From assembly GCF_002305895.1 (NCBI RefSeq), contig NZ_CP022203.1:4504501-4568500 (forward strand): a DNA stretch of 64,000 nt, written 5' to 3'. The notes beneath the pieces were generated by a model. The model saw only the letters and a list, made by a program, of their open reading frames with translations. It made no database searches and was not told the DNA's origin. The position numbers were made by a program, and so were the translations under genes. Shown piece by piece: positions 1-64,000 of this stretch. Numbering within the stretch: position 1 is the first letter of the stretch; every line of letters begins with the position of its first letter. Source of the stretch: Corallococcus macrosporus DSM 14697 (GTDB lineage: Bacteria > Myxococcota > Myxococcia > Myxococcales > Myxococcaceae).

Positions 1-397
1 CACCACTCCGCTTCACTCGGCTGCTGCGAAATGGCAGGCCGAAAGTCTCGGGTGCCACGCCCTGTCGTGTGCTCCCAACGCCCCTGCGCCCCACGCGCAT
101 CCGCCGCCGCCCGGTCCTGCAAGCACACCCCAACGCCCACAACCTTCACCCGAGACCTCCGGCTGCCAAGCCTGTCAGGCTCCGCGAGACGGGGCCTTTC
201 CCCGTATCCGTGAGCACGGTGCGGGAGCAAGCAGCATGCCCTTCGGTGGGGGAGGGCAGTCAGAGTGTTTCCGGGCGGTTGCGCACCCTTCGCGTCACCC
301 TGTTGTACAGGGTCGGAAGACGTTGCAGCGCGCCGAGGGGCGAGGCGGTAGATATTCCCGTGCGAGGGCGGACGCTCGCGGGCCGCGCGACGGGGGG
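1..397. other. Non-coding left end of the window
   Basis: I see no convincing gene here. The short reading frames that cross it have no ribosome site and no recognisable protein. The first 170 bases contain a long-range inverted-repeat structure, listed separately. A perfect 6-bp hairpin at 297-313 (ACCCTG/CAGGGT, loop TTGTA) and another at 189-205 (ACGGGG/CCCCGT) are present, but neither is followed by a T run. The rest is the region downstream of the minus-strand TPR gene. Confidence 0.55.
33..167. ncRNA. Candidate structured RNA, rod-like fold, family unknown
   Basis: Distant segments pair in nested order. GGCAG at 33-37 pairs with CTGCC at 163-167, CCG at 39-41 with CGG at 160-162, and GTCTCGGGTG at 45-54 perfectly with CACCCGAGAC at 147-156. 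GTGTGCT at 67-73 pairs with AGCACAC at 122-128, and TGCGC/GCGCA at 85-89/95-99 closes an apical hairpin. This gives one rod with internal loops, about 135 nt long. The strand cannot be decided because the fold is possible both ways and neither side has a clear terminator. A 6S-like RNA has this general shape, but I recognise no 6S, SRP, tmRNA, RNase P or riboswitch consensus. Confidence 0.35.
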
Positions 398-1141
398 CTA
401 GCGTCGGGTGTTGAACTGCATGCGGCGGCCACCCATGGGCGGCATGACCGGCGGCGGCGCCTCGAGCCCGAACTGCCACCACATGGGCTCGTACGGCTTC
501 ATCTTCAGCCGCTTGTCGTTCTGGAGCTGCGCCAGGCTGCCCTTGAGCTTCTCGTCCTTGGGGTTCTCCTCCACGCCCCGGGCGAGCACGCGCAGCGCGC
601 CTTCCTTGTCCTTGTTCTGCAGCAGGCACCAGGCATAGGCCGCCCAGACGATGGACTCCTTCTTGCCGCTCTTGGTGGCGGACTCGAACGCCTTCTTCAT
701 GGCGTCGAAGTCCTTGCGCTGGAAGTACAGGGCGCCCTCCATGGCCTTGGCCATGTAGTTGCGGGTGCTGCCCTTGGCGAAGGCGGCCTTGGCGCCCTCG
801 TGGTCCTTCACCATGTACTTCAACATGCCGATCTGCGAGTGCAGCTCCGGACCGACCAGGAACTGCCACTTGTCGTAGACCAGCCCCTGCTCCAGCGTCT
901 TCACGGCCCGGTCCACCCGCGCCTGGGCGTCCTTCTGGCTGGAGGGCTGGGACTGGAGATCCTTCTGGACCACCGTCATCAGGGCCTGGACGCGGCTGGC
1001 CACCCTGCGGGCGAGCACGACGTAGGCGCCAACGAGGGCCAGGATTCCGGGGACGAGCCCTGCCCAGATGGAGAAGCCGGCGACCTTCACGAGGAGCGCG
1101 ACGGCGATTCCCACACCGAGGGAGATGAGAAGGTTGTACAT
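398..1141 (-). CDS. Tetratricopeptide-like inner-membrane protein
   Basis: The 247-residue protein starts with two hydrophobic segments (about residues 3-20 and 25-45, ending in VVLARR) that should anchor it in the inner membrane. Residues 60-215 then form a helical, Ala/Lys-rich region with TPR-like pairs, for example around GAKAAFAKGS, YFQRKDFDAMKKAFE and AWCLLQNKDKEGALRVLARG. The end is basic and Met/Pro-rich. TPR proteins are usually scaffolds, but no partner is visible and the gene stands alone upstream of a divergent tRNA-Leu. The start ATG sits at 1139-1141. Function unknown. Confidence 0.8.
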   Translation of the reverse strand: MYNLLISLGVGIAVALLVKVAGFSIWAGLVPGILALVGAYVVLARRVASRVQALMTVVQKDLQSQPSSQKDAQARVDRAVKTLEQGLVYDKWQFLVGPELHSQIGMLKYMVKDHEGAKAAFAKGSTRNYMAKAMEGALYFQRKDFDAMKKAFESATKSGKKESIVWAAYAWCLLQNKDKEGALRVLARGVEENPKDEKLKGSLAQLQNDKRLKMKPYEPMWWQFGLEAPPPVMPPMGGRRMQFNTRR

Positions 1142-1237
1142 GGGGGGCCCCTCTTAGCGATGTGCGTGGACCACCGCAATCTTCGGATGCACTTGGCATC
1201 AACTCGCGGTATACGTCTGCCCGTCGCGACAGCAGGG

Positions 1238-1323
1238 GGCCCTCTGTCGAAATTGGTAGACGAGGCGGACTCAAAATCCGCTGCGGCTGACCCCGCGTCC
1301 CGGTTCGAGTCCGGGGAGGGCCA
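1238..1323 (+). tRNA. tRNA-Leu (anticodon CAA)
   Basis: An 86-nt class II tRNA. The acceptor stem GGCCCTC (1238-1244) pairs perfectly with GAGGGCC (1316-1322), followed by discriminator A at 1323. The anticodon stem GCGGA/TCCGC encloses loop CTCAAAA, giving anticodon CAA, which reads UUG. The long variable arm expected of tRNA-Leu follows, then a T arm with GGTTCGAGTCC. The CCA end is not encoded. No convincing -10/-35 pair was found upstream; TTGGCA and TATACG at 1193-1215 are only 11 nt apart. Confidence 0.96.
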
Positions 1324-1424
1324 TATCCGAAGGGCAGGACCGGCGAGGTCGTCTTGCGCTGGACGCGCCCGGTCCTGATAAAGGACAGGCTCCAGCAGGT
1401 AGGGGCGGCGGAGGTCCCCCGGTA

Positions 1425-2099
1425 ATGAGGGTGTTGCTGGTCGAGGACGACGCGAGCCTTCGGGAAGGCATGGGCGAGCTCATCTCCGAGCTGGCGGAGG
1501 TCCATGCGGTCAGCACCGGAGAGGATGCCGTCGCCGCGCTCCAGGCGGAGCGTTTCGTCCTGGTCATCACCGACCTGCGCATCTCGGGCGGTGAGCAGGG
1601 AGGCCGCACCGTCGTGGAGGCGGCGCGCCAGCGTCAGCAGCCGGTGGCGGTGGTCAGCGCGGCGACGCCGGAGGAGGTCACCCAGGCCGTCCTGCCCCAC
1701 GTGGCGGACGCCATCCTCCTCAAGCCCTTCCAGATCGACGACATCGTCGCGCTGGTCGAGCGCTTCATCGCGCTGCGTCAGGACGTGGAGCGTCTGGCCA
1801 CCCAGGGGGGCCGCCCGCCCGCGAGCGCCTGGTCGTCTCAAGGCACCCATGTGCGGCTCGCGCGCGAGCCCGAGCCGCCCACGGTGTGGGTGTCCTTGAC
1901 GGCCGGGGCGGACGTTGACTGGACGTTCCACCCCACGTCCGAGGGCGCGGGCGTCCAGGTGGTCGGAGGCTCCCTGCAGGTGGAGGGCGTGACGTACGCC
2001 GCGCCCGAGTCGCTCTTCCTGGGGGCGGGGCAGCGGCCTCGGGTGCGCAGCCCGGAAGGCTGTCTGGCGGTGGTCGTGGGACTGAAAGGGCAGGGCTGA
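1425..2099 (+). CDS. Response regulator receiver protein with C-terminal cupin-like domain
   Basis: Residues 1-120 form a CheY-type receiver: the acidic pocket EDD follows MRVLLV, the phosphoacceptor is the Asp in VITDLRI, the signalling Ser/Thr is in VVSAATP, and the conserved Lys is in LLKPF. No HTH, HD-GYP or kinase domain follows. Instead the last ~75 residues (from DVDWTFHPTSEG to LAVVVGLKG) look like one small cupin/beta-barrel fold, which I infer from the alternating hydrophobic pattern and the Gly turns. GGAGG at 1410-1414 supports the ATG. The next gene begins 5 nt after the stop, so the two are probably co-transcribed. The partner kinase is not in the window. Confidence 0.85.
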   Translation: MRVLLVEDDASLREGMGELISELAEVHAVSTGEDAVAALQAERFVLVITDLRISGGEQGGRTVVEAARQRQQPVAVVSAATPEEVTQAVLPHVADAILLKPFQIDDIVALVERFIALRQDVERLATQGGRPPASAWSSQGTHVRLAREPEPPTVWVSLTAGADVDWTFHPTSEGAGVQVVGGSLQVEGVTYAAPESLFLGAGQRPRVRSPEGCLAVVVGLKGQG

Positions 2100-2104
2100 A
2101 GCAC

Positions 2105-3488
2105 GTGGATTCCGTCTGGCCGGTAACGCCCGTGGACCCGGAGCGCCTGGGCCGTCCGTCCCGGCGTGGCGCGACGGCGGCGCTGGAGGCGCACATCGCC
2201 GTGCTTCGCGGCGAGCCGCTGAAGGCCGCGCTCGCCAATTCCCTGCGTGAGGCCAATGGCCTGGGGGGGGCAGGAGCGCCGCTTCGCCGCCATGGCGGTG
2301 CGCGAGCTGTCCCGGCACCAGCGGCTGCTGGACCTGGCGGCCCGGCTGCTGGGGCACACCATGGGGAAGGTGGGGCTGACGGAGGACCAGGCGCTGGTCC
2401 GTTACGCCCTCTGGCGCCGCATCTTCTGTGGTGAGGGGTGGACCCGCATCGGCCCCGAGGTGCGGCTGCCGGGCCCGGTGCGGCCGCGCACCATCAAGGA
2501 CGATCTGCTCCAGGGCGTCGTGGAGGCGCCCCTGCCGGAAGCGCCGCTGCCGGAGTCCACGGCCGAGCGGCTGGCCATCCGCTACTCCTTCCCCAACTGG
2601 CTGGTGCAGCGGCTGGCGCAGGCGTACCCGGAGGCGCGGTTGGAGGGGCTGCTGGCGTCGCTCGACGAGGAGCCGTCGCTTCACTTCCGCGCGCGGCCCC
2701 CGGGGACGCGGGACGCGGTGCTCGCGGCGCTGAGGGAGGAGGGCGTCAACGCGGAGCCGGTGCTCGCGGCGCCGGACGCGGTGCGGGTGACGGACTCCAG
2801 CCACCGCGTCTTCGAGACGCGGGTGATGAAGTCCGGCCGGCTCCAGGTGCAGGACGTGGGCAGCCAGCTCATCTCCGAGATGTGCCGTCCCAAGGGGGGC
2901 TCGCTGGAGGGCTTCACCGTCGCGGACGTGTGCGCGGGCGCGGGCGGCAAGACGCTGGCGCTGGCGGACTTCGTCGGGCCCCGGGGCAAGGTGCTGGCGG
3001 GAGACCGTTCCCGGCGCCGGCTGGCCGAGGCGCGTGAGCGCGTGCGCCACTTCTCGCTCCGGCAGGTCGCCTTCCCGCATCCGCTCCCGCTGTCCGACGC
3101 GGACGTCCTCCTGATTGACGCGCCATGCAGCGGCACGGGCTCCCTGGCGCGCGAGCCGGATCAGAAGTGGAAGCTGACGGCGCAGGAAATCACCAGGTAC
3201 CAGGCCACGCAGTCCGAGCTGCTGGAAGAGGTCTCACGCCAGGCGAAGCCGGGCGCACTCATCGTCTATGCGACCTGCTCGGTGATGCCCGAGGAGGACG
3301 AGGCGGTGGTGGAGGCCTTCCTGGCGAAGCACCCGGACTTCACGCTGGAGCCGGTGGAGGACGTCCTCGGCGCGGAGCGGGCGGCGCTCGCCGCGCAGGG
3401 CCCCTATCTGAAGGCGTTGCCTCCCAAGGTGCCCGGGGGAGGCTTCTTCGCGGCGCGGCTGCGGAGGACCGGGGCGGGGCCGGGTTGA
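2105..3488 (+). CDS. RsmB/NOP2/Sun-type RNA (cytosine-5) methyltransferase, apparent frameshift
   Basis: A SAM-dependent RNA m5C methyltransferase. The SAM site is DVCAGAGGKT, motif IV is DAPCSGTG and motif VI, with the catalytic Cys, is YATCSV. An N-terminal NusB-like region precedes the catalytic domain. The reading frame that opens at GTG 2105 carries a plausible N-terminus ending in LREANGLGG, but it continues into a dead frame after a run of eight G at 2263-2270. The frame opening at ATG 2247 continues with QERRFAAMAVRELS and carries the enzyme to 3488. Seven G would join the two cleanly. So the gene is either frameshifted, slippage-controlled, or misread in the homopolymer. If 2247 is the real start, the protein is 413 aa and lacks about 50 residues. 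Confidence 0.85.
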
Positions 3489-3544
3489 CAGGCTCTGAAA
3501 GCACACGCTACGCAATCGTTGATTTCTCAAGGAGTGTGACTGAC

Positions 3545-3946
3545 TTGGCGGCCGACTCGAAGCAGTCCGAGGTGGTGAAGCAGATCAACGAGGCCTTCCA
3601 AGCCGCGCAGGACCGGTTGGCCCAGCTCCGCGAGGCCGTGGAGCGCAACACGGACCTGGCCCGGGCGAACGCGCGGGCCACCGTGTTGAAGGATCAGAAG
3701 GAGAAGGCGCTCAAGGAGCTGGGGGAGGCCGTCTGGCGCCAGGTCCAGAGGGGCCGGCTGGAGCTCCCGTCGGGCTTCGGCGCCGCGCTCGAGGCGGTGG
3801 AGGCAGCGGAGCAGGCGGTCGAGGCCTCCGCGCGCGAGCTCACCGACCTCCTCCGGGAAGGGGAAGAGGTGGCGCAGCGGTTGAACGAACAAAAAAACGC
3901 ACCGAGGCCCCAAAGAGTTCTGGTGCCTGGGGCGAAGAAACGGTAG
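3545..3946 (+). CDS. Coiled-coil protein of unknown function
   Basis: About 133 residues, almost entirely charged helix with heptad-like spacing (KQINEAFQAAQDRLAQLREA, then LKDQKEKALKELGEAVWRQV and a second helix from AALEAVEAAEQ). It ends in a basic tail, VPGAKKR. No signal peptide or membrane segment. The start is probably TTG 3545: AAGGAG at 3529-3534 lies 10 nt upstream, whereas the alternative GTG 3536 would leave only 1 nt of spacing. It follows the RNA methyltransferase by 56 nt and is followed by tRNA genes. A soluble scaffold or adaptor is possible, but the sequence does not identify it. Confidence 0.7.
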   Translation: MAADSKQSEVVKQINEAFQAAQDRLAQLREAVERNTDLARANARATVLKDQKEKALKELGEAVWRQVQRGRLELPSGFGAALEAVEAAEQAVEASARELTDLLREGEEVAQRLNEQKNAPRPQRVLVPGAKKR

Positions 3947-4001
3947 AAGGCACCCACTTCGCCGGTCGGGCCGCTCCCCAAAGCGGCTCAGCAGTAAAGA
4001 C

Positions 4002-4074
<73 letters not shown>

Positions 4075-4087
4075 CTCTGAAGTGAAG

Positions 4088-4119
4088 AGGCCCGCCAGGG
4101 AGACCTGGTGGGCCTTTTT
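4088..4119 (+). terminator. Intrinsic terminator after tRNA-Ala copy 1
   Basis: A 12-bp stem, AGGCCCGCCAGG/CCTGGTGGGCCT (one G:U pair), with tetraloop GAGA is followed directly by TTTTT. It lies 13 nt after the tRNA. Confidence 0.92.
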
Positions 4120-4164
4120 GTTGAAGTCGGGCCGCTCCCCAAAGCGGCCCAGCAGCAAGCAGCC

Positions 4165-4237
<73 letters not shown>

Positions 4238-4250
4238 CTCTGAAGTGAAG

Positions 4251-4282
4251 AGGCCCGCCAGGGAGACCTGGCGGGCCTTTTT
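4251..4282 (+). terminator. Intrinsic terminator after tRNA-Ala copy 2
   Basis: A 12-bp perfect stem, AGGCCCGCCAGG/CCTGGCGGGCCT, with loop GAGA and a following TTTTT. It also lies just past the 3' end of the convergent aldolase gene. Confidence 0.92.
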
Positions 4283-4299
4283 GTCTTCCGCCGCGGCGC

Positions 4300-5223
4300 C
4301 TACGCCTTGCCGGCGAAGACGGCCATCACGTCCTTGAGGAGCTTGATGGACTCCTCGTGCGGACGCTGGAAGGCGTTGCGGCCCATGATGGAGCCGAAGC
4401 CGCCACCGGCGTTGATCTGCTTGATCTCCTCCAGGAGGGCGTCGGTGCCCTTGGCCTCGCCGCCGGAGAAGATGACGATGCGCTTGCCGTTGAAGGCGGA
4501 GCGGACGACCTCGCGGACGCGGTCCGCCAGCGTCTTGGTGGCGATGCCGGCCTTCTCGAAGGCCTTCTTGGCCTCGGCCTGCTCGATGTGGTCCTGCGGC
4601 GGCTTCACCTTGATGACGTGGGCGCCGAGCTGGGCGCTGATCTGCGCCGCGTACGCCACCACGTCGATGCCCGTCTCACCCTCCTTGGACAGGTTGCCGC
4701 GGGGGTAGGCCCAGAGGACGGTGGGCAGGCCGTAGGACTTGGCCTCGGCGATGATGTCGCGGAGGTCCTCGTACTGCTCGTTGCGCGCGCCGGAGCCCGG
4801 GTAGATGGTGTAGCCGACGGCGGTGCAGCCCAGGCGGACGGCGTCCTTCACGGAGCTCGTCACCGCGGACATGGGGTTGGCCACCTTGGCCAGGGTGTCG
4901 GAGTTGTTGACCTTGAGGATGAGGGGAATCTCACCCGCGTACTTGCCGGCCACGGCCTCCAGGAAGCCCAGCGGCGCCGCGTAGGCGTTGCAGCCCGACT
5001 CGATGGCCAGCTTGATGTGGTACTCCGGGTCATACCCGGCGGGGTTCGGACCGAAGGAGCGGGCCGGGCCGTGCTCGAAGCCCTGGTCCACCGGGAGGAT
5101 GACGAGCTTGCCCGTGCCGGCCAGCGTGCCGGTGTTCAGCAGCCGGGCCAGGTTGGTCAGCGTGCCGGGGTTGTCGGACGGGTACCACGACAGGATCTGC
5201 TTGACGCGATCGGTATGGGGCAT
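4300..5223 (-). CDS. Class I fructose-bisphosphate aldolase (FbaB/DhnA type)
   Basis: A cytosolic aldolase of glycolysis and gluconeogenesis that cleaves fructose 1,6-bisphosphate through a Schiff base. The 307-residue protein matches the archaeal-type/FbaB family: LVILPVDQGFEHGP near residues 40-53, the Schiff-base lysine region HVIKVKPP at about 202-209, and the phosphate-binding ends IFSGGEAKG and GGGFGSIMGRNAFQR. ATG 5223 (MPHTDRV) has AGAGGA just upstream; the longer frame from 5268 has no such site and adds residues that are not family-like. It is convergent with the tRNA-Ala units and divergent from the TolC-like gene. Confidence 0.93.
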   Translation of the reverse strand: MPHTDRVKQILSWYPSDNPGTLTNLARLLNTGTLAGTGKLVILPVDQGFEHGPARSFGPNPAGYDPEYHIKLAIESGCNAYAAPLGFLEAVAGKYAGEIPLILKVNNSDTLAKVANPMSAVTSSVKDAVRLGCTAVGYTIYPGSGARNEQYEDLRDIIAEAKSYGLPTVLWAYPRGNLSKEGETGIDVVAYAAQISAQLGAHVIKVKPPQDHIEQAEAKKAFEKAGIATKTLADRVREVVRSAFNGKRIVIFSGGEAKGTDALLEEIKQINAGGGFGSIMGRNAFQRPHEESIKLLKDVMAVFAGKA

Positions 5224-5447
5224 GTGTGGGGATCCTCTGTCTCGGGAACAGGGCGCAATCTGCTGCATGCGTCACGTCCCACCAACTCCTTTTCACGCGC
5301 GAGTGTCACGGGTTCCACGACAGGACGCCTCCCCATGCCTTCCGGCCCGCGATTGGGACGAACAACACCGGTGACGGCTCGCTGGCGAACGGACATGCTG
5401 CGCCGCCGTGGGGTTCTCGGATATGGGGAGCCGCACAAGGCGGGTTG

Positions 5448-7229
5448 ATGCGCGGACACCTGGATCATGGCGTGACAATGGCGCTGGCGCTCGCGGCGGG
5501 AGTGGCCGCCGCGCAGCTCACCCCCGGCTCGGTGGGGACGGGGAGCGGCCCCTCGACCAGCCCCGGCGGCACCCCGGGCACGGCCGCCCCATCGCCGACG
5601 CCGGGCACCTCGCCTTCGCCTGGCGCACCCGAAACGGTGACGCCCGACGCGGTGACGCCCGGCTCGGACGCGCCCGCGGCAGTCCCCGGCACGGGGAGCC
5701 CGGGTGGCACGCGGCCCACGCCTCGGGTGGGCACCGGCGGTCCGGACCTGCCGCCGGGACCGCCGCCCATGGCGCCCAGCTCCATCGAACAGACGCCTGG
5801 CGCCAATGGAGGCGGCCCGGCCATCTCCCCCGCGCCCGCCGTGGCGCCCGGCCAGGAGGCGGAGAGCGCGAAGGACACGGTGGCGGACGCGCCTGACTCG
5901 GACGCGAAGCAGCCCGCGCGCCCGGCGCCCCTGACGTTGGCGCGGCTGGTGGCGCGCGCCCGTGAGACGGACTCCCGGGTGGAGGAGGCCAGCGCGGAGC
6001 TGCGCAAGTTCCACGCGCTCTACCAACAGGCGAAGTGGGCCTGGTTCCCCAAGTTCGAAATCACCGTGGGCGCGGGAGGCCCCATCCCCGAGGCCCGCAA
6101 CGACGGGCTGGGCGGCCCGCCCACGACGGAGGCCTCGTTGGAGGGCGACCTCAACTTCGGCCGCGTCGGCGTGACGGTGTTCTCCACCGGCAACGCGGTG
6201 CTGCCGCTCTACACGTTCGGCAAGCTGACGGCGCTGGAGAAGGCCGGCGCGCAGGGGCCGGTGGTGGGCGCCGCGCTGCGGGAGCGCATGCGCGACGAGG
6301 TCGGCTTCCAGGCCGCGCAGGCGTACTTTGGCTACCAGCTCGCGCGAAGCGGCCTGCAGCAGATTGAGGAGGTGGCCAGGCGGCTGGAGGACGCGGCCGG
6401 GCGCATCGACCGGCTGTTGAAGGAGGACTCCGCGCAGGTGTCCGCCGTGGACTCGTACAAGGTCCGCTTCTTCCGGGAGCTGGTGGAGGCGCGCAAGGCG
6501 GAGGCCCTGCAGGGCCGTCAGCTCGCGCTCGCCGCCATCGGCCTGCTGGCCAACGCCGGCCCGGAGGAGCCCGTGGCGGTGGTGGAGGAGGACCTGGAGC
6601 TGGAGGAGGACGTGCCGGTGCCCAGCCTGGAGCAGGCGCTGGCGCGGGCGGAGCAGGCCCGGCCCGAGCTGACCGCCATCGCCGCGGGCATCATCGCGCG
6701 GGAGCACGAGGTCTTCATCCGCGAGCGGAGCTACTTCCCGGACCTGGGGCTCGCCGGCTTCTATGACGTGCGCTTCACCACCAGCGCCACGCGGCAGCGC
6801 AGCCCCTTCGCCTTCGACCCGTACAACGACCGCTCCGCCGGCGTGGGCCTGGTGATGCGGGGGACGTTCGACATCCCCATCAAGGATGCCCAGTTGGAGC
6901 AGGCCCGCGCGGAGCTGGACAAGCTGCGCGCGCAGGAGAAGCAGATCCGCGCGGGCATCCGGCTGGAGGTCACCAAGGTGCACGGCGAGCTGGTGGCCGC
7001 CTGGAGCCGCGCCCGCTCCTTCGGCGAGGCGGAGCGCAGCGCGCGCCGGTGGGTGACGGCCGCCTTCACCGCGTTCGACCTGGGAACCGGTGACACGCGT
7101 GACCTGGTGGACGCTTTCACGGCCTATGCCCAGGCTTCAGGTGACAAAGGCAAGAGCTGGCACGACGTTCGGGTGGGCATGGCCGCCCTCGCGCGGGTTA
7201 CCGGGGCGCCGCTGACCCCGGGTGAATAA
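5448..7229 (+). CDS. TolC-family outer-membrane protein with long Pro/Gly/Thr-rich N-terminal linker
   Basis: A secreted 593-residue protein. The signal peptide ends near AAGVAAAQ. Residues 25-160 are a low-complexity stretch rich in Pro, Gly, Thr and Ala. From about 165 (LTLARLVARARETDSRVEEA) two outer-membrane-factor repeats of long helices and beta segments follow, typical of TolC/OEP. Such proteins form trimeric outer-membrane channels for exporters, but no adaptor (HlyD/MFP) is nearby. AAGG lies 7 nt before ATG 5448, so the upstream extension to 5226 is rejected. The next gene, an MlaC-like protein, follows 52 nt later on the same strand, so the two may share a transcript. Confidence 0.88.
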   Translation: MRGHLDHGVTMALALAAGVAAAQLTPGSVGTGSGPSTSPGGTPGTAAPSPTPGTSPSPGAPETVTPDAVTPGSDAPAAVPGTGSPGGTRPTPRVGTGGPDLPPGPPPMAPSSIEQTPGANGGGPAISPAPAVAPGQEAESAKDTVADAPDSDAKQPARPAPLTLARLVARARETDSRVEEASAELRKFHALYQQAKWAWFPKFEITVGAGGPIPEARNDGLGGPPTTEASLEGDLNFGRVGVTVFSTGNAVLPLYTFGKLTALEKAGAQGPVVGAALRERMRDEVGFQAAQAYFGYQLARSGLQQIEEVARRLEDAAGRIDRLLKEDSAQVSAVDSYKVRFFRELVEARKAEALQGRQLALAAIGLLANAGPEEPVAVVEEDLELEEDVPVPSLEQALARAEQARPELTAIAAGIIAREHEVFIRERSYFPDLGLAGFYDVRFTTSATRQRSPFAFDPYNDRSAGVGLVMRGTFDIPIKDAQLEQARAELDKLRAQEKQIRAGIRLEVTKVHGELVAAWSRARSFGEAERSARRWVTAAFTAFDLGTGDTRDLVDAFTAYAQASGDKGKSWHDVRVGMAALARVTGAPLTPGE

Positions 7230-7281
7230 CCATGCGCTCACCACTGTCTTCCCTACCGTCCTTTCACTCGGAGCCCATGGA

Positions 7282-7887
7282 ATGATTGCTTCCCTGCTTG
7301 CCGCCACCTTGCTCGCCGCCGCGCCCGGCCCGCTGACGGTCGTCAAATCCGGGAACGCCGACGTACAGAAGGCCGCCAACGCGCCCGGCGCCACCGCGCA
7401 GTCGCTCGCCAGCGTCGTGGAGAAGTTCGTCGACTTCGAGGAGCTGGCGAAGCGTGCGCTGGGTGACAAGGCCTGGGCCGACCTCAAGCCCGCGCAGCGC
7501 AAGGAGTTCACCGACACGATGACGGGCCTCCTGCGCGCGTCCTACGCCCAGAAGGCCCTGGGGCAGGCGCAGGCCCAGGTGAAGTACGGCGAGGAGGGCG
7601 TGGACGGGAACGAGGCCACCGTGGGCACCACCGTGAAGGTGAAGAAGGACGCCATCCCCGTCGACTACCGCCTGTACCGCACGTCGGCGACCGGGCCGTG
7701 GCGCATCTACGACGTCGTCACCGACGAGGTGTCCCTGGTGGACACGTACAAGGGGCAGTTCCGCAAGCTGCTCGCCGACAAGGGCTTCGACGGCCTGCTC
7801 TCCACGCTGAAGAGCAAGCGGGCGCAGCTCGAAAAGGAGAACGCGGCGTCGGCGCAGAAGAGCGCCGGGCAGACGGCCGTGCCCTGA
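7282..7887 (+). CDS. MlaC/Ttg2D-family periplasmic lipid carrier protein
   Basis: A secreted 201-residue protein of the MlaC (Ttg2D, HpnM) family. A short signal peptide (MIASLLAATLLAA) is followed by the family pattern ASVVEKFVDFEELAKRALG, the LKPAQRKEFTDTM helix and a beta region ending WRIYDVVTDEVSLVDTYKG. Family members carry phospholipids, or hopanoids in the HpnM case, across the periplasm. GGAG at 7270-7273 supports ATG 7282. The rest of an Mla system (MlaD, MlaE, MlaF) is absent, while an HpnN-like transporter and ceramide genes are close, so a non-phospholipid cargo is possible. Confidence 0.85.
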   Translation: MIASLLAATLLAAAPGPLTVVKSGNADVQKAANAPGATAQSLASVVEKFVDFEELAKRALGDKAWADLKPAQRKEFTDTMTGLLRASYAQKALGQAQAQVKYGEEGVDGNEATVGTTVKVKKDAIPVDYRLYRTSATGPWRIYDVVTDEVSLVDTYKGQFRKLLADKGFDGLLSTLKSKRAQLEKENAASAQKSAGQTAVP

Positions 7888-7911
7888 CGCGGACAGACGG
7901 CGCCACCGTCC

Positions 7912-7943
7912 AGGCCGGGGTGCCCGCGCGGGCGCCTCGGCCT
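7912..7943. terminator. Hairpin between convergent genes, probable terminator
   Basis: A 14-bp stem (7912-7925 with 7930-7943, two G:U pairs) and loop GCGC sits between the stop codons of the MlaC-like gene and the facing SDR gene. There is no T run, so termination strength is uncertain. Confidence 0.5.
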
Positions 7944-7951
7944 TCGTGCTT

Positions 7952-8953
7952 CTAGCGTCCCGCGGCCTCGCGGAGGGCGGCCAGCGTCCCGGCCAGACCC
8001 TGGGCCAGGGGGATGGTGGGGAGGAAGCCCAGCTCGCGGCTCGCGCGCTCGGTGGAGCAGGTCCACGCGGCGCACCGCATCTCCCGCACCTTGTCGCGGT
8101 TGAGGATGGGCACCGTGCCGCGCAGCCGGGCCACGGCCTCCGAGCCCAGGCCCACCACGTAGCTGACCGTCTGCGGCACCGGCAGCACCGCGGGCCGGCC
8201 CTTGCCGAGCGCCCCGGCCATGGCCGCGCAGACGTCCTCCCAGGAGTGCTCCACGCCGTCGGACACGCCGTACACGCCGCGCGCCGGGTCCTCGCTGGAC
8301 ACCGTGGGGCCCCGGTCCGCGGCCGCGAGTAGCGCGGTGCACAGGTCATCCACGTGGATGAGCGAGTACCGCTTGGGCCCGAAGCCGCTCTTCAGCGCCA
8401 GGCCCAGCCGGGCCATGGGCAGCAGCGACGGGAGGAACTCCACGTCACCGGGCCCGTAGACGATGGGCGGCCGGACGATGACGGAGGGCACCCGGTCCGC
8501 GAACTCGCGCACCGCCTCCTCGCCGCCCAGCTTGCTGCGGCCGTAGAGGGACACGGGCGCGGGCGGGTCCTCCTCGCGGCGCGGGCGCTCCGGCGTGGAC
8601 GGGCCCGCGGCGGCCAGCGACGAGCAGTACACCAGCCGGGGCGGGTGGGGCAGGGCGGCCATGGCCTCCACCAGCCGGCGGGTGCCCCGGGCGTTGCCCT
8701 CGAAGTAGCCCTCCGGCTCGCGGGACTTGGTGACGCCGGCCAGGTGCAGCACGCAGTCCACGTCGCGCACGGCCTCGGCCAGGCCCGCCCCCGTCGTCAG
8801 GTCCGCCACCACGAAGCGGGCGCCCAGGCCCTCCAGGGGGCCCCGGCGCGAGCTGCCGCGCACCATCAGCGTGAGCGTGTCGCCGCGCTCCACGATGCGG
8901 CGCGCGAGCCGCTGGCCGATGAACCCGGTGCCGCCAGTGAGCAGGAAGCGCAA
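7952..8953 (-). CDS. Extended SDR, probable 3-ketoceramide reductase (CerR-like)
   Basis: A 333-residue NAD(P)-dependent epimerase/dehydratase. The Rossmann motif TGGTGFIG starts at residue 7, the catalytic Ser is in CSSLAAAGP and the YxxxK motif is in SLYGRSK. In Caulobacter an SDR of this superfamily (CerR) reduces 3-ketoceramide. Here it is the last gene of a minus-strand operon with a serine-palmitoyltransferase-like gene and a GNAT-type acyltransferase, 27 nt behind the latter. That order is the main reason for the ceramide reading; by motifs alone it could be any sugar or steroid-type SDR. Confidence 0.8.
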   Translation of the reverse strand: MRFLLTGGTGFIGQRLARRIVERGDTLTLMVRGSSRRGPLEGLGARFVVADLTTGAGLAEAVRDVDCVLHLAGVTKSREPEGYFEGNARGTRRLVEAMAALPHPPRLVYCSSLAAAGPSTPERPRREEDPPAPVSLYGRSKLGGEEAVREFADRVPSVIVRPPIVYGPGDVEFLPSLLPMARLGLALKSGFGPKRYSLIHVDDLCTALLAAADRGPTVSSEDPARGVYGVSDGVEHSWEDVCAAMAGALGKGRPAVLPVPQTVSYVVGLGSEAVARLRGTVPILNRDKVREMRCAAWTCSTERASRELGFLPTIPLAQGLAGTLAALREAAGR

Positions 8954-8980
8954 GGGTGACTCCTCGGAGGCAGGCGGCGC

Positions 8981-10162
8981 TCAGAGCGCGCGCTGGTAGA
9001 CGCGGTACGTCTTGGAGCGCTGCGCGCCCATGGACTCGATGGCGCGGTTGACCAGGTGGTTGTCCTCGAGCGTCCAGGAGATCTCCCCGCCCACGTAACC
9101 CAGGCGCTTCGCGGTGCGCAGGGTGTCCAGGTACAGGATGGCGTCCAGGCCGCGGCGCCGGTAGCCCTCCTTGATGCCGAGGATGATGAGGCGCAGCCGG
9201 TTGATGCGGCGCGAGGCCAGCGCCAGCTTCACCAGGCCAATGGGCAGGCCAAACGTCGTGAGCCGCCCGTTGGCCGCGCGGATGGCCTGGTTGGCGTCCG
9301 GCACCGTGAGGGAGAAGGCCACCGGCTCGCCCTGGACCTCGGCCATGAGCGCCAGCTCCGGACGGACCACCGTCTTGAGCTCCTTGGCCAGGTGGTCGAA
9401 CTCCGCGTCCGTGAAGGGGACGAAGCCCCAGTTCTTCTCCCACGCCGAGTTGTAGATGTCGCGGATGCGCTTCACCTCGGCGTCCAGGTTCTTCATGTCC
9501 ACCGGGCGCACGACGACGCCGTCGCGCTGGCGGATCTTCTCCGAGATGCGCACCACCTTCTCCGGCGGCTGCGCGGAGGAGGACAGCTCGAAGGCGTACA
9601 AGTCCTTGGCCTTCGTCAGGCCGCAGGCCTCCAGCAGCGCCGCGTAGTAGGGCGGGTTGTGCGGCATCATCACCGCGGGCGGCGAGTCGAAGCCCTCGAT
9701 GAGCAGGCCCCAGTCCTGGTTGGAGGACAGGTTGGCCGGGCCCAGCATCGCGTCCATGCCCCGCTGGCGCAGCCAGGACGCGCCGGCCTCCAGCAGGCTC
9801 CGGGCGACGCCCGCGTCATTCACGCACTCGAAGAGGCCGAAGAAGCCCTCCTTCGTGCCGTGAAGCTCCATGTGACGCGGGTTGCGGATGGCGGCGATGC
9901 GGCCCACCACGTCCGGGCCGCGCCGGGCGAGGAACAGCTCCAGCTCACCGTACTCGAAGAAGGGGTTCTTCTTCGGGTCCAGGAAGTCCCGGCGCTCCAT
10001 CTCCAGCGGGGGGACCCAGTGCGGGTCGTTCTTGTAGAGGGGGTAGGGGAGGCGGATGAACTGCATCCGCTCCGCCTCGCCGCGGACAGGGGTCACCTGC
10101 ACGTCCGACGGCATGGTCGGGGACGCCTGTGTCGGCTGGGACGGCTCGGCGCGGAGGGCCAT
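8981..10162 (-). CDS. GNAT-like N-acyltransferase, probable bacterial ceramide synthase (bCerS-like)
   Basis: A 393-residue soluble protein of the large GNAT-fold family usually annotated N-acetyltransferase. Recognisable parts are the N-terminal RLPYPLYKNDPHWVPP, the central GPANLSSNQDWGLLIEGFD and a C-terminal GNAT core with GIKEGYRRRGLDAILY, whose RRRGxD corresponds to the acyl-CoA loop. In bacteria that make sphingolipids the bCerS enzyme belongs to this family and N-acylates 3-ketosphinganine. The gene begins 7 nt after the Spt-like stop, so the two are surely co-transcribed. A second possible start (MPSDVQV) lies 16 codons downstream; no clear ribosome site decides between them. Confidence 0.82.
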   Translation of the reverse strand: MALRAEPSQPTQASPTMPSDVQVTPVRGEAERMQFIRLPYPLYKNDPHWVPPLEMERRDFLDPKKNPFFEYGELELFLARRGPDVVGRIAAIRNPRHMELHGTKEGFFGLFECVNDAGVARSLLEAGASWLRQRGMDAMLGPANLSSNQDWGLLIEGFDSPPAVMMPHNPPYYAALLEACGLTKAKDLYAFELSSSAQPPEKVVRISEKIRQRDGVVVRPVDMKNLDAEVKRIRDIYNSAWEKNWGFVPFTDAEFDHLAKELKTVVRPELALMAEVQGEPVAFSLTVPDANQAIRAANGRLTTFGLPIGLVKLALASRRINRLRLIILGIKEGYRRRGLDAILYLDTLRTAKRLGYVGGEISWTLEDNHLVNRAIESMGAQRSKTYRVYQRAL

Positions 10163-10169
10163 GGGCGGT

Positions 10170-11708
10170 TCAGTTCCGGTCCGAGTGGGCGCCGTTGCGC
10201 ATGAAGAAGTGGGCGCCCTTCTCCAGCAGCATGCCCGGGAGCTCGCCGCGCTTCTCCCACAGCTTCATGGGCGCCGAGCCCAGCTTGCGCAGGTCCTCCG
10301 GCTGGAGGTTGGCCGCGCGCCAGGTGAGCTGCTCCACCGCGTCGAACAGGCGGCCGGCCACCTCGCGCGAGGACATGCGTGAGAGCTGGTCCAGGGTGAG
10401 GCCGCCCTGGTCCGCCAGCAGGCCGTTCGAGCCCGCGGCCCACTTCTCGCTCGCGCGGTTGGAGAGGATGCGGGTGCCGGGCCGGGCGATCTGCACCGGC
10501 TCGTACACGGTGGGGCGCGTCTCCGGAATCACGCCGAGCTTCCGGCCAATGGACTCGAAGGTGTCCAGCACGCGGTCCAACTGCGCGTCGGTGTGCGTGG
10601 CCATGTACGAGGTGCGGATGAGCGCGTGGCCCGGCTCCACCGCCGGCGGAATCACCGGGTTGGCGAAGACGCCGGCCTCGTGCAGCGCGCGCCAGAAGCG
10701 GAAGCACTTCACCTGGTCACCGATGTGCACCGGCACCACCGGCGTCACCGACACGCCGGTGTCGAAGCCCATGGCGCGGAAGCCGTTGTGCATCTTCTCC
10801 GCGATGTCCAGCAGCCGGGCGCGGCGCTCCGGCTCCGCTTCGATGATCTCCAGGGCCTTGAGCGCCGCGGCGATGGAGCCCGGCGTCATGGACGCGGAGA
10901 AGATGACCGAGCGCGCCTTGTGGCGGATGTAGTTGATGACCTCGAAGGGACCGGCCAGCACGCCGCCCAGCGACGCGAAGCTCTTGGAGAAGGTCCCCAT
11001 GACGAGGTCCGTCTCCTTCTCCAGGTCGAAGTACTCCGAGGTGCCCCGGCCCCGCGCGCCCAGCACGCCCATGGCGTGCGCGTCATCCGTCATCACCCGC
11101 GCGTTGTAGTGCTTCGCCAGCGCCACGATGCGGGGCAGGTTGCAGATGTCACCTTCCATGGAGAAGACGCCGTCGGTGACGATGATCTTCCCCGCGTCCG
11201 GGTCCGCCTGGGACAGGAGCTGCTCCAGGTGGTCCATGTCGTTGTGGCGGAACTTGCGCTCGGTGGCGAAGGACAGGCGGATGCCGTCCACCAGCGACGC
11301 GTGGTTCTGCCGGTCGCTGAAGACGATGTCGTGCCGGCCCAGGATGGACGCCAGCGCCAGGTTCGTCTGGAAGCCCGTGGAGATGACGATGGCGGACTCG
11401 CGGTTGAGGAACTTCGCCAGCCGCGCCTCCAGCTCCTCGTGCAGCGCCAGCGTGCCGTTGAGCAGGCGCGAGCCGGAGCTGGTGGTGCCGAACTTCTCCG
11501 TGGCCTTGATGGCCACTTCCTTCACCCGCGGATCCGCGGACAGGCCCAGGTAGTTGTTGGACCCGACCATGATGACGCGCTTGCCTTCGATCTCCACCTC
11601 GGTGGCGCCGTGCGACGCTTCGATGGCCCGGAAGTACGGGTACAGGCCCGTGGCCTTCGCGATGCGGTAGTCCTTCCAATTACGGCACTTGTCGAAGACG
11701 TCGCTCAT
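10170..11708 (-). CDS. Alpha-oxoamine synthase, probable serine palmitoyltransferase, with C-terminal extension
   Basis: A PLP enzyme of the AOS family (Spt, BioF, KBL, ALAS), which condense an acyl-CoA with an amino acid. The core is residues 1-395: VGSNNYLGL near 48-56, TDDAHAMG with His211, and the PLP lysine in GTFSKSF (Lys242). The glycine-rich switch HxxLVDG and RTSYMATHT are as in Spt. Family members are usually 390-430 aa; this one has about 115 extra residues from VYEPVQIARP to the end, with helices and an aromatic GAHFFMRNG segment. The operon with bCerS-like and CerR-like genes favours serine palmitoyltransferase, the first step of sphingolipid synthesis, over BioF (no bio genes nearby). 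Confidence 0.85.
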   Translation of the reverse strand: MSDVFDKCRNWKDYRIAKATGLYPYFRAIEASHGATEVEIEGKRVIMVGSNNYLGLSADPRVKEVAIKATEKFGTTSSGSRLLNGTLALHEELEARLAKFLNRESAIVISTGFQTNLALASILGRHDIVFSDRQNHASLVDGIRLSFATERKFRHNDMDHLEQLLSQADPDAGKIIVTDGVFSMEGDICNLPRIVALAKHYNARVMTDDAHAMGVLGARGRGTSEYFDLEKETDLVMGTFSKSFASLGGVLAGPFEVINYIRHKARSVIFSASMTPGSIAAALKALEIIEAEPERRARLLDIAEKMHNGFRAMGFDTGVSVTPVVPVHIGDQVKCFRFWRALHEAGVFANPVIPPAVEPGHALIRTSYMATHTDAQLDRVLDTFESIGRKLGVIPETRPTVYEPVQIARPGTRILSNRASEKWAAGSNGLLADQGGLTLDQLSRMSSREVAGRLFDAVEQLTWRAANLQPEDLRKLGSAPMKLWEKRGELPGMLLEKGAHFFMRNGAHSDRN

Positions 11709-12140
11709 GGGTGATCGGTCTTTCTGTCAGGCTGCGTCGGGAGGCATTGGACCGGCCCGGGAGCCTGGGGCTCTCCAGTCGCGACTCCCCCGATGAAGGG
11801 AACGTTCCACGTCGGGGACATCTGCGTCCGGCGGCCTCCCACGGGGGACGCGGGGGCGTGAATAAAGAGGGAGCGCGGCAGTGTCAAGGCAAGCGCCGCG
11901 CCGTCCGTCCCTCTGTCGCCGCCCGTGGCCGGGCTCGGCTTGACAGCACTGAGACTTTGGTGGCACCCCGCCGTCGCACACCCGCTGTTCTCCAGTCGAT
12001 ACTGGAGCGCAAGGTGTGCATCCGGCTGCACACCTGCTGACGGGCGCGTGTGCCTGGAAGCCCTCCGCTTCACCCGCTGTTCCGGGGAGCCACTGACTGG
12101 CCGGGGATTTGCTCCCTCGCTGGTCCCCGAGGAGTCGACG
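11709..12140. other. Divergent intergenic region between the ceramide operon and the RND gene
   Basis: The region separates the minus-strand Spt-like gene from the plus-strand MMPL gene. It holds one convincing promoter, pointing left (11859-11887). A TTGACA at 11940-11945 on the plus strand has no matching -10. The reading frame upstream of the MMPL start is open but Cys/Pro-rich and unlike an RND N-terminus, so I treat it as untranslated. Confidence 0.6.
11859..11887 (-). promoter_or_regulatory. Sigma-70-type promoter for the ceramide operon
   Basis: On the minus strand a perfect TTGACA (11887-11882) and TATTCA (11864-11859) are separated by 17 nt. The start site would fall near 11852, leaving an untranslated leader of about 145 nt before the Spt-like ATG at 11708. 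Confidence 0.65.
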
Positions 12141-14651
12141 TTGGCCAGGTCTCAACGGTGGTTCGAAGGCTTCATCGCGGCGGCGGTCGCTCGCCCGTGG
12201 CGGGTGCTGTGGGTGTTCGCACTGCTCACGCTCGGCGGTATGTCGCTGGCGTCGCGGCTGGAGTTCCGCGGGTCGTTCGTGGAGCTGCTACCGCAGGGCT
12301 CCCCGGAAGTGAGGGACCTGACACGGGTGTCAGAGAAGGCGGGCGGGGACGGCTACCTGGTCCTGGTCGCAAAGGGAGACACGCCCCAGCGCCTGGAGGC
12401 ATACGCGGCCGAATTGCAGACGCAATTGGAAGCGATGCCCGAGGTCCGCTACGTCGAGCACCGCTATGACGTGGACTTCTTCCGTCAAAATGCGTTGCTG
12501 TTATTGCCCATCGAGCAGCTCGCCGCGCTGCGCCAGGACGTGACGGCGCGCGTGCGCTACGAGCGGCAGCGGGCCAACCCCTTCTTCTTTGATTTGGGGG
12601 GCACGCCGGAGCCGCCGGACTTCGAGGCCATCGCGAAGAAGTACGCGCCCGGCGCGCCCATGCGCGAGACGCTGGCCAGCGCGGACGGCACCGAGGTCTA
12701 CTTGATGCTCAAGCCGGCCGGGACGGCGGGAGACCTGGCGTTCGCGCGCGGCTTCGTGGAGCAGGTGATGGGCACCGGGCGCGCGCTGGCGGCGGCGCGG
12801 TATCCCCGCGTGACGCTCCAGGCCACGGGCAACTTCCAGGGCCGCATCGAAGAGGACGCGGTGATGCGCGGCGACCTGTCGCGCGCGGGCCTGCTGTCGG
12901 CACTCATCGCCGTGGGGCTCATCCTGCTGGCGACCCGGCGCGTCGCGGCGCTGGCCGTGGTGGGCCTCCCCGTCATGGTGGGCGTGGTGCTGACGTTCGC
13001 CGCGGCGCAGCTCCTCATCGGCCACCTCAACATCGTGACGGGCTTCCTCGTCGCCATCCTGATTGGCCTGGGCATCGAGTACGGCGTGCACCTGTGCATG
13101 CGGTACTGGGAGGAGCGCCGCGCGCGCCCGGCCCGCGAGGCCATCGCCACGGCGGTGCGCGGCACCTTCGGCGGCGCGCTGACGTCCGCGGTGACGAACG
13201 CCGCGGCCTTCTTCGTGCTGCTGCTGGCGCAGTTCCAGGCCTTCAACCAGTTCGGCCTGCTGGCCGGCCTGGGCGTGCTGCTGGCCGTGCTGGCGACGTA
13301 CGCGATGGGCCCCTCGCTGCTCGCCATCGCGGAGCGACTGCGGCCGGCGCGCGTGGACCCCGCGCCCGCGGCGGATGGCCACGTTGCGCCCCAGGCCCGC
13401 GCGCCTGAGCGGGCGTGGCGGCGCTGGCCCACGGGCGTCATCGTCGCCATCGCCCTGTCGGTGGTGGGCTTCGCCGCGTTCTCCGTCGCCGTGGCGCCCC
13501 AGTTGGGCTTCGAGACGGACATGCGCAAGCTCAAGGGCGAGTCCCCGGCCTCGCGCCTGGATGACCGCGTCACCGAGCAGCTCGGCCAGCCGCTCAACCC
13601 GGCCATCTTCCTGGTGGACGACGTGGCGCAGGCGGCGCAGGTAGAGGCCGTCATCGCCGAGGTGAAGCAGCGCAACGGCGCGGCGTCGGCCTTCCTGGAC
13701 TCCGCGTCCCTCAATGACCTGCTGCCCTCCGACGTGGAGAAGCGCGAGGTGGAGCTGGCCGCGCTGCGCGAGGCCTTCCAGGGGTTGGAGGAGCTGCCCG
13801 CGGAGCTTCGCGAGGACGCGCGGCTTCAGGCGTTCCAGCGGATGCTGGAGGCGAAGCCGTATGGCCTGGACGCGCTGCCGGTGGAGGTGCGCCGCCGCTT
13901 CGAGGCCACGGACGGGAAGGGCACCTTCCTCCTGCTGTTCCCCTCCGTCTCCAACTCCGACACGGAGGAGCTGCGGCGCTGGGCCACGCAGATTGACCAG
14001 GTGGTGGAGGCAGTGGAGGCGCGCGGCATCGACCTGGCGGTGCTGGACAGCAACCGCATCGCCGCCCGCATCTTCGCGCTGGTGAGCGCGGACGGCCCGC
14101 TCATCCTGTGGTCCGCCGCCGCGGTGGTGTTCGTCGTCATCCTCATCAGCCTGCGCAGCTTCAAGCGGGCGCTGCTCGTCACCGGGCCGCTGTTCCTGGG
14201 CATGACGTGCCTGGCGGGCGGCATGTACCTCTTCGACGTCCAGCTCAACTTCATCAACGCCGTGGTGCTGCCCAACCTGCTGGCCATCGCCGTGGACAAC
14301 TCGGTGCACCTCTTCCACCGGTACGAGGAGGAGGGGCCCGGCTCGCTCGGCAAGGTGGTGCGGCACACGGGGCTGGCGGCCGTGGTGGCCACGCTGTCCA
14401 ACGCGGCCGGGTATGGCGCGCTGCTGGTGGCCAACCACCAGGGTCTGCGCAGCATCGGTCAGATTGCGCTGCTGGGGGTCATGTGCACCTTTCTCGGGAC
14501 CACGGTCTTCTTCCCCGCGCTGCTCGCCTTGCTGGAACGATGGAAGGGCGGCAAGGATGCGGGGGCGGGGGAGGGGGCGGTTGTGCAGAGCCTGGAGCTC
14601 GGCGATTCCGGCGCGCGGGCCGCGCCGCCGGGGGAGCGTAAGTCGGCGTGA
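12141..14651 (+). CDS. MMPL/RND-family transporter (HpnN-like)
   Basis: An 836-residue inner-membrane protein with two repeats, each of one TM helix, a large periplasmic loop and five TM helices. The first set begins WRVLWVFALLTLGGMSLA, the second with VIVAIALSVVGFAAFSVAV. Conserved RND features include ILIGLGIEYGVHLCMRY and NLLAIAVDNSVHLFHRY, with the Asp/Glu of proton relay. The architecture resembles HpnN, which moves hopanoids to the outer membrane. GAGGAG at 12129-12134 sits 6 nt before TTG 12141, which fixes the start. The next gene overlaps by 4 nt (GTGA). Given the neighbours, sphingolipid transport is a reasonable guess but unproven. Confidence 0.85.
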   Translation: MARSQRWFEGFIAAAVARPWRVLWVFALLTLGGMSLASRLEFRGSFVELLPQGSPEVRDLTRVSEKAGGDGYLVLVAKGDTPQRLEAYAAELQTQLEAMPEVRYVEHRYDVDFFRQNALLLLPIEQLAALRQDVTARVRYERQRANPFFFDLGGTPEPPDFEAIAKKYAPGAPMRETLASADGTEVYLMLKPAGTAGDLAFARGFVEQVMGTGRALAAARYPRVTLQATGNFQGRIEEDAVMRGDLSRAGLLSALIAVGLILLATRRVAALAVVGLPVMVGVVLTFAAAQLLIGHLNIVTGFLVAILIGLGIEYGVHLCMRYWEERRARPAREAIATAVRGTFGGALTSAVTNAAAFFVLLLAQFQAFNQFGLLAGLGVLLAVLATYAMGPSLLAIAERLRPARVDPAPAADGHVAPQARAPERAWRRWPTGVIVAIALSVVGFAAFSVAVAPQLGFETDMRKLKGESPASRLDDRVTEQLGQPLNPAIFLVDDVAQAAQVEAVIAEVKQRNGAASAFLDSASLNDLLPSDVEKREVELAALREAFQGLEELPAELREDARLQAFQRMLEAKPYGLDALPVEVRRRFEATDGKGTFLLLFPSVSNSDTEELRRWATQIDQVVEAVEARGIDLAVLDSNRIAARIFALVSADGPLILWSAAAVVFVVILISLRSFKRALLVTGPLFLGMTCLAGGMYLFDVQLNFINAVVLPNLLAIAVDNSVHLFHRYEEEGPGSLGKVVRHTGLAAVVATLSNAAGYGALLVANHQGLRSIGQIALLGVMCTFLGTTVFFPALLALLERWKGGKDAGAGEGAVVQSLELGDSGARAAPPGERKSA

Positions 14652-15616
14652 GTGCCTGGTTTTCCCAACGTGTTCGGGGTGTTTCCGCCGTGAGTCCCCC
14701 GCCCGTGGTGCGCGTCCAGCTCACCACGGTGGACCTCATCATCGTGGTGTCCTGCGCGCTGGCGTCGCTGCTGCTGTTGGGGCCGGGACACTGGGCGCCT
14801 GATTCGCTGCGCTGTGCGGGGCTGTTCGCGGTGATGGGCGTGGGGCCGCTCGTCCTGCGGACGCTGGCCGCCTCGTTCCCCGGGCGCCGGTGGCTCCATG
14901 TGCTCGCGGACTGGTGGCTGCTGCCCACGGCGGTGCTGTCGCACGGCTGGCTGGCCCCCGTGGTGGACACCATCAACCCGCTCCTCAAGGACGCGCAGTT
15001 GGTGGCGGCGGACCAGCGGCTCTTCGGCGTGCAGGCGGCGGTGGTGCTGTCGCGCGTCGTCCCCGGCTGGCTCAACGACCTCCTGCTGGTCTGCTACTAC
15101 GGCCACTTCGTGTGGGCGCTGGTGATGGGGCTGGTGCTCTACCGGCGCCCGGGCGGCGCGGAGTACGACGAATACCTCACCGCGCTGGGGTTGCTCTTCT
15201 TCCTCAACTACGCGGCCTACGCGCTGGTGCCGGCGGTGGGGCCCCGCTACTTCCTGGTGGGCGCGTTCGATGGGCCGCTCCAGGGGACGCTGACGCCGCT
15301 GCTGGACTCGCTGATGCGCAAGCCGCTGTTCGCGCGGGACTGCTTCCCGTCGGGGCACACCGGCGCCACGCTGCTGGTGCTGTACTACGCGTGGCGCTTC
15401 TCCCGCCGCGTCTTCTGGGTGATGTTGCTGCCGGGCCTGGGGCTCATCGCCGCCACGCTGGTGGGGCGCTTCCACTACGCCACGGACCTGCTCTGCGCGG
15501 TGCCGCTGGTGATGGTGGTGACGGGGCTGGCCATGGGCGTGTCCCGGGCGGCCCGGCAGCGCGAGGTGGTGAAGGACGCGCGTTCCGTCCCGGTGGACGC
15601 TATCGTCAGGCCCTGA
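14648..15616 (+). CDS. PAP2-superfamily integral membrane protein (Aur1/PAP2_3-like)
   Basis: A 322-residue protein with about seven membrane helices. It carries the PAP2 motifs CFPSGHTGA (the catalytic His region) and GRFHYATD (second His and Asp), but not the classical KxxxxxxRP motif of soluble PAP2 phosphatases. That combination fits the PAP2_3 group, which includes fungal inositol-phosphorylceramide synthase Aur1. It is translationally coupled to the MMPL gene through a GTGA overlap. A lipid phosphatase or a head-group transferase acting on ceramide or another membrane lipid are both possible; the context favours a lipid head-group role. Confidence 0.8.
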   Translation: MSAWFSQRVRGVSAVSPPPVVRVQLTTVDLIIVVSCALASLLLLGPGHWAPDSLRCAGLFAVMGVGPLVLRTLAASFPGRRWLHVLADWWLLPTAVLSHGWLAPVVDTINPLLKDAQLVAADQRLFGVQAAVVLSRVVPGWLNDLLLVCYYGHFVWALVMGLVLYRRPGGAEYDEYLTALGLLFFLNYAAYALVPAVGPRYFLVGAFDGPLQGTLTPLLDSLMRKPLFARDCFPSGHTGATLLVLYYAWRFSRRVFWVMLLPGLGLIAATLVGRFHYATDLLCAVPLVMVVTGLAMGVSRAARQREVVKDARSVPVDAIVRP

Positions 15617-15650
15617 GCCCGGGACCTTCCGGGCGCGAGGAGCCGCCCGC

Positions 15651-16841
15651 ATGTCCAGGCCCGTGGCCGCGCAGCGAGTCACCCGGTTCGCCACCACCGT
15701 CTTCTCCGAGTTCAGCGCCCTGGCCGCCCGCCACGGCGCCGTCAATCTGGGCCAGGGCTTCCCGGACTTCGACGGTCCGGACGCCATCAAGGAGGCGGCG
15801 CGGCGCGCCATCCGCGACGGGGGCAACCAGTACGCCATGGGCGCGGGGGCCCGGGAGCTGCGCGTGGCCATCGCCGAGCACTCGGCGCGCTTCTACGGCC
15901 AGACGGTGGACCCGGACACCATGGTGACGGTGACGAGCGGCGCCACCGAGGCCATCCTCGACACCCTGCTGGGGCTGGTGGACCCGGGCGACGAGGTGGT
16001 GGCCTTCGAGCCCTTCTACGACTCCTACGACGCCAACATCGCCTTCGTGGGGGCCACCGCGCGCTTCGTGCCGCTGCGCCCGCCAGACGCCGGGCACGCG
16101 CGGTGGTGGTTCGACCGGGACGAGGTCCGCGCCGCCTTTGGCCCGCGCACCCGGCTGCTCATCCTCAACACGCCGCACAACCCGACGGGGAAGGTGTTCA
16201 CCCGCGAGGAGCTGGGCTTCCTGGCGGAGCTGTGCGCCGAGTTCGACGTGAAGGTGCTCTCCGACGAGGTGTACGAGCACATCGTCTTCGAGCCCGCGCG
16301 CCACCTGCGCCCGGCCACGCTGCCCGGGCTGGCCGAGCGCACGGTGACGGTGAGCAGCGGCGGCAAGACGTTCAGCCTCACGGGGTGGAAGGTGGGCTGG
16401 GTCATCGCGCCGCCGGCGCTGCGGGACGCGGTGCAGCGGGCCCACCAGTTCGTCACCTTCGCCACCGCGGCGCCGCTCCAGGCGGCCATGGCGGAGGCGC
16501 TGCGGCTGCCGGACGCGTACTTCGCGGAGCTGGCGTCGTCCTACGCGGCGAAGCGGGGGCGGCTGCTCACCGGGCTGCGTGAGGCGGGGCTGACGCCCTT
16601 CGCGCCGGAGGGCAGCTACTTCATCCTCGCGGACATCACGCGCCAGGGCTTCGCGGATGACGTGGCCTTCTGCCGGCACCTGGTGTCCGAGGTGGGCGTG
16701 GCGGCCATTCCGCCCAGTGTCTTCTACAGCCCCGAGCACCGCCCCCTGGGGCAGGGGCTGGCCCGCTTCGCGTTCTGCAAGACGGAGGCGGTGCTGGATG
16801 AGGCCGTGCGCCGGCTGCGCGCGGGCCTGACGCCGCGATGA
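15651..16841 (+). CDS. PLP-dependent class I/II aminotransferase
   Basis: A 396-residue fold-type I aminotransferase close to the kynurenine/methionine aminotransferase (YbdL) subgroup. NLGQGFPDFDGP near residue 32, the TSGATEAI helix, LNTPHNPTGK (the Asn and PLP-ring region), DEVYEHIVF, and the PLP lysine in SSGGKTFSLTGWKVGW. The substrate is not clear from sequence; transamination of aromatic or sulphur amino acids, or of branched-chain ones, is possible. It starts 34 nt after the PAP2 gene and its stop overlaps the next start (ATGA), so it belongs to the same plus-strand run of genes. Confidence 0.88.
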   Translation: MSRPVAAQRVTRFATTVFSEFSALAARHGAVNLGQGFPDFDGPDAIKEAARRAIRDGGNQYAMGAGARELRVAIAEHSARFYGQTVDPDTMVTVTSGATEAILDTLLGLVDPGDEVVAFEPFYDSYDANIAFVGATARFVPLRPPDAGHARWWFDRDEVRAAFGPRTRLLILNTPHNPTGKVFTREELGFLAELCAEFDVKVLSDEVYEHIVFEPARHLRPATLPGLAERTVTVSSGGKTFSLTGWKVGWVIAPPALRDAVQRAHQFVTFATAAPLQAAMAEALRLPDAYFAELASSYAAKRGRLLTGLREAGLTPFAPEGSYFILADITRQGFADDVAFCRHLVSEVGVAAIPPSVFYSPEHRPLGQGLARFAFCKTEAVLDEAVRRLRAGLTPR

Positions 16842-17566
16842 GCTTCTTCGGGGAGCTCTACCTGCGCAGCACGCTGCCGTTCCTGTCGGAGGCCGTCACC
16901 GCGCGCGAGGTGGCGTACCTGGGCCGGGCCTTCGCGGGCCTGGCAGGCTCGGCCCCGGTGGTGGACCTGGGGTGTGGCCATGGACGTCACGCGGCCCGGT
17001 TGAACACGGAGGGCCCCCTGGCGGGGCGCGTCATCGGCCTGGAGTTGGACGCGCTGTCCCTGTCCCTGCGGCGCCCGGGCTTCCCGGCGGTCCAGGGGGA
17101 CTTGCGGGCCCTGCCGTTCCGCGAGGCGTCACTCGCCGGGGCCTACGCGTGGTACTCGACGCTGGCCGCCTTCACGGACGCGGAGCACGTGCACATCCTC
17201 CGCGAGGTCGCGCGCGCGGTGCGGCCAGGAGGACGGTGGGTGTTCCAGACGGTGCCGTATGAGCGGCTGGCGGCGTCGCCCCGGGCGGCCTTCCGCGAGA
17301 CGCTGCCGGACGGAAGCGTCCTGGAGGAGGAGAGCCGCTTCGACGCCTCGACAGGGAGGGACGAGGGACAGCGGACGCTGACCTTCCCGGAGGGGCGCTG
17401 CCTGCGCGCGTCATATTCCCTTCGTTACTATCCCCTTGCGGATTGGGTGCGGCTGTTGGAAAGCACCGGCTTTTCCGTCGTCTGGGTGCACGGTGGCTTG
17501 GCGGGCGAGCCGCTGGACGCCCAGTCAACCGACCTGATTGTGGGAGCGGAGCGTCGCCATGGCTGA
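16838..17566 (+). CDS. Class I SAM-dependent methyltransferase
   Basis: A 242-residue Rossmann-fold methyltransferase. The SAM motif I is VVDLGCGHGRHA at about residues 45-56, followed by the acidic residue in VIGLELDALSL and motif with PFREASLAGAYAWYSTLAAF. The post-motif EVARAVRPGGRWVFQTVPY is typical of the UbiE/COQ5-like group. The ATGA overlap with the aminotransferase and an 8-nt overlap with the next gene indicate translational coupling. The acceptor molecule is not indicated by the sequence. Confidence 0.85.
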   Translation: MSFFGELYLRSTLPFLSEAVTAREVAYLGRAFAGLAGSAPVVDLGCGHGRHAARLNTEGPLAGRVIGLELDALSLSLRRPGFPAVQGDLRALPFREASLAGAYAWYSTLAAFTDAEHVHILREVARAVRPGGRWVFQTVPYERLAASPRAAFRETLPDGSVLEEESRFDASTGRDEGQRTLTFPEGRCLRASYSLRYYPLADWVRLLESTGFSVVWVHGGLAGEPLDAQSTDLIVGAERRHG

Positions 17567-18536
17567 GCTGAAGGAACACTCCAGGGCGAGGTTGGGCTGG
17601 CTGGGTCAGTTGCCCAAGAAGGTCGATGTCTACGAGGTCGGCCCCCGGGATGGCTTGCAGAACGAGCTGCGCACCCTGCCCACGCGGGACAAGGCGCGCC
17701 TCGTCAACGCGCTGGTGGCCGCGGGCGAGAAGCGCATCGAGGTGACGTCGTTCGTGTCACCCAAGTGGATTCCCCAGCTCGCGGACGCGGAGGAGCTGCT
17801 GCGCCTGGTGGGCCGCCGCGAGGGCGTGGTGTTCTCCGCGCTGGTGCCCAACCTCAAGGGCCTGGAGCGCGCGAAGGACGCGGGCCTGGAGGAGGCCGCC
17901 GTCTTCATCTCCGCGTCCGAGGCGCACTCGAAGAAGAACATCAACAAGAGCATCGCCGAGGCCATCGTCGGCGCGCGCGAGGTGACGGCCGCGGCGCTCC
18001 AGGCGGGCATGCGGGTGCGGGGCTACCTGTCCACCGTGTGGGGCTGCCCCTACGAGGGGGACGTCCCGGTGGAGCGCGTGGTGGACATCTGCCGCCAGCT
18101 CGTGGACGCGGGCATCTACCAGCTCAGCCTGGGGGACACGATTGGCATTGGCACGCCGCGCCAGACGGAGGTGCTCCTGGAGGCGCTGCTGAAGCACCTC
18201 CCCGTGGAGAAGCTGGCGCTGCACCTGCATGACACGCGCGGCACCGCGCTGGCCAACGCGCTGGTGGGCCTGTCCGCGGGCGTGACGACGTTCGACGCGA
18301 GCATCGGCGGCCTGGGCGGGTGTCCCTACGCCCCGGGAGCGGCGGGGAACCTGGCCACGGAGGACGCCGTCTTCATGCTCCACGGCATGGGCGTGGACAC
18401 CGGCATCAACCTGGACCGGCTGGTGGAGGCCGGGGAGATTGCCCAGGAGCTGATCGGCCGGAAGCTGGCGGGCAAGTACCTGCAGGCCGCGCTCGGCGAG
18501 CGGGAGAAGAAGGCCGCCCGCCGCGCGCAGACGTGA
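17559..18536 (+). CDS. Hydroxymethylglutaryl-CoA lyase
   Basis: Cleaves HMG-CoA to acetoacetate and acetyl-CoA, the last step of leucine degradation. 325 residues with the family landmarks VYEVGPRDGLQNE (metal/substrate Asp), the TSFVSPKWIPQLAD segment, the metal-binding HLHDTRG, and the catalytic cysteine in GGLGGCPYAPGAAGN. GGAG at 17548-17551, 7 nt before ATG 17559, sets the start. It ends a run of tightly spaced plus-strand genes. LiuC, an acyl-CoA carboxylase and an acyl-CoA dehydrogenase follow within 6 kb, which fits a leucine/isovalerate pathway. Confidence 0.94.
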   Translation: MAELKEHSRARLGWLGQLPKKVDVYEVGPRDGLQNELRTLPTRDKARLVNALVAAGEKRIEVTSFVSPKWIPQLADAEELLRLVGRREGVVFSALVPNLKGLERAKDAGLEEAAVFISASEAHSKKNINKSIAEAIVGAREVTAAALQAGMRVRGYLSTVWGCPYEGDVPVERVVDICRQLVDAGIYQLSLGDTIGIGTPRQTEVLLEALLKHLPVEKLALHLHDTRGTALANALVGLSAGVTTFDASIGGLGGCPYAPGAAGNLATEDAVFMLHGMGVDTGINLDRLVEAGEIAQELIGRKLAGKYLQAALGEREKKAARRAQT

Positions 18537-18564
18537 GGGGCGCCTGGAAGCGTTGAGGCCCTGA

Positions 18565-21510
<2,946 letters not shown>

Positions 21511-21536
21511 CCCCACGGGCACCGCCTGGAAGACGG

Positions 21537-21577
21537 CGGGGACGGAAGCCCCGGCGCTCACCGGTGCCCCGTCCCCG
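21537..21577. terminator. Inverted repeat between convergent liuC and the YtxH gene
   Basis: A 9-bp perfect stem CGGGGACGG/CCGTCCCCG (21537-21545 and 21569-21577) with a GC-rich, partly self-pairing interior. It lies between two gene ends, so a bidirectional terminator is the likely role, but there is no T run. Confidence 0.35.
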
Positions 21578-21617
21578 AAGGTGCCTCACGTCATGGCCCG
21601 AAGGCCGCGCGCGCCGC

Positions 21618-21977
21618 TCAGGCGTTCGCGGTGCGCTCCTGGCCCAGGTTGACGTTCTGCTTGTTCATGTAGGCCGTGGCCTTGTCCTTCACGGTGGTCC
21701 GCAGCTCGGTGCCCGTCTTCGGGGCCATCAGCAGCGCCGCCACGCCACCCGCGGCCACGCCGAGGATGAAGAGGCCCAGGCCACCCAGGCCCGAGCGCGC
21801 CGGCTTGTACGTGGTCAAGCCGACATGCCGCAGCACGTCATCCGGCTCGAAGTCATCCCAGCGGTTGCGCGCCGCGCGCGGGAGGTCATTGATGAGCTTG
21901 TGGGCCAGCCACTTGCGGTACAGGTCGCTCCGGGCGATTCCCTTCGCCATCCACTTGCCTTTCTTCGCTGCGAACAT
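21618..21977 (-). CDS. YtxH-domain stress-type membrane protein
   Basis: A 119-residue protein with one hydrophobic helix, GLGLFILGVAAGGVAALLMA, followed by PKTGTELR, the signature of the YtxH/Gsp13-like family. The N-terminal half is basic (KKGKWMAKG, RKWLAHKL) and contains WDDFEPDDVLRHVGL. A short polar C-terminus follows. YtxH proteins are small, stress-induced and associated with the cell envelope. It faces liuC and is divergent from the carboxylase gene. Confidence 0.85.
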   Translation of the reverse strand: MFAAKKGKWMAKGIARSDLYRKWLAHKLINDLPRAARNRWDDFEPDDVLRHVGLTTYKPARSGLGGLGLFILGVAAGGVAALLMAPKTGTELRTTVKDKATAYMNKQNVNLGQERTANA

Positions 21978-22180
21978 GCGTCCCTCCTGGGCCCGATGGT
22001 TGCCGGGTGCGCATCACTCGCGAGCACGCCCCCGTTGAGCACCAAGGTAGGCAGGGGAGCCTGGAGCGGCATCCCCTGGGGCGCCCGTTCTGCGCGGTGC
22101 GTCGTCTGCCTGTCACGCCGCGCCGGTTCCCCAGCGAGAAGGCAGCCAGCCGTAGCCCTTTCTGCTATGTGCCACGGGCC

Positions 22181-23710
22181 ATGTCCCAAGATTCGAAACT
22201 GCTGGAGAAGCTCGCCCAGGTGGAGAAGGGTGGCGCGCAGAAGTACCACGCGAAGAACGCGGAGGCGGGCAAGCTCTTCGCCCGCGAGCGCATCCGCCTG
22301 CTGGTGGATGAGGGCTCCTTCGTGGAGGACGCGAAGCTCGCCAACAACCTGGACCCGGACCTGCCCTCGGATGGGGTCGTCATCGGCGTGGGCAAGGTGG
22401 CCGGGCGCACCGTGGCCATCATGGCCAACGACTCCACGGTGAAGGCCGGGAGCTGGGGCGCCCGCACGGTGGAGAAGATCCTCCGCATCCAGGAGACGGC
22501 CCGCGACCTGCGCTGCCCGCTGTTCTATCTGGTGGACTCCGCCGGCGCCCGCATCACCGACCAGGTGGAGATGTTCCCCGGGCGCCGCGGCGCCGGCCGC
22601 ATCTTCTACAACGAGGTGCACATGTCCGGCTTCGTGCCGCAGGTGTGCCTGCTCTTCGGGCCCTCCGCCGCCGGTGGCGCGTACATCCCCGCGTTCTGCG
22701 ACCTGGTCATCATGGTGGAGGGCAACGCCTCCATGTACCTGGGCAGCCCGCGCATGGCGGAGATGGTCATCGGTGAGAAGGTGACGCTGGAGGAGATGGG
22801 CGGCGCGAAGATGCACTGCTCCATCTCCGGCGTTGGCGACGTGCTGGTGAAGACGGAGCAGGAGGCCATCGAGGCCGCGAAGAAGTACATCGGCTACTTC
22901 CCGGAGAACTTCTCCCAGGCGCCGCCGCGCGCCGAGCCCAAGGCCCCCAAGCCCGGCGGCAAGAAGGTGGCGGACATCGTCCCCGTCGACCAGAACAAGC
23001 CCTTCAACATGCACGAGCTCATCAACGAGCTCATCGACGAGGGGAGCTGGTTCGAGGTGAAGAAGCTCTTCGCCCAGGAGCTCGTCACGGGCCTGGCCCG
23101 CATCGACGGCCGCCCGGTGGGCATCGTCGCCAACCAGCCCAAGTACAAGGGCGGCGTGCTGTTCGTGGACAGCGCGGACAAGGCGGCCCGCTTCATCTGG
23201 CTGTGTGATGCCTTCAACATCCCGCTGCTCTACCTGGCGGACGTGCCGGGCTTCATGATCGGCACCAAGGTGGAGCGCGCGGGCATCATCCGCGCCGGCG
23301 CGAAGATGATCTCCGCCGTGTCCGAGGCCAGCGTGCCCCGCGTCTGCGTGGTGGTCCGCAAGGCCTACGGCGCTGGCCTCTACGCCATGAGCGGCCCCGG
23401 CTTCGCCCCGGACGCCACCATCGCGCTGCCCGGCGCGATGATCGCCGTGATGGGCCCGGAGGCGGCGGTGAACGCCGTCTACTACAACAAGATCCAGGAG
23501 CTGCCGGAGGCCGAGCGGCCGGCCTACGTCCAGAAGCTGCGCGACGAGTACAAGCAGGACGTGGACATCTACAAGCTGGCCAGCGAGTTGGTGATTGACG
23601 ACATCGTGCCGGGTGACCGGCTGCGTCAAGACCTCATCCAGCGCTACGACGTGTATGCCCGGCGACACCAGCCCCGTGCGGAAAAGAAGCACGGTGTCTA
23701 TCCGGTTTGA
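22181..23710 (+). CDS. Acyl-CoA carboxylase beta (carboxyltransferase) subunit
   Basis: A 509-residue carboxyltransferase of the PccB/MccB/AccD5 family, which moves CO2 from carboxybiotin to an acyl-CoA. Two crotonase-like halves are visible: FGPSAAGGAYIPAFCD in the first, and GFMIGTKVERAGIIRAGAKM with YGAGLYAMSGPGFAPD in the second, both oxyanion-hole regions. The biotin carboxylase/BCCP partner is not in the window. The neighbours (LiuC, acyl-CoA dehydrogenase, HMG-CoA lyase) favour methylcrotonyl-CoA; propionyl-CoA remains possible. There is no ribosome site before ATG 22181, but TGCTATGTG 10-18 nt upstream could be a -10 element, so the mRNA may be near-leaderless. Confidence 0.9.
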   Translation: MSQDSKLLEKLAQVEKGGAQKYHAKNAEAGKLFARERIRLLVDEGSFVEDAKLANNLDPDLPSDGVVIGVGKVAGRTVAIMANDSTVKAGSWGARTVEKILRIQETARDLRCPLFYLVDSAGARITDQVEMFPGRRGAGRIFYNEVHMSGFVPQVCLLFGPSAAGGAYIPAFCDLVIMVEGNASMYLGSPRMAEMVIGEKVTLEEMGGAKMHCSISGVGDVLVKTEQEAIEAAKKYIGYFPENFSQAPPRAEPKAPKPGGKKVADIVPVDQNKPFNMHELINELIDEGSWFEVKKLFAQELVTGLARIDGRPVGIVANQPKYKGGVLFVDSADKAARFIWLCDAFNIPLLYLADVPGFMIGTKVERAGIIRAGAKMISAVSEASVPRVCVVVRKAYGAGLYAMSGPGFAPDATIALPGAMIAVMGPEAAVNAVYYNKIQELPEAERPAYVQKLRDEYKQDVDIYKLASELVIDDIVPGDRLRQDLIQRYDVYARRHQPRAEKKHGVYPV

Positions 23711-23762
23711 GTAGGTAGCGTTACCCCACCTCCAGGGCCCGGGCTGCGCCTGGGCCGTCTGC

Positions 23763-23768
23763 TATAGA
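23763..23768 (+). promoter_or_regulatory. Extended -10-like element TGC-TATAGA before the acyl-CoA dehydrogenase gene
   Basis: TATAGA, preceded by TGC, lies 13 nt before the ATG at 23782, and no ribosome site is visible. Transcription would start about 7 nt before the ATG. The same TGCTAT pattern precedes the carboxylase gene and the NRPS gene. No -35 is seen. Confidence 0.4.
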
Positions 23769-23781
23769 TCCTGCTGACACC

Positions 23782-24927
23782 ATGGACTTTGACCTTCCTG
23801 AAAGCCATCGCGCCCTGCAGTCCTCCATCCGTGACTTCTGCGAACGGCGGGTGAAGCCGTACGCCCGTGAGTGGGACAAGGACGAGAAGTTCCCCATGGA
23901 GGTCGTCCGGGAGCTGGGGCAGCTCGGCGTCATGGGCATGCTGGTCGCCGAGGAGTACGGCGGGGCGGCCATGGACTCGCTCGCCGTGGCGGTGGCGGTG
24001 GAGGAGATCGCCCGCTACGACGGCTCGCTGGCGCTGACGGTGGCCAGCCACAACGGCCTGGGCACCAGCCACCTGCGCGTGTTCGGCACGGACGCGCAGC
24101 GCCAGAAGTACCTGCCCAAGCTGGCCACGGGTGAGTACCTGGGCGCGTGGGGCCTGACGGAGCCCGGCTCCGGCTCGGACGCGTCCAGCATGAAGACCAC
24201 GGCCGTGCGCAAGGGCGACGGCTGGGTGCTCAACGGCGCCAAGATGTTCATCACCCAGGGCACGGTGGGTGACGTGTTCGTGGTGCTGGCTGTGACGTCG
24301 CCGCAGAAGCGGCAGAAGGGCATCACCGCCTTCCTGCTGGAGAAGGGCCTGCCGGGCTTCAGCCAGCGCCCCATCCACGGGAAGCTGGGCATGCGCTCGT
24401 CGGACACGGCCGAGCTCATCCTGGAGAACGTGGAGGTGCCGGACTCGGCGCGCGTGGGTGAGCTGGACCACGGCTTCATCGACACGATGAAGATCCTCGA
24501 CCGCGGCCGCATCACCATTGGCGCGCTGGCGGTGGGCCTGGGCCGGGGCGCCCTGGAGGAGTCCATTGGCTACTCGCGCGAGCGCACCGCGTTCGGCCAG
24601 CCCATCAGCGAGTTCCAGGGCCTGCGCTGGATGATGGCGGACATGAAGACGGAGCTGGACGCGGCCCGGCTGCTGGTCCACCGCGCGGCGAAGCTGGCGG
24701 ACGAGGGCAGGCCGTACTCGCAGGAGGCCTCCATGGGGAAGCTCTTCGCCTCGGAGGCGGCCATGCGGGCCTGCAACAAGGCCGTGCAGATCCACGGTGG
24801 GTATGGATACACCCGCGAGTTCCCCGTCGAGCGCTACCTGCGCGACGCCAAGTTGTGTGAGATCGGCGAGGGAACCAGCGAGATCCAGCGTACAATCATC
24901 GCCCGAGAAATCTTCAAAGGGGCTTGA
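23782..24927 (+). CDS. Acyl-CoA dehydrogenase
   Basis: A 381-residue FAD enzyme that desaturates acyl-CoA thioesters. The three-domain ACAD fold is complete: helical N-terminus ([20 protein letters not shown]), the FAD/substrate segment [18 protein letters not shown], the [19 protein letters not shown] region, and the C-terminal [16 protein letters not shown], which contains the family Glu/Thr-Ser binding motif; [15 protein letters not shown] is the ETF/tetramer signature. Length is typical. Neighbours suggest isovaleryl-CoA as substrate, but short-chain substrates cannot be excluded. The next gene begins at the last base of its stop codon. Confidence 0.92.
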
Positions 24928-25790
24928 TGGACACCGCGCGGCTGGAAGGCCTCGGGCTGCAGTTGCGGGAGGACGCGGCCGGCACCGAGGCGGTGCTGGA
25001 CCTGGAGTCGTCCCCGCTGGTCAATCCCGTCACCCGGGCGTTCATCCCGGAGGTGACCTTCCAGGTGATGGGGGACCGGCTCATCCCCATCGCGCCGCCG
25101 GCCGTCGTGGGCCTGGCCCCCATCCTGGTGGGCGCGCTCAGCGACGTGTCGGACATCGAGGCGCTGCTCGCGGACGCGTTCAACGAGCACATCTTCCACG
25201 TCCAGCGCCGCTCGGCGGAGCTCCAGGTGCTGGGGCTGACGCCGCGCGTGGAGCCGGAGACGCTGGAGCTGTCCACCGAGGTCGTGGACGGGGACCTGGC
25301 CGTCACGCTGGTGTCGGACCGGCTGGGCAACTTCCGCGTGGCCCGCGTGGCCCGGGGGAAGGAAGAGCTGGGCACCGGCAGCGGCCACACGCTGGAGCTG
25401 TCGGAGTTCCGTGAGCGGGCCGCGCTGAGCGGCTACCTGGTGGCGCTCTTCGGTGAGCCGGCGGCCCGTCCGCAGCCCGCGCCGGTGGGCGCCGGGCTGG
25501 TGCGCTTCTCGGACATCGTGGAGAAGTTCGGCGCGGAGGCGCTGGTGCCTCCCCGCAGCAGCCTGGAGCTGCTGGCGCAGTTGCAGGTGGAGGGCCGTCC
25601 GTACCGCTTCGCCGCCGCGCGGGTGGCGGGCCGCACCTTCCGGGGGCTGCTCGCGGGGCCCCAGGGCAAGGAGTGGGCGGGGCGGTTCGAGCTGGATGAG
25701 TTCCCAGGCATCGTGCGGATGGTGGCGGACCTGCTCAAGGTCCCTCCCGCGGCCGTGAGGCTGGTGGGCCCGGACGCGCCTCAGGAGTGA
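24927..25790 (+). CDS. Conserved hypothetical protein between acyl-CoA dehydrogenase and rnc
   Basis: A 287-residue soluble protein I do not recognise. It has no signal peptide or TM segment. The first ~180 residues are mostly beta-type (EVTFQVMGDRLIPIAPP, LQVLGLTPRVEPETLEL, AVTLVSDRLGNFRVARV), the rest mixed helix/strand around VRFSDIVEKFGAEALVPPR. It starts at ATG 24927, sharing the A of the preceding TGA, and ends at the ATG of rnc, so it is translationally coupled on both sides. The coupling suggests co-regulation with the neighbours, not a specific activity. Confidence 0.75.
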   Translation: MDTARLEGLGLQLREDAAGTEAVLDLESSPLVNPVTRAFIPEVTFQVMGDRLIPIAPPAVVGLAPILVGALSDVSDIEALLADAFNEHIFHVQRRSAELQVLGLTPRVEPETLELSTEVVDGDLAVTLVSDRLGNFRVARVARGKEELGTGSGHTLELSEFRERAALSGYLVALFGEPAARPQPAPVGAGLVRFSDIVEKFGAEALVPPRSSLELLAQLQVEGRPYRFAAARVAGRTFRGLLAGPQGKEWAGRFELDEFPGIVRMVADLLKVPPAAVRLVGPDAPQE

Positions 25791-26569
25791 TGCGTTTGAG
25801 TGGTGCGGACAAGATGAGCCCGTCCGAGCGGGTGCAGTTGCTGGAGTCGCGGCTGGGGTTGAGCTTCTCCCGGATGGAGACGGCGCTGGAGGCCCTGACG
25901 CACAAGACCTACGTCAACGAGACGCGGGACAAGGAGCTGAAGGACAACCAGCGCCTGGAGTTCCTGGGCGACTCGGTGGTGAACCTGGCCGTCAGCCACC
26001 GGCTGATGGCGCGCTGCCCGGGCCTTCCCGAGGGCGACCTGACGAAGATGCGCGCCCGCGTCGTGAACGAGGACGGCCTGGCCCGCGTGGCCCGGACCAT
26101 CCCGTTGGGGGACCTGCTGCTGCTGGGCCGGGGCGAGCTCATGTCCGGCGGCCGGGAGAAGAACTCCGTCCTGGCGGACGCGCTGGAGGCCGTCTTCGGC
26201 GCGGTGTTCCTCACCAGCGGCCTGGACGCCGCGGTGACGCTGGTGGACCGGTACTTCGCGGACCTGCTGGACGAGGTTTCCACCGGCCAGGGGCGGCTGG
26301 ACTACAAGACGCTGCTCCAGGAGCTGGCCCACGAGCGGCTCAAGCTCCAGCCGCGCTACCGCGTGGTGTCGGAGTCCGGTCCGGAACACTCCAAGGTGTT
26401 CGAGGTGGAGCTGGTGCTGGGGGAGACGGCCTTCGCCCGGGCCTCCGGCCGGAGCAAGAAGGAGGCGGAGCAGTCCGCCGCGCAGGCGACGCTGGAGAAG
26501 CTGCGCCAGGACGCCACCTGTCCCACCTCCCCCCCGCCCGGAACGCCACGACACGACACCCCGGCGTGA
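25790..26569 (+). CDS. rnc: Ribonuclease III
   Basis: Double-strand-specific endoribonuclease of rRNA and mRNA processing. 259 residues. The catalytic signature NQRLEFLGDSVVNLAVS (near residues 46-62) and the second metal site LADALEAVFGAVF are intact. A dsRNA-binding domain follows from DYKTLLQELAHERL to SKKEAEQSAAQATLEKL, ending in a Pro/Thr tail. ATG 25790 overlaps the previous stop; GTG 25787 or ATG 25814 are alternatives. In many bacteria rnc is followed by era, and era lies just two genes downstream here. Confidence 0.94.
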   Translation: MRLSGADKMSPSERVQLLESRLGLSFSRMETALEALTHKTYVNETRDKELKDNQRLEFLGDSVVNLAVSHRLMARCPGLPEGDLTKMRARVVNEDGLARVARTIPLGDLLLLGRGELMSGGREKNSVLADALEAVFGAVFLTSGLDAAVTLVDRYFADLLDEVSTGQGRLDYKTLLQELAHERLKLQPRYRVVSESGPEHSKVFEVELVLGETAFARASGRSKKEAEQSAAQATLEKLRQDATCPTSPPPGTPRHDTPA

Positions 26570-26616
26570 AACCCCTTGGATGGGGGAGGGGGCGGCGCGT
26601 AAGGTGCCGCGCCGAC

Positions 26617-26781
26617 ATGCCCCCCGCCTCCCTCCGAAAGACGCTCGCGCTGGTGACCTGCCTGCTGGCGGGCTCGGTCCTCGCCGCGGAGTCCGGCAAG
26701 TGGACCCGGAGGGCCGCGGCCGGCAAGGCAGCGGCGCCCCAGAAGGACGCGGGCGCGAAGACGGTTTCACCAAGGCCGTGA
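26617..26781 (+). CDS. Small secreted basic peptide, unknown function
   Basis: 54 residues. A clear signal peptide (TLALVTCLLAGSVLA, cleavage before AESG) is followed by about 30 residues rich in Lys, Arg, Ala and Pro. AAGGTG lies 10 nt before the ATG. It sits between rnc and the cyclophilin gene and does not resemble a known family. A truncated gene is possible because the end is abrupt. Confidence 0.5.
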   Translation: MPPASLRKTLALVTCLLAGSVLAAESGKWTRRAAAGKAAAPQKDAGAKTVSPRP

Positions 26782-26829
26782 CATCGACTGGGTCCGTCCT
26801 CCGGGCGGGCCCCCATACGGGAGGGCAGC

Positions 26830-27381
26830 ATGGGAATGATGGACGAGGCCCGCGCGGGCAATGACCTGTACGCCACCTTCGACACCACGCAGGGGCAGAT
26901 CGTGGTGAAGCTGTTCGCGAAGGACGCGCCGAAGACGGTGAGCAGCTTCGTGGGGCTGGCGACGGGCGAGCTGCCCTTCCAGGACCCGAAGACGGGTGAG
27001 AAGACCCAGCGGCCCTACTACGACGGCATCGTCTTCCACCGCGTGATTCCGGGCTTCATGATTCAGGGCGGTGACCCCACGGGCACCGGCCGCGGCGGCC
27101 CGGGCTTCAACGTGGACGACGAGTTCCAGAGTGGCCGCGGCTTCGACAAGGTGGGCCTGCTGGCCATGGCGAACGTCGGCCGCGCCAACACCAACGGCAG
27201 CCAGTTCTTCATCACCACGTCCAAGCCGACGTACCTCAACAACAAGCACACCATCTTCGGTGAGGTGCTCAGCGGCTATGACGTGGTGGAGAAGATCGCC
27301 GGCGTCCCGCGCGACGGCGAGGACCGCCCCCGCACCCAGGTGGTCATCAACAAGCTGACCATCACGACGACCCAGCCGTAG
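26830..27381 (+). CDS. Cyclophilin-type peptidyl-prolyl cis-trans isomerase
   Basis: 183 residues, cytosolic (no signal peptide). The cyclophilin core is complete: GQIVVKLFAKDAPKTVSSFV, YDGIVFHRVIPGFMIQGGDP with the active-site Arg and Phe, GLLAMANVGRANTNGSQFFI with the Gln/Phe site, and LNNKHTIFGEVLSGYDVVEK. It catalyses proline isomerisation during folding. It lies just before era, possibly in the same transcript. Confidence 0.94.
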   Translation: MGMMDEARAGNDLYATFDTTQGQIVVKLFAKDAPKTVSSFVGLATGELPFQDPKTGEKTQRPYYDGIVFHRVIPGFMIQGGDPTGTGRGGPGFNVDDEFQSGRGFDKVGLLAMANVGRANTNGSQFFITTSKPTYLNNKHTIFGEVLSGYDVVEKIAGVPRDGEDRPRTQVVINKLTITTTQP

Positions 27382-27504
27382 CCTGTCCGCTCGCCGCCCG
27401 TCTCCGGCATGTCCCGGCGGGCGGCGGGCTGTTATAGGGCGCTGTCCAGACGTTCCCTTTTCGGGCCTCCGCGGTATGCGGCGTCCCAGATCACCTCCGA
27501 AGCA

Positions 27505-28449
27505 ATGGCCCCCCCCAAGACACACCGCAGCGGCTTCGCCGCCCTCATCGGGCGCCCCAACGTGGGCAAGAGCACGCTGCTCAATGCACTGACGGGCGAA
27601 AAAATCGCCATCGTCTCCCCCAAGCCGCAGACGACGCGCAACCGCATCCTCGGCGTCGTCACCCGTCCGGAAGGACAGGTGGCCTTCATCGACACACCGG
27701 GCATCCACCAGGCCAAGGGCGAGCTGAACCGCTACATGGTCGAGGTGGCGCTCCAGGCGGCCGAGGAGGTGGACCTGGTCCTCTTCCTCATCGAGCCCCC
27801 CGCGAGCGAGAAGCCCGAGGTGAGCCCGGGCAACCGCGCCATCCTCGAGCGGCTGCAGAAGATCGGCAAGCCGACCTTCCTGGTCATCAACAAGATCGAC
27901 AGCGTGCCCAAGGCGCAGCTCCTGCCGCTCATCGACCTGTACCGCCAGGAGTTCCCCTTCGCGGAGGTGGTCCCCATCTCCGCGCGGGAGAAGGACGGCG
28001 TGGAGCGGCTGTTCCACACCGTCCTGGGCCACCTGCCCGAAGGGGAGAATGTCTTCGACGAGGACATGCTCACCGACCAGCAGGAGCGCGCGCTGGTGGC
28101 GGAGTACATCCGCGAGCAGGTGCTGCGGCACTGCCGCCAGGAGATTCCGTACTCCACGGCGGTGGTGGTGGACATCTTCGACGAGTCCGAGCGCGAGCCC
28201 CGGCCGGGCACGCCGCCGAACCAGCTGGGCGGGCTGATCCGCATCGCCGCGTCCATCTTCGTGGAGCGCGACAGCCAGAAGGCCATCATCATCGGCAAGC
28301 AGGGACAGATGCTGAAGACCATTGGCACCGACGCGCGCAAGTCCGTTCAGCGGCTGCTGGGCGCGCACGTGTACCTGGACCTGCGCGTCCGCGTGGAGCC
28401 GCGCTGGAGCGAGCGCCCCGAAGGCCTCAAGAAGCTGGGATACGACTGA
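27505..28449 (+). CDS. era: GTPase Era
   Basis: Essential ribosome-assembly GTPase that binds 16S rRNA. 314 residues: G1 GRPNVGKST, G2 TTRNRILG, G3 DTPG, G4 NKID, G5 ISAREKDG, then a C-terminal KH domain with IIGKQGQMLKTIGTDAR. Start ATG 27505 is preferred to the longer frame from 27409, which covers non-coding sequence and a -10-like TTATAGG. The stop is followed within 2 nt by the der ATG, so the two GTPases are one operon. Confidence 0.96.
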   Translation: MAPPKTHRSGFAALIGRPNVGKSTLLNALTGEKIAIVSPKPQTTRNRILGVVTRPEGQVAFIDTPGIHQAKGELNRYMVEVALQAAEEVDLVLFLIEPPASEKPEVSPGNRAILERLQKIGKPTFLVINKIDSVPKAQLLPLIDLYRQEFPFAEVVPISAREKDGVERLFHTVLGHLPEGENVFDEDMLTDQQERALVAEYIREQVLRHCRQEIPYSTAVVVDIFDESEREPRPGTPPNQLGGLIRIAASIFVERDSQKAIIIGKQGQMLKTIGTDARKSVQRLLGAHVYLDLRVRVEPRWSERPEGLKKLGYD

Positions 28450-28450
28450 A

Positions 28451-29830
28451 ATGAAGCCCCTGGTCGCCATTGTCGGACGCCCCAACGTGGGCAAGAGCAC
28501 GCTGTTCAACCGGCTCGCGGGCCGGCGCCTCGCGCTGGTGCAGGACGAGCCCGGCGTGACGCGGGATCGTCACTACGCGGACGCGGAGTGGGAGGGCCGC
28601 CACTTCACCTTCATCGACACCGGCGGCTTCGTGCCCGGTGACGAGGACAAGCTGCTCCAGCAGGTGCGGGAGCAGGCGCAGCTCGCCGTGGACGAGTGCG
28701 ACGTCATCGTCTTCGTCACCGACGCCCGCGCGGGCCTCACCGCCGCGGACGAGGCGGTGGCCAGCTACCTGCGCAAGAGCGGCAAGCCGGTGGTGCTGGC
28801 CGCCAACAAGCTGGACAACACGTCCGGGCAGATGCTGTCCCTGGCCGGCGAGTTCTACCGCCTGGGCCTGGGGGACGTGCAGGCCCTGTCCGCCGAGCAC
28901 GGCCTGGGCATGCAGGAGCTGTTCGACGCCGTCGTGTCCAAGCTGCCGCCCAAGGAGGAGGGCGAGGACGCCGAGGCGCCCCCGGACGACGGCATCATCC
29001 GCCTGGCCATCATCGGCCGGCCCAACGTGGGCAAGAGCACCCTGGTCAACGCCATCCTGAAGGAGAAGCGGGTGGTGGCCAGCGAGGTGGCGGGCACCAC
29101 CCGCGACCCGGTGGACTCCGAGCTGACGTACAAGGACCGCAAGCTGCTGCTCACCGACACGGCGGGCATCCGGCGCAAGAAGTCCATTGCCCAGCGCGTG
29201 GAGCAGTTCTCCGTCGTCGCCGCGCTGAAGGTGATGGAGCGCAGCGACGTGGCGGTGCTGCTGATGGACGCCACGGAGCCGGCGGTGGACCAGGACGCCA
29301 AGCTGGCGGGCCTGGCGGAAGAGCGGGGCCGCGCCCTGGTCATCGTGGTGAACAAGTGGGACCTGGTGGGCGTGGACCAGCGGCGCCAGGAGACCTACCG
29401 CGAGTCCCTCAAGTACGCGCTCAAGTTCGTGGGCTACGCGCCCATCCTCTTCACGTCCGCGCTGACGGGCTCCAAGGTGGAGAAGGTGGTGGACGTGGCG
29501 ACGGAGCTGGCGGACCAGTTCCGCTTCCGGGCGCCCACCCCGCAGCTCAACCGGCTGCTGGAGCACATGGTGGACAACCACCCGGCGCCCATCGTCCGGG
29601 GCAAGCCGCTGCGGCTGTACTACATCGCCCAGGTGGCGGCCGCGCCGCCGACCTTCACCATCACCGTGAACCATCCGGACGGCGTTCCGGACATGTACAA
29701 GCGGTACATCACCAACCAGCTGCGCAAGACGTTCGACCTGCGCGTGCCCATCCGGCTCATCTTCAAGGGCCGGCCCGGGCAGGCCAAGCGCGAGGCCCGC
29801 AAGCGGCCGCAGCGCCAGGGGAAGCGCTGA
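28451..29830 (+). CDS. der: Ribosome-assembly GTPase Der (EngA)
   Basis: 459 residues with two tandem G domains, each with GRPNVGKST (about residues 9 and 188), DTGGF/DTAG, and NKLD/NKWD motifs, then a KH-like C-terminus and a basic tail (KREARKRPQRQGKR). Der acts in maturation of the large ribosomal subunit. An Asp/Glu-rich linker (KEEGEDAEAPPDDG) separates the two domains. It begins 1 nt after the era stop. Downstream come a YfgM-like and a BamB-like gene, as in the yfgM-bamB-der neighbourhood of gamma-proteobacteria. Confidence 0.97.
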   Translation: MKPLVAIVGRPNVGKSTLFNRLAGRRLALVQDEPGVTRDRHYADAEWEGRHFTFIDTGGFVPGDEDKLLQQVREQAQLAVDECDVIVFVTDARAGLTAADEAVASYLRKSGKPVVLAANKLDNTSGQMLSLAGEFYRLGLGDVQALSAEHGLGMQELFDAVVSKLPPKEEGEDAEAPPDDGIIRLAIIGRPNVGKSTLVNAILKEKRVVASEVAGTTRDPVDSELTYKDRKLLLTDTAGIRRKKSIAQRVEQFSVVAALKVMERSDVAVLLMDATEPAVDQDAKLAGLAEERGRALVIVVNKWDLVGVDQRRQETYRESLKYALKFVGYAPILFTSALTGSKVEKVVDVATELADQFRFRAPTPQLNRLLEHMVDNHPAPIVRGKPLRLYYIAQVAAAPPTFTITVNHPDGVPDMYKRYITNQLRKTFDLRVPIRLIFKGRPGQAKREARKRPQRQGKR

Positions 29831-29842
29831 GGCGTCAGTGCG

Positions 29843-29870
29843 TTGACACTCGCGGCGCGCGCTCCATACA
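29843..29870 (+). promoter_or_regulatory. Probable promoter of the yfgM-like/bamB genes
   Basis: A perfect TTGACA (29843-29848) and CATACA (29865-29870) are 16 nt apart. The start site would lie about 22 nt before the GTG at 29902, just upstream of AAAAGAGG. Confidence 0.5.
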
Positions 29871-29901
29871 GTGCGCCGCTCTTTAAAAGAGGTTGCCCGA
29901 C

Positions 29902-30705
29902 GTGGCCGGAACCACCAAGACCGAGAAGATTCGCCAGAAAGAGCTCAGCCAGCCGGACTCCTTCCAGAAGGTGGGCACCGAGGCGAGCGACTGGCTAGCG
30001 CAGCGCCAGAAGATCATCGGGCTCGCCGCGGGCGTGCTCATCCTGGGCGGCGTGGGCGTGGCCATCGCCAGCGAGGTGTCCAAGCGCGGCGAGGAGAAGG
30101 CCTCCATGGCCCTGGGCCAGGCGCTGACCGTGCTGAACCGGCCCGTGGAGGGCGTGCAGCCCGCGCAGCCCGGCGACACCGAGCCCGCCTTCAAGACGGT
30201 GAAGGAGCGAGACGAGGCCCTGGTGAAGGCGCTGTCCGACTTCCGCCAGCAGCACGGCGGCACCCCGTCCGCGGCGACGGCGGCCCTGACCGAGGGCAAG
30301 GCGCAGTTCCGGCTGGGCAACCACGCGGCGGCGCAGGCCGCCTTCGGTGAGTTCCTCAAGGGCGCGGCCCAGAACGATCCGCTCCGCGTGGAGGCCTTCG
30401 AGGGCCAGGGCTACGCGCTGGAGGCGGACGGCAAGTACGAGGACGCCATCAAGGCCTTCGAGCAGATGGGCACCGCAGGTGGCCCGTTCCTGGTGGGCAT
30501 GGGCGACTACCACAAGGCCCGCATGCTCATCCTCCTGGGCAAGAAGGAAGAGGCGGCCCAGGTCCTGTCGAAGCTGACCACGGCGCAGCCGAACACGGCG
30601 GCGGCGCGTCAGGCGGGTGAGCGCCTGGCGGTGCTGGCGTCGGAAGGTGTGAAGGTTCCTGCCCCGGAGGCTCCGGCGGCTGCACCCGTTCCGGACGCGG
30701 GGTAG
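29902..30705 (+). CDS. YfgM-like TPR protein of the inner membrane
   Basis: 267 residues: a cytoplasmic N-terminus of about 35 residues, one TM helix (IIGLAAGVLILGGVGVAIA), then a periplasmic TPR region (AAALTEGKAQFRLGNHAAAQ, FEGQGYALEADGKYEDAIKAFEQ) and a Pro/Ala-rich end. YfgM in E. coli is a Sec-associated periplasmic chaperone-like protein. GAGG at 29889-29892 sits 9 nt before GTG 29902, which is better placed than TTG 29893. It directly precedes the BamB-like gene. Confidence 0.85.
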   Translation: MAGTTKTEKIRQKELSQPDSFQKVGTEASDWLAQRQKIIGLAAGVLILGGVGVAIASEVSKRGEEKASMALGQALTVLNRPVEGVQPAQPGDTEPAFKTVKERDEALVKALSDFRQQHGGTPSAATAALTEGKAQFRLGNHAAAQAAFGEFLKGAAQNDPLRVEAFEGQGYALEADGKYEDAIKAFEQMGTAGGPFLVGMGDYHKARMLILLGKKEEAAQVLSKLTTAQPNTAAARQAGERLAVLASEGVKVPAPEAPAAAPVPDAG

Positions 30706-30716
30706 AAACACACGCC

Positions 30717-31880
30717 ATGACGAAGCGGCTCGTGAGCTGGAAGCGTTGGCTGGGTGGCACCGTGGCGGCGGGGCTTCTGGGCGGCTGCAGTGGCGTGCGG
30801 TACTACGGCAACCCGGAGCTGCCCCGGCCGCCGTCGAACACGCCACTGGATTACTTCTCCGTCAACTGGTGGGCGCCGCTCGCGCCGCCGCGGACGCTGG
30901 AGTACGGGCCTCGGGAGACGGCGACGCCGGCGTATGACGCCGCCAGCCGGACGGCGGTGGCCCTCACGCGGGACGGGTTCGCCCGGGGCGTGGGGCCGGA
31001 TGGCCAGGTGAAGTGGGAGTTCAAGACGGCCAACCGCTTCAACGCGGGCCCCCGGGTGGTGGACGGCGTGGCCTACGTGCCCGGCGGTGACGGCGTGCTG
31101 TACGCGCTGGACGCCGCCACGGGCGAGGAGAAGTGGAAGTACGTGGCGGGCGAGGCGCTGGCGACGGTGCCCGTGGTCGCGGAGGGCCTGGTGCTGGTGG
31201 CCTCCGAGAGCGACACGCTCTTCGCCGTGAAGGCCGCGGATGGGCAGTGGGCCTGGCAGTACCGCCGGGATCCGCCCACCGGCTTCACCGTGCGAGGCGC
31301 GTCGCGGCCCCTGGTCCGTGAAGGCGTGGCCTACGTCGGTTTCTCCGACGGCTTCGTGGTGGCGCTCAGCGCCGATGACGGCGGCGTCACCTGGGAGCGC
31401 TCGCTGTCTGGCGTGGGCTCCGAGTTCCTGGACGTGGACAGCAGCCCGGTGATGGACGCCAACGGGCAGCTCTACGTCACGTCGTACAAGACGGGCATCT
31501 TCGCGCTCGAGGCGGAGACGGGCGACATGGTGTGGAACTCGTCCGTGGCGGGCATGACGTCGCTGCTGGTCAGCGGTCAGGTGCTCTTCGCCGCTGGTGA
31601 CGGCCGGGTGGATGCCTACCTGGCGGAGACCGGGCGGCTCCTCTGGTCGCACTCCCTGGGGGAACGGGCGGGCTTCGCCCCGGTGTTCGCTCAGGGAATG
31701 CTGCTCGTGCCCACGTCCAACGCGCTGCTGTTCCTGGAGCCCAAGACGGGCCGCTCGCGCGTGGCCTGGAACCCCGGGAGCGGCGTCACCGCGCCGCCCT
31801 TCGTGGCGGGCCGGCAGCTCTTCGTGCTGTCGAACGGCGGCTACCTGTACTCCCTGGACCTGAACGGGATTGACGGGTGA
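30717..31880 (+). CDS. bamB: BamB-like outer-membrane lipoprotein (PQQ-type beta-propeller)
   Basis: 387 residues. A lipoprotein signal ending LLGGC-S is followed by a beta-propeller with repeated PQQ-like blades: DGQVKWEFKTANRF, LYALDAATGEEKWKYVAG, ETGDMVWNSSV, AYLAETGRLLWSHSLG. BamB assists the BamA complex that inserts outer-membrane proteins. Gene order der, YfgM-like, BamB-like supports this. The last codons overlap the next gene start by 4 nt. Confidence 0.88.
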   Translation: MTKRLVSWKRWLGGTVAAGLLGGCSGVRYYGNPELPRPPSNTPLDYFSVNWWAPLAPPRTLEYGPRETATPAYDAASRTAVALTRDGFARGVGPDGQVKWEFKTANRFNAGPRVVDGVAYVPGGDGVLYALDAATGEEKWKYVAGEALATVPVVAEGLVLVASESDTLFAVKAADGQWAWQYRRDPPTGFTVRGASRPLVREGVAYVGFSDGFVVALSADDGGVTWERSLSGVGSEFLDVDSSPVMDANGQLYVTSYKTGIFALEAETGDMVWNSSVAGMTSLLVSGQVLFAAGDGRVDAYLAETGRLLWSHSLGERAGFAPVFAQGMLLVPTSNALLFLEPKTGRSRVAWNPGSGVTAPPFVAGRQLFVLSNGGYLYSLDLNGIDG

Positions 31881-32305
31881 CGGCGCCGGCGCGCAGGACG
31901 GTCCGCGTGGTGGCGGCGCTGATTCCGCGGCCGGAGGATGGTCGTCAGTTCCTGGTGCAGCAGCGGCTCCCTGGTGGCAGCCGCGCCCTGCTGTGGGAGT
32001 TCCCCGGCGGCAAGGTGGAGGCCGGGGAGACGGACGAGGCCGCGCTGGCCCGGGAGTGCCGCGAGGAGCTGGACGTGGAGCTCGCCGTGGGACGGCGGCT
32101 CTGGGAGGGCCAGCACAGCTACCCGGACCTGACGGTGGAGCTGGTGCTGTTCCTGGCCCGGATCGTCTCGGGCGAGCCCCGGCCGCTGGGGGCCCACACG
32201 CTGGCGTTCCACACGCCGGCGCAGATGCAGTCACTGCCGTTCTGCGAGGCGGACCTCCCGCTGCTGGACGACCTGGTGGCGGGAAGGCTGGGCGCGCTCG
32301 ATTGA
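31877..32305 (+). CDS. Nudix (MutT-like) hydrolase
   Basis: 142 residues. The Nudix box GKVEAGETDEAALARECREE lies at about residues 41-60. It keeps G-x5-E-x7-RE-x2-EE; the residue that is usually Gly after the box is Asp. The N-terminal RVVAALI and LWEFPGGK are typical. MutT-type enzymes remove oxidised nucleotides, but several substrates are possible. It starts at GTG 31877, overlapping the BamB stop, and its stop overlaps the ATG of the next gene. Confidence 0.9.
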   Translation: MTAPARRTVRVVAALIPRPEDGRQFLVQQRLPGGSRALLWEFPGGKVEAGETDEAALARECREELDVELAVGRRLWEGQHSYPDLTVELVLFLARIVSGEPRPLGAHTLAFHTPAQMQSLPFCEADLPLLDDLVAGRLGALD

Positions 32306-33186
32306 TGCTGCAGCGGACGTTCCAGCACATCCCGGGCGTCGGTCCCTGGCGGGAGAAGGACCTGTGGTCCCGCGGCATCCGCACCTGGGATGACTTTCCG
32401 GAGGCCGGCCAGGGCGTGGCCCTGAACCGGAAGTCGGATGACGTGGCGCGGGCGCGCATCGCCGAGTCGAAGGACGCGCTGGCCCGGCGGGACTTGCGCA
32501 AGCTGGCGGAGTTGCTGCCGTCCCGGGAGCACTGGCGCCTGTATCCCGAGTTCCAGGACGACGCCGTCTACTTCGACATCGAGACGGATGGCCGGGAGGC
32601 CCAGGCGCCCACGGTGGTGAGCCTGTTCGATTCAAAGGGCCTTCACGTCTTCATCCAGGGCCGGAACCTGGACGCGCTGCCGGAGGCCATGGCCGCCCGG
32701 CGGCTGTGGGTGACGTTCAACGGCTCGTGCTTCGACGTGCCCGTCCTGCGTGACTACTTCGGTCCGGGGCGCTTTCCGGTGCCGGATGCGCACATCGACC
32801 TGCGGTTCGTGACGCGGCGTCTGGGCATGGGTGGCGGCCTGAAGGAAATCGAGGGGAAGATTGGCGCCGAGCGCCCGCCGCACATGAAGGGCGTGAATGG
32901 CTATGACGCCGTGCTGCTGTGGCGCGCGTACCAGCGCCGGGGGGACGTGGAGGCCCTCCGGTTCCTCGTCGAGTACAACCTCTACGACGCCTTCCAGCTC
33001 CGGACGCTGATGGACGTGGCGTACAACCGCGGCGCGGACGAGCTGAACCAGGACGTAACCCGGCTGCCGGTGTTCGAGCGCGGGGATGTGCTCTACGACG
33101 TCAGCCGCATCATCCTGGAGTTGGGGCCGACCGAGCGAGACCTGGAGACGCTGGCCCGTGTCCGGGCGATGGAGCAGGACGGCTGA
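32305..33186 (+). CDS. Ribonuclease H-like exonuclease domain protein (YprB type)
   Basis: 293 residues. A short helical N-terminus (FQHIPGVGPWREKDLWSRGI) with a helix-hairpin-helix look precedes a DEDD-type exonuclease fold: YFDIETDG (Asp and Glu), FNGSCFDVPVLRDYF, DLRFVTRRLG, and LVEYNLYDAFQL near the end. This matches the YprB-like RNase H family. The start uses the A of the preceding TGA. Confidence 0.88.
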   Translation: MLQRTFQHIPGVGPWREKDLWSRGIRTWDDFPEAGQGVALNRKSDDVARARIAESKDALARRDLRKLAELLPSREHWRLYPEFQDDAVYFDIETDGREAQAPTVVSLFDSKGLHVFIQGRNLDALPEAMAARRLWVTFNGSCFDVPVLRDYFGPGRFPVPDAHIDLRFVTRRLGMGGGLKEIEGKIGAERPPHMKGVNGYDAVLLWRAYQRRGDVEALRFLVEYNLYDAFQLRTLMDVAYNRGADELNQDVTRLPVFERGDVLYDVSRIILELGPTERDLETLARVRAMEQDG

Positions 33187-33341
33187 GCGGGCAGGGTGAC
33201 TGTGCCCGTCTCGCCGTGCCGCCAGCAGCCGTGCGTTCATGAATTCCGGGCGGTGAACACCTGGGCTCACGAAGTCAGGGGGTGCGGTGGAATGCCCTGG
33301 GGGGGCGTTTGTAGTTTGCAGGGTCCACCACGGAGGAATGA

Positions 33342-34160
33342 ATGAACGACCCGACGAATCCAACGCCGGCCGAGGTTGCTGAGACCCCTTCGAGCTCCAA
33401 AAGCAAGACGCTGGCCGTCGTCCTGGGGCTGGCGGGCCTGGCGTTGGTGGCGTCGTATTTCGGGCTTCAGCGGCAGGCCACCATCCCAGAGGAGCCGCCC
33501 ACGACGCCCACGGTTCCCACGGAGGCCGCGGGCGCGACGGCCGCGGCGCCGCCCGTGGCCGCGGAGACGTCGCTCCCGGAGCGGGATGGCGAGGTCCGCG
33601 ACCTGGCGAGCCGGCTTTCGCCTGACCCCGAGCTGGCGCGTTGGATGAATGAGAAGGATTTGATTCGCCGCTTCACGGGCGCGGTCACCAGTATCGCGGA
33701 GGGCTTGAGCCCGCGCCCGATGCTGGGCTTCCTGGCGCCTCCGGGGGCTTTTCAAGTCACCCAGGTGGACGGCACGACGGTCATCGATCCCGCCAGCTAC
33801 ACGCGCTATGACGCCGTGGCCCGCGTGATTGAGTCCATTGACGCACACTCCGCGGCCAGCGTGTTCCGCGAGCTGAAGCCGCTGATTGACCAGGCCAACG
33901 CGGAGATCGCGCCGCCGGGCCAGACGTTCAACAGCTCCTTGAGCGCGGCCATCCAGCACTTGCTGAAGGTGCCGGCCCAGGAAGGTCCGGTGGAGGTGGT
34001 GCCGGAGGGCGCGCTGTATGCCTATGCGGCGCCAGAGCTGGAGGATTTGAGCCCCGCGCAGAAGCATCTGCTGCGCATGGGGCCGGAGAACATGAAGCGC
34101 ATCCAGGCCAAGCTCAAGGAGCTGAAGACGTCGCTGGGCCTCCCCGTGGCGGACCGCTGA
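33342..34160 (+). CDS. DUF3014 family protein with one membrane helix
   Basis: 272 residues. A short cytoplasmic N-terminus is followed by one TM helix (TLAVVLGLAGLALVASYFG), then an Ala/Thr/Pro-rich linker of about 40 residues and the DUF3014 domain, with ERDGEVRDLASRLSPDPELARWM near its start and the C-terminal signature MGPENMKRIQAKL. The domain would lie in the periplasm. No function is established for the family. ATG 33342 follows GGAGGAATGA. Confidence 0.88.
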   Translation: MNDPTNPTPAEVAETPSSSKSKTLAVVLGLAGLALVASYFGLQRQATIPEEPPTTPTVPTEAAGATAAAPPVAAETSLPERDGEVRDLASRLSPDPELARWMNEKDLIRRFTGAVTSIAEGLSPRPMLGFLAPPGAFQVTQVDGTTVIDPASYTRYDAVARVIESIDAHSAASVFRELKPLIDQANAEIAPPGQTFNSSLSAAIQHLLKVPAQEGPVEVVPEGALYAYAAPELEDLSPAQKHLLRMGPENMKRIQAKLKELKTSLGLPVADR

Positions 34161-34190
34161 AGCGACTCGGGCCGGCCACGGCCGCTCGGG

Positions 34191-34898
34191 CTACCGGCGC
34201 CGCTTGCCGGAGCGCCTGGGCGGCGGGGCCGGCTTGTCCTTTTCGCCAGCGATTTGAAGCGTCTGGCGGAACTCGTCGACGTCGCGGCCCAGGGCGTCGG
34301 TGAAGGCGGTGCCGGTCTGGGCGTCCACGACCAGGGTGTACTTGAAGCCGGACTTGAGCGGCCGAGGCAGCCGGATGCGGTAGACGAGGCCGGCTTCGGT
34401 TTCCTCGACCTCGTCATCGGAGATCATCGCCCGGTCGGCCTCGTCGAACAGCCGGACCCGGTAGTTCTTGAGCAGTCTCGACGTGCGGAGCTCCAGGAGC
34501 GTGGTGGGCTCGATGATTGCGGCGTCGTCGGGCGCCAGGGCGATGTCGGTCAGGCCCAGGTCCATGGCCGCGGTGCCTGAGTCGACGAGGCCCGCATCCG
34601 TGGCGGCGGCCGCGATGGCGTCCGCCGGAGTGGCCGTGCCTGGGTTGGCGGCGCCGGCATCGTTGGCGGCGGCCGCGATGACGTCTGTCGGGGCGGCCGT
34701 GCCTGAGCCCGCGGGTTCGGCGGCATCCGGCGGCGCCTGGTAGCTGAGGGAGAACCGGGTAGGCGGCGGCGTCGCGGGGACCTGGGGCGCATCGGCCACG
34801 CCGGCATCCGGCGTGGCGGCCGGCTTGTCCGGACAGCCGGAAAGGACGAGAGCGCCACAGCAGGTGACGGCGACGAGTCCGAATCGAAGAAGACGCAT
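34191..34898 (-). CDS. Lipoprotein with Ala/Pro repeats and Ig-like C-terminus
   Basis: 235 residues. The signal peptide ends in a lipobox (LVLSGC), so the protein should be lipid-anchored. Residues 20-110 are low complexity, rich in Ala, Pro and Asp, with a repeated block seen as DVIAAAANDAGAANPGTA and DAIAAAATDAGLVDSGTA. The C-terminal half has a single beta-sandwich-like segment (LLELRTSRLLKNYRVRLF, AGLVYRIRLPRPLKSGFKYT) resembling bacterial Ig-like/SbsA folds, then a basic tail PPPRRSGKRRR. Start ATG 34898. Role unknown. Confidence 0.78.
   Translation of the reverse strand: MRLLRFGLVAVTCCGALVLSGCPDKPAATPDAGVADAPQVPATPPPTRFSLSYQAPPDAAEPAGSGTAAPTDVIAAAANDAGAANPGTATPADAIAAAATDAGLVDSGTAAMDLGLTDIALAPDDAAIIEPTTLLELRTSRLLKNYRVRLFDEADRAMISDDEVEETEAGLVYRIRLPRPLKSGFKYTLVVDAQTGTAFTDALGRDVDEFRQTLQIAGEKDKPAPPPRRSGKRRR
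34594..34730. repeat. 63-nt tandem repeat inside the lipoprotein gene
   Basis: Blocks beginning near 34594, 34657 and 34723 are similar, with spacings of 63 and 66 nt, giving about 2.2 copies of a 21-codon unit. They encode the Ala/Asp-rich repeats noted in the gene. Confidence 0.7.
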
Positions 34899-35045
34899 GT
34901 GGCGGCCACGGTATGCGCCCAGGTGGGCGCCGGAAAGCGCCGAGTGCCGGTCAGCCAGCCGGGCCGCAGGCTGGTGGCAACGGGGCCGCGGAGGGGGCTT
35001 CAGATAACGCCCAGGACGTGACCTCTCCCTCTGAAAGAAGGTCCG

Positions 35046-35059
35046 ATAACATGCGTTAT
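35046..35059. promoter_or_regulatory. Inverted repeat ATAAC-N4-GTTAT in a divergent region
   Basis: ATAAC and GTTAT are perfect inverted halves around ATGC. The element lies between the divergent lipoprotein and permease genes, 134 nt before ATG 35193, so an operator is possible. Single occurrence. Confidence 0.3.
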
Positions 35060-35192
35060 GTGAACTAAGCGGGCATGAGCCCAGGGGGCGTTCTGGCGGG
35101 TTCCCCCGCCCTGGCTTCTGGGCCGTCCGGGCTGTTCCCGGTCCGCCGATTGCAGCCGGATGCGGCAGGATCTCCACCTCCGGAACCCCGCC

Positions 35193-37613
35193 ATGACCTT
35201 CCTCGATTCGCTCGCCGCGGATGTCCGCTTCGCGCTCCGCACCTTCCGCCGCTCGCCCGGCTTCGTCGCGGCGGCCGTGCTCTGCCTGGCGCTGGGCATC
35301 GGCGCCAACGCCGTCATCTTCAGCGTAGTCCACGGCGTCCTCCTCCGGCCGCTGCCGTATGCGGAGCCCGAGCGGCTGGTCAGCCTCGTGGAGGTCCGGC
35401 CCCAGGGCTATGGCGGCCCCGTGTCCTGGCCCACGTTCTGGGCCTGGCGCCAGCACAGCCCGTTCTTCACGCACCTGGCGGCCTTCACGGGCGGCGGCGT
35501 CACCCTCCAGGCCCCGGACGCCTCGGAGCGCCTCGAGGCCGTTCGCGGAACGTCGGACTTCTTCGCGGTTCACGGCGTGCCGCCCATGTTGGGCCGGACC
35601 TTCGCCTCGAACGAAGACCTGCCCGGCCAGGCGCCGGTCGCCGTCCTCAACGAGCGCCTCTGGCGAGCCCGCTTCGGCGCCGACCCTGCCGTCCTGGGCC
35701 GCTCCGTGGACCTGGATGGCCTGGCCCACACCGTCATTGGCGTGATGCCGGCCTCGTTTGACGCCTCCACCGACGTCTGGCTGCCCTTGGTGGCTCCGCC
35801 GGATGCCTCCGCCAGGACCCGGTCCACGGTGCTGACCCTCCGGGCCCGGCTGGCCCCTGGCGTCTCGCGGGCCTCCGCCGAGGCCCGGTTGAAGCAAGTC
35901 GCCGCGAACGCCGCGTTGGCCCAGGCGGAGGCCCACCGGGATCGCAGCGCCCGGGTCATTCCCCTGGATGAGAGCCAGACGAAGTCCTGGCGCACGCCGC
36001 TCCAGGTCCTGCTGGGCGCCGTGTCCCTGGTGCTGCTCATCGCGTGCACCAACGTCGCGAACCTCTTGCTGGCCCGCGCTGGCACCCGGCGGCGTGAGCT
36101 GGCGGTGCGTCTGGCCCTGGGCGCCGGCCGGGCCCGGGTCGTCCAGCAGCTCCTCGTCGAAAGCCTCCTCCTGGCCCTCCTGGGCGGCGCGCTGGCGGCG
36201 TTGCTCGCGCGCTGGGGCCTGGATGCGCTCCTGGCGCTCGCTCCGGAGAGCCTCCCCCGGCGTCAGGACATCGCGCTGGACGGCACGGCCTTCCTGTTCC
36301 TCCTGGCCCTCAGCGGCGTCAGCGGGCTGGCCTTCGGGGTGCTCCCAGCCCTCCATGCTTCCCGGCTGGACGTCCGTGGTGGGCTCGCCGCCGCGGGCGA
36401 TGGCAACACGGTGCCGGGCTTTGGCCGCCGCCTGGGGGCCTCCCTGGTGGTCGTGGAGGTCGCCCTGTCGCTGGTGCTGCTCGTTGGCGCGGGGCTGCTC
36501 GGACGCGCCTTCCTGCACCTGCTGGGCACGTCTCCTGGGCTCGCCCCCGGTCAGGTGCTGACGCTGCACCTGTCCATCCCCGATGCCCGGTTCTTCAATG
36601 CCGGCGGCCTGGACGAGGAGCTGCCGGGACGGCTCCTGGAGCCGGTGTTGGGGGCGGTCCGCGCGCTCCCGGGCGTCTCCGCCGCGGGCATGACCTCCGT
36701 GCTCCCGGTCCAACGGGCCTGGAACAACGCCCGGTATCGCGTGGAAGGAGCGCCCGCTCTGGCGCCCGGCGACGAGCCCCGGGCCGAGCGCCGCGCCACC
36801 AGCCCCGGCTACTTCGCCGCCATGGGCATCCCCATGCGCCAAGGGCGCGATTTCACGGCCCTGGACGCCGCCCCGGACCAGCCCGGGGTGGTCATCGTCA
36901 ACGAAACCCTGGCCCGCCGGCACTTCCCGGCGGGAGACGCCCTGGGCCAGCGGCTGCACCTCGGGGCTGCGGCGTTCACGATTGTCGGCGTCGTGGGGGA
37001 CGTCCGCCAGGCGGGCCTGGAGCGCGAGCCGCTCGCCGAGTTCCACGTCCCCTACGGCCGGCCCTGGGGCGATGACGGGCTCGTCCTCGTGGCGCGGACC
37101 TCGGTGCCGCCGGAGACGCTGCTGCCGGCCATCCGGGAGGCCATTCGCCGCGTGGACGGCACCATTCCCGTCCACCGGGCGCTCACCATGGAACAGGTCA
37201 TCGCGCGGTCGCTGGCGATGCGCCGGCTCGTCCTGGGGCTCCTTGGAGGCTTTGCCTGCCTCGCCGTCGTGCTCGCCGCGTATGGCCTCTACGGCGTCAT
37301 TTCGCTCCGGGTGGCCCAGCGCACGCGGGAGCTCGGCGTCCGCATGGCCCTGGGCGCCCGGCCGGCGGACGTGCTCCGGCTGGTCCTGGGCCAGGGCGCG
37401 AGGATGACCGCGGTGGGGATTGGCGTGGGGCTGGGAGCGGCATTCCTCCTGTCCCAGGTGCTCGCCAGCCAGCTCCACGGCGTCAGCGCGAGGGACCCGT
37501 GGACCTTCGGGGGCGTGGCGGCGCTGCTCGCGGCCGTGGCGTTGCTCGCCTGCTGGGTCCCCGCCCGCCGGGCGACTCGGATGGACCCGCTGCAGGCGCT
37601 CCGGAAGGACTGA
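35193..37613 (+). CDS. ADOP-type (MacB/FtsX-like) ABC permease
   Basis: 806 residues with two FtsX/MacB permease halves: TM1 near VAAAVLCLALGIGANAVIFS, a MacB-type periplasmic domain, three TM helices (VLLGAVSLVLLIACTNVANL onward), a second TM/periplasmic half, and three last helices (LLGGFACLAVVLAAYGLYGV onward). RRRELAVRLALGA and RTRELGVRMALGA are the coupling motifs of the two halves. This is the acidobacterial duplicated orphan permease (ADOP) group. No ATPase gene adjoins, as the name implies. ATG 35193 (MTFLDSLAADVRFALR) fits the usual N-terminus; ATG 35160 is an alternative. Confidence 0.85.
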   Translation: MTFLDSLAADVRFALRTFRRSPGFVAAAVLCLALGIGANAVIFSVVHGVLLRPLPYAEPERLVSLVEVRPQGYGGPVSWPTFWAWRQHSPFFTHLAAFTGGGVTLQAPDASERLEAVRGTSDFFAVHGVPPMLGRTFASNEDLPGQAPVAVLNERLWRARFGADPAVLGRSVDLDGLAHTVIGVMPASFDASTDVWLPLVAPPDASARTRSTVLTLRARLAPGVSRASAEARLKQVAANAALAQAEAHRDRSARVIPLDESQTKSWRTPLQVLLGAVSLVLLIACTNVANLLLARAGTRRRELAVRLALGAGRARVVQQLLVESLLLALLGGALAALLARWGLDALLALAPESLPRRQDIALDGTAFLFLLALSGVSGLAFGVLPALHASRLDVRGGLAAAGDGNTVPGFGRRLGASLVVVEVALSLVLLVGAGLLGRAFLHLLGTSPGLAPGQVLTLHLSIPDARFFNAGGLDEELPGRLLEPVLGAVRALPGVSAAGMTSVLPVQRAWNNARYRVEGAPALAPGDEPRAERRATSPGYFAAMGIPMRQGRDFTALDAAPDQPGVVIVNETLARRHFPAGDALGQRLHLGAAAFTIVGVVGDVRQAGLEREPLAEFHVPYGRPWGDDGLVLVARTSVPPETLLPAIREAIRRVDGTIPVHRALTMEQVIARSLAMRRLVLGLLGGFACLAVVLAAYGLYGVISLRVAQRTRELGVRMALGARPADVLRLVLGQGARMTAVGIGVGLGAAFLLSQVLASQLHGVSARDPWTFGGVAALLAAVALLACWVPARRATRMDPLQALRKD

Positions 37614-37917
37614 CGCCACGCCTTTCTCGTCCCATGCCCGGGATGCGGAATCCCAGTCCTGGCACATGCGCGGATGACACGTCGCGTTGGCACGAAATCC
37701 AGACGCGAATGCGACTTTTTCCTCCGCGTCACGTTGTTCCTCCATGGGCCTGGAATCAGCCCGGATCCCCCAGGGAATCCAACCTGTAGCGGCGGGAATC
37801 AGGTGCCCGCTCGCATGTTGGGTTCTCCGGGAAATCACCCCCGCTTTTTACTGGCTTGACCCGGCCAGGAGCTTCCCGCAGAACCGCGACACCCATGGCC
37901 CTGGAAAGGACCGTTTC
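37614..37917. other. Intergenic region between the permease and the S46 peptidase gene
   Basis: About 300 nt with no convincing gene. A TTGACC at 37856-37861 has no matching -10, so the promoter of the peptidase gene is not identified. No terminator-like hairpin with a T run was found. Confidence 0.5.
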
Positions 37918-40011
37918 ATGAAGCGTTTGTTCGTCATTGCCACCCTCCTCGGCGCGGCGCCCGCGATGGCCGACGAGGGCATGTGGACCTACAACAACTT
38001 TCCCTCCGCGAAGGTGAAGGAGAAGTACGGCTTCGAGCCTTCCCAGCAGTGGCTGGACAACGCGCGCCTGTCCTCGGCGCGTCTGGCGGGCGGCTGCTCG
38101 GCCAGCTTCGTGTCGGCCAACGGCCTGGTGATGACGAATCACCACTGCGCGCGCGGCTGCATCGACCAGCTCTCCACGGCGAAGAAGAACTACATCGCCA
38201 ACGGCTTCTACGCGAAGACGCAGGCCGCGGAGACCCAGTGCCCGGCGATGGAGATCAACCAGCTCGTCAAGATCACCGACGTCACGGAGACGCTGAACAA
38301 GGCGACCCAGGGGCTGACGGGCAAGAAGTACGCGGACACGCTGAAGGCGAAGATGTCCGAGCTGGAGCAGGCCTGCTCCGCCGGCAACGCCAAGGCGCGC
38401 TGTGACGTCGTCACGCTGTACCAGGGCGGCCAGTACAACCTCTACGAGTACAAGCGCTTCCAGGACGTCCGCCTGGTGATGGCCCCCGAGCACGCCATCG
38501 CGTTCTTCGGCGGTGACCCGGACAACTTCGAGTTCCCCCGCTACGACCTGGACGTGACGTTCCTGCGCGTCTACGAGGACGGCAAGCCGGCGACCACGAA
38601 CAACTTCTTCAAGTGGTCCGACAAGGGCGCCAAGGAAGGCGAGCTGACCTTCATCTCCGGCCACCCGGGCCGCACGTCGCGGGGCCTCACCGTCGCGGAG
38701 CTGGAGTTCCACCGCGACGTGCAGCTCCCCAAGACGCTCATGATGCTCTCCGAGATGCGCGGCATGCTGACGGAGTTCGGCCGCCGTGGCGCCGAGCAGC
38801 GCCGCATCTCCACCAACATGCTGTTCGGCGTGGAGAACGCCGTGAAGGCGCTCAAGGGCCGTCACGAGGCGCTGCTGGACAAGGCGTTCTTCGCGCAGAA
38901 GGTCGCCGCCGAGCAGGAGCTGCGCAAGAAGGTCAACGCCAACCCGGAGATGAAGAAGAAGTACGGCGCGGCCTGGGACGAGATCGCCAAGGCCCAGACG
39001 GAGCTGCGCAACATCCGCAAGGACCTGGCGTTCATGGAGAACGGCAGCGGCCTGTCCTCCACGCTCTTCTCCCTGGCCCGCACGCTGGTGCGTGGCGCCG
39101 AGGAGCTCAACAAGCCGAACGGCGAGCGCCTGCGTGAGTTCAACCAGGCCAACGTCCCGGCCCTGGAGGCCCAGCTCTTCAGCCCCGCCCCCATCTACCC
39201 GGAGCTGGAGATCGCCCGGCTGACGTTCAGCCTCACCAAGATGCGCGAGGAGCTGGGCTCGGACCACCCCTTCGTGAAGAAGGTGCTGGGCAAGGAGTCC
39301 CCGGAGAAGCTGGCCGCCCGGCTGGTGAAGGGCACCAGGCTGCGTGACGTGAAGGCCCGCCAGGCGCTCTACAAGGGCGGCAAGGCGGCCATCGCGGCGT
39401 CCAAGGACCCGATGGTCCAGCTCGCCGCGGCGCTGGACCCGGACATGCGCGCCGTCCGCAAGTCGTATGAGGAGAACGTCGAGTCCGTCATCCGCAAGAA
39501 CAGCGAGCTGGTGGCCAAGGCCAAGTTCGACATCTACGGCACCAACCAGTACCCGGACGCGACCTTCAGCCTGCGCCTGTCCTACGGCGCGGTGAAGGGC
39601 TACACGGAGAACGGCAAGCAGGTCAGCCCCATCACCCAGATGGCCGGCACCTTCGCGCACGCCACGGGCGAGGAGCCCTTCGCCCTGCCGAAGTCCTGGC
39701 TGAAGAACGAGAAGGCGCTCGACGGCACCACGCCGATGAACTTCGTCTCCACCAACGACATCATCGGCGGCAACTCCGGCTCGCCCGTCATCAACAAGGA
39801 CGCGGAGATCGTCGGCATCGTGTTCGACGGCAACATCCACTCCCTGGGCGGCGAGTACGGCTTCGACGAGAGCGTCAACCGCTCGGTCAGCGTCCACAGC
39901 GAGGCCATCATCGAGTCGCTGACGAAGATCTACGGCGCCACGCGGCTGCTCGAGGAGCTGCGCCCCGGCAGCACCAAGGTCCCGCCCGTGAAGGCCAGCC
40001 CGGCCAAGTAG
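37918..40011 (+). CDS. S46 family dipeptidyl peptidase, DPP7-type
   Basis: 697 residues, secreted to the periplasm: signal peptide ending PAMA-DEGMW. The trypsin-like triad is seen as His75/76 in VMTNHHC, Asp in DNFEFPRYDLDV and Ser in GGNSGSPV. These enzymes remove dipeptides from peptide N-termini. The residue after the second beta segment is FDG, with Gly where DPP11 has Arg, so preference for hydrophobic P1 residues (DPP7/BII-like) is inferred, not acidic ones. AAAGGA lies 7 nt before ATG 37918. It is followed by a strong terminator. Confidence 0.9.
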   Translation: MKRLFVIATLLGAAPAMADEGMWTYNNFPSAKVKEKYGFEPSQQWLDNARLSSARLAGGCSASFVSANGLVMTNHHCARGCIDQLSTAKKNYIANGFYAKTQAAETQCPAMEINQLVKITDVTETLNKATQGLTGKKYADTLKAKMSELEQACSAGNAKARCDVVTLYQGGQYNLYEYKRFQDVRLVMAPEHAIAFFGGDPDNFEFPRYDLDVTFLRVYEDGKPATTNNFFKWSDKGAKEGELTFISGHPGRTSRGLTVAELEFHRDVQLPKTLMMLSEMRGMLTEFGRRGAEQRRISTNMLFGVENAVKALKGRHEALLDKAFFAQKVAAEQELRKKVNANPEMKKKYGAAWDEIAKAQTELRNIRKDLAFMENGSGLSSTLFSLARTLVRGAEELNKPNGERLREFNQANVPALEAQLFSPAPIYPELEIARLTFSLTKMREELGSDHPFVKKVLGKESPEKLAARLVKGTRLRDVKARQALYKGGKAAIAASKDPMVQLAAALDPDMRAVRKSYEENVESVIRKNSELVAKAKFDIYGTNQYPDATFSLRLSYGAVKGYTENGKQVSPITQMAGTFAHATGEEPFALPKSWLKNEKALDGTTPMNFVSTNDIIGGNSGSPVINKDAEIVGIVFDGNIHSLGGEYGFDESVNRSVSVHSEAIIESLTKIYGATRLLEELRPGSTKVPPVKASPAK

Positions 40012-40073
40012 GGCCTCCGCCCCCGGGTGGACACGGGGCCCCGGCGCGGTCGGCCAGGGCCCCTGAAGCACGG

Positions 40074-40107
40074 AGAGGCTGCCCGGTGCGTTCCGGGCAG
40101 CCTCTTT
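40074..40107 (+). terminator. Intrinsic terminator after the S46 peptidase gene
   Basis: A 13-bp perfect stem AGAGGCTGCCCGG/CCGGGCAGCCTCT (40074-40086 and 40093-40105), loop TGCGTT, then TTT. It lies between convergent gene ends; guaA ends at 40109. Confidence 0.85.
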
Positions 40108-40108
40108 C

Positions 40109-41662
<1,554 letters not shown>

Positions 41663-41763
41663 CTGGGGGTCTCCAAGAGGGGCGTCGTTGACGGCTGGGG
41701 GCCCTTATCGCTACAAACTTCCGGAATACAACGCCCAAGTACCTTCAATTGTTCGAGGCCTGG

Positions 41764-42390
41764 ATGCCCCGCCGCCTGTTCGCCCCTACCGCCGCTGCCG
41801 CCCTGCTCCTCCTGTCCGCCACTGGATGCGTGAAGGAGATCTCCTCGGATGAGCGGCTGGACCGCGAAACCCAGAATCTCTCCGCAAAGGACACCCCGGG
41901 CGCCGCCGAGCTCGAGAAGATCTCCTGTGATGACGCCAACGAGGCGCTGACGAAGGCGCGCAACGTGAACCGGCCGGAGACGGACCGGCTGGTGGACTAC
42001 ATCGAGCTGTACTCCTCCCTCCGCAAGCGGACCGCCACCTTCGAAGAGGCGATGAACCGCAACCCGGACCTCAGCTACCGCGAGGGCACCCAGCACCTGG
42101 TCGCCGCCAAGGACCACTGCATCCAGCAGACGGCCGACGTGCGGGTGGAGTTCGAGACCTACATGCGCGAGCTGGTGGATGTGCCCACCGTCCAGGAGAT
42201 CAAGGGCGGCAACACCGTCACCATCGCCCGGCTGGACTTCAACACCCTGCGCCAGGCCATCGAGACGCTGGAGCCGGACGACAAGGAGGTCCTGCTCAAC
42301 CGGGTGAACGCCGCGGAGAAGCGCGTGGCCCCGCCGGCCGCCAACGAGGCGACGCCCGCCTCGGGGGGGAGCCGCAAGCGCGGCCGGTAG
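41764..42390 (+). CDS. Lipoprotein of unknown function between guaB and guaA
   Basis: 208 residues. Signal peptide LFAPTAAAALLLLSATGC with a lipobox Cys, then a mostly helical, charged region: SSDERLDRETQNLSAKD, LVDYIELYSSLRKRTATFEE, DVRVEFETYMRELVD. The end is Ala/Gly-rich with a basic tail. GAGG lies 5 nt before ATG 41764; the longer frame from 41749 adds only five residues. No known family recognised. It is divergent from guaA and convergent with guaB. Confidence 0.78.
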   Translation: MPRRLFAPTAAAALLLLSATGCVKEISSDERLDRETQNLSAKDTPGAAELEKISCDDANEALTKARNVNRPETDRLVDYIELYSSLRKRTATFEEAMNRNPDLSYREGTQHLVAAKDHCIQQTADVRVEFETYMRELVDVPTVQEIKGGNTVTIARLDFNTLRQAIETLEPDDKEVLLNRVNAAEKRVAPPAANEATPASGGSRKRGR

Positions 42391-42417
42391 TCCCGCGCCC
42401 GCGGGTGAGCAAGTCAA

Positions 42418-42448
42418 AGGGCCCGGCCGGAAGGCGCGGGCCCTTTTT
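42418..42448. terminator. Terminator between the lipoprotein gene and guaB
   Basis: An 8-bp stem AGGGCCCG/CGGGCCCT with an 11-nt loop, followed on the plus strand by TTTTT. On the minus strand, three Ts follow, so it may also serve guaB. Confidence 0.8.
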
Positions 42449-42499
42449 CATGGCCGGAAGCGGCGGTGCGGGAGGACGGGCCACCGCGCGCCCGCGGGC

Positions 42500-64000
<21,501 letters not shown>

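Follow-up and report, generated by a model that had tools for sequence, protein, structure and literature searches.

A candidate Myxococcaceae locus for sphingolipid synthesis, decoration and transport

Ceramides are fats more typical of animals and yeast. In the bacterium Caulobacter crescentus, the single locus CC_1168-CC_1152 combines spt, cerS (a GNAT gene) and cerR with genes for the head group and putative genes for transport from the inner to the outer membrane, and the authors who described it state that the transport of sphingolipids to the outer membrane is unknown (PMC11324152). Here, we analyzed a locus of partly different composition from a window of 64,000 nucleotides (the whole stretch of DNA studied), which spans bases 4504501-4568500 of the complete 8,973,512-bp genome of a soil-dwelling Myxococcus whose relatives are Myxococcaceae. 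We read it as a Myxococcaceae sphingolipid locus built of three adjoining units that would together serve ceramide synthesis, decoration and transport, and we put the probability of this reading as a whole at about 0.5.

Layout and conservation of the locus

Domain profile matches confirmed seven genes at positions 5448-15616 of the window, all of them where the preliminary description had placed them. The list includes the gene that follows downstream.

5448..7229, + strand: TolC/OEP-like outer membrane protein (OEP) with a Pro/Gly-rich N-terminal stretch (PF02321, 1.5e-32)
7282..7887, + strand: MlaC/HpnM-like periplasmic carrier with a signal peptide (PF05494, 1.4e-36; TIGR03481, 81 bits, cut-off 160)
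7952..8953, - strand: SDR, probable ceramide reductase, CerR-like (PF01370, 1.7e-35)
8981..10162, - strand: GNAT acyltransferase of 393 aa, bCerS/CerS/YghO family (PF00583)
10170..11708, - strand: Spt with a C-terminal extension of ~115 aa (NF047600, 3.9e-152)
12123..14651, + strand: MMPL/HpnN-like RND lipid transporter (PF03176, 4.4e-42; TIGR03480, 264 bits [2.2e-78], cut-off 752)
14648..15616, + strand: AUR1-like PAP2_3 membrane protein, candidate ceramide head-group transferase (PF14378, 1.1e-13)
15651-16841, downstream of PAP2: ordinary class I aminotransferase

The seven genes fall into three units. The OEP and MlaC-like genes, whose frames overlap, lie on the plus strand; Spt, GNAT and SDR follow on the minus strand, with intergenic gaps of only 7 and 27 bp; and MMPL and PAP2, again on the plus strand, overlap by 4 bp. 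Two start positions were revised. The MMPL start was moved to about 12123 because the upstream frame holds stop codons in relatives, and the MlaC start was moved from 7222 to 7282 because the first 20 codons of the longest frame contain a stop in close relatives.

The seven-gene grouping is kept in the 27 genomes of the genus that were searched, a few fragmented assemblies distributing the locus over several contigs; the SDR is absent from 2 of the 27. As the genes stay together throughout these genomes, the arrangement is not a product of chance, and for the ceramide core and PAP2 this conservation rules out chance adjacency. The position of the OEP gene next to MlaC is conserved in Myxococcaceae.

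Ceramide synthesis genes

Spt, GNAT and SDR form an operon of a known kind, whose predicted product, dihydroceramide, is well supported by sequence comparison. Spt matches the serine palmitoyltransferase (SPT) of Sphingobacterium multivorum (E 6e-115; 48% identity over 381 positions), and all five active-site residues of that enzyme (H138, D210, H213, the PLP lysine K244 and R367) are identical in the window protein. Its score against the curated SPT model NF047600, 506.5 bits, is below the cut-off of 640, as might be expected if the protein were another alpha-oxoamine synthase (AOS), such as Kbl, BioF or a cysteate-using enzyme. This is very improbable, since the SPT models give the protein its top scores, solved SPTs are its best matches by far, the SPT active site is kept and the gene shares its operon with GNAT and SDR. 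Moreover, spt genes beside GNAT in other lineages also score below the cut-off (479 to 537 bits), so that the cut-off shuts out the whole of this spt branch. The M. xanthus enzyme has been counted among the SPTs, in a Bacteroidetes/delta subgroup (PMC9386255).

The GNAT protein is assigned to the bCerS/CerS/YghO family by way of a Roseomonas mucosa gene rather than the Caulobacter protein. The assignment is supported by 41% identity (residues 11-393) to the product of the gene in CerS position of a plasmid ceramide locus, where it sits between LptF/LptG-sterol desaturase and NTP transferase genes with SPT and ACP genes nearby. That locus encodes ACP, SPT, a diacylglycerol-kinase-family protein (CpgB- and CpgD-like genes were noted), LptF and LptG permeases, a sterol desaturase and an NTP transferase, a gene content much like that described for Caulobacter (PMC11324152). 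The window GNAT is also 38% identical to a YghO-annotated protein whose gene adjoins that of an AOS; a sequence search of solved structures gave no clear relative. As a strict marker of Spt, GNAT can be ruled out: it is present in 144 of 195 Myxococcota genomes, whereas an AOS at E 1e-80 or better is present in only 95.

The SDR is probably a CerR-like ceramide reductase. The protein begins directly with its Rossmann motif, and no signal peptide was seen; Caulobacter CerR is periplasmic (PMC11087976). Orthologues of the local SDR (55% or more) are missing from genera g16, g17, g19, g20 and g21 and from genomes G012, G020 and G130, while Spt and GNAT remain. An SDR paralogue (about 35 to 41%) is present in nearly all genomes and may perform the reduction step where the local gene has been lost.

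Beyond the genus, Spt-GNAT-SDR neighborhoods were found in the Myxococcota families f1, f5, f6, f9 and f28, and a Spt-GNAT neighborhood in f2. We confirmed 568 GNAT relatives in public genomes and compared 80 loci, those closest to the window GNAT (L156, listed as Pseudomonadota, is counted here as Myxococcota). Among these best 80 of 568 loci, the three genes also occur together in Ignavibacteria, Zixibacteria, Gemmatimonadota, Bacteroidota, Acidobacteriota and others; 47 of the 71 loci labelled as other phyla have Spt within reach, 36 of them together with SDR. The ceramide synthesis claimed in the preliminary description is thus backed by the Spt residues, by a gene trio kept across phyla and by the alphaproteobacterial ceramide locus in which a GNAT relative takes the CerS position.

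Myxococcaceae genera without a close Spt carry a PKS-AOS fusion of ~2,300 aa (KS, AT, KR, DH and AOS domains), which is encoded within about 10 kb of GNAT in 7 of 10 genomes. In P. fluorescens MYb115, sphinganine is made by the PKS-AOS SgaA/SgaB (PMC12134224). The fusion resembles that system, except that two proteins are involved there and one fused protein here, encoded outside the window locus. The same genera hold, beside MlaC, an SPT-like protein that has kept the C-terminal extension and has no PLP lysine motif; in one locus (L236), its gene lies between MlaC and MMPL. This lysine-less SPT groups with Myxococcaceae Spt (SH-aLRT 97, in a quick tree with long branches). It is under selection, with a dN/dS of 0.165 between two species (0.17 for the neighboring MlaC), and, by analogy with eukaryotic SPTLC1, may be a structural or regulatory partner.

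The PAP2 protein and the ceramide head group

The PAP2 protein is best explained as a candidate AUR1-like ceramide head-group transferase, a function suggested by its family, its fold and the distribution of its gene. It belongs to the PAP2_3 family (PF14378, 51.8 bits), and a profile of 14 PAP2 proteins gave fungal AUR1 as the first PDB match (1.2e-6). The structural model (pLDDT 90.5) matches AUR1 with a Z score of 20.2 over 256 residues, compared with 15.4 over 163 residues for LpxE and 11.4 for human SMSr. The motifs FPSxH and HYxxD are invariant in the PAP2 alignment, as are H237, H276 and D280.

Members of the PAP2 superfamily are often phosphatases, and LpxE and PgpB come next after AUR1 in the fold comparison, in keeping with a lipid phosphatase that acts on ceramide-1-phosphate or another phospholipid and transfers no head group. 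Phosphatase C1 and C3 motifs, however, carry Lys/Arg, and the PAP2 alignment has no invariant Lys or Arg, only the His/His/Asp set. Because AUR1 also stands clearly above the phosphatases by fold and is the best profile match, and the two AUR1-type motifs are invariant, we consider a phosphatase unlikely and a transferase the likelier function.

Co-occurrence of PAP2 with Spt was counted by hand, with close PAP2 proteins defined by an E value below 1e-45. Such a protein is encoded in 70 Myxococcota genomes; 68 of these have Spt, and in 66 the PAP2 gene lies within 10 kb of spt. The two genomes without Spt are 69% and 86% complete. Viewed from the other side, about 68 of 86 Spt genomes have PAP2. 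In Acidobacteriota (L183, L185 and L191) and Gemmatimonadota (L213, L216 and L229), too, the gene is part of the ceramide operon or adjoins it; Bacterium HR33 (L189) has a PAP2-ceramide arrangement like the Gemmatimonadota loci, and a Latescibacterota contig (L160) has PAP2 beside GNAT. Since PAP2 is tied to ceramide operons in at least three phyla, an enzyme that adds ceramide head groups is predicted to be widespread among bacteria.

Among the ceramide phospholipids, ceramide phosphoinositol has been reported from M. xanthus (Lorenzen 2014, cited in PMC9246714). Together with the AUR1-like fold, this could mark the window PAP2 as the Myxococcus ceramide phosphoinositol synthase, but a second AUR1-like PAP2 protein makes this quite improbable. 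A cluster at genome coordinates of about 567.4-570.9 kb (L290) contains its gene together with those for an inositol-1-phosphate synthase and a PIP-synthase-like protein. This second PAP2 protein scores 139.6 bits against NF052609, the model for phosphoinositol dihydroceramide synthases, to which the window PAP2 shows no match up to E 1. As the separate cluster holds the NF052609 match, the window protein is unlikely to be an inositol enzyme of the BT_1522 type. The genome thus has two distinguishable AUR1-like enzymes, of which one probably serves inositol and the other a different head group, and the window PAP2 would use a donor other than an inositol lipid, most likely phosphatidylethanolamine (PE). 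Decoration, as proposed in the preliminary description, remains likely given an AUR1-like PAP2 that tracks spt; the word "complete" in that description, on the other hand, has to be dropped, because a separate set of inositol-lipid genes exists elsewhere in the genome.

Transport genes and comparison with known systems

The nearest named families of the MMPL and MlaC-like proteins are HpnN and HpnM, which raises the possibility that the pair moves hopanoids or sterols. The scores, however, are far below the model cut-offs. MMPL reaches 264 of 752 bits for HpnN model TIGR03480 and 152 of 1100 bits for NF052374, and the carrier, which clearly has an MlaC domain (PF05494, 126 bits; cut-off 26), reaches 81 of 160 bits for the HpnM equivalog and 41 of 195 bits for that of MlaC. 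In addition, the N-terminal domain of squalene-hopene and oxidosqualene cyclases (SQHop_cyclase_N, PF13249) had no match in the complete genome, which excludes a hopanoid or cyclised sterol cargo as far as the search shows and rules out this kind of transport. The probability left to an HpnN/HpnM function is close to negligible.

Linkage to spt suggests a different cargo. In 59 Myxococcaceae genomes, an MMPL orthologue (66% or more) is encoded beside spt, and the linkage between transporter genes and spt extends across at least seven genera, while SDR, MMPL and PAP2 come and go. In family f5, too, spt has an MMPL-MlaC-OEP set no more than about 10 kb away (L096/L248, L100/L133, L127, L101/L150 and L157), but in the MMPL tree the spt-side proteins of f1 and f5 form separate groups with full support. 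The f5 set is accompanied by genes for a Gfo/Idh/MocA oxidoreductase and a class III aminotransferase, and this association also holds where spt is not nearby (L246 and L247). The tree, together with absences of the trio, rules out a single orthologous transporter in all spt carriers. That two non-orthologous transporter sets adjoin ceramide genes nevertheless favors a functional link, and we give putative sphingolipid transport by MMPL, the MlaC-like carrier and the TolC-like protein a chance at or just short of even.

The trio could instead be a general exporter of envelope lipids, glycerophospholipids or others, that became a neighbor of the ceramide genes once, in an ancestor of the core Myxococcaceae, so that the adjacency is inherited rather than functional. 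Besides the window genes, the genome indeed encodes three further MMPL proteins and another MlaC-MMPL pair (L132), the window MlaC being one of two. Paralogous sets occur without spt (L132, L144 and L145), as does the MMPL-MlaC-OEP set of family f3, and MMPL relatives of 46 to 52% are found in genomes without a close Spt. Near spt, transport genes are missing from families f6 and f9 and from the Myxococcaceae genera g16, g24-26, g32 and g35. Outside Myxococcota, the trio was not seen near spt among the best 80 of 568 GNAT loci, which is weak evidence, as many of the contigs are short. The absences from several spt carriers and the paralogous sets without spt argue that the module is general and was recruited. 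A purely inherited adjacency is harder to reconcile with a linkage kept in at least seven genera despite the turnover of SDR, MMPL and PAP2, with the second, non-orthologous set beside spt in f5 and with the SPT-like protein retained beside MlaC/OEP in relatives without an active Spt; we see it as possible but lean against it. Of the co-occurrence across families that the preliminary description offered for checking, PAP2 thus tracks spt and the transporter trio does so only in part. The transport that it proposed is plausible and linked to spt across the core Myxococcaceae, but many spt carriers lack the trio.

A bolder joint claim would be that Myxococcota recruited HpnN-like, MlaC-like and TolC-like sets at least twice, each time from another paralogue group, to serve as dedicated sphingolipid exporters across the envelope, and that in relatives which switched to making sphingoid bases by PKS-AOS a catalytically dead SPT is kept under selection beside the exporter genes, perhaps as a docking or regulatory subunit. 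We put this forward tentatively and think it rather doubtful in its joint form.

If the locus acts as one system, Spt would join serine to a fatty acyl thioester, GNAT would N-acylate the product and SDR would reduce the keto group to give dihydroceramide, with these last two steps in either order. PAP2 would then transfer the phospho-head group of a glycerophospholipid, PE being the most likely donor, to ceramide, with release of diacylglycerol. Powered by the proton gradient, the HpnN-like RND protein would extract the completed lipid from the inner membrane for delivery to the MlaC-like carrier; the TolC-like protein would act as the outer-membrane acceptor or organise it.

Several known systems resemble parts of this arrangement. 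The window PAP2 resembles the inositol phosphorylceramide synthase AUR1 and the phosphoinositol dihydroceramide synthase BT_1522 in its PAP2_3 family, its near full-length fold match, its FPSxH/HYxxD motifs and its position beside ceramide synthesis genes, and differs in its lack of an NF052609 match, a better inositol candidate being present elsewhere in the genome. The HpnN/HpnM proteins of hopanoid clusters, the nearest named models, likewise combine an MMPL-type RND protein with an MlaC-type carrier; the window set differs in its sub-cut-off scores, its TolC-like partner, its ceramide neighbors and the lack of a cyclase in the genome. The sterol transporter BstA also belongs to an RND lipid transporter family, but its model gives 230 bits against a cut-off of 1400, and the genome has no sterol cyclase.

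A further comparison is with the Caulobacter region. CC_1168-CC_1152 includes ACP and acyl-ACP synthetase genes, a ceramide kinase, genes for phosphoglycerate head groups, LptC2/F2/G2 and a flippase; the window locus instead has an AUR1-like PAP2, an HpnN-like RND protein, an MlaC-like carrier and a TolC-like protein. Among the proteins encoded at window positions 4357-16841, there are no products of acpR, aasR, cpg or lptF2/G2 genes beside spt, and distant AcpR/AasR homologues have been described elsewhere in M. xanthus (PMC9386255). The preliminary description knew of no system uniting these parts. The Caulobacter region does unite synthesis, decoration and putative transport, although its transport genes are of the Lpt type; the window locus differs in which kinds of genes would serve transport and the head group. 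The locus offers a small set of candidates, none of them of the Lpt type, for the unsolved transport of sphingolipids, and does so in a genetically tractable genus.

Variants of the sphingoid-base synthase

The serine palmitoyltransferase (Spt) encoded in the window carries a C-terminal extension that is common to Myxococcota families f1, f2, f5 and f6; it was absent from the Spt of f9 and f28.

Window 10170-10520 (−): Spt C-terminal extension, ~115 aa

In Myxococcaceae genera g18, g27, g28, g38, g39 and g40, the Spt-like proteins of loci L231, L232, L234, L236, L238, L240 and L263 lack the PLP lysine motif. They retain the extension, their reading frames are intact, and dN/dS was 0.165 in one pair of species. 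Most of the genes adjoin the MlaC-like carrier gene, and the one in L236 also adjoins the MMPL transporter gene. Judged by sequence, these proteins represent a conserved dead Spt.

Myxococcaceae without a close Spt encode fusions of a polyketide synthase (PKS) and an α-oxoamine synthase (AOS), mostly near bCerS-like GNAT genes. These fusions (~2,300 aa) are probably alternative sphingoid-base synthases.

L282:1880-8773, L283, L284, L285:4045-10905, L286:4725-11681, L288: PKS-AOS fusions

Genes predicted to modify the ceramide

Fatty-acid hydroxylase genes adjoin spt in several phyla, and their products are likely ceramide hydroxylases. In several Myxococcaceae the GNAT gene is duplicated, and the two copies may differ in acyl or base preference. 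A Gfo/Idh/MocA oxidoreductase and a class III aminotransferase, which perhaps form an amino-polyol head group, adjoin MMPL-MlaC-OEP (OEP, TolC-like protein) in family f5 and others and the ceramide genes in Gemmatimonadota.

L094, L095, L101/L159, L106, L164, L166, L173, L176, L180, L184: hydroxylase (PF04116) adjoining spt
L083, L084, L085, L122, L086, L089, L125, L126: two GNAT copies, tandem or separated by the SDR gene
L096/L248, L100/L133, L127, L150, L157, L142/L247, L246, L213, L216: oxidoreductase plus aminotransferase

Probable inositol-lipid genes of the source genome

Outside the window, three consecutive genes likely serve inositol-lipid and ceramide phosphoinositol synthesis; a pair of MMPL paralogues (554.6-559.9 kb) lies ~8 kb away.

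L290:3873-7354 (genome 567372-570853): inositol-1-phosphate synthase, AUR1-like PAP2 (NF052609, phosphoinositol dihydroceramide synthase model), PIP-synthase-like gene

Follow-up and report, generated by a model that had tools for sequence, protein, structure and literature searches.

In the window, the whole 64,000-nucleotide stretch of DNA analysed here, a gene for a PAP2_3 protein lies close to genes of ceramide type. We tentatively propose that it encodes a ceramide-dedicated transferase with an Aur1 fold, whose donor would be a lipid other than PI, perhaps phosphatidylethanolamine. This proposal rests on the motifs and predicted fold of the protein, on the linkage of the gene to serine palmitoyltransferase (SPT), and on the presence elsewhere in the genome of a separate Aur1-type paralog.

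Sequence and motifs of the PAP2_3 protein

The gene and the elements discussed below are as follows:

14648..15616, + strand: PAP2_3 gene, 322 aa, GTG start; proposed ceramide phospho-head-group transferase (open reading frame, PF14378, structure model, structural match)
14648..14651, + strand: GTGA, PAP2_3 start overlapping the RND stop codon, read in the sequence
15230..15247, + strand: PAVGPR, residues 195-200, opposite Aur1 PAAPPW in the alignment; P-x-x-GPR in 56/56 rows of alignment A2
15335..15361, + strand: RDCFPSGHT, residues 230-238, motif of C2 type, His237 being putatively catalytic; partly a retrieval pattern
15455..15487, + strand: TLVGRFHYATD, residues 270-280, with His276 and Asp280; partly a retrieval pattern

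The protein matches Pfam PAP2_3 (PF14378) over the curated cut-off (E 1.1e-13, 51.8 bits against 27) and stays below the Pfam cut-offs for PAP2_C (23 bits against 27) and PAP2. Searched as a single sequence, it gave no match to PDB chains at E 1 or to NCBIfam models at 0.001, and the PADLOC and PHROGs searches were likewise negative. The patterns RDCFPSGH and [AG]T[LV][VA][GC]RFHY were used to retrieve relatives, which gave 80 loci. Two alignments were used, A1 with 18 rows picked for diversity and A2 with 56 rows (the window protein and 55 of the 80 loci). The ortholog of Myxococcus xanthus strain AM003 (L079) shows 93% identity in A2. PF14378 is matched at 0.001 by 56/56 A2 members, and PAP2_C, the profile of the sphingomyelin synthase group, by 44/56.

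PAP2 motifs are conventionally named C1, C2 and C3. The initial annotation had read CFPSGHT and GRFHYATD in the protein without the C1 motif KxxxxxxRP, and both the sequence and A2 bear this out. C1 was found in 0/56 rows, the window protein included, and C3 (SRxxxxxHxxxD) is also absent from all 56. In the TLVGRFHYATD motif, Thr occupies position -6, that of the phosphatase C3 Arg, and Arg position -2 in 56/56 rows, an invariance that is partly by construction because the loci were retrieved with those motif patterns. Three arginines (R200, R230 and R274) are invariant.

These arginines could form a relocated phosphate site. Together with the PAP2 triad and a PSGHT like that of PgpB, they are the basis of the main rival explanation, in which the protein would be a ceramide-pathway phosphatase whose substrate is ceramide-1-phosphate, the phosphate of a sphingoid base or the pool of phosphatidic acid. 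We consider this possible but on the unlikely side: the C1 motif and the C3 Arg are missing throughout A2, and no lipid kinase was found among the ten neighbouring proteins scanned (window protein counted).

Predicted fold and profile comparison

The structure model of the window protein (pLDDT 91.9) was compared with solved structures, as the initial annotation had suggested for Aur1 and the PgpB/LpxE families. With VIA-align, the best solved match was yeast AUR1, an inositol-phosphorylceramide (IPC) synthase (PDB 9vj4, 9ivc; Z 19.1 for 251 aligned residues at 4.0 A, and Z 18.9), ahead of LpxE (Z 14.7 over 163 residues) and PgpB (Z 13.5 over 168 residues). Acid phosphatases reached Z 11-12 across residues 26-303, and the sphingomyelin synthase-related protein SMSr (PDB 8ijq; PAP2_C) Z 10.7, lower than Aur1. 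The structural match starts at model residue 112-125 for LpxE and PgpB, against 29 for Aur1, where it extends over 29-303. Foldseek returned two Aur1 entries at E 1.1e-4 and no other entry under 0.001.

Besides the predicted fold, the window protein has in common with AUR1 the absence of the basic C1/C3 phosphatase motifs, two His 39 residues apart and a P-A-x-x-P loop in the equivalent place. It differs in its GPR, SGHT and R-F-H-Y, where AUR1 has PPW, SLHS and H-H-Y; identity is 15%, with no single-sequence match. PgpB and LpxE have the PAP2 core fold in common with it, a likeness that also favours the phosphatase reading, but in PgpB proteins the C3 Arg is present and the two His are 44 or 50 residues apart. 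As a profile, A2 aligned with AUR1 over 70-297 and with PgpB over 232-303, the E-value being better for PgpB (8e-5) than for AUR1 (0.0025).

These comparisons support the assignment of the window protein as a PAP2_3 enzyme with a predicted Aur1-like topology. An Aur1 fold in common is not proof of Aur1 function. Since Aur1 was the sole recognised PAP2_3-type protein in the structure list, it may come first because it belongs to PAP2_3 and not because of its function. In addition, own_7192k and L065, PAP2_3 proteins from other sets, likewise show R-[YF]-H-Y and two His 39 residues apart; these features therefore do not mark transferases.

Genes surrounding the PAP2_3 gene

The neighbouring genes are:

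11925..14651, + strand: MMPL/HpnN-like RND protein, upstream of the PAP2_3 gene; true start probably at ~12.1 kb
10170..11708, - strand: SPT-like protein, divergent; NF047600 E 3.9e-152, below the equivalog cut-off
8981..10162, - strand: GNAT-family protein, bCerS-like by context; PF00583 E 1.1e-5; accompanies SPT in relatives
7952..8953, - strand: NAD-epimerase-type SDR, CerR-like by context; PF01370 E 1.7e-35
7222..7887, + strand: MlaC/HpnM-like protein; PF05494 E 1.4e-36; TIGR03481 below cut-off
5226..7229, + strand: outer-membrane efflux (OEP) protein; PF02321 E 1.5e-32

The names bCerS and CerR are taken from literature extracts. Two further statements of the initial annotation hold at this locus: the overlap with the RND gene is seen in the GTGA, and ceramide-type genes for SPT, GNAT and SDR proteins do lie nearby. 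An SDR was not found at the equivalent locus in many relatives. Several RND relatives show stops if aligned from the first codons of the 11925..14651 ORF.

Linkage to SPT within the family

The PAP2_3-SPT linkage was followed in 96 genomes of the family, a gene being counted as window-type at E <1e-70, with the addition of one fragment (G083; 8.5e-28, 55% identity). Such a gene is present in 63/71 SPT-positive and missing from the other eight, against 2/25 SPT-negative genomes (kinship uncorrected); the two SPT-negative carriers are assemblies of 86-87% completeness. In 62 of the 65 genomes with the gene, it lies divergent from SPT and <6 kb away. The linkage in the family thus exceeds chance.

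This linkage bears on another explanation, that the protein dephosphorylates lipids in general or undecaprenyl pyrophosphate, or has a housekeeping role, and that its gene stands near SPT by chance. We judge this quite unlikely: besides the linkage, seen both within the family and in other lineages, the phosphatase motifs are absent, and four genomes (G036-G039) have neither PAP2 nor RND, with the remaining locus intact in the two inspected (L039, L040), which suggests that the gene is dispensable.

The coupling of PAP2_3 to RND is lineage-specific. In three genomes (G001, G045, G052) 359-715 bp separate PAP2 from SPT, and this interval holds no RND match. A PAP2-RND pair as the ancestral unit was rejected on these genomes, and also because RND relatives occur in genomes with no SPT match at 1e-100. 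At one locus (L107), the Pfam-matched genes between SPT and PAP2 are regulatory. A second copy of the gene in G007 stands among unrelated genes.

Relatives in other lineages

Among the 80 loci, retrieved by PAP2 alone, SPT was present in 28/30 of Myxococcaceae type and in 11/50 of the others; SPT, GNAT or SDR was present at 21/50 of the latter. A quick tree of 70 rows, for which the program warned of long branches, placed the SPT-linked members in four sets, one of Myxococcota, one of RBG-type 'Deltaproteobacteria' and two in Acidobacteriota; the tree has a largely unresolved backbone. It took 8 of L079-L104 and 42 of L105-L158 from the retrieved loci; the other 12 of L105-L158 were near-duplicates, truncated, or of odd motif reading (L151, L154).

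Searches beyond the locus were made in the genomes of 40 of the 50 non-Myxococcaceae-type loci (the Acidobacteriota locus L134 being among the ten omitted), with bit-score thresholds chosen after inspection of the match lists. An SPT-like match of at least 330 bits was found in 36/40. For Acidobacteriota, such a match occurs in 12/12 searched PAP2-locus genomes versus 37/119 sampled genomes. For Myxococcota outside the family we searched 80 of 99 genomes (dropping G114, G115, G117-G121 and G123-G134). With PAP2 at >=200 bits and SPT at 330 bits, SPT was found in 5/13 genomes with PAP2 versus 15/67 without (p 0.29); two of the eight PAP2-bearing genomes below the SPT threshold score 306. This non-significant link weakens a strict dependence on SPT, and the several Myxococcota outside the family that carry the gene without clear SPT favour a general or housekeeping enzyme. 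The same can be said of twelve Bacteroidota/Ignavibacteriota-type loci, where the gene adjoins a ksgA-like gene without SPT beside it, but an SPT-like protein is nevertheless encoded in 7/8 of the ksgA-type genomes that were searched.

A separate Aur1-type paralog

The genome carries, 3.9 Mb from the window gene, a second gene of this kind:

genome C1:568618-569541: Aur1-type paralog with PAAPPWY, PSLHA and HHYVLD

Its product matches both yeast AUR1 (E 1.2e-20) and the phosphoinositol dihydroceramide synthase model NF052609 (E 1.1e-40, below the model cut-off); the window protein alone matches neither. PPWY and PSLH are missing from the window protein, which has PAVGPRYF and CFPSGHT; the PPWY pattern also gave no match in 2/5 paralog-type rows. 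The paralog is flanked by genes for an inositol-phosphate synthase (MIPS) and a CDP-alcohol transferase-GtrA fusion resembling PIP synthases, an operon closely like the BT1522-1526 layout of B. theta. MIPS lies <=179 bp from the paralog in 57/57 family orthologs, and the paralog was never found without it (0/57). The paralog also tracks SPT (55/71 SPT-positive against 2/25 SPT-negative genomes). Archangium has a window-type gene but lacks the paralog, and the G036-G039 type shows the opposite pattern.

According to excerpts of PMC9246714 and PMC8791184, BT_1522 of Bacteroides thetaiotaomicron, a phosphoinositol dihydroceramide synthase, is likewise a bacterial Aur1-like protein, with dihydroceramide as substrate. 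Its gene is grouped with MIPS and PI synthase genes, and its relative here is the paralog, not the window gene. Production of ceramide phosphoinositol by M. xanthus is also reported in the excerpt of PMC9246714. This report, together with the Aur1-like fold and the ceramide-type neighbours, might suggest that the window protein itself is an Aur1-type IPC synthase. We rejected this assignment as very unlikely, given the motifs, matches and MIPS operon of the paralog, and the want of a PDB or NCBIfam match for the window protein. Moreover, among SPT-positive genomes, 13 have a window-type gene without the paralog (7 have the converse), and six have the window-type gene without a MIPS match, where inositol might be taken up. 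The window protein is thus probably not an IPC synthase. As the paralog is the better inositol candidate, the window gene becomes a candidate for a different ceramide head group. The idea of an Aur1-type ceramide head-group transferase, put forward in the initial annotation, therefore stands as far as the predicted fold, the missing C1/C3 motifs and the ceramide-gene linkage go; its inositol variant is disfavoured by the paralog beside MIPS.

Proposed reaction and head group

With the mechanism of Aur1 and PgpB as background, the proposed transferase would act as follows. The SPT, bCerS-like and CerR-like proteins would make ceramide, which would reach the periplasmic face, where we place the putative active site. 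A glycerophospholipid would give up its phospho-head-group to His237 and become diacylglycerol; His237 would then hand the group to the 1-hydroxyl of ceramide rather than to water, with His276 and Asp280 as partners. PI is an unlikely donor; phosphatidylethanolamine would be the most likely one and would yield ceramide phosphoethanolamine. In many Myxococcaceae, the RND, MlaC-like and OEP neighbours may carry the product or ceramide towards the outer membrane. The fuller version, in which the whole SPT-linked group (Myxococcota, Acidobacteriota and RBG-type deltaproteobacteria) would be ceramide phosphoethanolamine synthases with an RND/MlaC/OEP outer-membrane sphingolipid route in many Myxococcaceae, is more doubtful.

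Gut Bacteroides make PE-dihydroceramide. Ceramide-1-phosphoethanolamine was reportedly found in Myxococcus stipitatus in 1988; a literature search linking this species with ceramide retrieved no paper. Nor did one joining Aur1, Kei1, cryo-EM structure and inositol phosphorylceramide, and a search on bacterial sphingolipid or ceramide synthase gene clusters listed matches among which PAP2 was unmentioned. According to the excerpt of PMC8791184, the fly CPE synthase used as a query gave no match in B. theta. The route of sphingolipids from inner to outer membrane is described as not presently known in an extract of PMC11324152.

For bacterial ceramide synthesis, the part from SPT to dihydroceramide has been described. 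The SPT-tied PAP2_3 group provides named candidates for an ethanolamine head group and for outer-membrane transport in Myxococcus, a tractable organism. Genomes carrying the window-type gene alone or the inositol-type gene alone offer a natural comparison.

The PAP2_3 gene and its locus

The PAP2_3 gene is carried by a genome of 8,973,512 bases, and the nearest named relatives of its protein are from Myxococcus.

14648-15616, + strand: PAP2_3 ORF, GTG start, 322 aa (Pfam PAP2_3, E 1.1e-13)

NCBIfam, PADLOC and PHROGs searches with this protein returned no family match. The sequence motifs named in the initial annotation were found, and KxxxxxxRP, the C1 motif of PAP2 phosphatases, is missing as claimed. 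The overlap with the upstream RND (MMPL/HpnN-like) gene is a GTGA shared by the RND stop and the PAP2_3 start. The ceramide neighbourhood was likewise recovered: serine palmitoyltransferase (SPT), a bCerS-like GNAT and a CerR-like SDR lie near PAP2_3, together with OEP, MlaC/HpnM-like and RND genes. The first codons of the RND ORF (11925-12125) are weakly conserved and interrupted by stops in several relatives, so that translation probably begins close to 12.1 kb. After the ceramide cluster, genes at 17538-24927 (HMG-CoA lyase, enoyl-CoA hydratase, carboxyltransferase, acyl-CoA dehydrogenase) look like leucine degradation, which could supply iso-branched lipids.

The predicted fold is closest to Aur1

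A model predicted from 56 sequences had a mean pLDDT of 91.9 and a pTM of 0.88. Foldseek retrieved two Aur1 entries at E <0.001 and no others. In the structural alignment proposed against Aur1, PgpB and LpxE, Aur1 was closest, with VIA-align Z scores of 19.1 (251 aligned residues, 4.0 A) and 18.9, compared to 14.7 for LpxE, 13.5 for PgpB, 13.1 for G6PC1, 11-12 for acid phosphatases and 10.7 for SMSr. The Aur1 match covers model residues 29-303; LpxE and PgpB matches begin at 112-125, and acid phosphatase matches span 26-305 with fewer residues aligned. In the sequence-profile comparison PgpB had an E-value of 8e-5 (72 positions aligned), and AUR1 one of 0.0025 (228 positions). Since Aur1 is the only PAP2_3 protein recognised in the structure list, its lead backs a PAP2_3-type topology more surely than a function.

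Motif geometry was examined in a 56-row alignment of the window PAP2_3 and its relatives. The His237-His276 spacing is 39 in 55/56 rows, as in Aur1 and unlike the 44 and 50 of PgpB proteins. It is also 39 in five rows of the paralog type described below and in two PAP2_3 proteins of other sets (own_7192k, L065), and is therefore a PAP2_3 trait. Thr replaces the Arg of the phosphatase C3 motif in all 56 rows, and Aur1 shares this Thr; in the paralog from this genome the position is Ala. Three arginines, R200, R230 and R274, are invariant and could bind phosphate, so that a phosphatase, above all one of the ceramide pathway, stays a candidate, somewhat less probable than the transferase favoured below.

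A probable inositol-type paralog lies elsewhere in the genome

Four PAP2_3 matches were found in the genome. The top one (568699-569277) adjoins an inositol-phosphate synthase (MIPS) gene (569594-570811) in a three-gene run.

C1:567375-570769 (= L058:1376-4770): MIPS, Aur1-like PAP2_3 and CDP-alcohol transferase fused to GtrA, with the PAP2_3 in the middle

The paralog carries YPAAPPWY, MPSLHA and HHYVLD, and matches yeast AUR1 (E 1.2e-20 over 13-280) and the phosphoinositol dihydroceramide synthase model NF052609 (E 1.1e-40; 139.9 bits, under the cut-off of 480). For its CDP-alcohol transferase/GtrA partner the hits were to models of archaetidylinositol phosphate synthase (1.8e-34) and of BT1523-type PIP synthase (3.9e-34), both under cut-off. 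Paralog orthologs (E 1.6e-79 or better) occur in 57/96 Myxococcaceae genomes, in every case with MIPS at most 179 bp away. The run is a myxobacterial counterpart of the B. theta BT1522-1526 operon, reported to make inositol phosphoceramide, the ethanolamine form persisting in the BT_1522 mutant (PMC8791184, PMC9246714). It is the likely source of ceramide phosphoinositol, and the inositol-type enzyme is probably encoded by the paralog, away from the window.

In two small genomes, G085 (L066) and G086, both MIPS and the Aur1-like paralog are retained, but SPT gave no match at 1e-100, so that the paralog there may take another acceptor. Two divergent RND genes (L057:6646-11898, ~554.6-559.9 kb), distant paralogs of the window RND (29-34%), end ~7.5 kb from the inositol-lipid run. 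Of two further PAP2_3 proteins encoded in this genome (L059:5978-6880 and L004:604-2931), inspection by eye places one after a desaturase-like ORF and the other inside a longer ORF that also has a prenyl-synthase-like region.

Within the family the window-type gene goes with SPT

Among the 96 genomes, the window-type gene (close matches to the window PAP2_3; 68 hits in 65 genomes) is present in 63/71 SPT-positive and 2/25 SPT-negative genomes. The paralog also correlates with SPT (55/71 vs 2/25) and with the window-type gene, both occurring in 50 genomes; as the genomes are related, Fisher values for these counts overstate independence. Thirteen SPT-positive genomes have the window-type gene without the paralog, seven have the paralog without it, and six SPT-positive genomes have it without a MIPS match. 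The window-type gene thus tracks SPT more than inositol. It lies divergent from SPT and <6 kb away in 62/65 genomes, the exceptions being G074 (another contig), G080 and G083 (SPT not found); the paralog is 3.9-7.5 Mb from SPT (linear distance, 14 genomes checked). In G001, G045 and G052 PAP2 adjoins SPT with no RND, and the PAP2-SPT pairing is therefore independent of RND.

Searches of G036-G039 found no PAP2 and no close RND, and the loci read in G036 (L040) and G038 (L039) still hold SPT and the other neighbours; these four are natural strains lacking the PAP2/RND pair at the SPT locus (G037 and G039 by search alone). Two GNAT genes flank SDR at six loci (L036, L037, L038, L041, L042, L043), Myxococcus having one. 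Others have GNAT and SPT with no SDR match at the locus (L044, L045, L049, L050, L083, L090, L098, L102 and others), and their reductase may be encoded elsewhere.

The initial proposal of an Aur1-type ceramide enzyme thus holds for the modelled fold and the ceramide-gene linkage, but not for the inositol type. That the window protein is itself an inositol-phosphorylceramide synthase appears quite improbable, the Aur1-type paralog lying beside MIPS and the window-type gene being kept without MIPS. We tentatively favour a non-inositol ceramide transferase. From the PAP2 mechanism as generally understood, such an enzyme would form a phospho-head-group intermediate on His237, the head group then being accepted by ceramide, the likely acceptor because of gene linkage. 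PI is an unlikely donor, because the paralog covers it and the gene persists without MIPS. PE might serve instead, a proposal made because PE-dihydroceramide is reported from every Bacteroides species tested in PMC10056535 (also PMC10191378).

Relatives beyond the family

PAP2 patterns were run against 84,980 species genomes; this yielded 101 relatives, of which 80 loci were kept. SPT is present in 28/30 Myxococcaceae-type loci and in 11/50 other loci (SPT, GNAT or SDR in 21/50); the two Myxococcaceae-type exceptions lie on short contigs or at the end of a contig. At L139 PAP2 is convergent with a GNAT-SPT-SDR run, and within the order SPT adjoins PAP2 in G152, G155, G161 and G162. In a quick 70-row tree (SH-aLRT only), the paralog's five rows are set apart (SH-aLRT 100) and SPT-linked members form four sets on a largely unresolved backbone, so that linkage is compatible with a single origin plus losses or with repeated recruitment.

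Forty of the genomes that hold the 50 other loci were searched for SPT, and 36 gave an SPT-like match scoring 330 bits or more. In Acidobacteriota such matches occur in 12/12 searched PAP2-locus genomes vs 37/119 sampled, five genomes being common to both (Fisher 1e-6 for 12/12 vs 32/114, kinship uncorrected, the sample having been searched for SPT alone). Counting against such a link, among 80 Myxococcota genomes outside the family SPT (330 bits) was found in 5/13 with PAP2 of at least 200 bits vs 15/67 without (p 0.29). At twelve Bacteroidota/Ignavibacteriota-type loci PAP2 adjoins a gene that, going by its representative, resembles ksgA in matching RrnaAD; 7/8 searched genomes of this type have an SPT-like match. 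From the Myxococcota result and the ksgA-type loci, the wider PAP2 group is not limited to ceramide loci; that the window protein is a general phosphatase or an unrelated enzyme seems unlikely. One further record, L082, titled Comamonas sp. KCTC 72670, carries a Myxococcus-type cluster with most genes at 82-99% identity, and its organism name is probably wrong.
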